From Chloranthus sessilifolius (taxonomy: Eukaryota; Streptophyta; Magnoliopsida; Chloranthales; Chloranthaceae): a DNA stretch of 64,000 nt. The stretch spans positions 70,087,901 through 70,151,900 of the forward strand of contig CM037591.1 in NCBI GenBank assembly GCA_021018995.1, read 5' to 3'. Positions 1 through 64,000 of this stretch are shown here, in pieces; positions within the stretch are counted from its first letter, which is position 1; every line of letters starts with the position of its first letter. The notes beneath the pieces were generated by a model, which made no database searches, was not told the DNA's origin, and saw nothing but the letters and a program-made list of their open reading frames with translations. The position numbers and the translations under genes were made by a program.

Positions 1-374
1 TCTTTTGACTTTAAGATTCGCAAGAGCAATCTCAGGATTTAAAGATCTCCTCCCAAGCATACACACAGCATAAACTAAATTCAAAACAGAAAATCACAAC
101 ACAAAATTCAATCAAAACAATCACAAAGTACACAACTAATGCTACAGATCTCCTCAACTACAGATCTAGGAATGTAAACAGAGTTAAGAAATGCAAACTT
201 AAGCAATGCCTGTTCTTCCAAGTGATACAAAGCTCCTCTTAGCTCCACATATCTAGATCTGAAATAGAGTGAAACTACAAAAACTAAAGCAGCAATTAAT
301 CTAACACTTAACAGTCAATGAAAAATCTAAATCTAACAATGAGAAAACTTAGATCTACCACTTTTAAAAATACA

Positions 375-394
375 GATCCCCGGCAGCGGTGCCA
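375..394 (-). other. Primer-binding site of element A (tRNA-Asp type)
   Basis: Read on the minus strand it is TGGCACCGCTGCCGGGGATC, close to the complement of the 3' end of plant tRNA-Asp and typical of Athila elements. It fixes the orientation of A and the inner edge of its LTR. Confidence 0.8.
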
Positions 395-906
395 AAAACT
401 TATTGCACTGCCACCTTAGCAATTATTATATGATTAAAATAGCAGATTAACTGCACAAATTACAATAATGTTGAATCAAGGCAAGCAGCCAGTCCTACAA
501 GAATCAAGGTTGTTGCAGCAAGTTTTGATAGGTAAGTAAGGGTATGTCCATATGAAAATGTATTCTAAAGGATGGTAAATCTTTAGATCTAGAGTAGATC
601 TGGCACTCTATCCTAATTTAAACTAAACTAAAGCAGGAAAGAGGAGAGGTTTTGGGTTTTTGTCATGTTTACTACAAACTACAAAAGTTAAATGCAAGTG
701 ATCCAGATCTAATCAAACACAGAGATAAGGGGAGATATAGAAGAGATGAAAATTCAAAAGGGTGAGAACAGCAGCTAGGGATATTGGTCTCTCACTGAAA
801 ACCAAAGGAATCAAAAGCCTTGCAGAGATCTAATTTGCTACAATCCTCTTTTCTGGCTCGAAGCTTCCCAGGTTCCCCCGAATCGACCAATGGGTCAAAG
901 AAACCC

Positions 907-1355
907 TGAGGTTAGGATCTACCATTCTACTAGATATAGTCCTAAGTTTATGATCTGCCATTCTACTAGATACAGTTCATCCCTGAGATTATTCCAACCT
1001 ATTGATCTACCCAGGTTCTCCCGACAGAGGTGAGGTATAAGAATCCAATCTCCACAAATGGATTCAAAGCAATCTTGAGGTTAGGATTTGCCCTTCTACT
1101 GAATACAATTCTAAGTTTATGATCTGCCCTTCTACTGGATACAGTTCATCCCCGAGATTACTCCAACCTATTGCTCTACCCAAGTTCTCCCGATAGAGGT
1201 GAGGTATAAGAATCCAATCTCCACTAATGGATTCAAAGCAATCCTGAGGTTAGGATCTGCCTTTCTACTAGATACAGCCCTATGTTTATGATCTACCCTT
1301 CTACTAGATACAGTTCATCCCCGAGATTACCCCAATCCATTGATTTCAATTGGAA
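907..1355. repeat. Tandem repeat of ~170 bp, about 2.6 copies, inside LTR A
   Basis: Units start at 907, 1077 and 1246, each with GAGGTTAGGAT followed by paired 'TTCTACTAGATACAG'-type segments and 'GAGATTACTCCAACC'. The third unit is partial. LTR B lacks the repeat, so it arose after A and B diverged. Confidence 0.85.
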
Positions 1356-1752
1356 CAAGAAAATCATTACAGATGTTGCAGATGTCAGGCTATCAGCTCC
1401 CCATTTCTGGCTGGCATTCGTAGGAGTATCCAATCGAAGGAAATCAAATATGAAAAATGGAAATATAGATTAGAATCACCTTTAAAACCCATAATTATAT
1501 TACAAACTTATAATACTATTATGCCTAGATTTGTAATCTGTGCAATATACATTCTCTTATAAACCTTTGAATCTTTCAATTTATAGCTCAAGACCTCACC
1601 CTAACTATTGAAAAGAGCTTAGCCACTCATGATTAGCTAAAGAGAGAATAGGAGAAAGAGGAAGAATGAGGGAGAATTTGGAGGGAAAAATGGATCTCGC
1701 ACTAGGCTCTAGTTCTCTCAATTTATGGATGGTTGTTCTATATTTTCTTCAA

Positions 1753-1761
1753 CCTTTTATA
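1753..1761 (-). promoter_or_regulatory. TATA box of LTR A
   Basis: TATAAAAGG on the minus strand, about 1.15 kb into the LTR. The homologous position in LTR B has TATAAAAAG. The palindrome array lies upstream of it in both LTRs, so the array is in U3. Confidence 0.6.
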
Positions 1762-2040
1762 CTCTCCTCCTCTATCCTCAGATCTATTTCAGCCAATCAG
1801 AGCGCAAGGGAATAATTCTATTATGTTGGGCTGCTGATGTGGCCGATTTCTCTTCTAGAAGCTCTTCTCTCATTGGTCCTCAACTGGTGAGAATATATGA
1901 TACAGTTAGGGTTTCCAATCATGTGTAGTTGAGTACCAAAAATAGCCTAAGACTTGCTGACGTGCTTTGGAATTCATGCATAAAACTCTGGCATTGGCGG
2001 TTGCTGAAGAAAGAAAGCTGAGAAGTTGTCAGATCGCGTG

Positions 2041-2612
2041 TCGAGAGGTTTAGGGATCCTCTCGACAGGATCTGAATTTGCTTTGTGTGCACATCGACAT
2101 GTTGCAGTGACTGTCGACAGCTTCTGAGACTTCTCGACAGGATTAAAGTAGCTAGTCGATAGGTTTAGCAGCATCTCGACAGGTAAATAAAGATCCTGTC
2201 GACAGCTTGGGAGAGCATCTCGAGAGGTTGCTTTGAACTTGTCGATAGGAATGAAGGCTTATTTCTTCATTCTGCCCAGTTCTATACTCATCCTCTCAAC
2301 AGTTTATAGACAATCCTGTCGATGGGTTATACAATCTTCAGTGAAGTTCTCGACATGTTAGCTCAATCCTCGCGAGAATGAATGCTGCTTTAGGTAAGTT
2401 ATCGATAGGTTATCTTGCACTGCTCGACAGGTTCAGTTGAACCTTGCGATAAGTATCTGCAACCTCTCGACTTCATCTGTACCTTGAAGTATCCTCTCAA
2501 CAGGATCCACGACTATGCTTCCAACCTCTCGTTAGGTGTTGGAACCTCTCGAGATCTTCATCATTTCAACTCAGTACCTCTCGATAGCTGGACTTAACCT
2601 CTCGATAGGTTC
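2041..2612. promoter_or_regulatory. Phased palindrome array in LTR A (CCTCTCGAGAGG / CCTGTCGACAGG type)
   Basis: A short palindrome with a TCGA core recurs more than twenty times in unrelated context. In the best part the TCGA cores start at 2041, 2062, 2094, 2114, 2134, 2156, 2176, 2199, 2220 and 2242, giving intervals of 21, 32, 20, 20, 22, 20, 23, 21 and 22. The bases between sites are not conserved, so this is not a simple tandem repeat. It lies upstream of the LTR TATA box. Function is unknown; a dimeric DNA-binding factor is inferred. Confidence 0.75.
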
Positions 2613-2906
2613 TATCTTGTTCTTTCATAGCTTACACACATCTTTGGTGTGTTGTTCTTCATTTGTTCAATACTCAACAACCCCTTAGTAGGTTCAATGT
2701 TTCTTCCTTGTAGCTGGACTTGGTTTCAGGCTTTTCCAATTGGGTAGCACATTACTTCTTGGGCTCTTTTAAATGAATATCTACACTAAGCTGCAATTTA
2801 TTGCTTATCTATAAAACATACTTAAAACACCTTATTAGTTAGCTCAAAGGTCCACCAAAGGTCAGGTTAAGAGGTAGAAAGTGGTATTTTTCACTGCTTA
2901 ACAGGA

Positions 2907-4435
2907 TCCAAAATCATTGTGTTTACTGACCATTCAGCCTTGAAGTACCTCTTGTCTAAGAAAGAAGCGAAAGCTAGACTAATTAGATGGATTCTTCTTT
3001 TGCAGAAATTCGACTTGAAAATCAAAGACAAGAAGGGGCTGAAAATGTGGTTGTAGAGCACCTATCAAGGATCCCAACTACTGATATAGAGAGCTTGCCT
3101 ATCAATGAGTCCTTTCCAAATGAATAGCTGTTTGTTGTGGAGATGAGTGTACCTTGGTTTGCCAACATAGTAAACTACCTAGCTATGGGAAGGATACCCC
3201 CACATTGGAATAAGGATGAAAGGAATCTATTTTTCTCACAGATTCGACATTATATGTGGGAGGATCCTTACCTCTTTAAAACATGTGCCGACCAGGTAAT
3301 AAGAAGATGTGTGCTCGAAACTGAATTTGAAAACATTTTAACTATGTGCCATGAACAGGCTGGTGGGAGTAACTTTCAGTGGCAACAAAACTGCTGCAAA
3401 GTGGCTTCTACTGGCCCACTCTTTTCAAAGATGCTATGTAGCATTACAAAGCTTGTTTGAGATGTCAGCAAATGGGAAGCATTTATAGAAGAACCTCCAG
3501 GCCCTTGTAACCTGTGCTAGTTGTTGAATTATTTGACATATGGGGAATCAATTTTATGAGACCTTTTCCTTCTTCCTATGGAAACAATTACATCCTTATA
3601 GCTGTGGAATGTGTCCAAATGGGTTGAGGCCATAGCTACAAGAACAAATGATCACAGAGTTGTCATTAAGTTTTTTAAAAATAATATCTTCTCTAGGTTT
3701 GGCACCCCCAAAGCTATTATTAGTGATGGAGGAAGCCACTTTTGCAACAAATATTTCGACAAACTATTGCCAAAGTACACTGTGACCCACAGAGTTATAA
3801 CTCCATACCACCCACAAACCAGTGGGCAGGTGGAGATTTCTAACAGGGAAATCAAACACATTTTAGAGAAGACTGTGTGTAATGATATGAAAGATTGGTC
3901 CAGAAAACTGGTGGATGCCTTGTGGGCTTATAGGACTGCCTATAAGACCCCAATAGGGATGTCCCCATTCAGGTTAGTATACGGCAAGGCATGTCGCCTA
4001 CCTGTAGAGTTATAGCACAAGGCTTATTGGGCTATTAAAGCATTAAACTATGACCTAACTTCTGCTGATTTGCACATGAAGCTACAGTTATCTGAGCTTG
4101 AGGAGTTGAGGCTGGAAGCATACTAAAATGCCCGGATTTATAAGGAGAAAGCCAAAGCCTTTCATGATAGGCACTTTCTAAGGAAAGAATTCACAATAGG
4201 TGACAAGGTATGGCTGTTCAACTCTAGGTTGAAATTCTTTCTAGGAAAATTACAGTCCAAATGGGATGGGCCCTATAAAGTTCTACATGTCTCCCCATCA
4301 GGGGCTGTGGAAATCATGGACCCTAAAGATGGTAGGGCCATAAAAGTCAATAGGCAAAGGCTAAAAATTTGTGTTGACAAAATCAGTGAGCTTGAGGAGA
4401 CCATTGACCTTCAGTACCCTCCAACATGTAATTGA
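2907..4435 (+). pseudogene. Element B pol remnant: RNase H end and integrase
   Basis: Fossil pol. The RNase H C-terminal part is seen at about 2907-3090 ([11 protein letters not shown], and HLSRIPT just after). Integrase follows: the core has [29 protein letters not shown] and [20 protein letters not shown] at about 3611-4015, and a GPYKV...GAVEI...VNRQRLK C-terminal region at 4229-4435 of the Athila kind, with no chromodomain. It is broken in several places and not expected to be active. Confidence 0.8.
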
Positions 4436-4740
4436 TTTCCAGTGATTGTATCATATGCACCATGTGTATCTTCTCAAGTTGATTGCTATATGCTATTGAG
4501 TTTGTTTAATGATAATAAAACTGTCGTGATGGGATTGGGTCATCATTCCTCTGGTGCCTGTAGTTTAGGGAGCTTTGGATTGTTGAAATATTTTAGAAAA
4601 TACTGAATGGGATCACAGGAAGGACCAATGCTGGGTGCTGAGGGAGAATACACTGTCAAAATGAAGGATGGAGTCCCAAATGAACCTGTTGATAGATTGT
4701 TTGTAGAGTTTGACAGGTCCTGAAGGCCATTTAGGTGTTG

Positions 4741-5031
4741 TCGATGGGTACTGAAACTTGTCGATAGGTCAAAACAACCTCTCGATACGATCCAAGAACA
4801 TTTTGACAGGTTCTAAAAGTTTTTGATTAAAATTTTTGATAAGGTTAGTGTACCCATCGAGAGGTTTTGTGAGCCTCTCACAGTAATTTTCTCTGTAAAC
4901 TGGAACCTGTCAAGAGGATTATATGATGAATTCAAAGAACTCATCGAGAGATTCTGTGAACCTCTCAAAATGATTATTTCTGTCTTCTTGGACTTGTTGA
5001 CAGGATGGATCAGTCATTTTTTACTCTTCGA
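4741..5031. promoter_or_regulatory. Second phased palindrome array of element B, between integrase and post-pol ORF
   Basis: The TCGA-core motif of the LTRs reappears between integrase and the next ORF. Cores (TCGA or one-base variants) start at 4741, 4761, 4782, 4803, 4823, 4836, 4857, 4878, 4910, 4944, 4965, 4997 and 5028. Most intervals are 20-21 or 31-34; one is 13. The sequence between sites does not match the LTR, so only the motif and its spacing are shared. Confidence 0.7.
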
Positions 5032-5126
5032 CAGGTTGCATTAGCCTGTTGGCACCTTTCCCCTAATCCTTCAAAACACGATTTCTCTCCTGCTAAACCT
5101 AGCGACACCTCCATTCAATCATTCCC

Positions 5127-5698
5127 TTGTTCTTCCTCTACTTCGCTGGTTGCTATTCCACACACCTTGGCATTGGTCCCACCGTAATAAATTGCGCAAC
5201 ATCTTACGTTTATCCTAGCCGGCGTATTTGTTGCCAACTAACCTTCTTTAATATCATTATGGCAATTAACCTCGAAAGAATGGGAGAATTTAATATGACG
5301 TTGCATATTCCACCACCCATGCATTTTAAATACAAGGCCCCTTCACCCCCTTCGCATTCGTTCTCTTCTGACCTCATCAATTCGTCCCTACCCACATCTA
5401 TGGTGGATGAGGAACCCATTGATCTGTCAATCAAATTCGATCCAGTTTGGGAGGACCCACCACCACTAAAGGAACCTGACCCACTACAATTCCTATGGGA
5501 TGCGTACGAGGAAGTGTAAAGGATTTTGGCCAAGGAGGAAAAGAAAAAGGATTGGAGAAAGAAAAAGAAGTAGAAGATAGCACCTTCTGCATCTTCTTCC
5601 CCTTCACCCCATCCACCCCCTACTCTCCCCCTGCTGCCACTCCAGAAAAGGGCAAAATCCCCAAAGTCAAGACTACGCCACCAGAGGATGGCAGTTAG
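5127..5698 (+). pseudogene. Element B post-pol ORF region
   Basis: A small reading frame after integrase, at the position where Athila elements may carry an env-like ORF. A plausible start is the ATG at 5259 (MAINLERMGEFN). The product is proline-rich with an acidic stretch (EEPIDLSIKFDPVWEDPPP) and ends near 5519. An overlapping lysine/glutamate-rich frame covers 5495-5698. I see no transmembrane segment or signal peptide and recognise no domain, so env-like function is not supported. The palindrome array lies just upstream. Confidence 0.4.
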
Positions 5699-7585
5699 TT
5701 AGGATGTTTATTTTTTTTTTACCCGTACGATGTAAAAAAAAAAAAAAAAAGAAAAAAAAAATTATATAATTTTTTCCTGCATTAATGAAATTCCTTTTTG
5801 TTACGTTCTGTTTGTTGTACTTTCTGCTCATCCCTAGTTTCCTTGTTTTAATTATTATGTGCACTTTCTTTCATCCTTTCTTTTGTGTCTGCTTATATAT
5901 GTTTTGCTCTTTCTCTTTCAAGCAATGAGGACACTGCTCCTCATAGGTTTGGGGGTGTGACAAGGTTTGCCAATGGATAGTTAATGGTAGTGCAGCAAGG
6001 TTTTAACAGAAATAATAAAAATAAAATAATTTCACACCTGATATAGAGGAAATTAAAAACTTTTTAAAATTGAAACATGCTATAGCTCTAACACTTTCAT
6101 GAAGCAAATATCAGGATTTTTTTATAAATTAGTGCTTAGTGAACTTGAAAAGAGAGAAAATTGTGAGGATATACCCCAGAAGTCTAATGAAAGACCATAC
6201 CGAGTGAGATTTGGGCCTGAAAATTTTTTCTTGAAGAGTGCTTGGCAATTTTTTCTACTCTAAGGATTGATTGAATCTACCTTTGATCACTAGAAGTTAG
6301 GCAAATCCGAGATGAAACAGCTTGACAGCATTCATGATATTGAAGACATGAAGTAAGGCCATCCTTTGGATAATTTGAGCTTAAAATATTCTTACCCTTT
6401 GAACTGCCCTTGATACACACCTTTTAAGCCTTGAAATTCCCAATTTTTCTTTATTGAAAACCAGAAAATTTGAACCCAAAACCTCTTGACTTGTTTCAGT
6501 TCACCCTCAATTTGAGAAATCAGGAAATGGAAGGAGAAGTGAGGTTAAAGGAGCAGGGTTTGACAGTTGGTTGAAAAAGAAGAAAATACATCAAAAGGCA
6601 GTTATGTATTAGAAGTATAGTTGTGGCATTCCAACCCAAAAAAGAGAAAAATGGAGAAAAAATACAAAAAGCATATAAAAAATATATATATATATATATA
6701 TATAAATGCAAAATAAAAGAATGAGAGAGAGAAGCCACTTCATTGGATACATTGAAATGAGGATTGGAAATTGATCACTTCAAATATGAAAATTCAAATA
6801 GAAGATGAATTGCTGAAAGGAAGAAGGATGAGTTGCAAATCATCACTTTACTTTACTGATTTCTCAAGTTTGAATCCCATTCCATCCTTTTTGTTTTTGT
6901 AAACTTCACCCATAAGCCACATTAAAATCCAATAAAAAGTCCTTTCTAATCTAAAATTGATTGAGCTGTCATGTGAAGATGAGAATCTGTTTAATCTATG
7001 GTGAAAAGAGTTAGAAAATTTAAGAAATTGGAGCAATGCCTATGCTCATGCTAGCAGTTCTATTTGAGGGCTATAACTTCTCTTGAGCTGTGTTAATTGA
7101 TACACCCTTCCATTTTATTGAGAAGTGACAGCCCTTTTGAGTTTTTGGGTTAGAAATTTGGATTGATGGGGGCATTATCAAGACAGGATTCTCAATTTGA
7201 GGGTAAGCTTTGCATTAATTTTCATACAAAATGCCTTTACATGAGCTGATTGATTGTGCAGGAATTACAGCAAATTTTTATTTTAAGCTGTCATGTTTTT
7301 GCTAAGAATCCTCTAAAACTAAATGGACAAGGCGTGGAAAGAATTTTATACTGCTTGAGCTTTGTTTTAACATGATGCACTAATATTAACTGAATCATTG
7401 GAGAAGTTTATGGGTAACTTCACTGTAAACCCTCAGGAGACTTCACTCCTCCACTAGGGATCACCTAGGGGTTTAAAAGGCTTGATGCATATGCTAAATG
7501 CATCTGTGTGTCCTACAAAAGTGGCAATTTTTATTTTCAATAATTGTTTTTACTTCCTCCTTTGCTCAGGGACTAGCAAAGCTTC
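5699..7585 (+). other. Noncoding 3' tail of element B
   Basis: No convincing gene. It contains A-rich runs (5731-5762), an internal polypurine-like GGTTTGGGGGTG at 5946-5957 that repeats the motif next to the 3' LTR, and an AT microsatellite at 6680-6703. Short ORFs here lack homology and codon structure. Confidence 0.6.
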
Positions 7586-7597
7586 GGTTTGGGGGTG
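7586..7597 (+). other. Polypurine tract of element B
   Basis: GGTTTGGGGGTG immediately before the LTR start TGTTAAGTAG. Plus-strand DNA priming would start here. A second identical motif lies 1.6 kb upstream (5946-5957). Confidence 0.75.
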
Positions 7598-7887
7598 TGT
7601 TAAGTAGTGAAAAATATCATTTTTTCCCTCCTAACCTGACCTTTGATAGACCTTTGAGTTGACTAATAATGTGTTTAAGTGCATTTTGTAGATAAGCAAT
7701 AAATTGCAAGCTTAATGCAAATATGCACTTAAAATGGCCCAAGAAGCAAGTTGCTGCTCGACATGTGATCTTACAAACCAAAGGCAAACCAATCAAGCAA
7801 TCCACTAGGAGGTTGTTGGATGTTTAACAAATGAAGAACAACACAAGTGAGAGGTGCGCCAGCTATGGAAGCATGAGGATAAACCTA

Positions 7888-8341
7888 TCGAGTGGTTGGC
7901 CTGAGCTGCCGAGAGGATCTGATGCTAAAAAAACTAAGACTTCGAGAAGATCCAAAAGCTATCAAGAAGTTCTGAAGGGTAATTAGAATGTATCGAGAGG
8001 TTCTAAGGAGAAATACTAAAGTGTTCGAGAGGATGGCAGTAGCTATCAAGAGGTTGTGGTACACATGAGCTATGCAGTCGCGAGGTTCTAAAACACTTGT
8101 CGACAGGTTCCGTAAGTAAACCTATCGAGAGGATGAATGGAGAAATGGGTAGAATGATGAAATGAGTTTCTGATCCTATCGATGAGTCATCAATCATATT
8201 GACAAATGCAGTTCAACATCTCGAGATGTTTCCAAATCCTGACGAGAGCTAGCCAATCTTGTCGAAAGCCACGGAGATCCTATCAAAATGAAGAGCAAGC
8301 ACACTCAGAACAGGTCGAGAGGTTCCCTGAACCTCTCGACA
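7888..8341. promoter_or_regulatory. Phased palindrome array in LTR B
   Basis: Same TCGA-core motif as in LTR A. Cores (including one-base variants) start at 7888, 7909, 7942, 7962, 7993, 8025, 8046, 8078, 8100 and 8125, giving intervals of 21, 33, 20, 31, 32, 21, 32, 22 and 25. The array sits 240-700 bases upstream of the TATA box. Confidence 0.7.
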
Positions 8342-8580
8342 CTCTTTTTGGCAACTTCTCAGTGTGTTCCTTCAGTAACTGCCAATTTTAGAAGTTTGTG
8401 CACACCTTCCAAAGCACGTCAGCAACCCCTAGGGGTATTTTTACACGTGCATTTTCTACTTGTGGACCAATGGGAGAAGAGCTTCTAGAAGAGAAATCGG
8501 CCACAACAGCAGCCCAAAGTAACAGAATTGTTCTCTTGAGCTCTGATTGGCTGAAACGGATCTAAGATAGAGGAGGAAGG

Positions 8581-8589
8581 TATAAAAAG
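8581..8589 (+). promoter_or_regulatory. TATA box of LTR B
   Basis: TATAAAAAG, about 0.98 kb into the LTR. The block around it (GGAGGAAGG upstream) is shared with LTR A. Confidence 0.65.
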
Positions 8590-9619
8590 AGAAGAACAAT
8601 CTAGAAACGGGGTTCCTTGAGAGTTCTGGCCAGAGGGATTCCATAGAAGAAAATAAAGGGAGAAAACCAGAGCTCAGATTCATTCTTCCTTCTTCTTCCA
8701 TTCTCTCTTTAGCCAATCATGAGTGGCTAAACTCTTTTGAGCAGTAAGGGTGAGGTTGATCTGTAATTTGGAAAACTCGAGAGAATTATTGTGGGTCAAT
8801 TGTTGCACAAACTACAAATCTGAGAGCACTTCATTGTACTTCTTATTTCATTCAATGAATTATTGATTTTATTGCTTTGTTAGATCTATAGATCATCTTG
8901 TTTAACTTGATTCTCGATTAGATTTGTGTAGATGGGACCAGCCCACCCACTTAACTGATAGATCTGATTCTCCTGTGGGTGCTTGGGCCTGTGGCCTGAC
9001 ATTCACAGCATTTGTAGTGGTTATCATGTTCTGCTGGAGGCCTTAGAATGGAGGGACTCTATTGGATGGTCTGTGGCCATTAAAGTGGACAGATCATAGC
9101 CTTAAGAGCAATCTAATTCTCTGGCTAAGATCAGATTATTCTATCCTGCAACTGTGCTTGTAGCCAGATGGGGGATTGCTGCACATTGAATGCTTATAAT
9201 GCTATCAAATCACCCAAGTAGCAATGAGACCAGATCCCGAGCTGCTCTTCTCCATTTTTCCATTTCCCTTCATTTGCTAGATCTGAACTCTCTGGTTAAT
9301 CTCAATTTATTATAGCAATTAGTTCTATTTTTTTGTTATAGTTTAGCTTAAAGTGACAACCCTTTAAAACCTCTCCTCTTCCTTTTTGCTATTTTTCATT
9401 TAGAGTAGTATAAGGTAGAGTGCCAGATCTGTCTTAGATCTAGAGATTTGCTGAATTTTAGCACACATTTCCTTGTGGACATACCCTTACTTACTCTTTA
9501 AAACTTGCTACAATAGCCCTGTTTACTTGCAGGCTTTGTATAGGCTTACCTTGGTGTGCAGTCCATAGACATTTAATTTTTTGATTTTAACCCCTTTTTG
9601 ACGCACAAGGTTACTGGAC

Positions 9620-11970
9620 AATACACTTGCGGATAGCTCTGCAGACACTTTGCGATCAACAATTATATGCGAAGCTAAGAAATGTAAATTTTGGCTGGAG
9701 CAAGTGAGTCTTCTGGGGCATGTCATTTTAGAAGTAGGTATAACATTGGACCCAACCAAGATAGAAGCCGTGGTGAAGTGGGAGCAACTGAAAATCGTAA
9801 TCGAAATTTATAGTTTTCTGGGATTGGCTAGATACTACAGGAGATTCATTAAAAGATTCTCTAAAATTGCTGTACCACACACGTAGCTCACGAGGAAGAA
9901 TGACAAATTTGAGTGGACTCAATCATGTGAACAAAGCTTCTAGAAGCTTAAAAGAAGGTTGACCTCTGCACTAATACTTGCCATACCTTCAGGCAGTGGA
10001 GGATTCGTTGTGTTCAGTGATGCGTCACATAGTTGATTGGGCTATGTGCTTAATCAGAATGATAAAGTCATTGCTTACAGTTTGTGATAGTTTAAGGATC
10101 ATGAGAAAAATTATCCCATACATGACATCGAGCTGGCAGCTATAATCTTTTCCTTGAAGATATAGAGGCACTACCTCCACGGTGAGACATTTGAGATATT
10201 CACTGGCCACAAAATCCTTAAGTATTTATTTACCCAAAAGGATCTGAATCTGAGGCAAAGGAGATGGCTAGAGTTTCTTAAGGATTATGATTGCTTTATT
10301 CATTACCATCCATGAAAGGAAAATGTGGTGGCAGACGGGCTGAGCGAAAATCATCTGCCCAGTTATCACACCTCATCACGAGAATACGCAGATGGCATCT
10401 ACTTGAGGATATGGCCTTAATTGACACAACATTCAATGTGAAGGATTCTGGAGCCTTAATGGCCAACATTGCTATTCGATCAACACTCCATGATAAAGTC
10501 TGAGAGCTGTAATGGACCGATGAAGAACTTGCAACCATCAGACGGGAGATAGTTGATGGGAAATGGCCTGATTTCTCCATCAAAGAGGATGGATCGTCAG
10601 TGTTTAGAGTCCAACTATGCATATCGAATAACGCCGACCTGCGACACGCGATATTAGATGAAGCTCACAAGTCAATGTATGATATCCAGCTTGGGAGTAC
10701 CAAGATGTACCAAGACCTCAAGAAGAGTTGCTGGTGGAAAGGACTAAAGAAGAAAGTCGTAGAGTATGTAGCAAAATGTCTAGTTTGTCAACAAGTGAAA
10801 GTGGACCATCGTCATCCTTTGGGTCTATTATAGCCGTTACCAATCCTTGAATGGAAATGGGAGAATATATCCATGGATTTTATCCTTGAACTGCCAAGAA
10901 CACAAAAAGGATATAATGCCATTTGGGTAATCGTCAATCGATTAACTATGTCTGCCCATTTTCTATCCTACAGTACCTTGTATACAGCCAACAAGCTTGC
11001 CGAAGTGTACCTTAAAGAAATAGTCAGATTACATAGCGTACCTGCTAGCATCGTGTCAGACAGGGACCCGCTGTATACATCGCAGTTCTAGTAACACTTC
11101 CAAGAAGGAATGGGTTCAAGGCTAGAATTCAGCTTAGCAATTTACCTCCAGACTAATGAGCCTACCGAAAGGTTGAATCAGGTGATTGAAGACATGCTCA
11201 GGGCCTGTATGCTAGACTTTCAAGGATCATGGGATAAACACTTGCCGTTGATCGAATTCACATACAACAATAGTTACCAAGCAAACATCAGGATGACTCC
11301 TTTCGAGGCACTTTATGGCCGCCGATGTAAATTTCCTCTCAACTAGGAAGAGGTTGGAGAACAAGTATTGTTAGGCCTAGAACTCTTTGAAAGCATGAAT
11401 GAGACCATTTGAGTTATTCGTGAAAGATTAAAAGTCGCTCAGAGCCAATAGAAAAGCTATGCTGACCTCAAGAGAACAAATATCGAGTTTCAGGTAAACT
11501 TGATTCACATTGGTGTCTTATGTTTCCAATTAACTATGTACAATACTAACACCCACATTCTTTTCAAAAGGAAGATTACATTTTCATTAAAAAAATTTGC
11601 CGACTAAGGGCATGATGCGATTCGGGAGACGTGGGAAGTTAAGTCCACACTACATTGGACCTATTGAAATATTGGGTTGGGTTGGCGAAGAGGCATTTCG
11701 AATCACTTTGCCTCCACAACTGTCCAGTGTGCATAACATGTTTCATGTGTCAATGTTGCAGAAATACGTGAGGGACCCAACGCATGTGTTAGACTATCAG
11801 CCGATTGAAATCCAAGAGGATCTAATCATGACAGAAGAACTAATACAAATTTTGGATCGCAAAGAGCTACTATTAAGGACCAACAAATTCCTCTAGTGCT
11901 AGTAAGATGGCGAAATCACTCTACTGCCGAAGCCACTTGGGAACATGAGGCAGAAATCTACAACCAGTAA
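9620..11970 (+). pseudogene. Element C pol remnant (RT end, RNase H, integrase, chromodomain)
   Basis: Fossil pol of the Tekay lineage. The RT tail has KFWLEQVSLLGHVI at about 9670. RNase H follows at about 9900-10300. Integrase shows GSTKMYQDLKKSCWW and CLVCQQVKVDH (zinc-binding part) near 10690-10810, then MDFILELPRTQKGYNAIWVIV and SIVSDRDPLYTSQF in the core. The tail has the HNMFHVSMLQKYVRDPTHVL region and a chromodomain-like end to about 11970. It closely parallels element D. Confidence 0.8.
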
Positions 11971-12239
11971 CCACATCTTTTTACTGAGGTCAGTCAATTT
12001 TAAGTGTGCTGGTACGCTAAGGATTGAACATGGTTCTTTGTATGATTGACGAATGTCCCCAAATAGTAGACTCAATTCTTAAATATATCTCTAAAGATTA
12101 ATGTAAAGGGGTGATAGTAAATTCAAGGTTTGAATTTCAATATAACAGCACGCAAAAGCGAATATATTATGAAAAGTCAAGTATTGCCAAACGAGAACAG
12201 CTAATGCCAACAAGGTAAGCCCCAAATTTGTTATACAAC

Positions 12240-12326
12240 TCACTGCAGGGAATTTGAGACTCGCTGTAGCGACAACTTCAGAGCTTCAAGGCTCGCTACA
12301 GCTACCCTTAATTCTCACTGCAGCGA
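12240..12326. promoter_or_regulatory. Four-site palindrome array of element C (TCGCTGCAGCGA type) before its extra ORF
   Basis: Four 12-mers close to the palindrome TCGCTGCAGCGA: 12240-12251 TCACTGCAGGGA, 12261-12272 TCGCTGTAGCGA, 12293-12304 TCGCTACAGCTA, 12315-12326 TCACTGCAGCGA. Start-to-start intervals are 21, 32 and 22. A TATA-like CTTTAAAATG follows at about 12334, and the ORF start is at 12589. Confidence 0.7.
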
Positions 12327-12588
12327 TTGATGGGCTTTAAAATGGGGGCCAAAATCCCCAATTTTCGTTATGTTTGCGATTTCAAACCTAAAGCCCATAT
12401 CTTTTCTCCTCTCCCACGAAAACAAGGTGCTCTTTCTCTTCAAATACGCGATTGTTTCGCGTTACTTCTGACAAATCTTCACGAATACACGTGCATGCAT
12501 CTCAATCAAAGAGGGTTCCATAATTTGTTCTTTGCATCAAGGTAAACCCTAGATTTTTCCTCTGATTTCAATTTTCGGTTCTTTTCTA

Positions 12589-13620
12589 ATGGCTTCTAGA
12601 AAGAAAACTGCATCCAAACTCTCGACTGTGAGGGCTAAATCTTCTAAGCAACCACAACAACAACAAGACGATCCCCCACCAATCTCGTGGTGGAACATGA
12701 AAGCGTTCAAACCAGAATGGTCTTTCGACCCAAGTATGTTTATCGACAACGCCACGACCGCATGGTCGATAAACTACTTAGACAAGCCAGATTGGAGGTG
12801 TTACTTACCCCCTTTCATACACACTTTCACCCCTACCTCGTTAAACTTTTTTATCAAAACCTACAAACGGGGGAAAATACCCAGAAAATGACCACACAAA
12901 TAGATGGCTGAACCTTCCATCTTGATGTCCGCGACATTGCTAAAGCCATGCACTGTCACATAAATTTTATAGAAAATCAGGGCCTCCTACTACCGCACCC
13001 CAAGGACGTGCCATTCCATCGCATCGCCACCAAAATGACTGATGGTAATCATGGCTCTAGTAAATCGATAAGAAGGACCCAACTACCGGCCAAGATGTGG
13101 CCATTAGATGACATCTTACGGAAAAACCTATACCATCCTGCAAGCTTTATTCTCTACGCATGAAAATCAGTGGTTCAATGCACCACAAGCCATTTGGGAA
13201 GGAATCAGATATGCCCACGAACAAATGTTAAACACCAGAGCTAAACCATTAGCCTCTATCCCATATTCTCGCCTTATATCTCATCTTCTAGAGGGGCTAG
13301 GATCAAGAGAACGATGACCCTTATGAAATACCGGCCAACGAAGAAAGAAGGGTGGATACCACTTGGATTTATACCAAGGACACATGGCGCATGAGCTATC
13401 AAAGGTGCCAAGGCAGTGTTCAAAACCAATGACATCGGCAGTTGGCAGAGGGTGTTCACCAAGCAGACCCAGTACAACCTGCATCCGGGGCTGCACCCTA
13501 AATGCCCCCACCGCAAGACAATATACACATCTTGGTAGAAATCAGTTGGCAACTGAGTGCAATGCAACAACAGCTGACCTCTATGAACCAGTAAACGAAT
13601 CAACGATTAGACTTCCATGA
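12589..13620 (+). pseudogene. Element C extra post-pol ORF (decayed)
   Basis: Reading frame after pol, same strand, homologous to those of D and E. It starts MASRKKTASKLSTVRAKSSK (basic, low complexity). Shared landmarks follow: P..WWNMKAFKPEW, TAWSINYLDK, LVKLFYQNLQTG, TQIDG, DIAKAMHC, then W.LDDILRKNLY and SIPYSRLISHLLEG. The LV.LFYQNL...IDGR...AIAK pattern recalls the 'putative plant transposon protein' domain found in plant retroelement extra ORFs; this is recognition from memory, not a search. It is broken in several places. Confidence 0.6.
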
Positions 13621-13640
13621 GGCCATGCTGATAAACCTGA

Positions 13641-14225
13641 TGTAAAAATCCTATCCGACCAGCTCCACCCCATACATAGCTATGTCAAGGGAGTATACCG
13701 TAGAGTATACAAGAGGCACATCTAGTTATGGAGCAGGACGTGATCACAAGCAACCAACAGAGCAGCCAGGTGAGCATGCAGTTCGATGATGGATCCGATA
13801 GTTGGTAATCAGATCTCTTAGTCCGATGGTTCGATCTCCCTCCTTTTCGGTCGTGATGGTATGGAAATCGAAGTTCCAGTATGATCGGGGCGAATAGATG
13901 TTCAAGTCAAAGGAGGAGAAGGATTTGAAAATCATCTACGGCTGAGATCTCATGAGGAATTGAGGAAGGAGATGGTTTTTCTCTTTTCTCTTCGGTTTCT
14001 CTTTTCTTTCAATGAGAGGCTAATTTAACTTCCTGCATGGCTTTTGTGTGGGGAATGTCTCTTATACTAAGAGTGTTGATTATGTGTGCAAGCCGGTACA
14101 CCCAACATGGGGTATGGGCTTTTTAAATAAAACTAAAAGTAATATAAGGTTTAATGCTCCTGTTGGGTAGTTTTCAAGTGCTGATTTATTGTAAAGGAAA
14201 ATAAAATCAAAGTAAAAGAGGACCG
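13641..14225. other. Unassigned sequence between elements C and D
   Basis: No LTR, polypurine tract or gene recognised. It includes a CT-rich tract (about 13975-14010). The boundary between C and D lies somewhere here. Confidence 0.4.
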
Positions 14226-17200
14226 ATGCAAGGATACGATGTGATCCTTGGCATGGATTGGTTGTTCAATCACCATGTGAAGGTTGATTGTCGCAAGAAG
14301 ATTGTCTCTTTTCGGCCACAAAAGAAGGTATCAGCTAAATTTTATGGTGTACCGTCAACTACTCTTTCGTTGATATCCGCAATTTAAGCACGATAATTGC
14401 TCGATGAAGGTGCTCAAGGGTATATTGCTTTTATACAAAGTGATGAGCAAAAAAAAAAGGAAATTTCACTTTCGAATGTACCTATTGCTTGTGAATATCC
14501 TGACGTGTTTCCTGATGAGCTGCCAGGACTACCACCTGACAGAGAAGTTGAATTTGCAATTGAGTTAGCTCCAGGTACTGACCCAGTATTAAAAGCACCA
14601 TACAGAATGATGCCAGCAGAGTTGAAAGAACACAAGGAGCAATTACAGGAACTTCTTGATAAAGGTTTTATCAGACCGAGTGTTTCTCCGTGGGGCGCAC
14701 CGGTGTTGTTCATGAAAAAGGACGATACAATGCGCCTCTGCATTGATTACAGCGAACTTAATAAACTGACGATCAAGAATAGATATCTGCTTCCTCGAAT
14801 CAACAATCTCTTTGATCAGTTACAGGGAGCACGGTTCTTTTCAAAGATTGACCTACGGTCGGGTTATCACCAAATGAAGGTAAAAGCTAAAGATATTTCG
14901 AAGACAGCTTTTCGAACAGGCTATGGTCACTACGAGTTTCTTGTCATGCCCTTTGGTTTGACTAATGCACCAGCTGCATTTATGGACCTGATGAACAGAG
15001 TCTTCAAACCTTATCTTGATTTGTGTATCGTGGTATTCATCGACGATATACTTATCTATTCCAAGACAACGACAGAGCATGAAGATCATCTGCGTCTGGC
15101 ATTGCAAACACTGAGAGATTCACAGTTATATGCTAAATTCAGTAAATGCGACTTCTGGTTGAATCAAGTCAGTTTTCTAGGGCATATTATATCTGAAGCC
15201 GGTATCACGATTGATCCTGCAAAGATTGAAGCTGTAGTACAGTGGAAGCAGCCACAGACCGTAACCGAGATTCGAAGTTTTCTAGATCTTGCAGGTTATT
15301 ATTAACGTTTTGTGGAAGGCTTTTCATGACTTGCTGGACCATTCACGCAGCTCACTCGAAAGAATGTTAAATTCGAGTGGACTGAGGCGTGTGAACAAGG
15401 TTTCCAAGAATTGAAAAGAAGACTTACTTCTACACCTGTTTTAGCATTGGCATCTAGCAGTGGTGGTTATGTTGTCTTCAGTGATGCTTCATATAGTGGG
15501 TTAGGATGTGTGTTAAACCAATGGGAACGTGTGATAGCATATGGTTCTCATCAGTTGAAAGATCACGAGAAGAACTATCCCACTCATGACCTGGAATTAG
15601 CAGCGGTCATTTTCGCGTTCAAAATCTGGAGACACTATCTGTACGGTGAAACCTTCGAAATCTTCACCGATCACAGGAGTCTTAAATATCTCTTCACTTA
15701 GAAAGAGTTAAATTTGAGACAGAGAAGGTGGATGAAATTTTTGAAAGACTACGACTGTTCAATTCATTACCATCCCGGTGAAGCCAATGTTGTAGCTGAT
15801 GCACTTAGCCGAAAATCCTCCGCTCAGCTATCACATCTTGTTACAAGATTACAAAGATGGAAACTACTCAATGATATTGTATCATCGAGTGCCACTCTTC
15901 GAGCAATAGCAAATGGAGGTTTACTTGCTACAGTAATGATCCGAGCTCCACTTTTTGATAGGATTAGAGAGCTTCAGATGGAAGATGCAGAGCTTATTTC
16001 TATCCGACAAGGGGTACAAAGTGGACTACAGCTCGAATTCTCAATCAAAGAGGATGGGTCTTTATTATTTCGAGGACGAGTATGCGTACTAGATGATCAT
16101 ACTTTACGTCAAGAAATCCTCGAAGAAGCTCACAAATCAGCATACGTTATTCATCCTGGTAGTACGAAAATGTATCAGGATCTAAAGAAAATGTTTTGGT
16201 GGAATGGTTTAAAACGCGATGTGGTAGAATACGTTGCAAAGTGTTTGGCATATCAACAAGTAAAGGTCAAGCACAAACATCCTGCTAGTCTGCTACAGCC
16301 ATTTCCTATTCCAGAGTGGAAATGGGAGAATATTTCCATGGACTTCATTCTTGGTTTGCCCCGTACTCAGAAGGGTTACAACGCCATTTGGGTGATTATT
16401 GCTCGTCTCACCAAATCGGCGCATTTCTTACCCTCTAGTACGCGATATACAGCATCGAAACTAGCCGAACTCTATCTGAGAGAGATTGTACGACTACATG
16501 GGATAGCCATAAGCATTGTGTCAGATCGAGATCCTTTATACACTTCTCGATTTTGGCAAAGTTTCCAAGAAGGTATGGGTTCAAAGTTAGACTTCAGTAC
16601 AACAATTCATCCTCAAACCGACGGGTAGACGGAGAGGGTTAATCAAGTGATTGAGGACATGTTAAGGGCCTGTATGCTCAATTTTTAAGAATCATGGGAT
16701 AAACACTTACCCCTGATCGAATTCGCATACAATAATAGTTTCCAGTCAAGCATCGGTATGGCACCATTCGAGGCATTATATGGACGCCGATGTAGATCTC
16801 CAATTAATTGGGAAGAAGCTGGAGAGTGGTTAATTTTAGGCCCTGACCTGATAAAAAGCACCAATGCAGTTGTTCACGTGATACGGGAACGATTGAAGAG
16901 TGCCCAGAGTCGACAGAAAAGTTATGTTGATCTCAAAAGAACTAGTGTTGATTTTCAGGTCATATTTGATCCTGATAAACCTTTTTATCAATTGATTCAA
17001 ACTATATTAGTAGTCTGATGAAATGATATACAGATTGGCGAGCACGTCTTTATAAAAATCTCTCCAACTAAAGGCATGATGCAGTTCAGGAAATGAGGCA
17101 AGCTAAGTCCTCGTTATGTTGGACCATTTCCTATATTGGGCACAGTAGGAGAAGTAGCGTATCGACTCGCGTTACCTTCGCACCTGATAGGCATTCACGA

Positions 17201-17453
17201 CGTATTTCACGTATCGATGCTGAGGAAATACATCAGTGACCCGACGCATGTGTTAGATTTTCAACCGTTGGACATTCAAGAAGACCTAACGATAACCGAA
17301 GAACCAGGTCAGATTTTGGACCGCAGGGATCAAATTCTGAGAACAAAACGAATTCCACTCGTGTTGATCCAATGGAAAACTTATGGGTTGCATGAAGCTA
17401 CATGGGAATGTGAGGCTGACATTCGTGCTCGATACCCTCAATTATTTACATAA
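14226..17453 (+). pseudogene. Element D pol remnant (protease end, RT, RNase H, integrase, chromodomain)
   Basis: Fossil Tekay pol. The protease tail VILGMDWLFNHH is at about 14240. RT at 14397-15305 shows [24 protein letters not shown] and [10 protein letters not shown] (catalytic DD). RNase H is at 15411-15701 ([24 protein letters not shown]). Integrase runs from 15714 (HPGSTKMYQDLKKMFWW, MDFILGLPRTQKGYNAIWVI, SIVSDRDPLYTSRFW) to about 17018. The C-terminal part at 17136-17453 has [20 protein letters not shown] and a chromodomain ([17 protein letters not shown]), a feature of chromoviruses thought to direct integration to heterochromatin. Confidence 0.9.
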
Positions 17454-17676
17454 GGTACATACTTTAAATGCATGTACATTTACAATATAGTTACACTTAG
17501 TCAAATGAATTCTGATTTACTAAGATTATAATGTTGGTGTAAATAATTTTATAAAGGTACCTTGCACTCTTATATATTGAATCATATCCCATGTTGAATA
17601 TAAATTAAGTGTCATTAGAAAAGTACAATTAAATTATTTCATATTAACACTAACATTAAAAATCCAATTAACTTAG

Positions 17677-17727
<51 letters not shown>

Positions 17728-18054
17728 TATACCTTAATGAAATAAACTGAAAGAGTGACATCTGGGGGACACCTAAGCATGGGTGTATCCCAGATTTATG
17801 CCACATTCCTCACCTGATTTGTTTAAGGCCAATAATAGGCTAACATAATAAGTTTTATAATTTTTATATACACAATATTATACAATGGCTCAAATTTCAT
17901 AGAAATAATTTTTTTTAACCTAGAAAAATACATAAAAAATACCAACTGATATTTTTCTACAGACCCCCTAACTGTTAGGAACACAAAAATATAAAAAAAT
18001 TAAATATCACATCTCGGGAGCCCTGAAATTCGGGCCCTTCAACATCTGAACCTC
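17454..18054. other. Spacer of element D after pol, with (AT)n
   Basis: Noncoding, AT-rich. It contains an A-run followed by an AT microsatellite at about 17678-17726. No gene or promoter recognised before the array at 18055. Confidence 0.6.
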
Positions 18055-18129
18055 CTTGCCACGGCAAGGGCTAAGTGTTGCCACGGCAAGTCACTTGCCG
18101 CGGCAAGCTTAGAGTGTTGCCGAGGGAAC
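18055..18129. promoter_or_regulatory. Four-site palindrome array of element D (CTTGCCGCGGCAAG) before its extra ORF
   Basis: Four 14-mers: 18055-18068 CTTGCCACGGCAAG, 18077-18090 GTTGCCACGGCAAG, 18094-18107 CTTGCCGCGGCAAG, 18116-18129 GTTGCCGAGGGAAC. Intervals are 22, 17 and 22. The same palindrome occurs four times in D's LTR (21282-21369). Array to ORF start (18400) is about 270 bases, close to the 263 bases in element C. Confidence 0.8.
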
Positions 18130-18399
18130 TAGGCTGGAATATGGTGCGTCCGAAACCCCCCTTTTAGTTATTTGCAGATACTAAAACCAGTTATAGCCCT
18201 GCTCTTCAACCTTCCAAGCAACGAGTCATGCATGCACACCTTCAGATCTGATCCACAGCCACTGAATGCTCCTGATTTACTTCGCACATTTCTCTATTTT
18301 CCGATTTTCCTCTCGTTTCGATCAGATTTTTGGTGCTTTGTGAGGTAAAATGATCTAGAACTCAATCCTATTGTCTTTTATTGTCTCTTCTATTGCATC

Positions 18400-19745
18400 A
18401 TGCCTCCTAGAAAAGTAGGCGTGTCTAAACCCCCAAAGTCCTCGGCTAAAGAAAAAGGCAAAGTCCTTCTTCTTCTATCCCCGAACTAATCGATCCACCA
18501 AACATGCCGGAACAGCCCATTCCTTGGTGGGCTGCGAAGGCAATGGAACCAGAATGGATTGTGGACGATAAGCTACTAACCCCGAATGACCAGACTGCAT
18601 GGTCACTTCGTTATATCGAAAAGGCACAGTTAAGCGCCTTATACCAGCCCTTTCACAATCAGGTTTTTCCGTGCTTAGTTCGATTATTTAATCAAAATCT
18701 GGTCGTCACCCCTACTGTTGGTCAATTACAGACCGAAATAGATGGTCGTAAATTTTATTTTAATATCCTACACATAGCAAAAGCAATGGACTGTAGTGCT
18801 GAATATGCCGTCACTTCAGGACTACAATTACCATGATAGAGGGATGTGAAATTTCACCACATCACCTCAAAAATGACAAATGGTTAGACCGCTTCTGACC
18901 ATAGTCTTGCCATACGTCGCAGCCAGTTACCACAACGGATGTGGTTTTTGGATTGTATCTTTCGATCGAATTTATACACCATGCAGCATGAAAGAGAGCG
19001 CCGAGATGCTCTCTTACAGGCTCTTTTTACCGTCCACGAAGGATGATGGTTAAATGCCCCTAGGGTGGTTTGGGAAGGCATCAAGTATGCCAATGAGCAT
19101 CTGCAAAGCACCGTGTCACCTTCCATGCCTTCTTGCCCCTACCCTAGACTGATCTCCCGCATGTTTGAAGGACACTTTGATAGTGTCAATCTCATTCCCT
19201 ATCAGATCCCCGTTGGCGAAGAGGTCCGTACCGATAACATATGGATCTTTAGCCCAACAATTTGGAGAAATATCTACCAACTCTCTTTTCAAGCGGTAAA
19301 TAACTGCCAAGCAAAACAAACTAGTCATCCTCCTCAATCCCAACCAGAAATACCCCAATAGATTCCCATCCCTCCTCAACCGCAACCACAAGCTCAACCT
19401 GATTCAGTTCCTGCGGCACAAGGAACCTACACCAATGTCGACCTTGTTCAGCTCATGCGTGAAAACCATGAGCAAACCCTCATTCAATTCGATAATCTTT
19501 ATCAAAATCACTACATGATCCATCAACGCATCGATTATGTTGAAGAAGCGACAAATATCATGATGGAGCATACTTTTCAAACTGCTGCAAGCCCCTACAT
19601 TGGGCGGGCGCGCAACTATGTCTCTCAGTATACCCGCAATGCAACATTGTTGGTCCCGAAATTCCAGCAAGATTATCAATAACAACAACAACAACAAGCT
19701 GGTACATCCTCAGCGGGCGAACAACAAACAGATCCTCAGCCTGGT
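18400..19745 (+). pseudogene. Element D extra post-pol ORF
   Basis: Sense-strand frame between pol and the 3' LTR. The start is chosen at 18400 (MPPRKVGVSKPPK), matching the short basic starts of the homologues in C and E. Landmarks: PIPWWAAKAMEPEW, TAWSLRYIEKA, LVRLFNQNL, QTEIDGRKFYFN, HIAKAMDC, MWFLDCIFRSN, WEGIKYANEHL, YPRLISRMFEGHF, then a C-terminal region rich in P and Q with a possible coiled coil (VDLVQLMRENHEQTLIQF). It resembles the 'putative plant transposon protein' type. No catalytic motif recognised. Broken in a few places. Confidence 0.65.
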
Positions 19746-20329
19746 AAAACATTGATCATAGTTTATGCACTATATTTTAAGTTTTATATTTACTTGCATT
19801 AATCTTAAATAAAGCATGCTTATATTTATAGCAACTTAGCTATTATATATCTTAAATGATAGTAGGAATTCTTATTTGTATGATATTGCAGGTATTATGT
19901 CAATTGAAAATGTTGCTTTGAACATTGTAGTTTTTGTTTAGTCTTAAATAATGATTCTCTGATTTTCATTTTAATTTTGTCTTAAATGATGGTAAGGAGT
20001 AGTTAAATTTAGTAATGTAGTAATGGCATGAGAATGGTTTAATGTTCATTGTACAGCCATGTTAATGTGTGAATACTCCTCATAAGGTGCCACATGGAAT
20101 AAAAATAAAACTATGTTTAGTAAGACACATAAAGTCAGGTGCCACATGAGTGTGGTTCATTCCAAAATTTTAGTTTGATCCCCCAAATGTAGTGTTGATT
20201 TTGGTTTATCGATTCATTTTGTCTTATGAGAGATTTAGTAGAAATATACCATTTATAGAATGCACATTGTTGGTGACATTCACCTGTTACCCTGCTAGTC
20301 CTGGTTTATTTTCGAGGACGAAAATGCCT
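19746..20329. other. Spacer of element D between extra ORF and polypurine tract
   Basis: AT-rich noncoding sequence with short repeated phrases (CTTAAATGATGGTA-like, GGTGCCACATG twice at about 20085 and 20138). It ends in the conserved TTTTCGAGGACGAAAAT block that Tekay elements carry just before the polypurine tract. Confidence 0.6.
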
Positions 20330-20343
20330 AAAATAGGGGAGAA
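20330..20343 (+). other. Polypurine tract of element D
   Basis: AAAATAGGGGAGAA directly before the LTR start TGTAACAATCCCC. Confidence 0.8.
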
Positions 20344-21065
20344 TGTAACAATCCCCAGCATTGACACTGTAATGGTAAGTGTCTGATCAGGTCGGGCCAG
20401 GCCATGCGTGACGATCTCACTAGGATAGTCCATAAATCTTCGAAATGGGACCTTAAGTTAAATACACACAAGTGTAGTAAAGTAACAGATTAAAAAGATC
20501 TTAGAAATAATTAAATACATATATATATATACCAACAGTGGTAGATATGCTATATACATAAGTTAAGCCCTTTGGCTTTACTAAATAACCAAGGGAAACA
20601 AAGGAAAGGGCTTTATTGTCGTTTCATTGTAAACTACAAGACAAAACAGTTTTGTTCTTAATTATATAGGCTTTGCATAAAGCCGTTTCCTCAAGTAGCT
20701 GGTAAGCTACTTGCATGCTTTCAAATATACATGACTCCAATGAGTCATGCGATCTAAGCATGCACGCAAGGTCGAGGTCGTCTATTAAAAAGGCAACCTC
20801 CCTTGCTTCTTTACGTTGAATAATGAAAACAAATAAACCAGAGGAACTCTGATATAGTAAAACAGCATGAAAGATTAGTCTGCTCCAGCTTTGAAAATCA
20901 GCAAACACAGTAGCAATGATCGGATGCTAACCAAATTCACCACGAGGTAGGTCACTTGTTTAATCTTATACAAGAAGGCTTAATCCTAGCAGTTCAAATT
21001 GTTGCCCAGAGATTGAGTGCAGCTCCTTGCACTTCTGGGTTCAAAATCTGTAAATGGTAAATCTG

Positions 21066-21188
21066 GATATATATATATATATCAAATAGATTATATATAT
21101 ATATATAGAACAGATTATATATATATAATGAGAATTGAGAAGTGAGAAGAAATACATAACGAAAGCCTATATATATAAATATATATAG

Positions 21189-21233
<45 letters not shown>

Positions 21234-21235
21234 CA
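21066..21235. repeat. AT-dinucleotide microsatellite cluster in LTR D
   Basis: Several runs of (AT)n broken by short unique phrases. ORFs of repeating Tyr-Ile read through here are artefacts. Confidence 0.9.
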
Positions 21236-21281
21236 ATAGCAACAGCAAGAAGAAGACCCAGCTGAAGCCTGGCAAGCTAGG

Positions 21282-21369
21282 CTTGCCGCGGCAACCTCAA
21301 GGGGTTGCCGCGGCAAGACCCTCTGCTGAGTGGCTTGCCGCGGCAAGCACCATGTGTTGCCGCGGCAAC
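21282..21369. promoter_or_regulatory. Four-site palindrome array in LTR D (CTTGCCGCGGCAAG)
   Basis: Sites at 21282-21295, 21304-21317, 21334-21347 and 21356-21369, nearly perfect copies of the palindrome with C/G at the outer bases. Intervals are 22, 30 and 22. A TATA-like TATAAA lies about 95 bases downstream at 21464. Confidence 0.85.
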
Positions 21370-22018
21370 CCTCCCCCATCCTTGAGCTTGAGCTAGGTCA
21401 TGTGCATATCGAACCTTGGGTCCACTTGGGTTCAAATAACTACTTGCTTTGGGTCTTAATGTACTATAAACCATATGTAAACTACTGACTCCACAATAAG
21501 ATAGTAGTTTATTAAAATAAATCTATTTTAATAGCTTGGTGCCAATTGGAGCACAAAACTATTGTGAAGAAATAACAGTGTATGAGGTCCTCGGATACCT
21601 GAGCAAGCGTCAACGACAAAACTTGTAAACTTTGACGCACACAGGTAGGGAATTTACGTTCATATTTTATATTTGTAGCATTGTCGCTAGTTTTCATAGA
21701 AAGAAATTGATGAATATTCATAAGAGTATTGTATAGCATAAGTGGAGAAAAGTTTGAGTTTATGTAAGCTGATGAACTTAGTTAACTGATGAAGAAGCTC
21801 GGTCTTGAATATAAATATAGCAAATATAGCATCAGTAGGTTCAAATCATCTTATAAATCAGTTTAGCAACTTAATATTATTATCTAGCTATGACAGTTTT
21901 TAATACATTGCATCATAAGACACACATGCAAATACCTTTCTTGGTAACTCTACGTGAGTCAGTACTCAGATCCTGTTAAATTCAATGTTTTTGACACGTT
22001 ATTATTCCAGTGTAAATC

Positions 22019-22158
22019 AAGTGATCCCGCTAACTCGGGAGCTTGAAATTCTTGAGTCTAAGTGATCCCGCTAACTCGGGAGCTTGACATATTCTAGTCC
22101 AAGTGATCCCGCTAACTCGGGAGCTTGACAAGCGATCCCACTAACTCGGGAGCTTGAC
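22019..22158. repeat. Four tandem copies of a ~29-41 bp unit in LTR D
   Basis: Each unit holds AAGTGATCCCGCTAACTCGG followed by GAGCTTGA. Within the unit CCCG and CGGG can pair around CTAACT, so each copy could form a small hairpin. Unit lengths are 41, 41, 29 and 29 or so because the linker varies. Confidence 0.9.
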
Positions 22159-22866
22159 CTTGTTGATATCTTGTTTTTGCCAGCATGTATCTTCAGTTCA
22201 GTCTGTTTCTCATACTTGTTATACCATGCATATTTACAACATATGTACAACGTGCCAGCATAATGGATTATTTTATGTTTCTCTATGGAAATAAATGATA
22301 AACTATCAATATAGAATACAAATGCACTATTCTCTACTGAGCTGTGGATGATAGCTCATTCCTCGATTTAAATATTTTAGTTGCAAAGCCTGATCCTGAG
22401 CAGGCGGCTGATCTGACGTATGTGCCTGAGGAGGAGGGAGACGAAGACGACGACGACGATGACGACGGCGGGGAAGATGACTTTCCAGAGGAGTTCTTCC
22501 CGTAGATAGGTTTGTTACTTGGGATTGGGATATGGGACATTGGGAGAGAGAGAGAGAGAAAAGAAAAAGATATTTTGGTCGGTATAAATTATATATGTTG
22601 GTTTTAGATTTCTGAGGAGATGTTGTGTGGATGTATAGGTTTCTCACTAGATCCTTTGTTTTCTAATCATTGCATATATTAGTTTCTAGTTTCTATTTAT
22701 CAATTATTTTGCCATCTTTGTTAATTGTCAGAGTTTAATTACATTGCTTCCACATTTTGTATCAGTTTGATGTAAAATAAGGAAACTTTGATGAAAGGAT
22801 CATATCAGGTGATCCGATGGCGCGACCTTTTCTAGTTGAGAGACTGGGAAACGTCGGGCTGTCACA

Positions 22867-23308
22867 TGGGGCATGGGTGAATTAGGTGTAGGGGTAAAAT
22901 GATGAGGCTGTGGTGACTGAGGGAGAGGGGTAAACTCATAATTGATTTCCCCTATAATAGAGGTCATCATAGCTTAGTATCCCTCTCCTGAAAAGGGGTC
23001 TTGGTCATGGGTAGGAGAGAAAGGAATGGATTGGCCCAAAGGGTCCAGTGTATCAGGTGCAAAATGTGTAGAGGTGTCAATTGTGGTGGGAGATTCAATG
23101 GGCTGAGGTGAGGATGGGGGCTGCCAAATGGTTGGGTCTGGGATGGGTGTGGTTTCAGGAATTGGGATAGTTTGGGATATGTAGGTGGGAAGGGGCTCAA
23201 TGGGGGTTTTGGATTGCTTAATTTTCCTTTTGTAGATAGCTTTTACAGGTAGGCTAGGGTGAGCTGGGTAAGTAGGCAACAATATAGGTATAGGTAAGGG
23301 TACAGGTG
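22867..23308 (-). mobile_element. Element H, left flank: proline-rich Gag-like sequence
   Basis: On the minus strand an open stretch rich in Pro, Ser, Thr and His (LPTYISQTIPIPETTPIP, HFAPDTLDPLGQ) resembles the proline-rich N-terminal Gag region of Tat-like elements, such as F at 26103-26939. It is bounded by the LTR of D on the left and the LTR of F on the right. Similar minus-strand sequence resumes at 63814, on the other side of F, so F most likely inserted into H. Confidence 0.45.
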
Positions 23309-24956
23309 TGTAGACACCTAAATTTAGCCTAAGGCCCGATTGACACATACTTCGAGAAAGGCATACCTCTAAGCTTTTGAAAGCATTTTTCAAACCCTTA
23401 GGAATCATCTTAAAACCTTTAGGAATCATCCAGAACCCTTAGAAATCAACCACATCCTTCCCAGACCTATTAGAACCCTTCCCAGGCACGATTCGAACCC
23501 CCATGAACAGCAGTTAGAAAGAGGAGTGCCAAAGTTTTTGTAGATAGTTATCCAATCTAAGTTATATACCATTGGAAAGTAGAGCTTCTCATCATTCTAA
23601 TGAACAAATAATTGCCTAATTTATAGTTGTACATCAAAAGTTATGGCGAAATTAAGATCGCAGATTTGTGTAAGAAATTGACAAACCGGACCCACAGAGC
23701 TAGTTCGAACCCTCCTGAGCAGTGGTTAAAGAGAGCAATGCCAAAATTTACATAAAACTATTTTGAAGCTGAGTTATAAACTATTGGAAAGATGACTTTT
23801 CCAGCTTTGCAACAAGCCAAAAATCACCTCATTCAGAGCTATACATCAAATGTTATGGCAAAATGAAGATCGCGGATTTATGCAGGAAATTACAAAACCG
23901 GGTTGGGCCCCTACGAATCTTCAACTTCCAACAATTTGGGCCTGGTTTTCCTTTAAAAAATAGCCAAAATTGACATTGGGGGTTTGACTTGTAGACCATC
24001 TCAAAGTCTGGGGTGTGTTTCTTTAGGATTCTAGCGACCTTATTAGCTTAGGTTATCTCCCTTTAGCCATTCAAGTCACCACCCTATCATCTACCATTAA
24101 ACCCAAATCCCTCTTCTCCAAGCTCTAGAAAACCCTAAAAGCCTTAGATTGTCCTTTACCTAATTGCGAACCCTAATTAGCTTTTAAGTACCCCCTAACC
24201 CTCCCTTTTTCTATAAATAGAGAGGCACCACTCCTTGCAAATGGCTTAAAAAAATTTTAAAAGAGAGAAAAGGCTTTAGCTATTCCTCTCCTCCCATTTT
24301 AGCATTTGTCCATTAAAATTCCAGCACCGTAGTTTATCCATTGGACCTCATTTTCCACCATCAATCTTTGAGATCTAGCTAGAACTAGCCCCTAGCCTTC
24401 TTCTCTTACCTCTTAGCTACCAAGCCTTAGAGATTCAAACTCATCCTTCTTCCTATTTGCTATTGGAAGCTCATCCAAGACACATCAACGCGAAGGTCCA
24501 CATCGGTGCTACAAGGGTTCGAGGGCTTCGGCTCTCCCCTCTATTCCTCTACCTTCTTTGCTTTTCATCTATCCTAGAATTGTGCCTTTATGCTGCCTAA
24601 ACTTTGACAAGCGGGAAGGGTTCAATAGGATCGGTGTGCCTTCGGGCAAGGGAAAGTGCCGCCCATTTTACTTCTTTATATATATATTATAAACTAGCCC
24701 CACATAGACCCAGCTATAGTAGAGACCGCTTACAAGTGGGTTGATCGGGGGCCTAACACCTTCCCGATCGATAATCGAAGCCCCTAGCCAAGAGCCTTTG
24801 GCGTAGACCAGATTCAGAGTCATATTTGTGGCACTTTGGTGCTTATAAAAATGATCTTGGTTTCTCGAGACACCAAAAGCTCTGGGTGGTGACTCTAAAT
24901 ATTTATTTAGCGAGCGCATCGTCGCAACGGGATCGTAAAAAAATCCCACGGTTGCA
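23309..24956 (+). repeat. 5' LTR of element F
   Basis: Starts TGTAGACACC and ends CCCACGGTTGCA, followed by TGAA and the primer-binding site. TATA box TATAAATA at 24212. Contains three short copies of CCTTAGGAATCATC at about 23395-23450 and a diverged internal duplication of about 200 bp (23483-23900). Confidence 0.85.
24212..24219 (+). promoter_or_regulatory. TATA box of F 5' LTR
   Basis: TATAAATAGAGAGGCACC context, repeated in the 3' LTR at about 63042. Likely transcription start some 30 bases downstream. Confidence 0.65.
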
Positions 24957-24960
24957 TGAA

Positions 24961-24978
24961 TGGCGACTCTATTGGGGA
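24961..24978 (+). other. Primer-binding site of element F
   Basis: TGGCGACTCTATTGGGGA, four bases after the LTR. It resembles the tRNA-Arg type primer site used by Ogre/Tat elements; I cannot compare it with tRNA sequences here. Confidence 0.65.
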
Positions 24979-26102
24979 TTTGCTAGTAGAGCTTCCCCTT
25001 AATCTTGGCCTCTTTATTTTTTATTTTACTAATATTTTATTACTGTTTTTTATTTTATTTTTACTCACCCCTCCGATTACATCATTTTACTTACCCCTAC
25101 TTTTACATTATTTACGAGCCTTAGCCGATCGGCGGGCCTACTTGCGCATAGTCTTTAATTTTCTTTACTTTTCCGTCATTTTAAGTGCCTTAGCTGATTG
25201 ACGGGCCTACTTGTGCAATCATATCCTAACAGTGGACGCCGGCCCGTAGTGGCGGCACAGGATCATTACCCTCGATTTTTGAACTTAAGAACACTTCCAT
25301 AAAATTTTTTAAAAAAAAATTAAAATTGAACCAAGAAAAGGGACTTAATCAATTTGTTTTTTTATGGGATAGATTTTTAAAGGGTTGGGTTATTAGGCAC
25401 ACATACAACCACCCGGGTCTTAGTATGGTGGCAGCCTCTAGTGATGATGATCCAGAAAAGTCCCAACCCACCTAGTATCTGAGAAGGCGCTTGCGCCGAG
25501 GGTATATCGGGTTGGTCACCTATTCCTACAAGCTTAAAACCCTTTGGGGAGCGCACTAGTGAGTTATACCGTACTCACATCCCTTAGGTTCGGTGAGGAG
25601 AGAATCGACCCACTAAAAATAGTCAGTCCCCGGAAGCCTAACTTCCCAAAAAAAACTCGTTTAGAGATTCATTTCAAGCCGAAGTGGCTGTTGTCAAGAA
25701 TTCTGGAAACCCTATTTTGCTCTGGTGCATGTATTAGTTGCGCCAGGTTGGTTTCAAGCAACAACAACCTGAATCTGAAGTTTTTCTCACATCCCGAGTC
25801 CCCTGATTAGTGCCTTTAGTGCTTCTGTTTAGGCCCCGCCATCTCCAACACCCAATATGCCCTCGACGGCCAAAAGAAGGTGACTTCTTTTTTACTCGTT
25901 TTGGGGGATCAAGTTGTTTGCATCGATTTTCATGTCTTTAATAGATCAAAGGTCTTCCTTTGATTCTTTCAAAGTGCTACGGTATAGTTGCTGCGGTTCC
26001 TATTTAGGGCATGAAAGCCACCCGAGAAGGGAACATTAAAGGCTTCGAAGCCATTGTTTTCACTCATAAAAAAGGCTAAAATTAAAAATTAAAAATAAAG
26101 TC
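24979..26102 (+). other. Untranslated leader of element F
   Basis: No gene recognised. Two phrases of 'GCCTTAGCCGATCGGCGGGCCTAC' type recur at about 25120 and 25190. Small ORFs lack support. Confidence 0.6.
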
Positions 26103-26939
26103 TTGATTGGTGCCGGCACAACGACATCATCGTACCCTCTGTCATCCCGTAGGGGAAGAAGGAGGAAGCTTTACGAGCCCCATTCGAGGAACCCATATCC
26201 AACCCGATACAGAGAAATGTCGTGGACCATGAACCTGGCTTATGCCGATCCCGACTCATCCCTGCCACATTCTCCAACCCATTCCCATACCGAAGTGGCC
26301 TTTAATTCCACCCCCCTCACCCATTCAAACCTCACCATAACTGGGCCGTTCGGAGCCCCTATATTTCGTTCCATCATTTCCCAAAATATCCAAAATCTGA
26401 CTCCCCATTCCCCATCATTTTCTCAAGCCATACATCCATCCATGGCCCTCTCCAACCCATCTCACCCCCCTTCCACGCCCATTCAAAACCCATCCAACAT
26501 ACCCTATTTCTCATCCACCCAACTTCTGGCATCCACATCCATGCCCCATTTTCCATCTTCCTCATATAGGCCTGATCCACCCTCATTCACATATGTCACC
26601 TCCACCCTATCCAACCCTCCACAAATCCCCCCATCTACCCGGGTCATGCCCGTTTTTACCGGGGCCATGCCTAATTTTTCCCAAACATTCACACCTTACC
26701 CTTCATCATCCTCATACATTCCCAACCCATCCCCCTTTTCCAATGCCCCATCTCATTCCTCCAATCCACCCCATATCCCATCTCCTACCCGGGTCATGCC
26801 TGATTTTACCAGGATCATGCCCAATTTACCCTCTACATCCACTCCATCCATGCCCCTCCAAACCTCAAATAACCCGTCTCCATCCAATCTCCCTTCCATG
26901 GCCATGATGGAAGAAATGGTCCAAGCATACAATAGGTGA
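26103..26939 (+). pseudogene. Element F Gag N-terminal part, proline-rich
   Basis: A long open stretch rich in Pro, Ser, Thr and His with a basic start (SSRRGRRRKLYEPHSRNPYP) and repeated phrases such as HIPSPTRVMPDFTRIMPNLP. Typical of the low-complexity N-terminal Gag region of Tat-lineage elements. Composition is strongly C-rich on this strand, unlike the flanking DNA. Confidence 0.6.
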
Positions 26940-27117
26940 AAGGCCTCCCAACACATCCCCTCTCATCCATACCACACACCCATGGATCCATCCCATACCT
27001 TACCATGCCATCATGCCTCACTCCCCCATGACTCCCATCAACCCCCCATCATCCACACCATTCAATCTCCCATTACCCACATGCCTGAAGGCCCAATGTC
27101 CCCATTCCCTACATGTC

Positions 27118-27500
27118 CCAAGTCCCCATAGCCCAAGGCCCAATGGGTAGGACCCAACAAGAGTCCATGGACCAGACTCATTAAGGCCCAATGGGCCAGA
27201 CCCAATAAGGACATAATGGGCCAGACTCATCAAGGCCCAATGGGCCAGCCCACCAAGGGCCCATGGGGCAGATCCATCAAGGCCCAATGGGCTAGACCCA
27301 TAAAGGGCCCATGTCTTAAACTCATCAAGGCCCAATGGGCCAGACCCACCAAGGCCTAATGGGCCAGACCCAATAAGGGCCCATGGCCTAGACCCAACAA
27401 GGGCCCATGTCTCAGACCCACCAGGGGCCCATGGTCCAAACCCTTCAAGGGCCCATTGGCCCAAACCCATCAATGGCCCATGGCCCAAACCTTCCATGAC
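27118..27500 (+). repeat. 24-bp repeat inside the F Gag region (GGCCCAATGGGCC)
   Basis: About 15 copies of a 24-bp unit centred on GGCCCAATGGGCC or GGCCCATGGGCC, e.g. starts near 27137, 27162, 27185, 27210, 27234, 27257, 27281 and 27305. A 24-bp period keeps the reading frame (8 residues, of the form KAQWARPx), so it is best read as a coding repeat of the Gag linker. Confidence 0.75.
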
Positions 27501-27818
27501 CAAGGCTTTGTAGCCCAACCCTCCCAAGGCTTCATAGCACAAACCCAAGCCCAATAAAACCTTGGAACCTCACACCCATACCCGTCACAATTCCTCCAAA
27601 ATTCTACCCATTCACAACCCTCATACCTAGCTCAAACCCATGCCATACCTCAGCCCTAATTCACCCATATCCCAACATCCCAAAGTAAATTTCAAACCTT
27701 TTCACAAGCCCAATGGCCTCACCATACCCCACTCCAAAATCTAACTCATCCCATCATCCAGCAGACCTTCCCTCATCCCCAATGGACTCACCCAACCCAT
27801 GCCATTCCCATCCAGTCC

Positions 27819-28850
27819 ATGCAACACCAGCAAGAAAATCCTGCCCTCACTGCACACTATGTCGACCAACAGTATGAAGAGGACGAGATTAGGAACAGTG
27901 GAGCCTATGTTAGGGCATTGACCAGCCTTAACCCTCCTCTTATCATTTCTCACCCCTTATTAGCCCAAAGTGAAATCCAACCAACTGTCGAGAAAGTGGC
28001 CCCCATATCCAAGGAGTCAGAGCAGATGAAAGAACAGTTGGACAAAATACAGAAGCAATTGATGAAAATGGGTGGTGCTGAAATCCACGCCACGGACTTC
28101 ACGGACTTGTGTCTATTCGTTGAGGTCCCCTTGCCTCCTAAATTTAAGATGTCAGCTTTTGACAAGTACGACAACACTGGCAATCTTATTGCACACCTCA
28201 AGTCCTACGGTGGGGACATGTGCCAATATGGAGGGGACGAAAGACTACTAATAAAGGTCTTTCAAAAAAGTCTGACTGGTTCGGCCCTGAGGTGGTTCAC
28301 ATCTTTAAAACCGTCTGTGATGAAAATGTGGAAGGACATAACGCACCTATTTCAGGAACAATATGTCTACAATATAGACATCAAACTGCATAAGTCCGAC
28401 TTGGCCCGTTTGAGGCAGAACCTGAATGAGACCTTCAGCGACTATTTGGAGCGATGGAGAGCACTAGCAGCTCAGGTCAGAAATAGGATACCTGATGATG
28501 AACATATCAAAATGATCTCTAAAAATACTCTGCCAGTGATCTCAGACTTTTTGGTATACCAACAGCAGTCCAACTTTGCGAATTTTGTGAGGAACACCAA
28601 TCGCTGTGGGGATGCTATCAGGGAGGGTCGCCTGAACAAAAAAGTACCAAGTGGAGCCAATGGGGTTAGAAGGTTTTTAGAAGAAAGGAATGAGAAGAGA
28701 ACAAGGGTCGATGTTCAGAACATTACCAATACCAGTCCTAATAATAAAATAACCCCATTCCAATTTCAAGCAGCACAACCAGTGCCAGTCAGAACTGAGC
28801 AGATGCAGAGAGCAGGGAGTGGCCAAAGAATGCAGATGACTCCTGAATAG
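27819..28850 (+). pseudogene. Element F Gag core
   Basis: Retrotransposon Gag domain. Landmarks: VPLPPKFKMSAFDKYDNTGN, SLTGSALRWFTSL, HLFQEQYVYNID, LRQNLNETFSDYLERWRALA, which match the helical Gag core of plant Ty3/gypsy elements. It is preceded by a Gln/Lys-rich coiled-coil-like stretch (EQMKEQLDKIQKQLMKM). Confidence 0.8.
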
Positions 28851-30122
28851 AGGAGAGCCTGCTATGACCGAGTGTTTACACCCCTGGGGCAATCTCTAAG
28901 TGTGCTTTTACCTTTACTAGTAGAAAAAGGATTAGTCACTATTCATCAACCATGACCTCCTCCTCACCTGATCTCAAAAAATTATTACCCTAATACCCAC
29001 TGTAATTTTCATCAGGGTCTGGATCACCCAACTGATTGCCGCTTCCCATTGAAGTACGTGATCCAAGATTTAATCGATGCTGGGAAAATCATTCCACCCC
29101 CACCTTCTCAAGTAAACTCGCACGCGAACATTCATCAAGTGTCGTTGAGGAGCAAGTCTCAAACCCACCATCGGGATGGTAGAAGAGTGTGAATTTGAGT
29201 TTGATCTGTCCGATTACATTAGTGATAGGGAGAGCTATGTGGAACCATTGCCAAGGAACTGTGAAGAAAGGAACATTGGGGTGATTGAACCCCTAAATTT
29301 ATCAGACTATTTTTTCAGCCCGGCACCACGAGTTGAACTCTTAGATCTTAGGATTTATTTTACATCACCCACTCTCGTTAATTATGTTCATATAAATTCA
29401 TACCAACCATACACCACCACCCTCGTCAATTACCCGATAGCCCATCATACCCCTATCCCCAGCCGACACCCATTAGCTATCAATGGCCTAATCTTATCCC
29501 TTTTCTCCCAATACTACAACCCTCAAGCTTCACCACCCCCATCTGGCCCAATTTTGCCACCCAACCGGCTATCATTGAGGTAAATCAAGTGTTGCACATA
29601 CCTCCTGAACACGTAGTGCAAGTGCTTCCGATACCAGCAACTATACCATTCCAGATTTTGGGACCTACCTATGATCCTCATCAGGTCCCGCTGAGTTATG
29701 AACAAACCAATATCAACAGTGGCAGCCACAGAGAAGGGGTAGTGGACTTCGTGACCCAATCTAGAAAGATTTCAAAGCAGCCAGAAACACTGACAACAGC
29801 ACAAGCCCAACCAGAGGGGAAGAAAGATAGCGCAGTGACCCCCTTCGAGAAAATGAGTCGAGAGCATATACAGGAGACTCAGTTGAGAAGAATGTTTCCC
29901 CATATTACTGTATGTGATCTGTTGATGACGTCCCCACTCCATTTCCAAGCATTAATTGGGGTGTTAAAGAATGCGCAAGTGTCACTTCAGGTTAGCCTGG
30001 ATGAAGTTGGGCAGATAATTGGCCAAGTGATAGCTCCAAATGCCATTTCATTTTCTGATGTTGACTTATCAGAGGAAGGAGGTAGCCACTTGAAATCTTT
30101 GAATATAACTATTGAGTCTTAA
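28851..30122 (+). pseudogene. Element F Gag C-terminal and Gag-protease linker
   Basis: Contains the Cys/His segment HCNFHQGLDHPTDCRFPLK near 29010, placed where Ogre/Tat polyproteins carry it, then long linker frames (29176-29583 and 29589-30122). The last ends with SREHIQETQLRRMFPHIT before the protease. No further domain recognised. Confidence 0.65.
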
Positions 30123-30123
30123 A

Positions 30124-30779
30124 ATATGGTAATCCCCTTGGTTCTAATCGATAATGGGTCCACATTGAATATATGCCCATTAAGAACCGCTACAAAGATC
30201 GAGATAGACCCATGCATGTTGAGACTCATGAGAACCAGTGCCTGAGGTTTTGACAATACCAGGAGAGAGATAATGGGAGAAGTTGACCTTGAGTTGTTGA
30301 TTGGGCCAATGACCTTCTCAATATTGTTTCAGTTAATAGACATTAAATCCTCATTTAATTTGTTATTGGGGAGCCTGTGGCTGCATGAGGTTGGAGCCAT
30401 ACCCTCCACATTGCACTAGAAACTCAAATTTGCATTTGGGCATAAGATCATCACAATTATCAGCGAGGGGTACAGTGAGAAAGACAAGGCCACTAATAAT
30501 TTTGAAAAACCTAATATACTGGATGTATCGCACACCGCTGAGGATGTCGACCTCCATAGTTTCGAATATGAGGTGTCGATGATACTCTCAGAGCCTATCG
30601 AGGGCATCATTCTAAGAACCGAAAGGGGAATTGTAGCAGCAGTGGCCATGCTCCAAAAGTGGGGCTATCAAAAAGGAAGGAGGCTGGGGCCCAGATTGCA
30701 AGGTAGAAAAGAGCTCGTCATAGCTAAGGGGGCTAAAAAGTCAGATTTAGGCTATGCTATAAGTCCACAGAAGAAGTGA
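30124..30779 (+). pseudogene. Element F protease region with G-patch
   Basis: Aspartic-protease-like segment with VLIDNGSTLNICPL near 30140 and LLGSLWLHEVGAIPSTLH near 30365. It is followed at about 30645-30735 by a G-patch-like segment (MLQKWGYQKGRRLGPRLQG), a domain known downstream of the protease in many Tat/Ogre polyproteins. The combination supports the Tat assignment. Confidence 0.75.
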
Positions 30780-31598
30780 GAGAGGCTAAGGAGAAAGCCA
30801 GTGTTGTGGCAGCTATAAGAGCTAGGGGGATCCACATAGAGGAGAAACCCCGTCCCACGTCTCACATCAGGAATTCATTCATAAGTGTCGGGATTGTGAA
30901 GATTAACCAGAATGGGGAAACCAGATTAACCCACACAAGCCTATAGCACTGGTTCACCCCACCAATCCCTACATTATCCTTCTCAACCTGGAGATAGATT
31001 TGGCCGCGTTATCCCTCTTTGAGGAATGATGGCCAGTACCTGAACAAACTCCCCCTGTGGTAAATCATCACAAAATAATTTTAACGTTTGAGGACATCAT
31101 CTCAGACGAAATAGGGATCAACATGATGGAAGTTGACTCCAAAGAGTTGTATCAGTCAGCGTCCTTCATCCAAACAGGTAAAAGAGCGGCCCCTTAAGTA
31201 CGCAACTGGGCATTTTTGCCCCAAACCCTGGAAGCAGGGAGTGGCCTAATATTTGGCACCCATTTCCCAAAAAAAAAAAATCTATAAAAAGTGAGATAAG
31301 CCCTTGGCAGGAAATACCTTGTATATACACAGACTCGTGCTGTTAAGGGTCCGTCTCTGAAGAAAACAAAAATCTCAAAAACATTGGAAAAATATAAAAT
31401 CTTAAAAACATTGAAAAAATACAAAATCCCAAAAACATTGAAAAAATGCAAAGTCTAAAAAAATTATCATTTAAAATTCTAGATAAAGTCCCACAAAAAG
31501 ATGCCTAAATTGAAATACTCGTCCCACGTAAAATCGACCCCTTCCCTATAGGAATACAAGGAGAGGTAGGTGTTACGAGTCTAGATGAGGATATCCCT
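30780..31598 (+). other. Element F segment between protease/G-patch and RT
   Basis: Partly coding-like, then AT-rich and noncoding at about 31190-31560, with a thrice-repeated AAAAACATTGGAAAAAT phrase (31378-31450). Ogre elements are known to splice out an intron between protease and RT. This stretch is at that position, but I cannot confirm splice sites. Confidence 0.4.
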
Positions 31599-33480
31599 TT
31601 GGAGGAGCTCCCCAATGAACTCCTTGACCAGTTTGCTAAGTTTGAGCATGGCCCTACCCCTATTGTTGAGGAAACCGAGGACGTTAATCTAGGGACGGAG
31701 GAGATTCCTCGAATTTCCAAAATTAAAATGTCACTGTCTCTCGAAGAAAGAAAAGGCATGATCAATTTCCTTCAGTTATACGAAGATATTTTTACCTGGT
31801 CATACAAGGACATGCCTGGTCTGGACACTGATTTGGTTGAGCATGAGTTGCCTCTCTACCCTGATATGAAGTCGGTTAAACTGAAGCTGAGACGTCTCCG
31901 ACCCAAATGGATGTTGTAAGTCAAGGATGAGGTCGACAAGCAGTATGATTCGAGATTTCTCATGGTATCCAAATACCCACAGTGGCTAGCCAATATTGTG
32001 CTTGTACCAAAGAAAGATGGCAAGGTTCGCATGTCTATCGATTTCTGCAATTTGAACAAGGCGAGCTCATAGGATGATTTCCCACTACTACACATTGACA
32101 TCTTGGTCGATAATATTGCTAAGCACGGGATGCATTCTTTTATTGACAGATTCCTCGGATACAACCATATAAAGATGGCAGAGGCAGATCGAGAGATGAC
32201 TGCATTCATCAGCCCTGGAGAACCTTTTGCTATCAAGTCATGTCGTTTGGGCTAAAGAACGCCGGTGCAATGTACCAAAGAGCTATGACTGTACTATTTT
32301 ATGGCATGATGCACCGAGAAATTAAAGTGTATGTCGATGATATGATAGCCAAGTCACTGGAGCGAGGTGATCACTTGGTAAACCTCCAGAAACAGTTTGA
32401 GAGGCTTAGAAAGTACATGTTACGTCTGAATCCACAGAAGTGCGCTTTTGGCACTATGTCCAAAAAATTGTTAGGATTCATCATCAATAGAAGATGGATT
32501 GAGGTCGACCCAGTAAAAGTCAAAGCTATCACAGAAATGCCACCGCAGTCTACTGAGAAAGAGGTTAGAGGGTTCTTAGGCAGAATACAATATATCAGTC
32601 GATTCATTGCGCAACTAACTCCAATCTGCACGCCGATCTTCAAGCTACTTTCGAAGAACTCGCCCATTGAATGGAGTGACGATTGTCAGGAAGCATTCGA
32701 TAAAATCAAAAGCTACCTCCTTAACCCACCAGTTTTTGTACCACCCAAGCGGGGGAGACCACTCTTGATGTATCTCTCCACAATGGATGTTTTGATGGGA
32801 TGCGTCTTAGGGCAGCATGACGAGACGGGAAGAAGAGAGCAGGCCATCTACTATCTGAGCAAGAAGTTTACTAATTATGAAACGCGCTATTCTCTTCTCT
32901 AGAAAGCATGCCTGGATCTTGTATGGGCTACTCAGAGGCTCCGCCATTACTTGCTATCTCAAGCCATTCTACTTTTGCCCCGAATGGACCGCTGAAATAC
33001 TTATTCTAAAAGCCAGCTCTCACTAGGTGGACTGCACGATGGCGGATTTTGTTATCTGAGTTTGACATCACCTATGTCACTCAAAAGTCAATCAAGGGAC
33101 AGGCACTCACCGATCATCTTGCCGACAATCCTTTGCCAGATTATGAACCTTTGAGAATCGAGTTCCCTGATGAGGACATCTTGTTTATGACGAAAGACAA
33201 TATTGATTTGGCGGGGCAGCCAATGCTGAGGGACAGGGAGTTGGTGCCATCTTGATTTTTCCAAAAGGATCCCATGTACTAGTCTCTATCAAGCTCAACT
33301 TCCCTTGTACTAACAACATGGCCGAGTATGAAGCCCATGCCCCCGGTTTGCAGGCAGCTCTTGATCTTAATATAACTCACCTCCGAGTATCCATTGATTC
33401 ATAGTTGATCATATGTCAGACGAATGGAGATTAGAAGACAAAAGATGAGAAACTGATCCCTAATGATGAGCCTCCAGATT
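31599..33480 (+). pseudogene. Element F reverse transcriptase, RNase H and second RNase H
   Basis: RT shows IVLVPKKDGKVRMSIDF, MSFGLKNAGAMYQRAM and VYVDDMIAKS (catalytic DD) between about 31980 and 32360. RNase H follows to about 32900 (PLLMYLSTMDVLMGCVL, YYLSKKFTNYETRYSLL). A second, archaeal-type RNase H is seen at about 33260-33430 (NNMAEYEAHAPGLQAALDL). The dual RNase H is the defining mark of the Tat lineage. Confidence 0.85.
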
Positions 33481-33639
33481 GAGGAACCCACAAAGCCTGA
33501 TGATGAGCCACCTTAGTTCTCAGATATCAAGAATTTCCTCATGACACTAACTTTCCCTGAGGGTACGTCCAAGACGGACCGACGAACCATTCAATGTCTA
33601 GCAGCAGGCTACGTTATTTGCGGGGAGTGCCTTTACAAG

Positions 33640-34750
33640 TGATCCTTCAATAACATCTTACTTCGATGCCTTACTGAAAGTGAAGAGACCAATATTATGA
33701 AGGAGATCCACAAGAGAGTATGTGGAGCCCACTTCAGCGGTCACATGCTCACCAAGAAAATTCTGCGACATGGATACTTTTGGACCACTATAGAATTAGA
33801 TTGCTGCAAACATGTTCATAAATGCTACAACTGTTAGGAACACTCCAATCTGACACACGCTCCTGCCATCGATCTTCCCTGCATGACCACTCCTTGGCCA
33901 TTTGCTTCCTGGGGCCTTGACGTCGTCGAAATGATTAATCCAAAAGCATCAAACGGACAGCGATTCATCCTCATCGCTAGTGAATACTATACCAAGTGGG
34001 TAGAAGTGGCATCATATGCTAACATCACGCCCAGTCACATCGAGAAGTTTCTCAAGAGTAAATTGTGTGCCAATTTGGAGTACCCAAGGATATCATCACG
34101 GACAACGGCACAAATTGCAAATAAACTCATTCGGGCTTTCTGCGAGCAATACAAGGTCAAGCACCATCGCTTGTCACCTTATCTGCCTCAAACTAATGGA
34201 ATCGTGGAAGCTGTGAATAAAACAGTCATCCGCATCTTCGAGAAGATGGTCGTCACTTACCGAGATTGGAGCGAAATGCTGCCAATTGCTTTATGGGCCT
34301 ACAGAATGTTGATCCGTACCGTTACAGTGGCAACACCATTCTCCTTGGTATATGGAACCAAGGCTGTCCTACAGGTAGAGGTTGAAGTACCCTCGCTCTG
34401 AATCAAGCTTACCCGAAGCAGAGAGAGAGAGATCCCGCTTGGACCAATTGAACTTATTAGAAGAGAAAAGACTCTTAGCCTTGTGCGATTCTCAAGTTTA
34501 CCAGGGGCGAATTACACGCGCTTACAATAAATGTGTCCACGGTCGAGATTTGAAGATAGGAGACACTGTGTTGAAAAAGATCTTCCCATCCCTCCACGCC
34601 GACCCAAGAGGGAAGTTCAAGCTGCACTGGGAAGGGCCTTTCGTCGTCCGAGAAGTGCTATTGGGATACGTCATCCGCCTCGCCACCATGGACGGAGATC
34701 ATCTTCCTAAGCCAATTAATGCTAGATACATTCGATGGTTCTACTCTTAG
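33640..34750 (+). pseudogene. Element F integrase
   Basis: Zinc-binding part near 33720-33850 (CGAHFSGHMLTKKILRHGYF). Core from about 33880 with WGLDVVEMINP, FILIASEYYTKWVEV, RLSPYLPQTNGIVEAVNKTV and ALWAYRMLIRT. The C-terminal region at 34382-34750 has GDTVLKKIFPS, HWEGPFVVREVL and NARYIRWFYS. No chromodomain, as expected for Tat. Confidence 0.85.
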
Positions 34751-36147
34751 TCTATCGCGACAAGGTAAGTATTGGTGAAACAGATACATGACTACTTAAG
34801 AATTACCTAAAAGAGGCCATCATTTCAAGTACAGTAGCCAAAAAGCATCTCTAAAATGATGATATCCTTTGCTACCCCATTTGAGCCTGGGCCTTTCTTT
34901 CAATAAACCCCTTCCTTGAAAAAGAAAAAGTGAGTACATATAAAAAAAGAAAGGAAGTAGAATTACTATCAGAAAATCAAAAAAATCGTGAAAGCAACCT
35001 CAAAAATAGATTTCCTGAAAGAAAACAAAAAGAATAAAAAATCATGGGGCGTGTACAGTAAATTCCCCAAGGAAGAAAGTATGTTGCGAAAAACTAAAAC
35101 CGTATCAAGAAAACCGTTTTAGCCCAGCATACCTTCAAATCCTAACCTAAGCCATGGCCAAGCTACGCCCTAAAGAAAGCCATCTTTTTAGGTTCCCAAG
35201 CAGTCATAGTATCTGCTAAGTCAAGGCAAGCTGAGTTGTGAGATGACACCAGAACCCCATCTAGCCGACTATGATGGAATCGACGTCTATGTCGTGACTT
35301 TTGAAAATGAAATAACGAAAGAAAAATAAAAGAAAAATACAAGCTCAAAGCAAGATGGACGTGGTGAAAACTCGAAAGGGTACTATGGGTAAAAATAGCG
35401 AGTTTGTGCGGACTAGGTAAAAACCTGAAAGGGCGCTTGGGGTAAGAGAGCTAAACCTATGGATGTGGTGAAAACCCGAAAGGGCTCCATGGGTAAAAAG
35501 AGGGCAAAAACGGGCACGACGAACCCACCTTGGGGGTTACGGATAAAAAGTGATTGAAAAGAAAAATTATTTGAGGAAAGGAATGAAGAAATATTTGAAG
35601 CCTTGGTTCTCTCTCTCCTGTTACTCCCTTTGTCCGACTGGGCCACTCATGTTAGTTCAAATCGGGCCCCGACCAGAATTGTCTTTGTGGAACTACTTTG
35701 TCAAACGTATGACTCAAGGTAAGGAGAAAGGTTTGACTCAGTCCAAGGAGATTGACGTTCTAGTGTTGGTAAAGCTATTGAAACTCTCTCAGACCTAACC
35801 ATTTAAAAAAAGGGAGGGTTCGACCATGCTCAAAAGAGGACCCGAGATCTCACCCAGTGATTAAGGCACCACACCCAAAAAAAACATACAAAATAAAAAG
35901 AACAAAAAAATCTGTGTAAATATAATAGATTTTCCTCTTTTTATAAATGCACCACTTACACCACATCCCAAAAATAGTTGGTGTGATGTCTAGCTTTCTT
36001 TCTTTCTTTTTTTATAAAAATAAGAAAAAAATAAAAACATAAAGAAAAAATATATACCAAAAAGATGTGTGTATCTATAAAGGGGTTTCTTATGCCCCTT
36101 TTTCTGTGTAGCTGATTTGTGCAAAAAGTTATATGTGCAAGAAGAGA
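34751..36147 (+). other. Element F 3' noncoding region, first part
   Basis: No sense gene. At 35350-35560 there are three imperfect copies of GTGGTGAAAACCCGAAAGGG followed by GGGTAAAAA, a pattern I associate with Ogre-like 3' regions. A-rich stretches at 34910-35050 and 35870-36060. Confidence 0.55.
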
Positions 36148-37649
36148 TCAACGACCCAACTCGCGCTTCAAAGCACTAATCTCAACGTGAAAACCATCCT
36201 CCAGAACATTTCGCTCGGTCAACCAACGATCATGCAAGCTCTTATACTTCTTCCAAGACGCATCAATAGCTCCAAGGGCAACACTCAGATCCTTTCAGAT
36301 GAAGGACCTCACTCTCCGCTATCCCTGCTCTAACTTTCTCTTGTGCTAAAAGCTCGTGCAAGACCCTCTTCTCATCAGTCAATAACTCAATACGGGCTCA
36401 AAGCTTCATCTCCTTCTTTGGCCAGGGGCCTCCCACACCAATACTCTCCGGCCGATCCAGATGATCAGCAGTAGGCTGTTCAGCCAATAGCCAAGCCTCA
36501 TACTCAGGGGAAGACTGAATTGAATCTCCCTGCTCCATATCATACATCAGCGTCGACTGACGCATCTCTCAAAGGGTAGCAATCTGATCCATGTCCCCAG
36601 AGGACCCCTACAAAAGATCAAGTCACATAGAGGGGGTTTTGTCTTGCAAGGCACCTGCTGAGAGCAGCCGAACATACGCAACACTCGAAATGGGAAATAG
36701 AAGGTGCTGTCAGTCAATCCTAGAAGGGTGATACCCTCATGGTCTCTGGAATGAACTATTGGGAAGGTCCAGTCCAAACAAGGAAGCCTCCATATCAGCT
36801 CGGTGTCAGTCAATAAAAGCTTCAAAGCTAATAAATCGCCCTGCGGAAGTAAGTGACACCTACCCAAAAAGCATCGAGCCTCCTCACCTCGAGCAACATA
36901 AAAGCATGGCATGAGTCCCAAGATAGCGAGATGCTCACTTAACCAGACTTGAAGCAGCAAAGGACATCCCCTGAGGTTCTCCACCTTGCCCAGAGCAAAT
37001 GCATTGAGACAATAATACAGTTCAGCACGGACCAAGTGCAACATTAATCGACCCTCTGCCAATTCGATCAAAACATTGCAAAGAGCCAGGGAGAAGCTCT
37101 CTCTCATAGTAAAGAAAAGGACTTTCAAGATGAGACCGAGAGCAAAGGATTTCACATTGAAGATGTTCCTAACCAACAATTTTTGAAGACTTTCATCACC
37201 GAAAAGTTCTTTGAGGAACCCTAAACCCCAATGAGACTTTTCTCGTACTCAAATTTCTTCAAACCGAGGGTAAGGTGAACGGATTTGGAGTAGCCCGACT
37301 TTTGTGTGACTCTTGTGAGGCCTCTGTGAAGCTTTAAGCCAGGTAAGTTGGATAGCTCCTCAAGGGTTGGAGTTAGCTCCCGCTTCCCAAAATGGAACAA
37401 ATGCGCATTTGTATCCCAAAAAGAGGTTGCCGCATGAAGTAGGTCCCATTGTAGAGGAACATTAAGAAAGAAGGGAAGATGTGATAGCCCAAGCTGCTCC
37501 AATTCAACAAGCTCGCTCTCGTTCAAGCTCCCACGCCAACTTTTAAGAAAATTGGGCCCCAAGCCCAACGAAATGAGTAAATTGTTTCCGAGCCCTCCAT
37601 GTAAGGGAGGGTGGGAAAGTAGGTCCATAGACGTACAAAGGTTTCTCAA
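36148..37649 (-). pseudogene. Antisense ORF in the 3' region of element F (plant-mobile-domain-like)
   Basis: Lies on the strand opposite to pol. The N-terminal half (37649 down to about 37221) has LQWDLLHAATSFWDTNAHLF and TPTLEELSNLPGLKL, like the start of plant-mobile-domain/DUF7745-type proteins. The middle (37179-36547) is Leu-rich with CPLLLQVWLSEHLAILG. The C-terminal end near 36150-36250 (ASWKKYKSLHDRWLTE, ISALKRELGR) looks like a coiled coil. Antisense ORFs between pol and the 3' LTR are known in Tat-lineage elements such as Grande. It is broken in a few places; family assignment is by eye. Confidence 0.6.
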
Positions 37650-37764
37650 GAATATAAAATTTAATATATATTGATGGACCCGCCCTTGGGAAAGTAAGGA
37701 GAAAAAGAATCAATCAAGAAGGCCAAGTCAAAAAGATAAGAGAGGGAATCTGGACTATCTCAGG

Positions 37765-38260
37765 CATATAAGGCTTTGAAAAATGACAAAAAAATCACAC
37801 CAAACAATAGCTTTGAAAAACCCCAAAAATTTCACATAAAATGATAGGTTTGAAAAATGACAAAAAAAATCACACTAAATAATAGCTTTGAAAAACCCAA
37901 AAAAAAAAATCACATAAAATAATAGCTTTGAAAAACCCAAAAAAAATCACATAAAATGATAGCTTTGAAAAATCCAAAAAAATCACATAAAATGATAGCT
38001 TTGAAAAACAAAAAATCCCTTAAAATGATAGTTTTGAAAAACCAAAATTCACATAAAATAATAACTTTGAAAAACAACAAAAACACATAAAATGATAAAG
38101 AAAATCCCAAAAATAATAAAGTGATAAAATCACATGGAATGATAACTTAAAATCCAAAAACAATCACATAAAATAATAACTCAAAATCTTAAAAAATCAC
38201 ATAGAATGATAAACACTAAAAAGGATAAAAAATGTTCCACATAAAATAACAAAAAGATAT
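37765..38260. repeat. Imperfect tandem repeat of ~40 bp in element F 3' region
   Basis: At least ten copies of 'AATCACATAAAATGATAGCTTTGAAAAA'-type units with variable A-runs and decay toward the right end. Minus-strand ORFs here (repeating Phe, Ile, Leu) are products of the repeat. Confidence 0.85.
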
Positions 38261-38766
38261 GCTTTCAAAAGACAGCCCGCACTCCCAAAAAGCGTTGAGA
38301 CATCTATTCACTCCGCTCGCGTAATCATGCTAAATAAACTTGGGATCAATGGGTTCACCCAAAGACCTCGAACCCTTCTTCAAGCAGGAACACCTGTGAC
38401 TAGTTAAATGAGGCGGTCTACTCCTCAAATGACTGGAAGCACATGCATGTCCGATGCGATAAAATGTCGATATTTTATCAGCAACACCACTATGCTATAG
38501 TAACGTCCTAAGTCTAAGGTACGCCTCAGATTCTGGATCCTACTTCAAAGTAGGAACAACGGTGTCAATCCCGGTCAAACAGTCAATGTTTCAATTGAGT
38601 TGACTCCACTGCTAAATCCTTGAGATGAGTGCTCTGTCTTCGATTTCATATGAACGTGAGTGTCTAACTTGAGATTCCTCACGACCTATTTTGGAGGTGT
38701 GGACTCTTGGTCTACGCAGTCTGTGCGTGCGCCCTATGGGGTTTGAGGTCTGGATAACTCCGATAT
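38261..38766 (+). other. Element F 3' noncoding region up to the CACTA-like insertion
   Basis: Starts with the ACTCCCAAAAAG block (about 38281), which recurs diverged on the far side of the insertion at about 61588. The shared block runs about 150 bases through GCTAAATAAACTT, CCCAAAGACCT and ATGAGGCGGTC. This tie supports 61157 onward belonging to the same element family as F. Confidence 0.6.
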
Positions 38767-38890
38767 CACTATGTCAAAATAGGAGAAAAACCACTATAGC
38801 AATTTAAAAATAAACTACAGCTTAAAATAGTTGTTTAATATTCCACTCCCTAGAACGATAGTTTTTAAGCTAAAACAGTGGTTTAAGAAA

Positions 38891-41244
38891 TAATCTACTT
38901 ATCACGTGCAATCCATCGGGCCAACCCCCAAGCATCCTTTTTGTCTCTTTATCTCTCTTTATCAATTAACCTAAAACGCCATTGTCTCTCAACCCTGTCT
39001 TCATTTTCTCTCCGAAAACATTGCCTCTCTCTCGTCATCCTCTCTATTGACATACCCTAGTTTTGGCTAGAAATTGAGATTTGGGAGGTTCGATTCCTCA
39101 TTTTTTTGGTGCCAAATCCCTAGTAAGCTCTCTTCTTATAAAATCTCCCTCTCTCTCTCACTCTCTTTGCCAGATTGATTAGGGGTTTTTGATGATCCAA
39201 TTTTTCTTATGATCAATTCACATGCAAATGCAGAATTGGCCATTTTTTTCCTAAAAAATTAGATGATCGGATGAGGAAATTGAACCAATGTGAATCGAAT
39301 GCCCATTCTTCGATTCGATTTTGGCCTCGAAATCTGGCCGTTCGTATTCGAATCTTCAATCAAAGTGAATTGGTGGCCCTAATTTTTCCACCATAAGGTC
39401 AGTTTCTTTGGCAATCTATTTTTATCTAGTTTTTTTCCCTATTTTATTTATTTATTGATTTTGCATCTGATTCAACGGAATTCGTGTTTCGCATGCTTGA
39501 TTTCACAGAATTTGACGATAATTGGATGATCATAGCAGTTTTCGAAGCAATCAGCTAGGGATTTTGAAAGTGCTAATCTGATTTTTTTCATTGAATTTTT
39601 TATGATTTATGTTTTAGTTTATAGATCTGAAGAGGTTTTATCATTTTATGGATTGATTTTCTATGAATCTCTGAGCTAATCGGCTTTGATCGCCCTTATC
39701 TATTTTATTGATGCTCTTTTAGCAGATCGGAGTTTTGATATATATATTTTTTTTTTTGTATTTTTGTAAGCATCGATTGATCTGTTGTTATTTAGTTTCG
39801 CTTCGATTTGGTGTCTCAGGGCGCTTGGGAGCAGTGTTGTCAAAGTCGGCTCTGAGCTGCTCAAAGATCTTTAGTTTGATCCCAAACTAAAAGTGAAGAA
39901 GGTATGCATGCTATCTTTCTCTCTTGTTTCCCTTTTCTATTCCTAGGGTTTCATATTGTTCATCTCCGAAACTTTGTTTTGACAGTTCCTTAATTTTCTC
40001 CAATCTCAGATCTGAATTTTAATTCAGGTTCTAAATCGATTTTGATTTTGGCTCAAGTTATAATTCACATTTTGATTCAAGCTGCAGTTACAAGGTACTT
40101 TTTTATTCTTACTCGTTAATCTGCATTTAAAATATCTCTATCTCTATTTTTTTATCTTCAATAAATTTTATTGTATGGTTCTGAGATCCTTTTTTATTTA
40201 AACGAAACCAATGTTGTTGGCTGAGTTGATTTTTTTATATTAGTGTGGTTGAATTTACTTTTTTTTTATAAATTTTTTATTCAATCAAGTGCGAGTTTAA
40301 ATTGTGGCCTCCTACAAATCATGCTAATCTTGATTATTATCGTGGATTCTAGACAATAATTTAAACCTCAACTTCAAGCTTTTGACCGTTTCTGCAGTTT
40401 TTATTATGACGGTAATTTTTTTCTTTTCTTTTTTCAAATCTAATAAAGTGCTGCTATATTATGGAATTTTCTAGAAGTATGTATCCTTTTGTGCTTCTAA
40501 CTGTGAATGTGTTTTTATTGTGATAAAATTTTATGTTAGTTTTTAGATCATGAACAGGGTCTGATACAGAAATGATAAGTGCTCAGTTATAGTGTTTAGT
40601 GTTTGCCCGCTTTCGGGCTAGCAAAAAACACTTTTTTTCTATTTGGATGCATTTTCCCAAAATGAAACTTATGCACACTTATAAAAAATTACTCTAATAT
40701 TGCATATTTAGTCTGGAATTTTCCCTTAGGTATTTCCTTTTGTGGTTATCCTGCAGTCTGATTTTAAAGTTGAGTTATATGCATATTAGATGCTCTCAAT
40801 TTTATTTATGAAAATGTTTTTCATTAATTCTGATAACACACCAGATGGAAATTGCTTAGTAGTTCAGTTCATGTAAATGTTTTTCATTTTTTTGTTCTGG
40901 TTCTAAGATCTGATTTATATCCTATTCTGACCTGACACGTGGTAAACTTGTGCATTGGGTACAACTTTTTTTTATTCTAAATATGGCTAAAGGATGATAT
41001 TCTAAATCATGTCTTCTTAGCCATTAACTAAGCTAATAAATTATTGATGATGAGGAAGGTTTGATGAAAAATAGACCTGCTCATCAACTTGCCATAAATA
41101 AACTCAAATCTCACACACTTACCATAAATCAATGAAAAGCAACAGACTTACATTACAGTACATATGATTATGAAGTATGAACAGATCACAAAAAAACTGA
41201 TACACAATTTTACAAACCTATTTCAATAGGATAGCCATATAGCT
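38891..41244. other. Left interior of the CACTA-like segment: CT-rich leader-like and intron-like DNA
   Basis: CT-rich tract at 38940-39170 resembling a plant 5' leader, then T-rich intron-like sequence. A possible short exon at about 39820-39901 ends in GAAG before GTATGC (residues SSVVKVGSELLKDL then a stop, then FDPKLKVKK). No confident gene. Confidence 0.35.
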
Positions 41245-41630
41245 TCAAAAAATATGGAATGATAATAATAATAAGTTGAAGACAAGTGTATTTATAAGTG
41301 GAGAGAGAACCCTAGCCAACTGATCTCCATTAGGTTCTGCAGCTGTTGATGATGTGGAAGCCATTGCGGAGCAATTGACTTTGTTGCAAAGGGTACCGAA
41401 GAATGAGACTAGGAATCCGTCAAGGTATATATAACTAAGCATTGTTGTTGCACACTCGTTGGTGCCTTCTTCGATGTAGTTAGAGTAGGGGCAAGAGAAT
41501 TGAGCATAAGCGGTGCAACAGGGACCAACCAGGTAATTGGGATTCTTGCACTGAGAATTGGTACATTTATCTTAATGGATGTAGTTGTTAATATGGAGAT
41601 ATATACCATACTTAATGACATTGTCATTAA
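41245..41630 (-). pseudogene. LORELEI/LLG-like GPI-anchored protein fragment
   Basis: A minus-strand frame open from 41571 to the stop at 41245 (108 codons). It carries the cysteine pattern of plant LORELEI/LLG proteins: QCKNPNYLVGPCC, FSCPYSNYI, NECATTMLSYI, GTLCNKVNC, then a hydrophobic tail (LINTLVFNLLLLSFHIF) like a GPI-attachment signal. These small extracellular GPI proteins act as chaperones and co-receptors for FERONIA-type receptor kinases. An in-frame TAA lies directly upstream (41572-41574), though the frame before it (INNYIH) still resembles the family. Signal peptide and first exon are not seen. Probably a captured or dead copy. The tyrosine-rich 'LDGFLVSFF' segment departs from the usual LYGKYPPGLF. 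Confidence 0.65.
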
Positions 41631-42206
41631 GTAATTTTGTTGCACTGTTTTATTAACGAGAACAAAGGAATTCTACTCTTTTTCTCATAGAAAGATCACT
41701 GTAATCAGGATATGTTTGTATTTTACCATTATCTTTCCATAATGATCCACCAACTAAACTGAATGCTTTGTCATGAAACTGATTACTTTAGATGTGACAT
41801 TGAATCCCAACACTTAGCACAATTGTAGGAACTGTATTGCGAGTCTTTGAAAAGTTTCCTTCTATTTTTCAATTTTCATTGCCTGTGTGGAAGGGCTCAT
41901 TTGGTTGTAACTCAATGGTACATGCCTTAAGATGATTGGCTGTGGTCATAATGATGCTCTTTGTATGATGGCACCTTATTAAGTTTATATTCATTTTTAC
42001 ATGTATGTCATCACGGAGACACTGATAGTACAATTATCTTGTCTTAAGATATAGAAGGTGCTGTTTTTGTAACTCCATCAGTGCATTTCTTCCCTTGATG
42101 CATTTATTTTTTCACGTACTATTATTCATTTGGGTGTTTGAGTGCATTTTTTAGGGTACATGCTCGAGGTGAGATTGCTCGCTCCAGTGTAGGGTGCCGC
42201 AGTCAA

Positions 42207-42317
42207 TCTCTTGATGATTTATCGCACCAGATTTGAGGTACCCTTCCTCAGTTCTTGCAGATAGTGTCTCTTGATGATTTATCACACCAGATTTGAGGTA
42301 CCCTTCCTCAGTTCTTG
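42207..42317. repeat. 60-bp direct tandem duplication spanning an exon-like edge
   Basis: TCTCTTGATGATTTATC(G/A)CA to GTTCTTG at 42207 and again at 42267, with only a few differences, so it is recent. It duplicates the DDLSHQI reading frame and the following GAG|GTACC donor-like site. Confidence 0.85.
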
Positions 42318-43007
42318 TAGCTTACACTATCATTCCTCAAAACAGTTGCATAAACTATTGCAGTATTGAAAGTTCGCGTTCCTAAGTTGTTATTTCTTTA
42401 AGCACTAGTATTTGGTTGAGTTTGTTTTTGTTGTCCAACCTGATCACAAATGTTGGCTGGGTCATCATTTCCATACAAGTGGCACTCTTATGGTGGCATA
42501 TGGTACATGGGGCTACCATCTAGGCCAGATTCACCTCTAAGGTTGCATGGAAAAACTATATCTACCATGTAATTAAGGTCCTACAAGCGCTGAAAGTAAA
42601 TGGCTAATGGTAGCCATTCAGTAGCTGATCTTCTAGAAAAGCTTACCGGTTTATAACTATGGGTGCCATCTCTTTCAACAAATACTTAAATTAGATGCAC
42701 ACCCAACTACTTATGTGCCCGCATGCAAGTTATATAAGGAGGAACAGTGGAATGCTACTGTTATCGCCAATTCGCCATAACTTGGTGATAAGTGGCATGG
42801 CCGTATGATCCATACCCAGTGGTTATTTAAGTGGACAGTAGGGGGATCATTTCCGTTGCACAACCAGCTTCTGTTAGCAATTAGTGGGTCAGCTATTTGT
42901 CACATCATCGAATATAAATGCACTGGTTATGCAATGCTTTTATTGATATAATGGTACCATATGCTATCATTCCTTATGTATAGATGAAATAAATAAATAA
43001 ATAAATA

Positions 43008-43038
<31 letters not shown>

Positions 43039-43049
43039 GTATATATATA

Positions 43050-43161
43050 GGTTAATGATCACATGACTCGAGACGGTGATTGTCAAATGACATCATGTTT
43101 GACTGCGATCTGACGGTCACCCGCTTGAATCATGCCTGACTCGAGTCAAGTGATCATTACC
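43050..43161. mobile_element. Small MITE-like inverted repeat
   Basis: About 112 bp. Left arm GGTTAATGATCACATGACTC; right arm, read in reverse complement, GGTAATGATCACTTGACTC. Embedded in AT microsatellite DNA on both sides, so the target duplication cannot be read. Superfamily not assigned. Confidence 0.6.
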
Positions 43162-44323
43162 ATATATATATACACACACACACACATATAATGTGCATTG
43201 CTGGTCTGGACAACAGTCTTTCTCACTGTATGTTTGTCTAAATGTCATGTTTCAGGTGGTATAAGAACACAGAAGAAGGGAGTTTATTCTCCAAGATATT
43301 ACCCTTCCTATCTATCTAGAGGATCTTACAGGACTAACAGAGTTGATGGAATTGGGATAATGAGATTGGTGAGGTTGTCGTGATCTCTACTAAATATCTT
43401 ATTTACAATTAGCCGAATTTATTTATTAAATGCATATTTTTTAAGGACTTTGATATTTTTTCGTAGTAAAAAATTCACAGAATTTTCTTCATTTAGAGTT
43501 TAGACATGCCATATGCTGTTTTCCATTCAAAATGTGATGGTTGATTTGTGCAAGAAAAATAGCGACAATTTGAAAAAAAAAAAAAGGCAGCTTGAGAACC
43601 TACCAGCTACATCTATGTTCTCAATGGATTCTCTGTCTTCCACCTTTATGATTAAGAAATGGTATTTATGGGGCTGATCCTACAACCTCAAGATATCGTA
43701 TGATTATTATGGAAATGAAGTTCACATTTTCCATAAATCTAAAAAAATCAAGCCTCCACGGATTCAGGGGCCTCGGACTATGTGGAAGTCAGCTTTAGAT
43801 GACGTGTTTAAAATTCTTTCATAACGGACACTGCCTTTGGCACCCCCATTAATACTTAATACAACCATCCAAATTTTGTTTTGCCATTTTCAATTGAGGA
43901 GTGTATTTGGCTAAAAAAGGAAGTGCTCTTTAGTAAAACATAGTTGTAGGTACTATCTAAAGTGAATTTGCAGGTATGAATTTTTTTGCAATTTGTGAGA
44001 ATATTGGGAGTTAGGCAGTACATTAGAAGTAAGGATAAATAGGTAATTTTCCATGTTGTTTACACCGTAAATTACCTTCTTGTGTTGATGCATTACGATG
44101 TGCCAATGTAAAAACTTTTGGAACTGGGATCGAAATGTGTCCGATAGTGGACAGGAGAGGAATAAAGGTGGGAGCATCTCATGGCCGGAAGTATACAACT
44201 CTTTGGTTTTTGTGTCTTCGAGGCATGTGTGGGCATAATTTGGTCATCTATTATGAAGATGAGATCCCAGTACATTCCTGAGGAATCCAGAAGCATGATG
44301 ATGAACTTTTTCCGCATCCCTCT

Positions 44324-44328
44324 TAACA
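44324..44328. repeat. Target-site duplication of element E, left copy
   Basis: TAACA, identical to 56582-56586. Confidence 0.9.
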
Positions 44329-46724
44329 TGTGACAACCCAGATTTTGGCACCCTAAAATCCGTGCCATCAACACGGCCCTCTAGGCCGTGACCCCAAAGT
44401 CCATACGGAACATTGGTATACTCAAGCAATCTTGACTAAAAATAAAACATGTAAATTGAATAACATGAGATAAAGTATGCTAATCTAGCAAAAGCTCAAA
44501 AGACAGTTCTTCTTCCATGCCAACGCATGAACAGAAGAATCGAGCCGAACCATCGGTGATAAACAGATCACCCTAGATGGTTCGCCAAAAGGAATATATC
44601 ATTTAATTATATTGTTTCAAAAAAATAGGCCTAACATACAAAGCCGTACTGAAAAGCTCTAAAAAATAACTCTCAAGTACGCAAGGGTCCTCTAGAAGAA
44701 GTCCTTAGGAGGAGGCTCCAACTCATCCCCGGGCATGTAATATGAATCCCCCGGATCTACGTCTCTCGAAGCCTCGGCGGCCGCAAGCAATGGACCTTCG
44801 ACGTATAGTCTAAAGGGGTGAGCTACATCCTAGCTCAATAGGGAAATAACAAGTGAACATATAAGTTAAGCTCTCACATATATTCTAAAACAGTTTAAAA
44901 GCATGATTTACCTGATGGAATTGCATGGGAAAACACTTTAAACAACTGAAATGAAGTACTAGATGCAATTGTTACTTTACGTGGGTTTGTTCATTCTCAA
45001 ATTACTAATATTAATTATTGATTTGGCCTAATCACTTAAATCTTAACTTAAATAATCTCTGAGCAATATAGCATCGAGCCCTGATGGAATACCCACCATC
45101 GTCGTCTAAATAGACACTTGTTATATTTGTTTCTTTCTTGAATACTACCCAGGTCCCTTTCTCATAGGCGACGGGGTTTCTAGACTCATACTCACATCCC
45201 TGGGATGTCAGCTTGGTGTACGGATTGGCCGTCGTACCGGTCACGGATATCCTACAGAGTCAGCTGTGGGTATCCCGCCACATCGGTGGGGTATTCTATT
45301 TAAACATTAAATAACAAAAATATCATGTGCGCTATATATATTTATTCACCGTGTGATCATGCTAATTCTAGTATATTAGGCCTTATCAACTTTTCTTTTA
45401 CTTCACCGATAGATTTTATCTACATCCCTGGGATGCCACTGGCTCAACGCATCACTTAGATGCACATTATCACATTTTCACATCCCATGGGGACCTTATG
45501 AGTTCATTTAGCATTCACACACACCCACACTCTTAGAAATCACATTTTTGATGCATTAATATTCATTTGAATCACTCTATATATATGCTTTTGAAAATTA
45601 AAGTACATGTTCAAAATGTTTCGTACCTCATGCGTTGGAATCACTATGCGCCAAAGTCTACGCGACTCCACATTCTCACTCTTTGCTCATACCACCTATG
45701 GTACATCATAACATAAGCAAGGCATCAATAAGAATGTGTTAAAGAAGGTACAAGGCCTTCCAAGAATCCTCAAGGTCAAATACAAAAGTCAACATGAACT
45801 GTCAAAATCGATTAATTGAAATTCTAAAATTGATTAATCAAAAATCCAAAATCGAGTAATCAATCCCAAATTGATTAGTCGAAAATCCATACTTTGATTA
45901 ATCGATTCTAAATCGATTAATCGAAAATCCAAACTCGATTAATCTATTCTAAAATCGATTAATCAATTTTTCCGAATCTCCATTTTCCAGCCACTGGAAG
46001 TGCTCAGACTATTAATCGATTAATTGAAATTCCATATTCGATTGATCGATTTAAAATCGATAAATCGGTTTCAGACAATTCTTCCCAGCTTACTTTTGAA
46101 CCAAAATCGATTAATCGATTTTTCAAATTGCTTAATCGATTTGGTCAGAACTCAGCCCTTTCTCGGGCATTCTTCCAACCTTCATTCTCCTTCTATTTTC
46201 ATTCATTTTTACCTCTTTAATCCCTCATTTTAACATCACTTGAATGCACAAACAAACTTTAAGGAGATTAAACAAAACATACCTCAATCAATCTCTTGAT
46301 TGAATCAATGTCTAGGTTTAATTACTAGGGCTCCAACTCCGGCTTCCACATGTTGAATCCAACATTAATGTTCAAGCCCTCTCTTAATTTTGAAACCTAA
46401 TCACTTACTTTAGCATTTACTCTTCCTTCACTCTCTCTCTCTTCTTAACTTCTCAACAACCTAAGCCAGGAGTAATGATTTCTCCTAGCATTTAATCCCC
46501 CCTTTCTAACTCTTCTTGTCTCGGTGTTAAGCACATACACTACAGACAGGTGTATGTGACTCTTAACTAACATCTAATGCCCTACTTGGGATACGTTCAC
46601 ACTACATTTAATAGTTTCATTCTAAGTCCACTATTTGACCATCACTTGGTCAAACCTACGACCTGTCAGGCACGCATCCCGAGGTCATTGTTTGGTGTCG
46701 TGTCCAAATTTTAGGGATGTTACA
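44329..46724 (-). repeat. 3' LTR of element E
   Basis: On the minus strand it begins TGTAACATCCC at 46724 and ends GGGTTGTCACA at 44329. It contains the TCGATTAATCGA array (45808-46139) and a TATA-like GCATATATATAGA near 45577-45589, downstream of the array in element orientation. Confidence 0.93.
45808..46139. promoter_or_regulatory. Phased TCGATTAATCGA array in 3' LTR of E
   Basis: Thirteen 12-mers at or within a few bases of the palindrome start at 45808, 45830, 45852, 45871, 45894, 45913, 45935, 45955, 46016, 46038, 46057, 46107 and 46128. Intervals: 22, 22, 19, 23, 19, 22, 20, 61, 22, 19, 50, 21. Sequence between sites varies. Confidence 0.85.
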
Positions 46725-46738
46725 TTCTCCCCACCTTG
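46725..46738 (-). other. Polypurine tract of element E
   Basis: Minus strand CCAAGGTGGGGAGAA just before the 3' LTR, preceded by the conserved TTTTCGAGGACGAAAAT block (about 46741-46760), as in D. Confidence 0.8.
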
Positions 46739-47044
46739 GGAATTTTCGTCCTCGAAAATGAACCCCAAGGTGTGTTGATGGGGTTCCCCCCACACATAGA
46801 CACACGTAGGCACAAGTTATACTAACGTACCCATCACAAGTTATATACTAAAAGAAGCATAATTGAAATTAAGAGGTAACGACTTTGATTCACATAATGG
46901 CATCCATGCCAAGATAGTCGCAAACAAGGAATTTTCTGCAACAAAATTTACAATTTAGAGACAAAAATTTACAATTCCCAAAATAATTACAGCAAAACTC
47001 CCAAAATGTAATCTCCCCCAAAAAGAAATTTCATGATCGAGAGG

Positions 47045-48487
47045 TCACGCGATCCCCTCGCTAGGCTGGTCTACTACGACAGGCTGGTCTGCTACGTCAG
47101 GCAGCTGCGGTCTCTCGCTTGGCTGCTGTGGTCCCAGAGCAGATGTGCCCGCGCCTGAAGTACCCTCAGCAGGAGCGTTAAGTGTCCACGTCGGCTCCTC
47201 CGCTAAGCGCTGCTGGAAATCTGTGGGATAGATGTACATCATAGTATGGTACATCAGGAAATCCAAGCGGCGGTTCATCTGTTGGTTGTTAACCTCCATC
47301 CGGGCCAACACATCGTCGATCGTAGGGGCGGGGCGAGTGGCTCACCGACGGTATGATGATGTAGGTGCAGAAGTAGCTAGAGGTGATCGTGATGTAGTAG
47401 GAGGTGGCACTATGGACTGCCCCTCAGGTGGCATTGAACCATGAGATGGTGCTCCCTCCGCTGGTGGATCATGCTGTGGTGGTGGGGGTGGTGGTGGTCC
47501 CTCTACTGCTAGGGCCTTCTTCGACAGCCTATAACTATAGCCCCACAAAGCGATGGAGTAATGCTTTACGTGGTCCATAGCCTTCCTCTCAATCGGTGAA
47601 ATGGCATACTCCGGTGCGTCAAAGTGGCATTCTAACATGCTCGATATAAGTCGAGCATAGGGCATATTTTCCTTGGGTCTCAAGGGACCCTTCAATCATC
47701 TTCCCATTGATGTAAATCATACCCTCTATGATGAGTTTGGTCATGTCGGACCAACGCCCACAGTATGCTGCATAAAGGGCTTGTTGGACCAACTCGACCC
47801 TCTCGGTGTCGTGGCCCATCGGGTAGAGGTTGCACTTGATTATTGAATCAAGCATCCACATATAATGGGGTAAATCTACCCTGTTTATTGACGATCCGGA
47901 TTCGCCGAGCCCTTTGGTCATCTCGATCTGAATTGCCTCAATTTTGGCTTCCTCGATAAATGGTTGAAAGAGGGTGGTCTCGGGCACAAAATCCAAGTAA
48001 CACTCTAGGGATTCGTGCACATGGCGGCGAGTGAAAGTGTAACTACGACCGTCAATCTCGATCATAACTGTGTCATCAACCCATCCCGCCTTTAAGTTCT
48101 GGTAAAATAGGGACATGAGTCAAGGGTAAAAATACCCATGTAGAGGTTCAAAAGGTTTTCGAGACCCACCTTTTCAAGGTATTGCCGGGCCCATTGGGTC
48201 TCACCCTCGATGTCGGGATTGGTAAACAAGGCATCGTCGATAATATACTCGTCTTCAAAATTCTTTGCCGCCCACCACTCATTTGGTTGGGGCAAAGTTT
48301 CGGGTGGTAGTTGGGGTACATCAATGTGTGGTGATTGGGGTGTCAGCGATGACTCGCGCGAAGACATGCTCATCGAATCAGATCCTAGATCTAATGAAGA
48401 AGATGGTGATGATCGAGGTGATGGTGGTGGCGGTGGCGGTGCGGCGTTCTTACGCCGATCCGGTAGCTTGGAAGCCACTTGCTTCAT
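47045..48487 (-). pseudogene. Element E extra post-pol ORF
   Basis: Sense to its element, between pol and 3' LTR. The start is chosen at 48487 (MKQVASKLPDRRKNAAPPPP) by analogy with D and C; an upstream in-frame ATG is at 48520. Landmarks shared with D: NEWWAAKNFEDEYIIDDALF, TQWARQYLEKVGL, MSLFYQNLKAGW, IEIDGRSYTFTRRHVHESL, WMLDSIIKCNLYP, MPYARLISSMLECHF, and a C-terminal Pro/Gln-rich part with MEVNNQQMNRRLDFLMYH. The N-terminal is basic then Ser/Pro-rich. No enzyme motif recognised. Broken in a few places but the best of the three for comparing domain order. Confidence 0.65.
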
Positions 48488-48759
48488 GGTCAAATGGGTT
48501 CTAGGAGGAATTTTGATCAAAAACTAAATTAAACTAGGGCCGTGATGGTCCAAACTAAAAGAAAATTGAATTTGGAGTTTACCTGAAGTGTTAGGTCCAC
48601 ATGGCATGGGATTTCGATCTGAAATCGATGCCAAAAATGCACAAACCCTAGCCGGTATGGTAACTCGAGGAGGAAGAAGAAATGGCGCCCAAAAGAAGAA
48701 CAAAACTGATTTTCGAATGGGGGCAAAAATCCTTAATTTTATATATATATAGGCAAAAA

Positions 48760-49017
48760 TCAATTGATCGATTTCAAAAATTGATTAATTGACTTTTCAT
48801 AACTTAACGCAGCCGCACGAAATCGATTGATCAATTTTAAAAATCGATTAATTGATTTTCAAAATCAATTAATCGAATTCAACTCGATTAATAGAAATTC
48901 GCTGTTATTTAATTCCCAGGTTTGTCATCTCACAGGCGTATGCCAGTCGTTTAATCGACCAAAATCGATTGATTGATTTCAAAAATTGATTGATCGATTT
49001 GGAAATCGATTAATCAG
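48760..49017. promoter_or_regulatory. Phased TCGATTAATCGA array of E between pol and extra ORF, with TATA-like box
   Basis: Sites start at 48760, 48781, 48823, 48844, 48865, 48884, 48947, 48965, 48986 and 49006. Intervals: 21, 42, 21, 21, 19, 63, 18, 21, 20, i.e. mostly multiples of 21. In element orientation the array is followed at once by TATATATATAAAA (48751 to 48737), then about 250 bases to the ORF start at 48487. This looks like an internal promoter. Confidence 0.8.
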
Positions 49018-49289
49018 TCTGGATAGATTTTTCCAGAAATCTTGTACTTTATTTTCCTTCATTTTCTTCATAGTACTTGACCAGTTAGTCATTGGCTTTG
49101 TGAAGCATGTCTTCATTAGCCATTGCGTGGCCTAATGAATCGTAGCCATGCATTCGTCATCACATCACGACAAGATTTTGATTCACACTCATTCCATTGA
49201 ATAGGTTGGCCAAAGTGCTCAACATTTGATTACATAAGTCGTTTAAATTTACAACATGCGTGCGATGATACAATTAAGCCCTCAACTTG

Positions 49290-52200
49290 CTGCAAACAAG
49301 TTCGAGTATTGCTCTCTCACATCAGCTTCTTTCCCACGTAGCTTCTTCGGTCGGGTGATTTTTCCATCGAACAAGTACTAAAGGGATGACTTTGGTGCGC
49401 AATACTTGTTCTTTTTTATCTAATATTTTCGTTGATTCCTCTATGATACGTAAAACACATTGTGCACCCGATTGAATAATGGTGGTAATCCAATGCGGTA
49501 AGCAACTTTCCCTACTCGACCCAAAACCTCGAATGGTCCAAGATAGCGGGGACTTAACTTCCATTTCTTTCCGAATCTCATCACGCCCTTCATAGGTGAC
49601 ACCTTTACAAACATGTGTTCACCCACCTTACAGTCTACACTGGTCCGCTTGATATCGGCGTAGCTTTTCTATCTGCTCTCAGCCGCTTTGAGTTTTTCCC
49701 TAATCATGCGAACATAGGTGGCATTATCTTCAAGTATCTCAGGTCCCAAAACAAATTTCTCCCCAGTTTCTTCCCAATTGATAGGCGATCTATATTGCCT
49801 CCCATAAAGAGTGTCATATGGTGTCATGCCAATGCTCGCTTGGAAAATGTTGTTGTATGCAAACTCAATCAATGGTAGGTGCTGATTCCATGATCCTTGC
49901 AACTCTAACATACACACCCTAAGCATGTCCTCGATGATCTTATCTTCCGCTCTATTTGCCCATCAGTTTGCGGATGGAATGCTGAACTGATATCCAATTG
50001 CGTTCCCATTCTCTCTTGAAATTTCTTCCAAAACTTCGACGTGTACAATGGATCACGATCAGAAACAATACTGCTTGAAATCCCGTGTAGGCGCACGATA
50101 TTTTTTATATACAACTCTGCAAGTCTTCCCCCCGTGTACATCGTGTTGTAAGATAAGAAGTGTGCTCACTTGGTCAATCGCTATACGACTACCAAATAAC
50201 ATTGTATCTCTTTGCAGTACGCGATAGTCCAATGATAAAGTCCATAGAGATTGATTCCCACTTTCACTCTGGTATAGGTAAAGGTTGCAATAAACCCGCA
50301 AGATGTCTATGATCGACCTTCACCTGCTGACATGTCAAACACCGTGACACGTACTTAGCCATGTCTTGCTTCAAACCTCTCCACCAATAATTCTTTTTCA
50401 AATCTTGATACATTTTAGTGCTACCAGGGTGGATCCCATAGTTTGACTTGTGGGCTTCATCAAGGATAGTTTGCCGTAGATCGACATTGTCCGAAATGCA
50501 GAGGTGGCCCTTGGACAATAAGGAACCATCTTCTTTTACTGAGAACTCCGGTTTGATGCCTTCAATCACATCCTGACGAACCTTGGTTAGCGCCGAGTCT
50601 TTCATCTGTAGCTCGTGGATATGCTCAAGTATCACGGGCTTCACTGAAATGTTTGTCAAAAAGGCCCATGTGGCTTATGACTCGATATTCGCATCATACA
50701 ATGCCAGATCTTTAAATAACTTTTATCTGTGCATTCCCAAAATCAAACTAGCCAATTGAGCTGAACCCTTCCGACTCAAGGCATCGGCTACTACATTAGC
50801 CTTGCCTGAATGGTATTATATGGAACAGTCATAGTCCTTGAGGAACTCCATCCACCTGCGCTGCCTCATATTTAGTTCTTTCTATGTAAACAGGTGTCTG
50901 AGGCTCTTATGGTCAGTGAAAATCTCAAAGGTCTCATCATACAAATAATGTCACCAAATCTTCAGCGCAAATATGACCACTACTAGTTCTAGGTCATGTG
51001 TCGGGTAGTTCTTTTCATGCTCTTTTAACTATCTTGACCCGTAAGCTATCACCTTTTTGTATTGGTTGAGCACGCAACCCAAACTATTATATGAAGCATC
51101 ACTGTAGACTGCGAACCCTCCACTGCCTGAAGGAATTGCTAGTATTGGAGTTGAAGTGAGCCTCTTCTTGAGTTCTTGAAAACTCTTCTCGCATGCTTCA
51201 CTCCACTCGAATCTTGAATCCTTTTGTGTTAGCCTCGTAAGAGGTCCTGATATTTTTGAAAACCACTCTACAAAATGTCAATAATAGCTCACTAGTCTAA
51301 GGAATCTACGGATATCAGTCATGGTCTTTGGTTGCTCCCAATTTACTACTGCTTCGATCTTAGCTGGATCTACCGTGACACCCTGATTTGAGACGACATG
51401 TCCCAAAAAGCTAACTTCCTCTAACTAAAACTCGCACTTACTGAGTTTGGCATATAGTTGGTGTTCATGTAAAGTTTGTAGAGCAATCCTCAAGTGTTCT
51501 TCGTGCTCCACTTCCGATTTGGAGTATATTAGGATATCATCGACGAACACCACGACGCAGGAGTCCTAGTGTGGTTTAAACACCCAATTCATCAAATCCA
51601 TAAATGACGCCAGTGCATTCGTCAACCCAAATGGCATCACTAAGAACTCATAGTGTCCATACCGTGTCCTGAATGTAGTCTTCTGAATGTCCCCTGCCTT
51701 TACTCTCAACTGATGGTATCTAGATCTCAGATCGATCTTGGAAAAATACTTTGCTCCTTACAGCTGATCGAACAAGTCATCTATCCTAGGCAAAGGATAT
51801 CGATTCTTTATGGTGAGTTTGTTCAACTGGAGATAGTCAATCCACAGCCGCATTGACCCATCTTTCTTCCTTACAAACAAGACCAGTGCTCCCCATGGAG
51901 ACACGCTCAGTCTTACAAACCCTTTGTCCATGAGCTCTTGTAATTGCTCTTTCAACTCCTTCAACTCAGCAGGAGCCATTCTATATGGTGCTTTAGAGAT
52001 AGCCTCCGTTCCTGGTGCTAAGTCGATGGTGAACTCCACTTCTCTCTCTGGAGGTAATTCTGGTAATTTTTCCAGAAATACATCTTCAAACTCTCACACT
52101 ACTGCTATCTCCGAGATAACATTCTTCTCTTCCTTATCCTCCTTTAAGAATGCCAAGTAACCGCTGCACCCTTTTCTGATCAAGTGCTCGGCACTGACTG

Positions 52201-52807
52201 TAGAAATAAGTGGCGTATGCATCGATCTCTCTCCTCGAAATCGAAACGATCTCTTGGTGTTAGGTCTGAAGATGACAATTTTGTTCTTGCAATCCACAGT
52301 TGCACAATGTTGTGATAACCAATCCATGCCAAGGATCACATCGAATCCTTTCATCTCTAATAATATTAACTGTGCGTCCAATTCATAGACATCCCCATCT
52401 CTAATACTCCCTACTACCGACTTGCAAATCAACTCCGTGTCGACTAATTGTCCAGTCAAGATAGACACTGATAGAATAAAGTCCAACGTCTCAAGAGCAA
52501 TCTTCATTCTTTTTACAAATTTTGGAGTGACAAAGGAGTGGGTAGACCCTGGGTCTATCAACACTTTTGCTTCACATGCTATATAACATCCTTTTTCATA
52601 GACTTGTAACATACCTATAACATACATATTTACACATACAGCACATACTCTATTTAGAGAATTTAATGTACAAATAGGTTTACAAGCTTTTCTAATTAAT
52701 GCGCCTTCTTTATCTAAAATTTTATTGGATTGAAATTCTTTATTTAAAAGGAAGCTCACCTTGGATGACGTCATGTACGTTCCTTGCTTCTTGGGCAGCG
52801 ACTGCAT
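49290..52807 (-). pseudogene. Element E protease and pol remnant
   Basis: From high to low coordinates: protease region with STHSFVTPKFVKRM and FDVILGMDWLSQHCATVDC (52807-52094); RT from about 52040 ([40 protein letters not shown]) with a catalytic VFVDDI near 51545; RNase H about 51250-50790; integrase about 50660-49670 (HPGSTKMYQDLKKNYWW, SIVSDRDPLYTSKFWKKF, MTPYDTLYGRQYRSP); C-terminal part with GPFEVLGRVGKVAYRIGLPP and a chromodomain-like LVLVRWKNHPTEEATWE ending near 49322. Closely related to C and D. Confidence 0.85.
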
Positions 52808-54154
52808 AGGCTCTCCCTTGTACGTCCACTTTTCTCACTTGTATCGGTCGCAGAATAGAAGAAAAATCCATCTTGTCCTTGTTCATCTCAGGACAATCTT
52901 TAATCATGTGGCCCACCTTGCCAAATTTAACGCAGCTACAGGTTCCTTGCCTACAATCTGCCATCTTATGAGACTTACCACACTTGGCACAAGTCTCCCT
53001 AGGTGTGGAAGAAGCAGCTTGTGAAAAGCCTTGTGTAACTCTAGCTCTAGTGGAAATAGCAAGGCTCTCATACCTCATCGGTTTCCCCGATGCAAGCAAT
53101 GGAAATCTCTGATGGGTAGTCTACTGCGCCGGTCTCCCATACCCAGCTTGGAATGGTTGCCTCTGATTAGGTGCTACGAATCTCAGCTTTTTATTCACCG
53201 GCTCGTAGTTCTCAGTTCTGCCTTGGTCTACATTCCCTCTTCCTTGCTGCTCCCTTTGACAGTATCGGTTATTATTTTCTTCTTCAACCACTAACGCTTT
53301 ACTCATGACCTCTCCATAGGTCATCAGTTGAAACAGTGCTACTGCTCCTCTGACTTCTGGTCTCAAGCCTTGTTGAAACCTCTTTGCCCTCATCATGTCA
53401 GTGATCACGTAATAAGGAGCGAAGCGAGCAAGTCTCATGAACTCCACTTCGTACTCCCTCACTATCATTCGTCCTTGCAAGAGTTGTGAAAACTATATTT
53501 CCATCTAATTTCTCGCCACTTCGGGAAATACTATTTGTTGAACTCTTCTACAAACTCCTCCCATGTCTAGGGCAATCCCGGGGTCTCCTGAGCCCTAGTC
53601 CTAGAAACAAACTTCCACCAAGGCCCAACCTCCCCACCAACCATGTAAGCTGCCCAACGGACACTCTCATCTTTCGCGCATGTCAGCACGCTAAAAACAG
53701 TTTCCATCCCGCTCAACCAATTCTCAGCAGCCATCGGCTCCGCTTGCCCTAAAAAGCTAGGAGGTCTCATCCTCCTAAACACAGTAAATGCAGAAGACAC
53801 TAAAAGTGTTAGAGCTACTGGAGGTGTAGGTGGTTGTTGTTGATCATTGGCATTGTGAGCTACCAAGGATGCTGCTTGTTGAGCCATGGCGGTCTCCATG
53901 GTTTCTATAGTATGCATCATCCTCTGACGCTCTTCTGTATCTTCATTTCTTTCTCTGATTCTCTCTTGTTCCCTCTAATCTCGATCTTGACAATCTAGAT
54001 CCCGGTTCTCTGCCTGATCTTTTCTCTCTTACGCACCACTACCTGAAGCCCCTCTATCTCCCAAAGGCACTCGATTGGTATCTGAGATAAAGTCATCTCG
54101 ATTACGCAAATTCTTATGATCGCCCCTAGGTCGGCCTCTTCCCCTAGAAGACAT
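52740..54154 (-). pseudogene. Element E Gag remnant
   Basis: Starts near 54154 with the basic MSSRGRGRPRGDHKN. The Gag core follows (FRRMRPPSFLGQAEPMAAEN, WLSGMETVFSVL, EFMRLARFAPYYV, FQQGLRPEVRGAVALF). The C-terminal end carries two Cys/His segments (CAKCGKSHKMADC and CSCVKFGKVGHMIKDC), like Gag zinc knuckles that bind RNA. Broken in a few places. Confidence 0.85.
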
Positions 54155-54242
54155 TATGGTTTGCACGTGAAACTAAAGTTTCATTAGCAGAAGTCCCTAT
54201 GCTCTGACGAAAAGAATGATTGTCAGAATTTCTAAAAGAAAC

Positions 54243-54254
54243 GCTTTGATACCA
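54243..54254 (-). other. Primer-binding site of element E (initiator tRNA-Met type)
   Basis: TGGTATCAAAGC on the minus strand, two bases inside the 5' LTR. It matches the usual TGGTATCAGAGC primer site for plant initiator tRNA-Met at all but one base. Confidence 0.85.
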
Positions 54255-54256
54255 AC

Positions 54257-56581
54257 TGTGATAGCCTGAATTTCGACAGCCCGAAACCCATCCCATTAGC
54301 ACGGCCCTCTAGGTCGTGACCCCAAAGTTCATATGAAACATTGGTATACTCAAGCAATCCTTACTAAAAATGAAACATGTAAACTGAACAACATGAGATA
54401 AAGTATGCTAATCTAGGAAAAGCTCCAAAGACAGATCTTCTTCCATGCCAACTCATGAACAGAAAAACCGACCTGAACCATTGGTAATAAACTGATCACC
54501 CCAGATGGTTCGCTAAAAGGAATATATCATTTAATTACATTATTTCAAAAAAATAGGCCTGACAAACCAATTCGTACAGAAAAGCTCTAAAAAATAACTC
54601 TTAAGTATGCAGGGGTCCTCTAGCAGAAGTCCTCAGGAGGAGGCTCCAACTCTTCCCCGGGCACATAATTCGAATCCCCCGGATCTACGTCTCTCGAAGC
54701 CTCAGTGGCTGCAAGCAATGGACCTGCGATGTATAGTCTAAAGGGGTGAGCTACATCCTAGCTCAATAGGGAAACAACAAGTGAACATATATAAGTTAAG
54801 CTCTCACATATATTCTAAAACAGTTTAAAAGCATGGTTTATCTGATGGAATTGCATGGGAAAACACTTTAAACAACTGAAATGAAGTACTAGATGCAATT
54901 GTTACTTTACATGGTTTGGTTCATTCTCAACTTACTGGTAATAATTACTGATTCAGCCTACTCACTTAAATCTTAACTTAAATAATCCCCGAGCAATATA
55001 GCATCGAGCCCCGATGGAATACCCACCATAGTCGTCTAAATAGACACTTTTCATATCTGTTTCTTACTTGAATACTATCCAGGTCCCTTTCTCATAGGCA
55101 ACGGGGTTTCTAAACTCATACTCACATCCTTGAGATGTCAGACAGGTGTACGGATTGGCTGCCGTACAGGTCACGGATATCCTGTCGAGTCAGTTGTTGG
55201 TATCCCGCCATGTCGGTGGGGTATTTTATTTGAACCTTAAATAACAAAAATATCATGTGCACTACATATAGTTATTCACCATGTGATCGTGCTAATTCTA
55301 GTATATTAGCCCTTATCAACTTTTCTTTTACTTCACTGATTGATTTCATCTGCATCCCTGGGATGCCACTGGCTCAACGCATCACTTAGATGCACATTAT
55401 CACATTTTCACGTCCCTTGGGGACCTTATGAGTTCATTTAGCATTCACACACACCCACACTCTTAGAAATCACATTTTTCATGCATAAATATTCATTTGA
55501 ATCACTCTACATATATACTTTTGAAAATTAAAATACATGTTCAAAGTGTTCCCTACCTCACGCGTTGGAATCATTGTGTTAAAGTCCACACGACTCCACA
55601 TTCTCACTCTTTGCTCGTACCACCTATGGTACATCATAACACAAGCAAGGAATCAATAAGGATGCATTAAAGAAGGTACAAGGCCTTCCAAGAACCCTCA
55701 AGGCCCAATACAAAAGTCAACATGAACTGTCAAAATCGATTAATCGATTCCCAAAATTGATTAATCGAAATTCCAAAATAGATTAATCGATCCAAAATCG
55801 ATTAATCAACACTCCAAAATCGAGTAATCGATCCCAAATTGATTAGTCGAAAATCCACACTTCGATTAATCGATTCCAAATCGATTAATCGAAAATCCAA
55901 ACTCAATTAATCGATTCTAAAATTGATTAATCAAATTTTCCCAGTCTCCATTTTCCAGCCACTAGAAGTGCTCAGACGATTAATCGATTAATTGATTTGG
56001 TCAAAACTCAGCCCTTTCTCGGGCATTCTTCCAACCTTCATTCTCCTTCAATTTTCATTCATTTTTACCTCTTTAATCCCTCATTTTAACTACACTTGAA
56101 TGCACAAACAAAATTTAAGGAGATTAAACAAAACTTACCTCAATCAATCTCTTGATTGAATCAATGTCTAAGTTTAATTACTAGGGCTCCAACTCCAGCT
56201 TCCATGAGTTGAATCCAACATTAATGTTCAAGCCCTCTCTTAAATTTGAAACCTAATCACTCACTTTAGCATTTACTCTTCCTTCACTCACTCTCTCTCA
56301 CTCTTCTTAACTTCTCAACAACCTATGCCAAGGAGTAATGACTCCTCCTAGCATTTAATCACCCTTTTCTAACTCTTCCTGTCTCGGTGTTAAGCACATA
56401 TATCAGAGATAGGTGTACGTGACTCTTAACTAACATCTAATCCCCTGCTTGGGATACGTTCACACTACATTTAATAGTTTCTTTCTAAGTTCACTATTTG
56501 AGATCACTTGGTCAAACTTATGACCAGTTGGGTACGCATCCCGAGGTCACTGTTTGTTGTCCAAATTTCAAGGATGTTACA
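54257..56581 (-). repeat. 5' LTR of element E
   Basis: Begins TGTAACATCC at 56581 and ends GGCTATCACA at 54257. Aligns along its length with the 3' LTR. Array homologous to that LTR at 55737-55993, from which some sites of the 3' copy are absent. Confidence 0.93.
55737..55993. promoter_or_regulatory. Phased TCGATTAATCGA array in 5' LTR of E
   Basis: First sites start at 55737, 55757, 55779 and 55798 (intervals 20, 22, 19), continuing with the same spacing through the 55900s and ending with ATTAATCGATTAATTGAT near 55980. It has fewer sites than the 3' LTR copy. Confidence 0.8.
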
Positions 56582-56586
56582 TAACA
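56582..56586. repeat. Target-site duplication of element E, right copy
   Basis: TAACA, identical to 44324-44328. Confidence 0.9.
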
Positions 56587-57198
56587 TTTTCATGTGTATT
56601 GTGCTTTACAATGTAAGTAGGGCCCTGTTTTACTATTGTATATTGTTTACATTGAAAATCTCTGAAAATTTAGGGTTCCATGTTAGATAGTAAAAAATTA
56701 ACAGTAAAAAAATAAATGAATGAAATTTTAAATTAAAAAATACATTTCACTTCAACATGGATTTTTGAAAGAGTTGTAAATAGTATTTTGAAGGTTTTCC
56801 ACACTCATTTTCGTACACCCGACACTATGGTATTAATCATGTGGACTGGCAGATGCAAAGTTGACAAGTCTTTAGATTAGTAGTGCCGAAGATTTCATCA
56901 AAAAAGAAACCCTATCATGTGATTAAGAGCAGCTAAATGCAATAAAAATTAACGGCTAAAATATTTTGGAGATAACCATTCATTTTTTATGGCATTGGAC
57001 TGCTCTTAATCACATGACAAAGATGCATTTTCAATGAAACCTTTGGCACGGTTGGTCTAAGCATCATATACTTGGCATCCACCAGTCTACTTGATGAAAA
57101 CTAGTGCCACATGTACAAAATGCACCCATACATTATCTACATTATATTAAGGTTGGTTCACATATGCCGGCTCTTCCACTCTTATGGAAATGAGGGGT

Positions 57199-57440
57199 TT
57201 AAGAGTGCGTTTGGTGTGGGCGCCGATCCTCGGGGCCTCAGAGCAGCTCTTGGGTTCCGGCGCAGTGCTCTTAGGCTTAGAGTGCATTTGGTAAACAAAC
57301 TCCCCTCCCCATTTGTGCTGGAAGGGGGCTGTTTTAATAAATGAAAAATGATCTCCCCGCTGGAGCAGAGAATACCTGTTCTGGCAAGAAGTGGGCAGTA
57401 GTTGGCATGTAATTGCTTGGAGCTTGTCCAAACACACTAT
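57199..57440. mobile_element. hAT-like MITE candidate (possibly two, nested)
   Basis: Left AGAGTGCGTTTGGTGTGGG at 57200 and a second similar left end AGAGTGCATTTGGTAAACAA at 57279; right end in reverse complement ATAGTGTGTTTGGACAAGC. GC-rich interior unlike its surroundings. An 8-bp target duplication is not clear. Confidence 0.45.
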
Positions 57441-57889
57441 GGCTTTGGGTGATTGCCTAAACAGTGCATGTAAATCTCACCATGTTGAAAATGTTAAAAT
57501 TGTTTTTTAACTATATTGAAACCCATAAATTTCTGTATCTCCCAAGATTAGACCAGTATCTTGGTGGCAGATTGACCCATGCACTACCTGGTGCACAGTG
57601 CACCATCCATGCACCAAATACCAACTCTTTAGACAAACATTTCTACGAGAACTTTTATAACACATTCATATCTAAGCTAAATATAGTGAACGTACTCCAT
57701 CAAATTCATGATAATGGTAACAGCATATGGGAACTTTGTAACCCATCGCACGTTGTTTATGGCATCTGATAGGACATACTATTTCCACATCCCAAACACT
57801 GCTCAATGATGGCTTTAGGACTATATTAGGTTCATTTCTACTGGGTTTGATTTAAATGTTCCTTAACAGTTCCTTGCTACAGTTCTAGC

Positions 57890-58133
57890 GCCCTGTTTGG
57901 TAACCCTTTTCCAAGAGGCACTTTTCAAGGGGAAAATGTAAGGTAAAAAGCACATTTCACCCAAGGACCTGACGACCTCTAGCTGAAAATGGTGCTATGT
58001 TGAGAAGCTACCCTATGCTGCTTCTCACACATCACCATTTTCAGCATGCGATAGACTTTTTGAGAAGCAGCTTGTGAGGCACCTATGTACAACACCTAGA
58101 AAGTGCTTTTTTGAAGGGGTTGCCAAAGAGGGC
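57890..58133. mobile_element. hAT-like MITE
   Basis: About 240 bp with inverted ends: left GCCCTGTTTGGTAACCCTTTT, right in reverse complement GGCCCTCTTTGGCAACCCCTT. An internal inverted repeat (AGCTGAAAATGGTG and CACCATTTTCAGC) lies near its centre. Typical of hAT non-autonomous elements whose ends begin with a CCCTGTTTGG-like sequence. Confidence 0.6.
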
Positions 58134-58390
58134 CGTCAACTCTATTAACTTTTCTGGTACCTGTTATCTTCTATTCTAGAATTTAGTGATTCTCAAAATT
58201 AAAATTGGTCATCCAACTGCTTATACTGGAAATTGTTTCATATGGAATCATGCTTGGTAGGAAAAATTTTCGACAATTCTTTTTCTATGATGGGATTTCA
58301 AAAGACTCAAATGCTCCTGGAGTTTGTGAATTTCATTTCATTTTTATTTTATTTTTTACAATCTGAAGAAATTTTCTCACTCTTTGAAGG

Positions 58391-58498
58391 TTAATGCGTT
58401 TCCTGTCACTGGTATGTTTGGAGTGTGCTCGACTTTCCTCTTCATTGCATCGATCTTGCAAAGGCGGCTGATGGCGATTGGCGAGAGCCACAACACAA
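58391..58498 (+). pseudogene. Possible host exon fragment with a hydrophobic segment
   Basis: Open frame VNAFPVTGMFGVCSTFLFIA followed by SILQRRLMAIGESHNT, ending at ACACAA|GTGAGT, a good donor site. GC content is higher than in flanking DNA. The hydrophobic run could be a membrane segment. Family not recognised. It may belong with the exon at 58689. Confidence 0.35.
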
Positions 58499-58688
58499 GT
58501 GAGTTCTTTTTTCATCTTAAAACCTATTGATTATTATGAATCTATGCTTCCAAATATGTGAATGCTTCTGTTTAAATGAATCCCTCCATTTACTCTATTT
58601 TTTCTTTGTACTTCATGATTCCTCATTTACCAATCGAAAAAAAAACTATATAATTTATTCCTCATTTTGCGGATATATTTCTTTTTAG

Positions 58689-58980
58689 AGCCACAGGATT
58701 GGACATCAATGAAGGAGAGAAACATGGAGTAAGAACCCATAAACTTCTGATGAAGAAGATAAAGCATCCGAAATTGGATAGTTTATATACAACTTATAAA
58801 CAAGTGCATAGTGTGTTCAATTATGACCGCACATGGGTATTTGCCTGTAATCTACTTAATTTGAAAATGGTGATCTGCCCAACAAAGAGGGGGTACTACC
58901 CAGTTGTTGAAAGTCGCAATTTCAGAGTCTACCACCGAAGTGGGTCTGCTGTTGGGGCTGCATGTGCCAAAGTAACACAG
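58689..58980 (+). pseudogene. Unidentified host exon (292 nt)
   Basis: A fully open 292-nt stretch with clean borders: CTTTTTAG before and ACACAG|GTATC after. It reads ATGLDINEGEKHGVRTHKLL ... KHPKLDSLYTTYKQVHSVFN ... RTWVFACNLLNLKMVICPTK ... YYPVVESRNFRVYHRSGSAV. Codon use and composition look like a real exon. I do not recognise the protein. It lies 300 bases before the receptor-kinase fragment but shows no resemblance to that family, so it probably comes from another gene. Confidence 0.5.
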
Positions 58981-59280
58981 GTATCAACTAAACCATTTTT
59001 GGTTGTCCATAGTTTGTCTTCTGTAGTTTTGGTTATTTCTTTCTAATCTTTACCTCAGGTTAGAATATTTATATTTTTGCATTTGTTTCTCATTGCATGG
59101 CCTTCTAGTACACAAGCTGCTATTTCTTTTTCTTAAGATGTATAAAGATGTGCTAAAACGATTTTAATATCTCTTAGTAATTTTTATCTAAATCTTTAAT
59201 TGATCAATGTTTTTTTGTTTTTTGATCGATATCATTGTTGTTTTTTTAGCCATTCTAAAAAGTTAACTATTTTGTTGTAG

Positions 59281-60033
59281 GGACTTATCAAACAATCATT
59301 TGACAGGCAAATTACCTGAATTTTTAGCAAAGCTACCATCGTTGAAGTTCCTGTAAGTTATATATCATTTTTTATGCGATATTGTTTTCAATGGGGGTAA
59401 AAACAGGCTGATTGAGCTCGACTTGAAAAAGTAAAACAATAACTATCATTCCTCGCATCCAAGAAAAGTCAAAGATGGATCATTGTCATTGGAGAATCGG
59501 TGCTTCACATTCAATGAGGTTGTAAGTATGACCAACAACTTTGAAGTAGTGCTCGGCAAAGGAGGGTTTGGGACAGTTTACGATGGTCAAACAATGGATG
59601 GAACTCGTGTTGCTGTTAAATTGCTCTCTCAAACATCATCTCAATGGTTTAAGGAATTCAAAGCAGAGGTGAGTTTGATTAGATGTTCAATATTAGTTGA
59701 AGAATGATAGAACATTAGACTTGCCTTGCATATGTAGTTACCATGAGATTCGTAGACCAATAGAACCCGATGATAACTAATGTGGAATCAAGTCAATTTC
59801 AAAAAATTGAGTCTTGGGTATCAATGTGTCAATACACAAATTCTGAAAGGGAAGCAAACAACTATTTTATTTTTATTTATTTAAACTATTGGAAATTGGA
59901 TTGTAGGCTGAGTTGTTGATGAGAGTTCATCATAGAAACATGGTCTCCTTTGTTGGATATTGTGATGAAGGGAAGGAACTGGCCCTCATCTACGAGTACA
60001 TGGCTGAAGGGAATCTACGACAACATCTCTCAG
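59281..60033 (+). pseudogene. LRR receptor-like kinase fragment (malectin-like LRR-RLK I type)
   Basis: Three exons. 59281-59352 (72 nt, one LRR: LSNNHLTGKLPEFLAKLPSL) with TTGTAG before and CCT|GTAAG after. About 59465-59668, start of the kinase domain (CFTFNEVVSMTNNFEVVLGK, the glycine loop GKGGFGTVYDG and the ATP-binding lysine in RVAVKLL), donor GAG|GTGAG. 59907-60033 ([37 protein letters not shown]), donor CAG|GTATC. The exon layout matches the At1g51-type LRR-RLKs. Signal peptide, malectin-like region, transmembrane segment, and the catalytic (HRD) and DFG parts are all absent, so it cannot make a working receptor. Most likely a captured gene fragment. Confidence 0.8.
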
Positions 60034-60742
60034 GTATCAACATTGTTTGTTTGTTGCCCTATTATAATCACTTTCTTTTCTTTCTTTCTTTTTTTCCTTT
60101 TTTTATCTTTTTAAAGTTCGTTACCAATTTTCATTGGAAACAGTTCTGTGAGAAAATCCTTCAATATTTTTCAATGAGAAATCTATTTGTGCATGCCTAC
60201 TTAGCCATTCTTGACCCAAACAAGACCTAAAAAAAAAGGGATCTATTAGTAGTGTTTTAGTCATTCTTCTATCGATGGGTTATGATTGAAAGGAGAGTTA
60301 CTTGTGCATAAAGAAATCTAGGGATCTCATTTCATTGTATGGGATTTAATAGCTAAAAGCCATGGCCTAGACTTTAATGATATTCTCATTTTTATTTCAG
60401 GCGAAGCTTTCTAATTTCAAGCTTACTTCAAACGGATCACTAGGGGTCGGGGACACTTGGTAGTAGAGGCGAAGCAAATTTAATTTTTTTTTTCTTTTAT
60501 TTTGAAAATGGGCCATGGGGTCCCTAGATTGTTAACTCTCTTTCTTTTCTTCTTCTTTTTGTTTGAATAAAAGGATTGGGCATGTAGAGTATAAAATGTT
60601 TGGCTGATTTGAATGGTTGGATCATAGGTTGAGATGCAACATTTTGTTTGAATAAAAGAATTGGGCATCTATTTTTTTTATTAATGACATTGAATGATTT
60701 GCATTTGAGTTGAATGGATGTGTTGAAATATGAAATTAATAG

Positions 60743-60784
<42 letters not shown>

Positions 60785-61153
60785 AAGGATTAAAACAATT
60801 GCATTAAAAACATTGCATTATAAAAAAGCATTAAAAAAATTGCATTAAAAAAAATTATTAAAAAAATTGCATTAAAAAAAATTGCATAAAAAATCATCGA
60901 CGTAATTTAAAAAAATAAAATTTTTTGCATAAAAAATCACTGTCAAAAGCAGTGGTATTTTTTTTTACTGTTAAGAGCAGTCATTGTTGAAGTTCATAAA
61001 CCACTGCCATGTGTAGTGATAAAAAAAATCACTGCTTTTTTTTCAACTGGTTAGGGCAGTGGTTTTTTGAAAAAAAAACCACTGTAAAAAATAGTGGTTT
61101 TTGGAAAAAACTACTATTTAAGGCATTGGTTTTTTTAGCTTTTTCATATAATG
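60034..61153. other. Right end of the CACTA-like segment
   Basis: AT microsatellite at 60748-60781, then about six copies of TTGCATTAAAAA-type repeats (60790-60890). Sub-terminal region at 60945-61135 has repeated ACCACTG / CAGTGGTTTTT motifs in both orientations, matching those near the left end. No kinase exons continue here. Confidence 0.5.
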
Positions 61154-61156
61154 TAT

Positions 61157-62128
61157 GAAAAAGATTAATCATTGGTTGAAACCAACCTGTTGAAAATGAC
61201 ACTACACATCAATCAAACTATCTGTAAACATGCATGCAGAAGGGTTCATTTTCCTTATTTTCGCAGGCTTAAAACCTGTATTGGCGCAGTATCCTTGTAT
61301 AGTGTACGCCTTGCATTTGGGTATCCGTAGGATGGTCGTTTGTTCTCATAAATTCTACTTTGATGGGTTCTGAGTCAAGACTTCCATCACCTTTATTGCT
61401 TATCGCCCCTAATGGGTGTATGTTTATACATAGTTGAATGATTCGTAAGATCATTATTGGCAGAGACCCGGATTAGGTGTCCCCTTCAGGGGGTACCCAA
61501 TTTTGGCCAGATCTGTTCAATGTTATTTTAAAGTTTGAAGCTCTAAGTCATGTTGATCTAGGGGCACGTTATAAAAAATGACATGTACTCCCAAAAAGTT
61601 TTGCAACATCTATCCGCTCCGATCGGTAGTCGTGCTAAATAAACTTCGCGATAAAAACTTCGCCCAAAGACCTTGAACCCTGCTTTATGCAGGAGCACCC
61701 ATGACCAGTCAGATGAGGCGGTCAATGCCTCATATGATTGGACACAAACTGTGGATCTTCGTATTTTTGTCTCGCGTCTATCTTTAAGTGTGGGTCAATC
61801 ACCCTCTCACTCATGGAGCTGTTATATTCAAAATGAAACTTGAACATCAAACATCTTTAATCATCTCGAGAAGCAAATATTTTTCCTAGTATATTGGGCT
61901 TTCGTAACTCATTCTACCTCGGTTATGCCTAGTAATGTCGCTAAGCACTTGGGGACCGATTATCTTGAGAAACGACCATTTTTCACGACATACAGGGCTT
62001 TCGTTTTCTCACCATATTACTCATCTGATGTTAGAATTTTATTCTAAATTTAGCGGACCTATCAGTAATGCCTTGGGCTTCTTCGGATGTCTCTTTTCTT
62101 TGGCACTCAATCATTAGTGATCGGATGC
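61157..62128 (+). other. Element F 3' noncoding region, last part
   Basis: Noncoding. Contains the diverged second copy of the ACTCCCAAAAAG block (about 61588-61740) also seen at 38281, and leads into the polypurine tract. No gene recognised. Confidence 0.55.
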
Positions 62129-62142
62129 CAAAGAGGGGAATA
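62129..62142 (+). other. Polypurine tract of element F
   Basis: CAAAGAGGGGAATA-type purine run directly before TGTAGACACC. Confidence 0.7.
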
Positions 62143-63495
62143 TGTAGACACCTAAATTTGGCCCAAGGCTCGATCGACACATACTTCAAGAGAGACATAT
62201 CCTTGAGCTTCTGAAAGCATTTCCCAAATCCTTAGGAATCATCTCAAACTCTTAGGAATCATCCCGAGCCCTTAGGAATCAACCATAGCCTTCCCATACC
62301 TATTAGAACCCTTTTCGGGCATGATTCGAGCCCTCCTGAACATCGGTTAGAAAGAGGAGTGCCAAAGTTTGTATATATAGTTTCCTAACCTAAGTAATAT
62401 ACTATTGGAAAATAGAGCTTCTCATCTTTCCAACGAACTAAGAATCGCCTAATTTGGAGTTGTACATCAAAAGTTATGGCGAAATTAAGATCACGGATTT
62501 GTGTAGGAAATTATAAAATCGGACCCATAGAGCTTATTTCGAACCCTCCTGAGCAATGGTTAAAGACAAGAATGCCAAAATTTACACAAACCTCTTCTTA
62601 TGCTGAATTATCTACCATAAGAAAAATGACTTCCCCATCTTTCCAATAAGCCTAAAATCTCCTCAATTAGAGTTATGCATCAAAAGTTATGGCGAAATGA
62701 AGATCACGGATTTCTGCAGGAAATTGCAAAACCGGGTTGAGCCTCTGTGGGTCTTCAACTTCTAATAGTTTGGGCCTGGTTTTTCTTCAAAAAATTGCTA
62801 AAATTGACATTGGGGATTCGACTTGTGGACCATCTCAAAGTCTGGGTGTTTCTTTAGGACTCTAGTGACCCTATTAGCTTGAGTTATCTCCCTTTTGCCA
62901 TTCAAGTCACCACCCTATCATCTACCATTAAACCTAAATCCCTCTTCTCGAAGCTCTAGAACACCCCAAAAACCTTAGATTGCTCATTACCTAATTGCTA
63001 ACCCTAATTAGCTTTTAAGTACCCCCTAACCCTCTCTTTTTCTATAAATAGAGAGGCACCCCCCCTTGCAAATGGCTTGAAAAGATTTTAAAAGAGAGAA
63101 AAGGCTTTAGCTATTCCTCTCTTCCTCTTTTAGCATTTGCTTATTAAAATTCATGCACCCTAGTTCATCCTTTAGACCTCATTTTCCACCATCAATCCTT
63201 GAGATCTAGCTAGAACTAGCCCCTAGCCTTCTTCTCTTACCTCTTAGCTACCAAGCCTTAAAGATCCAAACCCATCCTTCAACCCATTTGCTATTAGAAG
63301 CTCATTCAAGACACATTAATGCGAAGGTCCACATCAGTGCTACAAGGGCCCGAGGGCTCTGGCTCTCCCCTCTATTCCTCTACCTTCTTTGCTTTTCATC
63401 TATCCTAGAATTAAGCCATTACGCTGCCCAAATTTTGGCAAGCGGGAAGGGCTCAATAGGATCGGTGTGCCTTCGGGCAAGGGAAGGTGCAGCCC

Positions 63496-63548
<53 letters not shown>

Positions 63549-63813
63549 AACCAGCCCCATATAAATCCGGCCATAGTAGAGACCGCTTACAAGGGGGTTG
63601 ATCGGATGCCTAACACCTTCCCGATCGATAACCGAAGCCCCTATCCAAGAGCCTTTGGTGTAGACCGGATTTAAAGTCATATTTGTGGCACTTTGGTGCT
63701 TATAAAAATGATCTAGGTTTCCCGGGACACCAAAAGCTCCCGGTGACGACTTTAAATATTTATTTAGTGAGCGCATCATCGCGACGGGGTCGTAAAAAAA
63801 TTCCACGGTTGCA
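62143..63813 (+). repeat. 3' LTR of element F
   Basis: Aligns with 23309-24956 end to end: TGTAGACACC start, CCACGGTTGCA end, TATAAATA near 63042. It differs by an expanded AT microsatellite at 63499-63543. Confidence 0.85.
63499..63543. repeat. AT microsatellite in F 3' LTR
   Basis: About 22 AT dinucleotides. The 5' LTR has only a short (TA)n at the same place (24677-24690). Confidence 0.9.
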
Positions 63814-64000
63814 CAAGGTCATGTACTGATGGCTGAGCTAATGGATAGGGTTGTGGGTGATTGGGTGGTGAAGACTGTGGTAGTTGGTGAAATTAGCTGG
63901 GGTAAAGGTAATGGGACTGTGGAAGGTAGTTAAATTGGTGTTGTTGAGGTTGAAGTGGTGGTTACGGTGGAAATGGAAGTCATGGCTGAGGAAGTGATGG
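63814..64000 (-). mobile_element. Element H, right flank: low-complexity Gag-like sequence
   Basis: GGT- and GTG-rich on the plus strand, so Pro/His/Thr-rich when read on the minus strand, like 22867-23308 on the other side of F. It continues beyond the window. Confidence 0.35.

What the first reader, a model, noticed from the sequence alone, without database searches (positions are those of the whole stretch)
45808..49017. Helically phased palindrome arrays recur in four retroelement families with different motifs but one geometry
In A/B (TCGA core, CCTCTCGAGAGG type), C (TCGCTGCAGCGA), D (CTTGCCGCGGCAAG) and E (TCGATTAATCGA), a family-specific palindrome is repeated at start-to-start intervals clustering at 19-23 and 30-33 bp, with 42 and 63 in E: roughly whole multiples of 10.5 bp. 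The linkers are not conserved, so replication slippage alone does not explain it. Athila and Tekay are distant lineages, so either the design is convergent or the arrays evolve fast in sequence while geometry is under selection. Same-face binding by a dimeric protein is the simplest reading. An analogy, not a claim of homology, is the VANC anti-silencing proteins of VANDAL transposons, which bind short repeated motifs in their own element.
Basis: partly seen in the sequence, partly recalled or inferred. Interest (0 to 1): 0.88.

Follow-up and report, generated by a model that had tools for sequence, protein, structure and literature searches.

The report
Paired palindrome arrays in plant retrotransposons
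Several plant jumping genes in this stretch carry rows of short mirror-image DNA words, spaced in whole turns of the double helix, both at their main promoter and just before an extra gene of unknown function, which looks like a self-control switch and makes a long-standing guess about that extra gene testable.

Summary
Family-specific 12-bp palindromes form arrays whose neighbouring copies sit at whole multiples of 10.5 bp (68 gaps, fitted period 10.50, CI 10.41-10.60). In the Athila-like A/B family, 15 of 38 gaps are odd numbers of turns, so a 21-bp tandem unit does not explain it. One claim fails: in E, the array cited, linkers are conserved, so E is also a decayed tandem repeat.

In A/B, D and E the same palindrome occurs in the LTR upstream of a TATA-like box and in the spacer between pol and an extra downstream ORF; C has the spacer array (its LTR is not in the window). 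At the stricter cut-off the motifs are almost absent elsewhere. The C, D and E extra ORFs are homologous; D and E match Transposase_32 weakly, below cut-off.

Best reading: helically phased operators for a dimeric protein, most likely the extra ORF's own product, acting on the LTR promoter and an internal promoter. The binder is inferred.

Prior art: Sirevirus (Ty1/copia) elements have palindromic boxes in the same two places (PMC2829016). New here: Ty3/gypsy families, helical phasing, and the tie to a homologous ORF family.

The parts
2037..2609 (-). A/B family array (CCTNTCGANAGG), 19 sites, in Athila-like LTR A
   Evidence: shuffle mean 0.36; TATA-like box 276 bp downstream in element orientation
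4685..5035 (+). A/B family spacer array, 9 sites, after the integrase and before a degraded downstream ORF region (ATG 5259)
7884..8343 (+). A/B family array, 13 sites, in LTR B (starts about 7598); TATA-like box at 8581
12240..12326 (+). C family spacer array (TCGCTGCAGCGA type), 4 sites with gaps 21, 32, 22
   Evidence: TATA-like box 10 bp after the array, ATG 263 bp after it
12589..13730 (+). C downstream extra ORF (broken, several frames; end approximate), homologous to those of D and E
18056..18128 (+). D family spacer array (TTGCCGCGGCAA), 4 sites with gaps 22, 17, 22
   Evidence: ATG at 18400, 272 bp after the array
18400..19682 (+). D downstream extra ORF (broken); weak Transposase_32 match, E=0.015
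21283..21368 (+). D family LTR array, 4 perfect 12-mers with gaps 22, 30, 22; LTR about 20345-22866, TATA-like box at 21465
44329..46725 (-). E 3' LTR; 5-bp target duplication TAACA at 44324-44328 and 56582-56586
45808..46139 (-). E family array (TCGATTAATCGA) in the 3' LTR; 15 calls, 13 after dropping overlapping ones; linkers conserved
47045..48487 (-). E downstream extra ORF (broken); a 166-aa open piece at 47622-48119 matches Transposase_32 weakly, E=0.04
48738..48751 (-). TATA-like run just after the E spacer array: candidate internal promoter
48760..49017 (-). E family spacer array, 10 sites; ATG of the extra ORF 273 bp after it
55736..55995 (-). E family array in the 5' LTR, 12 calls (11 after dropping an overlapping one)

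Best explanation
The arrays are cis-regulatory operator arrays. Each 12-bp palindrome is one site for a protein dimer; sites are held mostly 2 or 3 helical turns apart so that dimers line up on one face of the DNA and bind together. Each element carries one array upstream of its LTR TATA box, driving genomic RNA, and one directly upstream of an internal promoter that drives the extra ORF downstream of pol. The most likely binder is that ORF's own product, a fast-evolving DNA-binding accessory protein of a Transposase_32-like group, forming a self-reinforcing loop: a low level of protein activates or de-silences both promoters of its own family only. Shown by sequence: the arrays, their phasing (strongly in A/B), the double location in A/B, D and E, the family specificity, and the homology of the C/D/E ORFs. 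Inferred: that the arrays bind protein, that the internal promoter is real, that the ORF product is the binder, and that the effect is activation or anti-silencing rather than repression.
For: Helical phasing with odd multiples: in A/B, 15 of 38 gaps are 3, 5 or 7 turns; R at 10.5 bp is 0.80 against 0.20 at 21 bp. Linkers unconserved in A/B, C and D. Between the two Athila-like LTRs, columns where both have a motif are 76% identical (99/130), columns where one has 59% (43/73), linkers 58% (147/254), LTR outside the array 72% (554/771), though the aligner itself favours motifs. Same motif in LTR and spacer of one family and almost nowhere else: at the stricter cut-off, in 20 listed regions that cover 59201 of 64000 bases, D has 8 sites in its own two regions and 0 elsewhere, E 36 and 0, A/B 19 and 2, C 4 and 1. 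Spacer array ends 263, 272 and 273 bp before the ORF start in C, D and E, although the non-coding sequence there no longer aligns between families. TATA-like box 9-17 bp after the spacer array in C and E, and 97-276 bp after the LTR arrays. C, D and E ORFs homologous: 45% over 123 aa (C-D), 33% over 154 (D-E), 32% over 157 (C-E). F, another element here with an extra ORF, has a tandem array before that ORF which it does not share with its LTR (15 shared 9-mers against a random mean of 16.0), whereas spacer and LTR of A/B, D and E share 41-57, 44 and 123 (3 to 8 of about 190 random segments reach those).
Against: No protein-DNA contact is shown. Transposase_32 matches are below Pfam's cut-off (15.7 and 14.2 bits against 45); for E an unrelated family, EspG, scores almost as well (E 0.046 against 0.04); a shorter 128-aa piece of D gave no Transposase_32 match and none of the C pieces did. 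The structure model is poor (mean pLDDT 55.5, 5 rows), so no DNA-binding fold could be assigned. The C, D and E ORFs are broken; the A/B downstream ORF is degraded and its longest piece has no family match. No TATA-like box follows the D or A/B spacer arrays. At looser cut-offs 14 of 55 A/B, 9 of 13 C, 10 of 18 D and 20 of 57 E matches lie outside the arrays. E linkers are conserved, so tandem duplication explains part of E. No independent copies from plant genomes could be examined.
Confidence: 0.5

Rival explanations
1. The arrays are phased binding sites for host transcription factors, for instance stress-responsive ones, recruited by each family to drive the LTR and internal promoters; the downstream ORF is only another gene that needs the same regulation.
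For: Same anatomy. Bousios et al. suggest this for the Sirevirus boxes, by comparison with a plant cis-element database, while saying they could not identify one common factor (PMC2829016, section 9 and a passage of section 19).
Against: Four families use four different palindromes with similar geometry, while the C/D/E ORFs are related; a single host factor would not need a private motif per family. No motif collection was on hand to test host motifs.
Confidence: 0.27
2. Ordinary decayed tandem repeats without function, expanded by slippage and unequal crossing-over, with the palindromic core kept by chance or by recent expansion.
For: E linkers are conserved (z 7.4 to 9.5); Tandem Repeats Finder calls the E arrays with periods 21, 22, 41-42 and 83; unit gain and loss between LTRs A and B.
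Against: A/B, C and D linkers are at most slightly alike, whereas a control tandem array in the same window has z=17.4; Tandem Repeats Finder does not report the A/B, C or D arrays at score 40. Odd numbers of turns are common in A/B. The same motif recurs at two separate sites within A/B, D and E.
Confidence: 0.13
3. The arrays act through DNA or chromatin rather than a dedicated binder: CpG-rich islands or phased flexible DNA that exclude nucleosomes or resist methylation at the two promoters.
For: E arrays are CpG islands (observed/expected about 2.5 against 0.42-0.75 in the rest of LTR3); A and B LTR arrays are about 0.8 against 0.3 in the parts of their LTRs measured. All four motifs contain CG (chance about 0.008), as do the 13 Sirevirus boxes, 12 of them distinct.
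Against: The A/B spacer (0.56), C (0.73) and D (0.81, 0.85, against 0.71 in the D LTR downstream of its array) are not CpG islands. Curvature or openness does not require a precise 12-bp palindrome that differs by family.
Confidence: 0.07
4. The palindromes work in the RNA, as dimerisation or packaging signals of the genomic transcript.
For: Palindromes are used for RNA dimerisation in retroviruses (recalled); both arrays would lie in the 3' part of the genomic RNA.
Against: The fitted period for A/B is 10.57 bp (CI 10.47-10.69), B-form; at 11 bp, A-form RNA, the mean phase is off by 0.11 turn. A promoter-side position fits DNA better.
Confidence: 0.03

Closest known systems
Sirevirus repeated motifs (RM boxes) of Ty1/copia elements, Bousios et al. 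2010 (PMC2829016)
   Same: Element-specific palindromes with dyad symmetry and a CpG-containing core, many copies, in the LTR upstream of the TATA box and, only in elements with an envelope-like gene, upstream of that gene (77 of 79 linker copies); clusters form CpG islands in most of those elements (sections 9 and 10 read).
   Different: Those are Ty1/copia; these are Ty3/gypsy. All but one of the 13 share a CGG-CCG core, absent from A/B, C and E (D has CCGCGG). In the passages and sections seen no spacing or helical phasing is reported, and binding by the element's own gene product is not proposed.
VANC anti-silencing proteins and their targets in Arabidopsis VANDAL DNA transposons (PMC5735166)
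   Same: An element-encoded protein acts on short motifs repeated in non-coding regions of its own family; motifs differ between related families and arrays change by tandem repeat formation (passages).
   Different: VANDALs are DNA transposons; the VANC21 motif YAGTATTAY is not a 12-bp palindrome and is arrayed in one orientation; no helical phasing in the passages seen. Here no protein activity is known.
Foamy virus Tas transactivator with its LTR and internal promoter
   Same: A virus-encoded transactivator enhances transcription by binding both the LTR promoter and an internal promoter (abstract start in a search listing, PMC4929722).
   Different: Analogy of circuit only; no homology tested or claimed.
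EBNA1 sites in the EBV dyad symmetry element
   Same: A dimer binds semi-palindromic sites set in tandem pairs 21 bp apart, centre to centre (passages in PMC3798644), close to the 21/32/22 and 22/30/22 four-site layouts of C and the D LTR.
   Different: A replication and maintenance origin of an animal virus; unrelated.
Transposase_32 (PF20167) and Athila ORF-1 extra ORFs
   Same: Extra ORF downstream of pol in plant Ty3/gypsy elements; PMC11728184 (passages) reports a partial PF20167 match in a sunflower Athila ORF with a predicted nuclear signal; functions of such ORFs are described there as unknown.
   Different: The Tekay ORF in that study lies 5' of gag-pol and has no known domain; here the ORFs are 3' and D and E match PF20167 only below its cut-off.

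Membership tests
Sirevirus-type palindromic repeated motif (RM) arrays | High-copy dyad-symmetric motif, private to an element family | tested here: met
   copy number is only 4 per array in C and D, where the paper reports at least 8 per element
Sirevirus-type palindromic repeated motif (RM) arrays | Located in the LTR upstream of the TATA box and also upstream of the extra gene after pol | tested here: met
   for A/B, D and E; the C LTR is not in the window; a TATA-like box before the extra ORF was found in C and E only
Sirevirus-type palindromic repeated motif (RM) arrays | CGG-CCG core and a Ty1/copia host element | tested here: not met
   motifs; Ty3/gypsy order in D: RT, integrase, then a chromodomain-like stretch
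VANC-type self-targeting anti-silencing system | Element-encoded protein that binds its own motif array and removes methylation | not testable with these tools
   Array and candidate gene present; binding and methylation need experiments
VANC-type self-targeting anti-silencing system | Homology of the protein to VANC | not tested
   No VANC sequence was compared; Pfam scans of the ORF pieces gave at best weak Transposase_32 matches for D and E and no family for the C pieces
Transposase_32 (PF20167) | Score above the curated Pfam cut-off (45 bits) | tested here: not met
   15.7 bits (D) and 14.2 bits (E), covering 134 and 127 of 177 profile positions; top-ranked in both, but for E only just (EspG E=0.046 against 0.04); the 128-aa D piece and the C pieces gave none
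Ordinary tandem repeat | Conserved linkers and one fixed unit length | tested here: inconclusive
   Linkers conserved in E, not or barely in A/B, C and D; mixed odd and even turns in A/B
Tekay chromovirus (C, D, E) | Ty3/gypsy gene order ending in a chromodomain | tested here: inconclusive
D: RT 9.9e-33, Integrase_H2C2 1.3e-17, Chromo 3e-05 but 24.3 bits against a cut-off of 25.1; C and E pol stretches align to D at 67-69% DNA identity.
Athila (A/B) | Non-chromovirus Ty3/gypsy pol, distinct from Tekay | tested here: inconclusive
   Integrase core 3.2e-10 and no chromodomain hit in the three A/B pieces scanned; no tree was made

The most novel reading that the evidence does not exclude
Plant LTR retrotransposons of unrelated lineages carry a common two-promoter module: a fast-diverging accessory DNA-binding protein encoded after pol and helically phased, CpG-containing palindromic operators at both the LTR and the accessory gene's own promoter. 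It would be a private, methylation-sensitive self-activation or anti-silencing switch, and the env-like genes of plant retroelements would be regulators rather than envelopes.
Probability: 0.35. Interest if true: 0.9.

Novelty: new variant of a known kind. Interest (0 to 1): 0.7.

Why it matters
The function of extra ORFs after pol in plant retrotransposons is described as unknown or debated in the papers seen (PMC7264820, first of three parts; PMC11963269 and PMC11728184, passages). If the cognate sites are these arrays, each ORF comes with a predicted DNA target written in its own element, so the idea can be tested by one binding assay per family. It would also extend sequence-specific self-regulation, known from VANDAL DNA transposons, to LTR retrotransposons, and give a second reading of the Sirevirus boxes described in 2010. 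Motif and protein pairs that diverge while geometry stays similar would be a natural set for learning how a DNA-binding family changes specificity.

Tried and rejected
Exact-motif search: the consensus strings given for A/B and C do not occur exactly; replaced by mismatch-tolerant scans. Tandem 21-bp unit as full explanation: rejected for A/B, kept as partial for E. RNA-level reading: period does not fit A-form. Alignment of leaders, spacers and LTR flanks between families: no score above the highest shuffle. F element as a fifth family: its array before the antisense ORF is not shared with its LTR. Structure of the E ORF piece: mean pLDDT 55.5, so no fold search was run. Relatives: none of the D ORF pieces among the proteins and none of the D reverse transcriptase in viral or prokaryote contigs; these collections may hold few plants, so this is not evidence of absence. 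Statistics caveats: A and B are related LTRs and both are counted; E LTR5 was left out of the pooled gaps as a copy of LTR3; overlapping E sites at 46008 and 46115 were dropped before the phase tests, and 55976 in LTR5 before the linker test. The ten paper searches (open-licence library only) listed no paper that I recognised as reporting helical phasing of such arrays or binding by the element's own ORF product; only the papers cited were opened, mostly as passages, and subscription papers are not held.


Full report
What was checked. The window is a cluster of plant LTR retrotransposons.

The arrays are real. Mismatch-tolerant scans find 19, 9 and 13 sites of CCTNTCGANAGG in LTR A, the A/B spacer and LTR B; 4 of TCGCTGCAGCGA in C; 4 and 4 of TTGCCGCGGCAA in the D spacer and LTR; and 15, 10 and 12 of TCGATTAATCGA in E LTR3, spacer and LTR5. 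The means in 300 shuffles of each region are 0.1 to 1.2. Over the whole window at the same cut-offs, 41 of 55 A/B, 4 of 13 C, 8 of 18 D and 37 of 57 E matches lie in these regions. A blind scan of palindromic 10-mers in 400-bp windows recovers LTR A and the three E arrays but not the smaller arrays or LTR B, and also picks up microsatellites and two ordinary tandem repeats.

Helical phasing. Gaps between neighbours were pooled after dropping two overlapping E sites and leaving out E LTR5 as a copy of LTR3 (68 gaps). The best period between 9.5 and 11.5 bp is 10.50, R=0.73; a fit gives 10.50 with CI 10.41-10.60 and an rms error of 1.35 bp against 3.03 expected at random. A/B carries the argument: 38 gaps, 10.57 bp, CI 10.47-10.69, with 2-turn (20), 3-turn (5), 4-turn (1), 5-turn (9), 7-turn (1) and 8-turn (2) steps. 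R is 0.80 at 10.5 bp and 0.20 at 21 bp, so a 21-bp tandem unit does not fit. Relaxing the motif to 3 mismatches fills in sites and tightens the grid (47 gaps, R=0.84, period 10.75); tightening it to 1 mismatch leaves 14 gaps with R=0.69. C (21, 32, 22) and the D LTR (22, 30, 22) share a pair-gap-pair layout; the D spacer (22, 17, 22) has a short middle gap. Taken alone, C and D are too few to prove phasing. E is mostly even turns, fits 10.29 bp (CI 10.10-10.48), and with a free period from 6 to 16 bp E LTR3 prefers 13.85, D 6.85 and C+D 9.25. A test that uses no motif, counting repeated 8-mers, exceeds all 200 shuffles for phase in LTR A, the A/B spacer and the two E arrays tested, barely in LTR B, and not in C+D. 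So phasing is proven for A/B and suggestive for the others.

Linkers. In A/B, C and D linkers are no more alike than their shuffled bases, or barely so (z -0.9 to 2.0; p 0.04 and 0.03 for LTRs A and B). In E they are strongly alike (z 7.4, 8.5, 9.5), near TTYCAAAA; a plain 24-bp tandem array in the same window gives z=17.4. Between LTRs A and B, positions that are motif in both are 76% identical, linkers 58% and the rest of the LTR 72%; the aligner favours motif matches, so this is supportive only.

Two promoters, one motif. At a stricter cut-off, in 20 listed regions covering 59201 of the 64000 bases, D sites number 4 and 4 in the D spacer and LTR and 0 elsewhere; E 14, 10 and 12 in E LTR3, spacer and LTR5 and 0 elsewhere; A/B 12, 3 and 4 in its LTRs and spacer and 2 elsewhere; C 4 in its spacer and 1 elsewhere. 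In C, D and E the spacer array lies between pol and an extra ORF on the same strand; in A/B the ORF region after it is degraded. It ends 263, 272 and 273 bp before the first ATG of the ORF in C, D and E (one search used start positions off by one base for D and E, corrected), although the DNA on either side no longer aligns between families. A TATA-like box follows the spacer array by 9-17 bp in C and E; none was found in D or A/B. In the LTRs a TATA-like box follows the array by 97 bp (D), 219-225 bp (E), 238 bp (B) and 276 bp (A). This is the anatomy of a shared operator at a main and an internal promoter.

The extra ORF. In C, D and E it is broken but clearly one family: 45% identity over 123 residues (C-D), 33% over 154 (D-E), 32% over 157 (C-E). 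D (one frame, stops as X) and the open 166-aa piece of E each have Transposase_32 (PF20167) as top Pfam family with E=0.015 and 0.04, far below the curated cut-off, and for E only just ahead of EspG (0.046); a shorter D piece and the C pieces have no such match. Sunflower work reports PF20167 in an Athila ORF with a predicted nuclear signal (PMC11728184, passages). A distant common origin of Tekay and Athila downstream ORFs is therefore possible but not established. The A/B downstream region is too degraded to tell. A structure model from five fragment rows was poor.

How it most likely works. Even-dyad palindromes on one face of the helix suit a dimer that binds cooperatively with its neighbours, as at the paired EBNA1 sites 21 bp apart (PMC3798644, passages). 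Private motifs with similar geometry suit a diverging protein family rather than one host factor. The presence of the same array at the LTR and before the extra ORF suits self-regulation, as with the foamy virus transactivator (PMC4929722, abstract start seen in a listing) and VANC proteins (PMC5735166, passages). Activation or anti-silencing is the better guess because silenced copies need a way to start; repression is not excluded. All four motifs contain CG (chance about 0.008), as do the 13 Sirevirus boxes, which makes methylation-sensitive binding worth testing; but only the E arrays are CpG islands.

What is known. Bousios et al. 2010 (PMC2829016; passages and sections 9 and 10) described in Ty1/copia Sireviruses palindromic boxes, private to elements, upstream of the LTR TATA box and upstream of an envelope-like gene, absent from the linker when the gene is absent. 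That is the same kind of anatomy, so this is not a new kind. They called the boxes Sirevirus-specific, but in the text seen they were compared with other Ty1/copia elements. New here: the same layout in Ty3/gypsy elements, helical phasing, and the tie to a homologous ORF family. The ten paper searches (listed under Tried and rejected) listed no earlier report of these three points that I recognised.

Limits. One window, four families, no independent plant copies, no intact extra ORF, and no binding data.

Noticed in passing
36550-38233: F has antisense ORF pieces after pol with sub-cut-off matches to Plant mobile domain (E=1.3e-6) and DUF7745 (E=1.6e-4) and a 33-37 bp tandem array just upstream of them; unlike A/B, D and E this array is not shared with the F LTR.
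   Followed up: partly
22018-22158: D LTR carries several copies of a unit with an interrupted palindrome (CCCG...CGGG), periods 41 and 29 bp, downstream of the TATA-like box.
   Followed up: no
12540-12610, 18330-18420, 48475-48590: C, D and E each have GGTAAA followed 58, 66 and 82 bp later by CTAG/AA around the first ATG of the extra ORF (D has another CTAGAA 14 bp after), a possible short leader intron.
   Followed up: partly
27134-27491: 24-bp tandem repeat with GGCCCA cores inside F; conserved linkers, used as control for an ordinary tandem array.
   Followed up: partly
45808-46139, 48760-49017, 55736-55995: E arrays are CpG islands (observed/expected about 2.5) in a CpG-poor window (0.56); mismatches from the E motif are CG to TG/CA changes in 26 of 48 cases.
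   Followed up: partly
23492-23901 and 62325-62735: F LTRs contain an internal duplication of about 200 bp.
   Followed up: no
895-1344: 169-bp tandem repeat, 2.7 copies.
   Followed up: no
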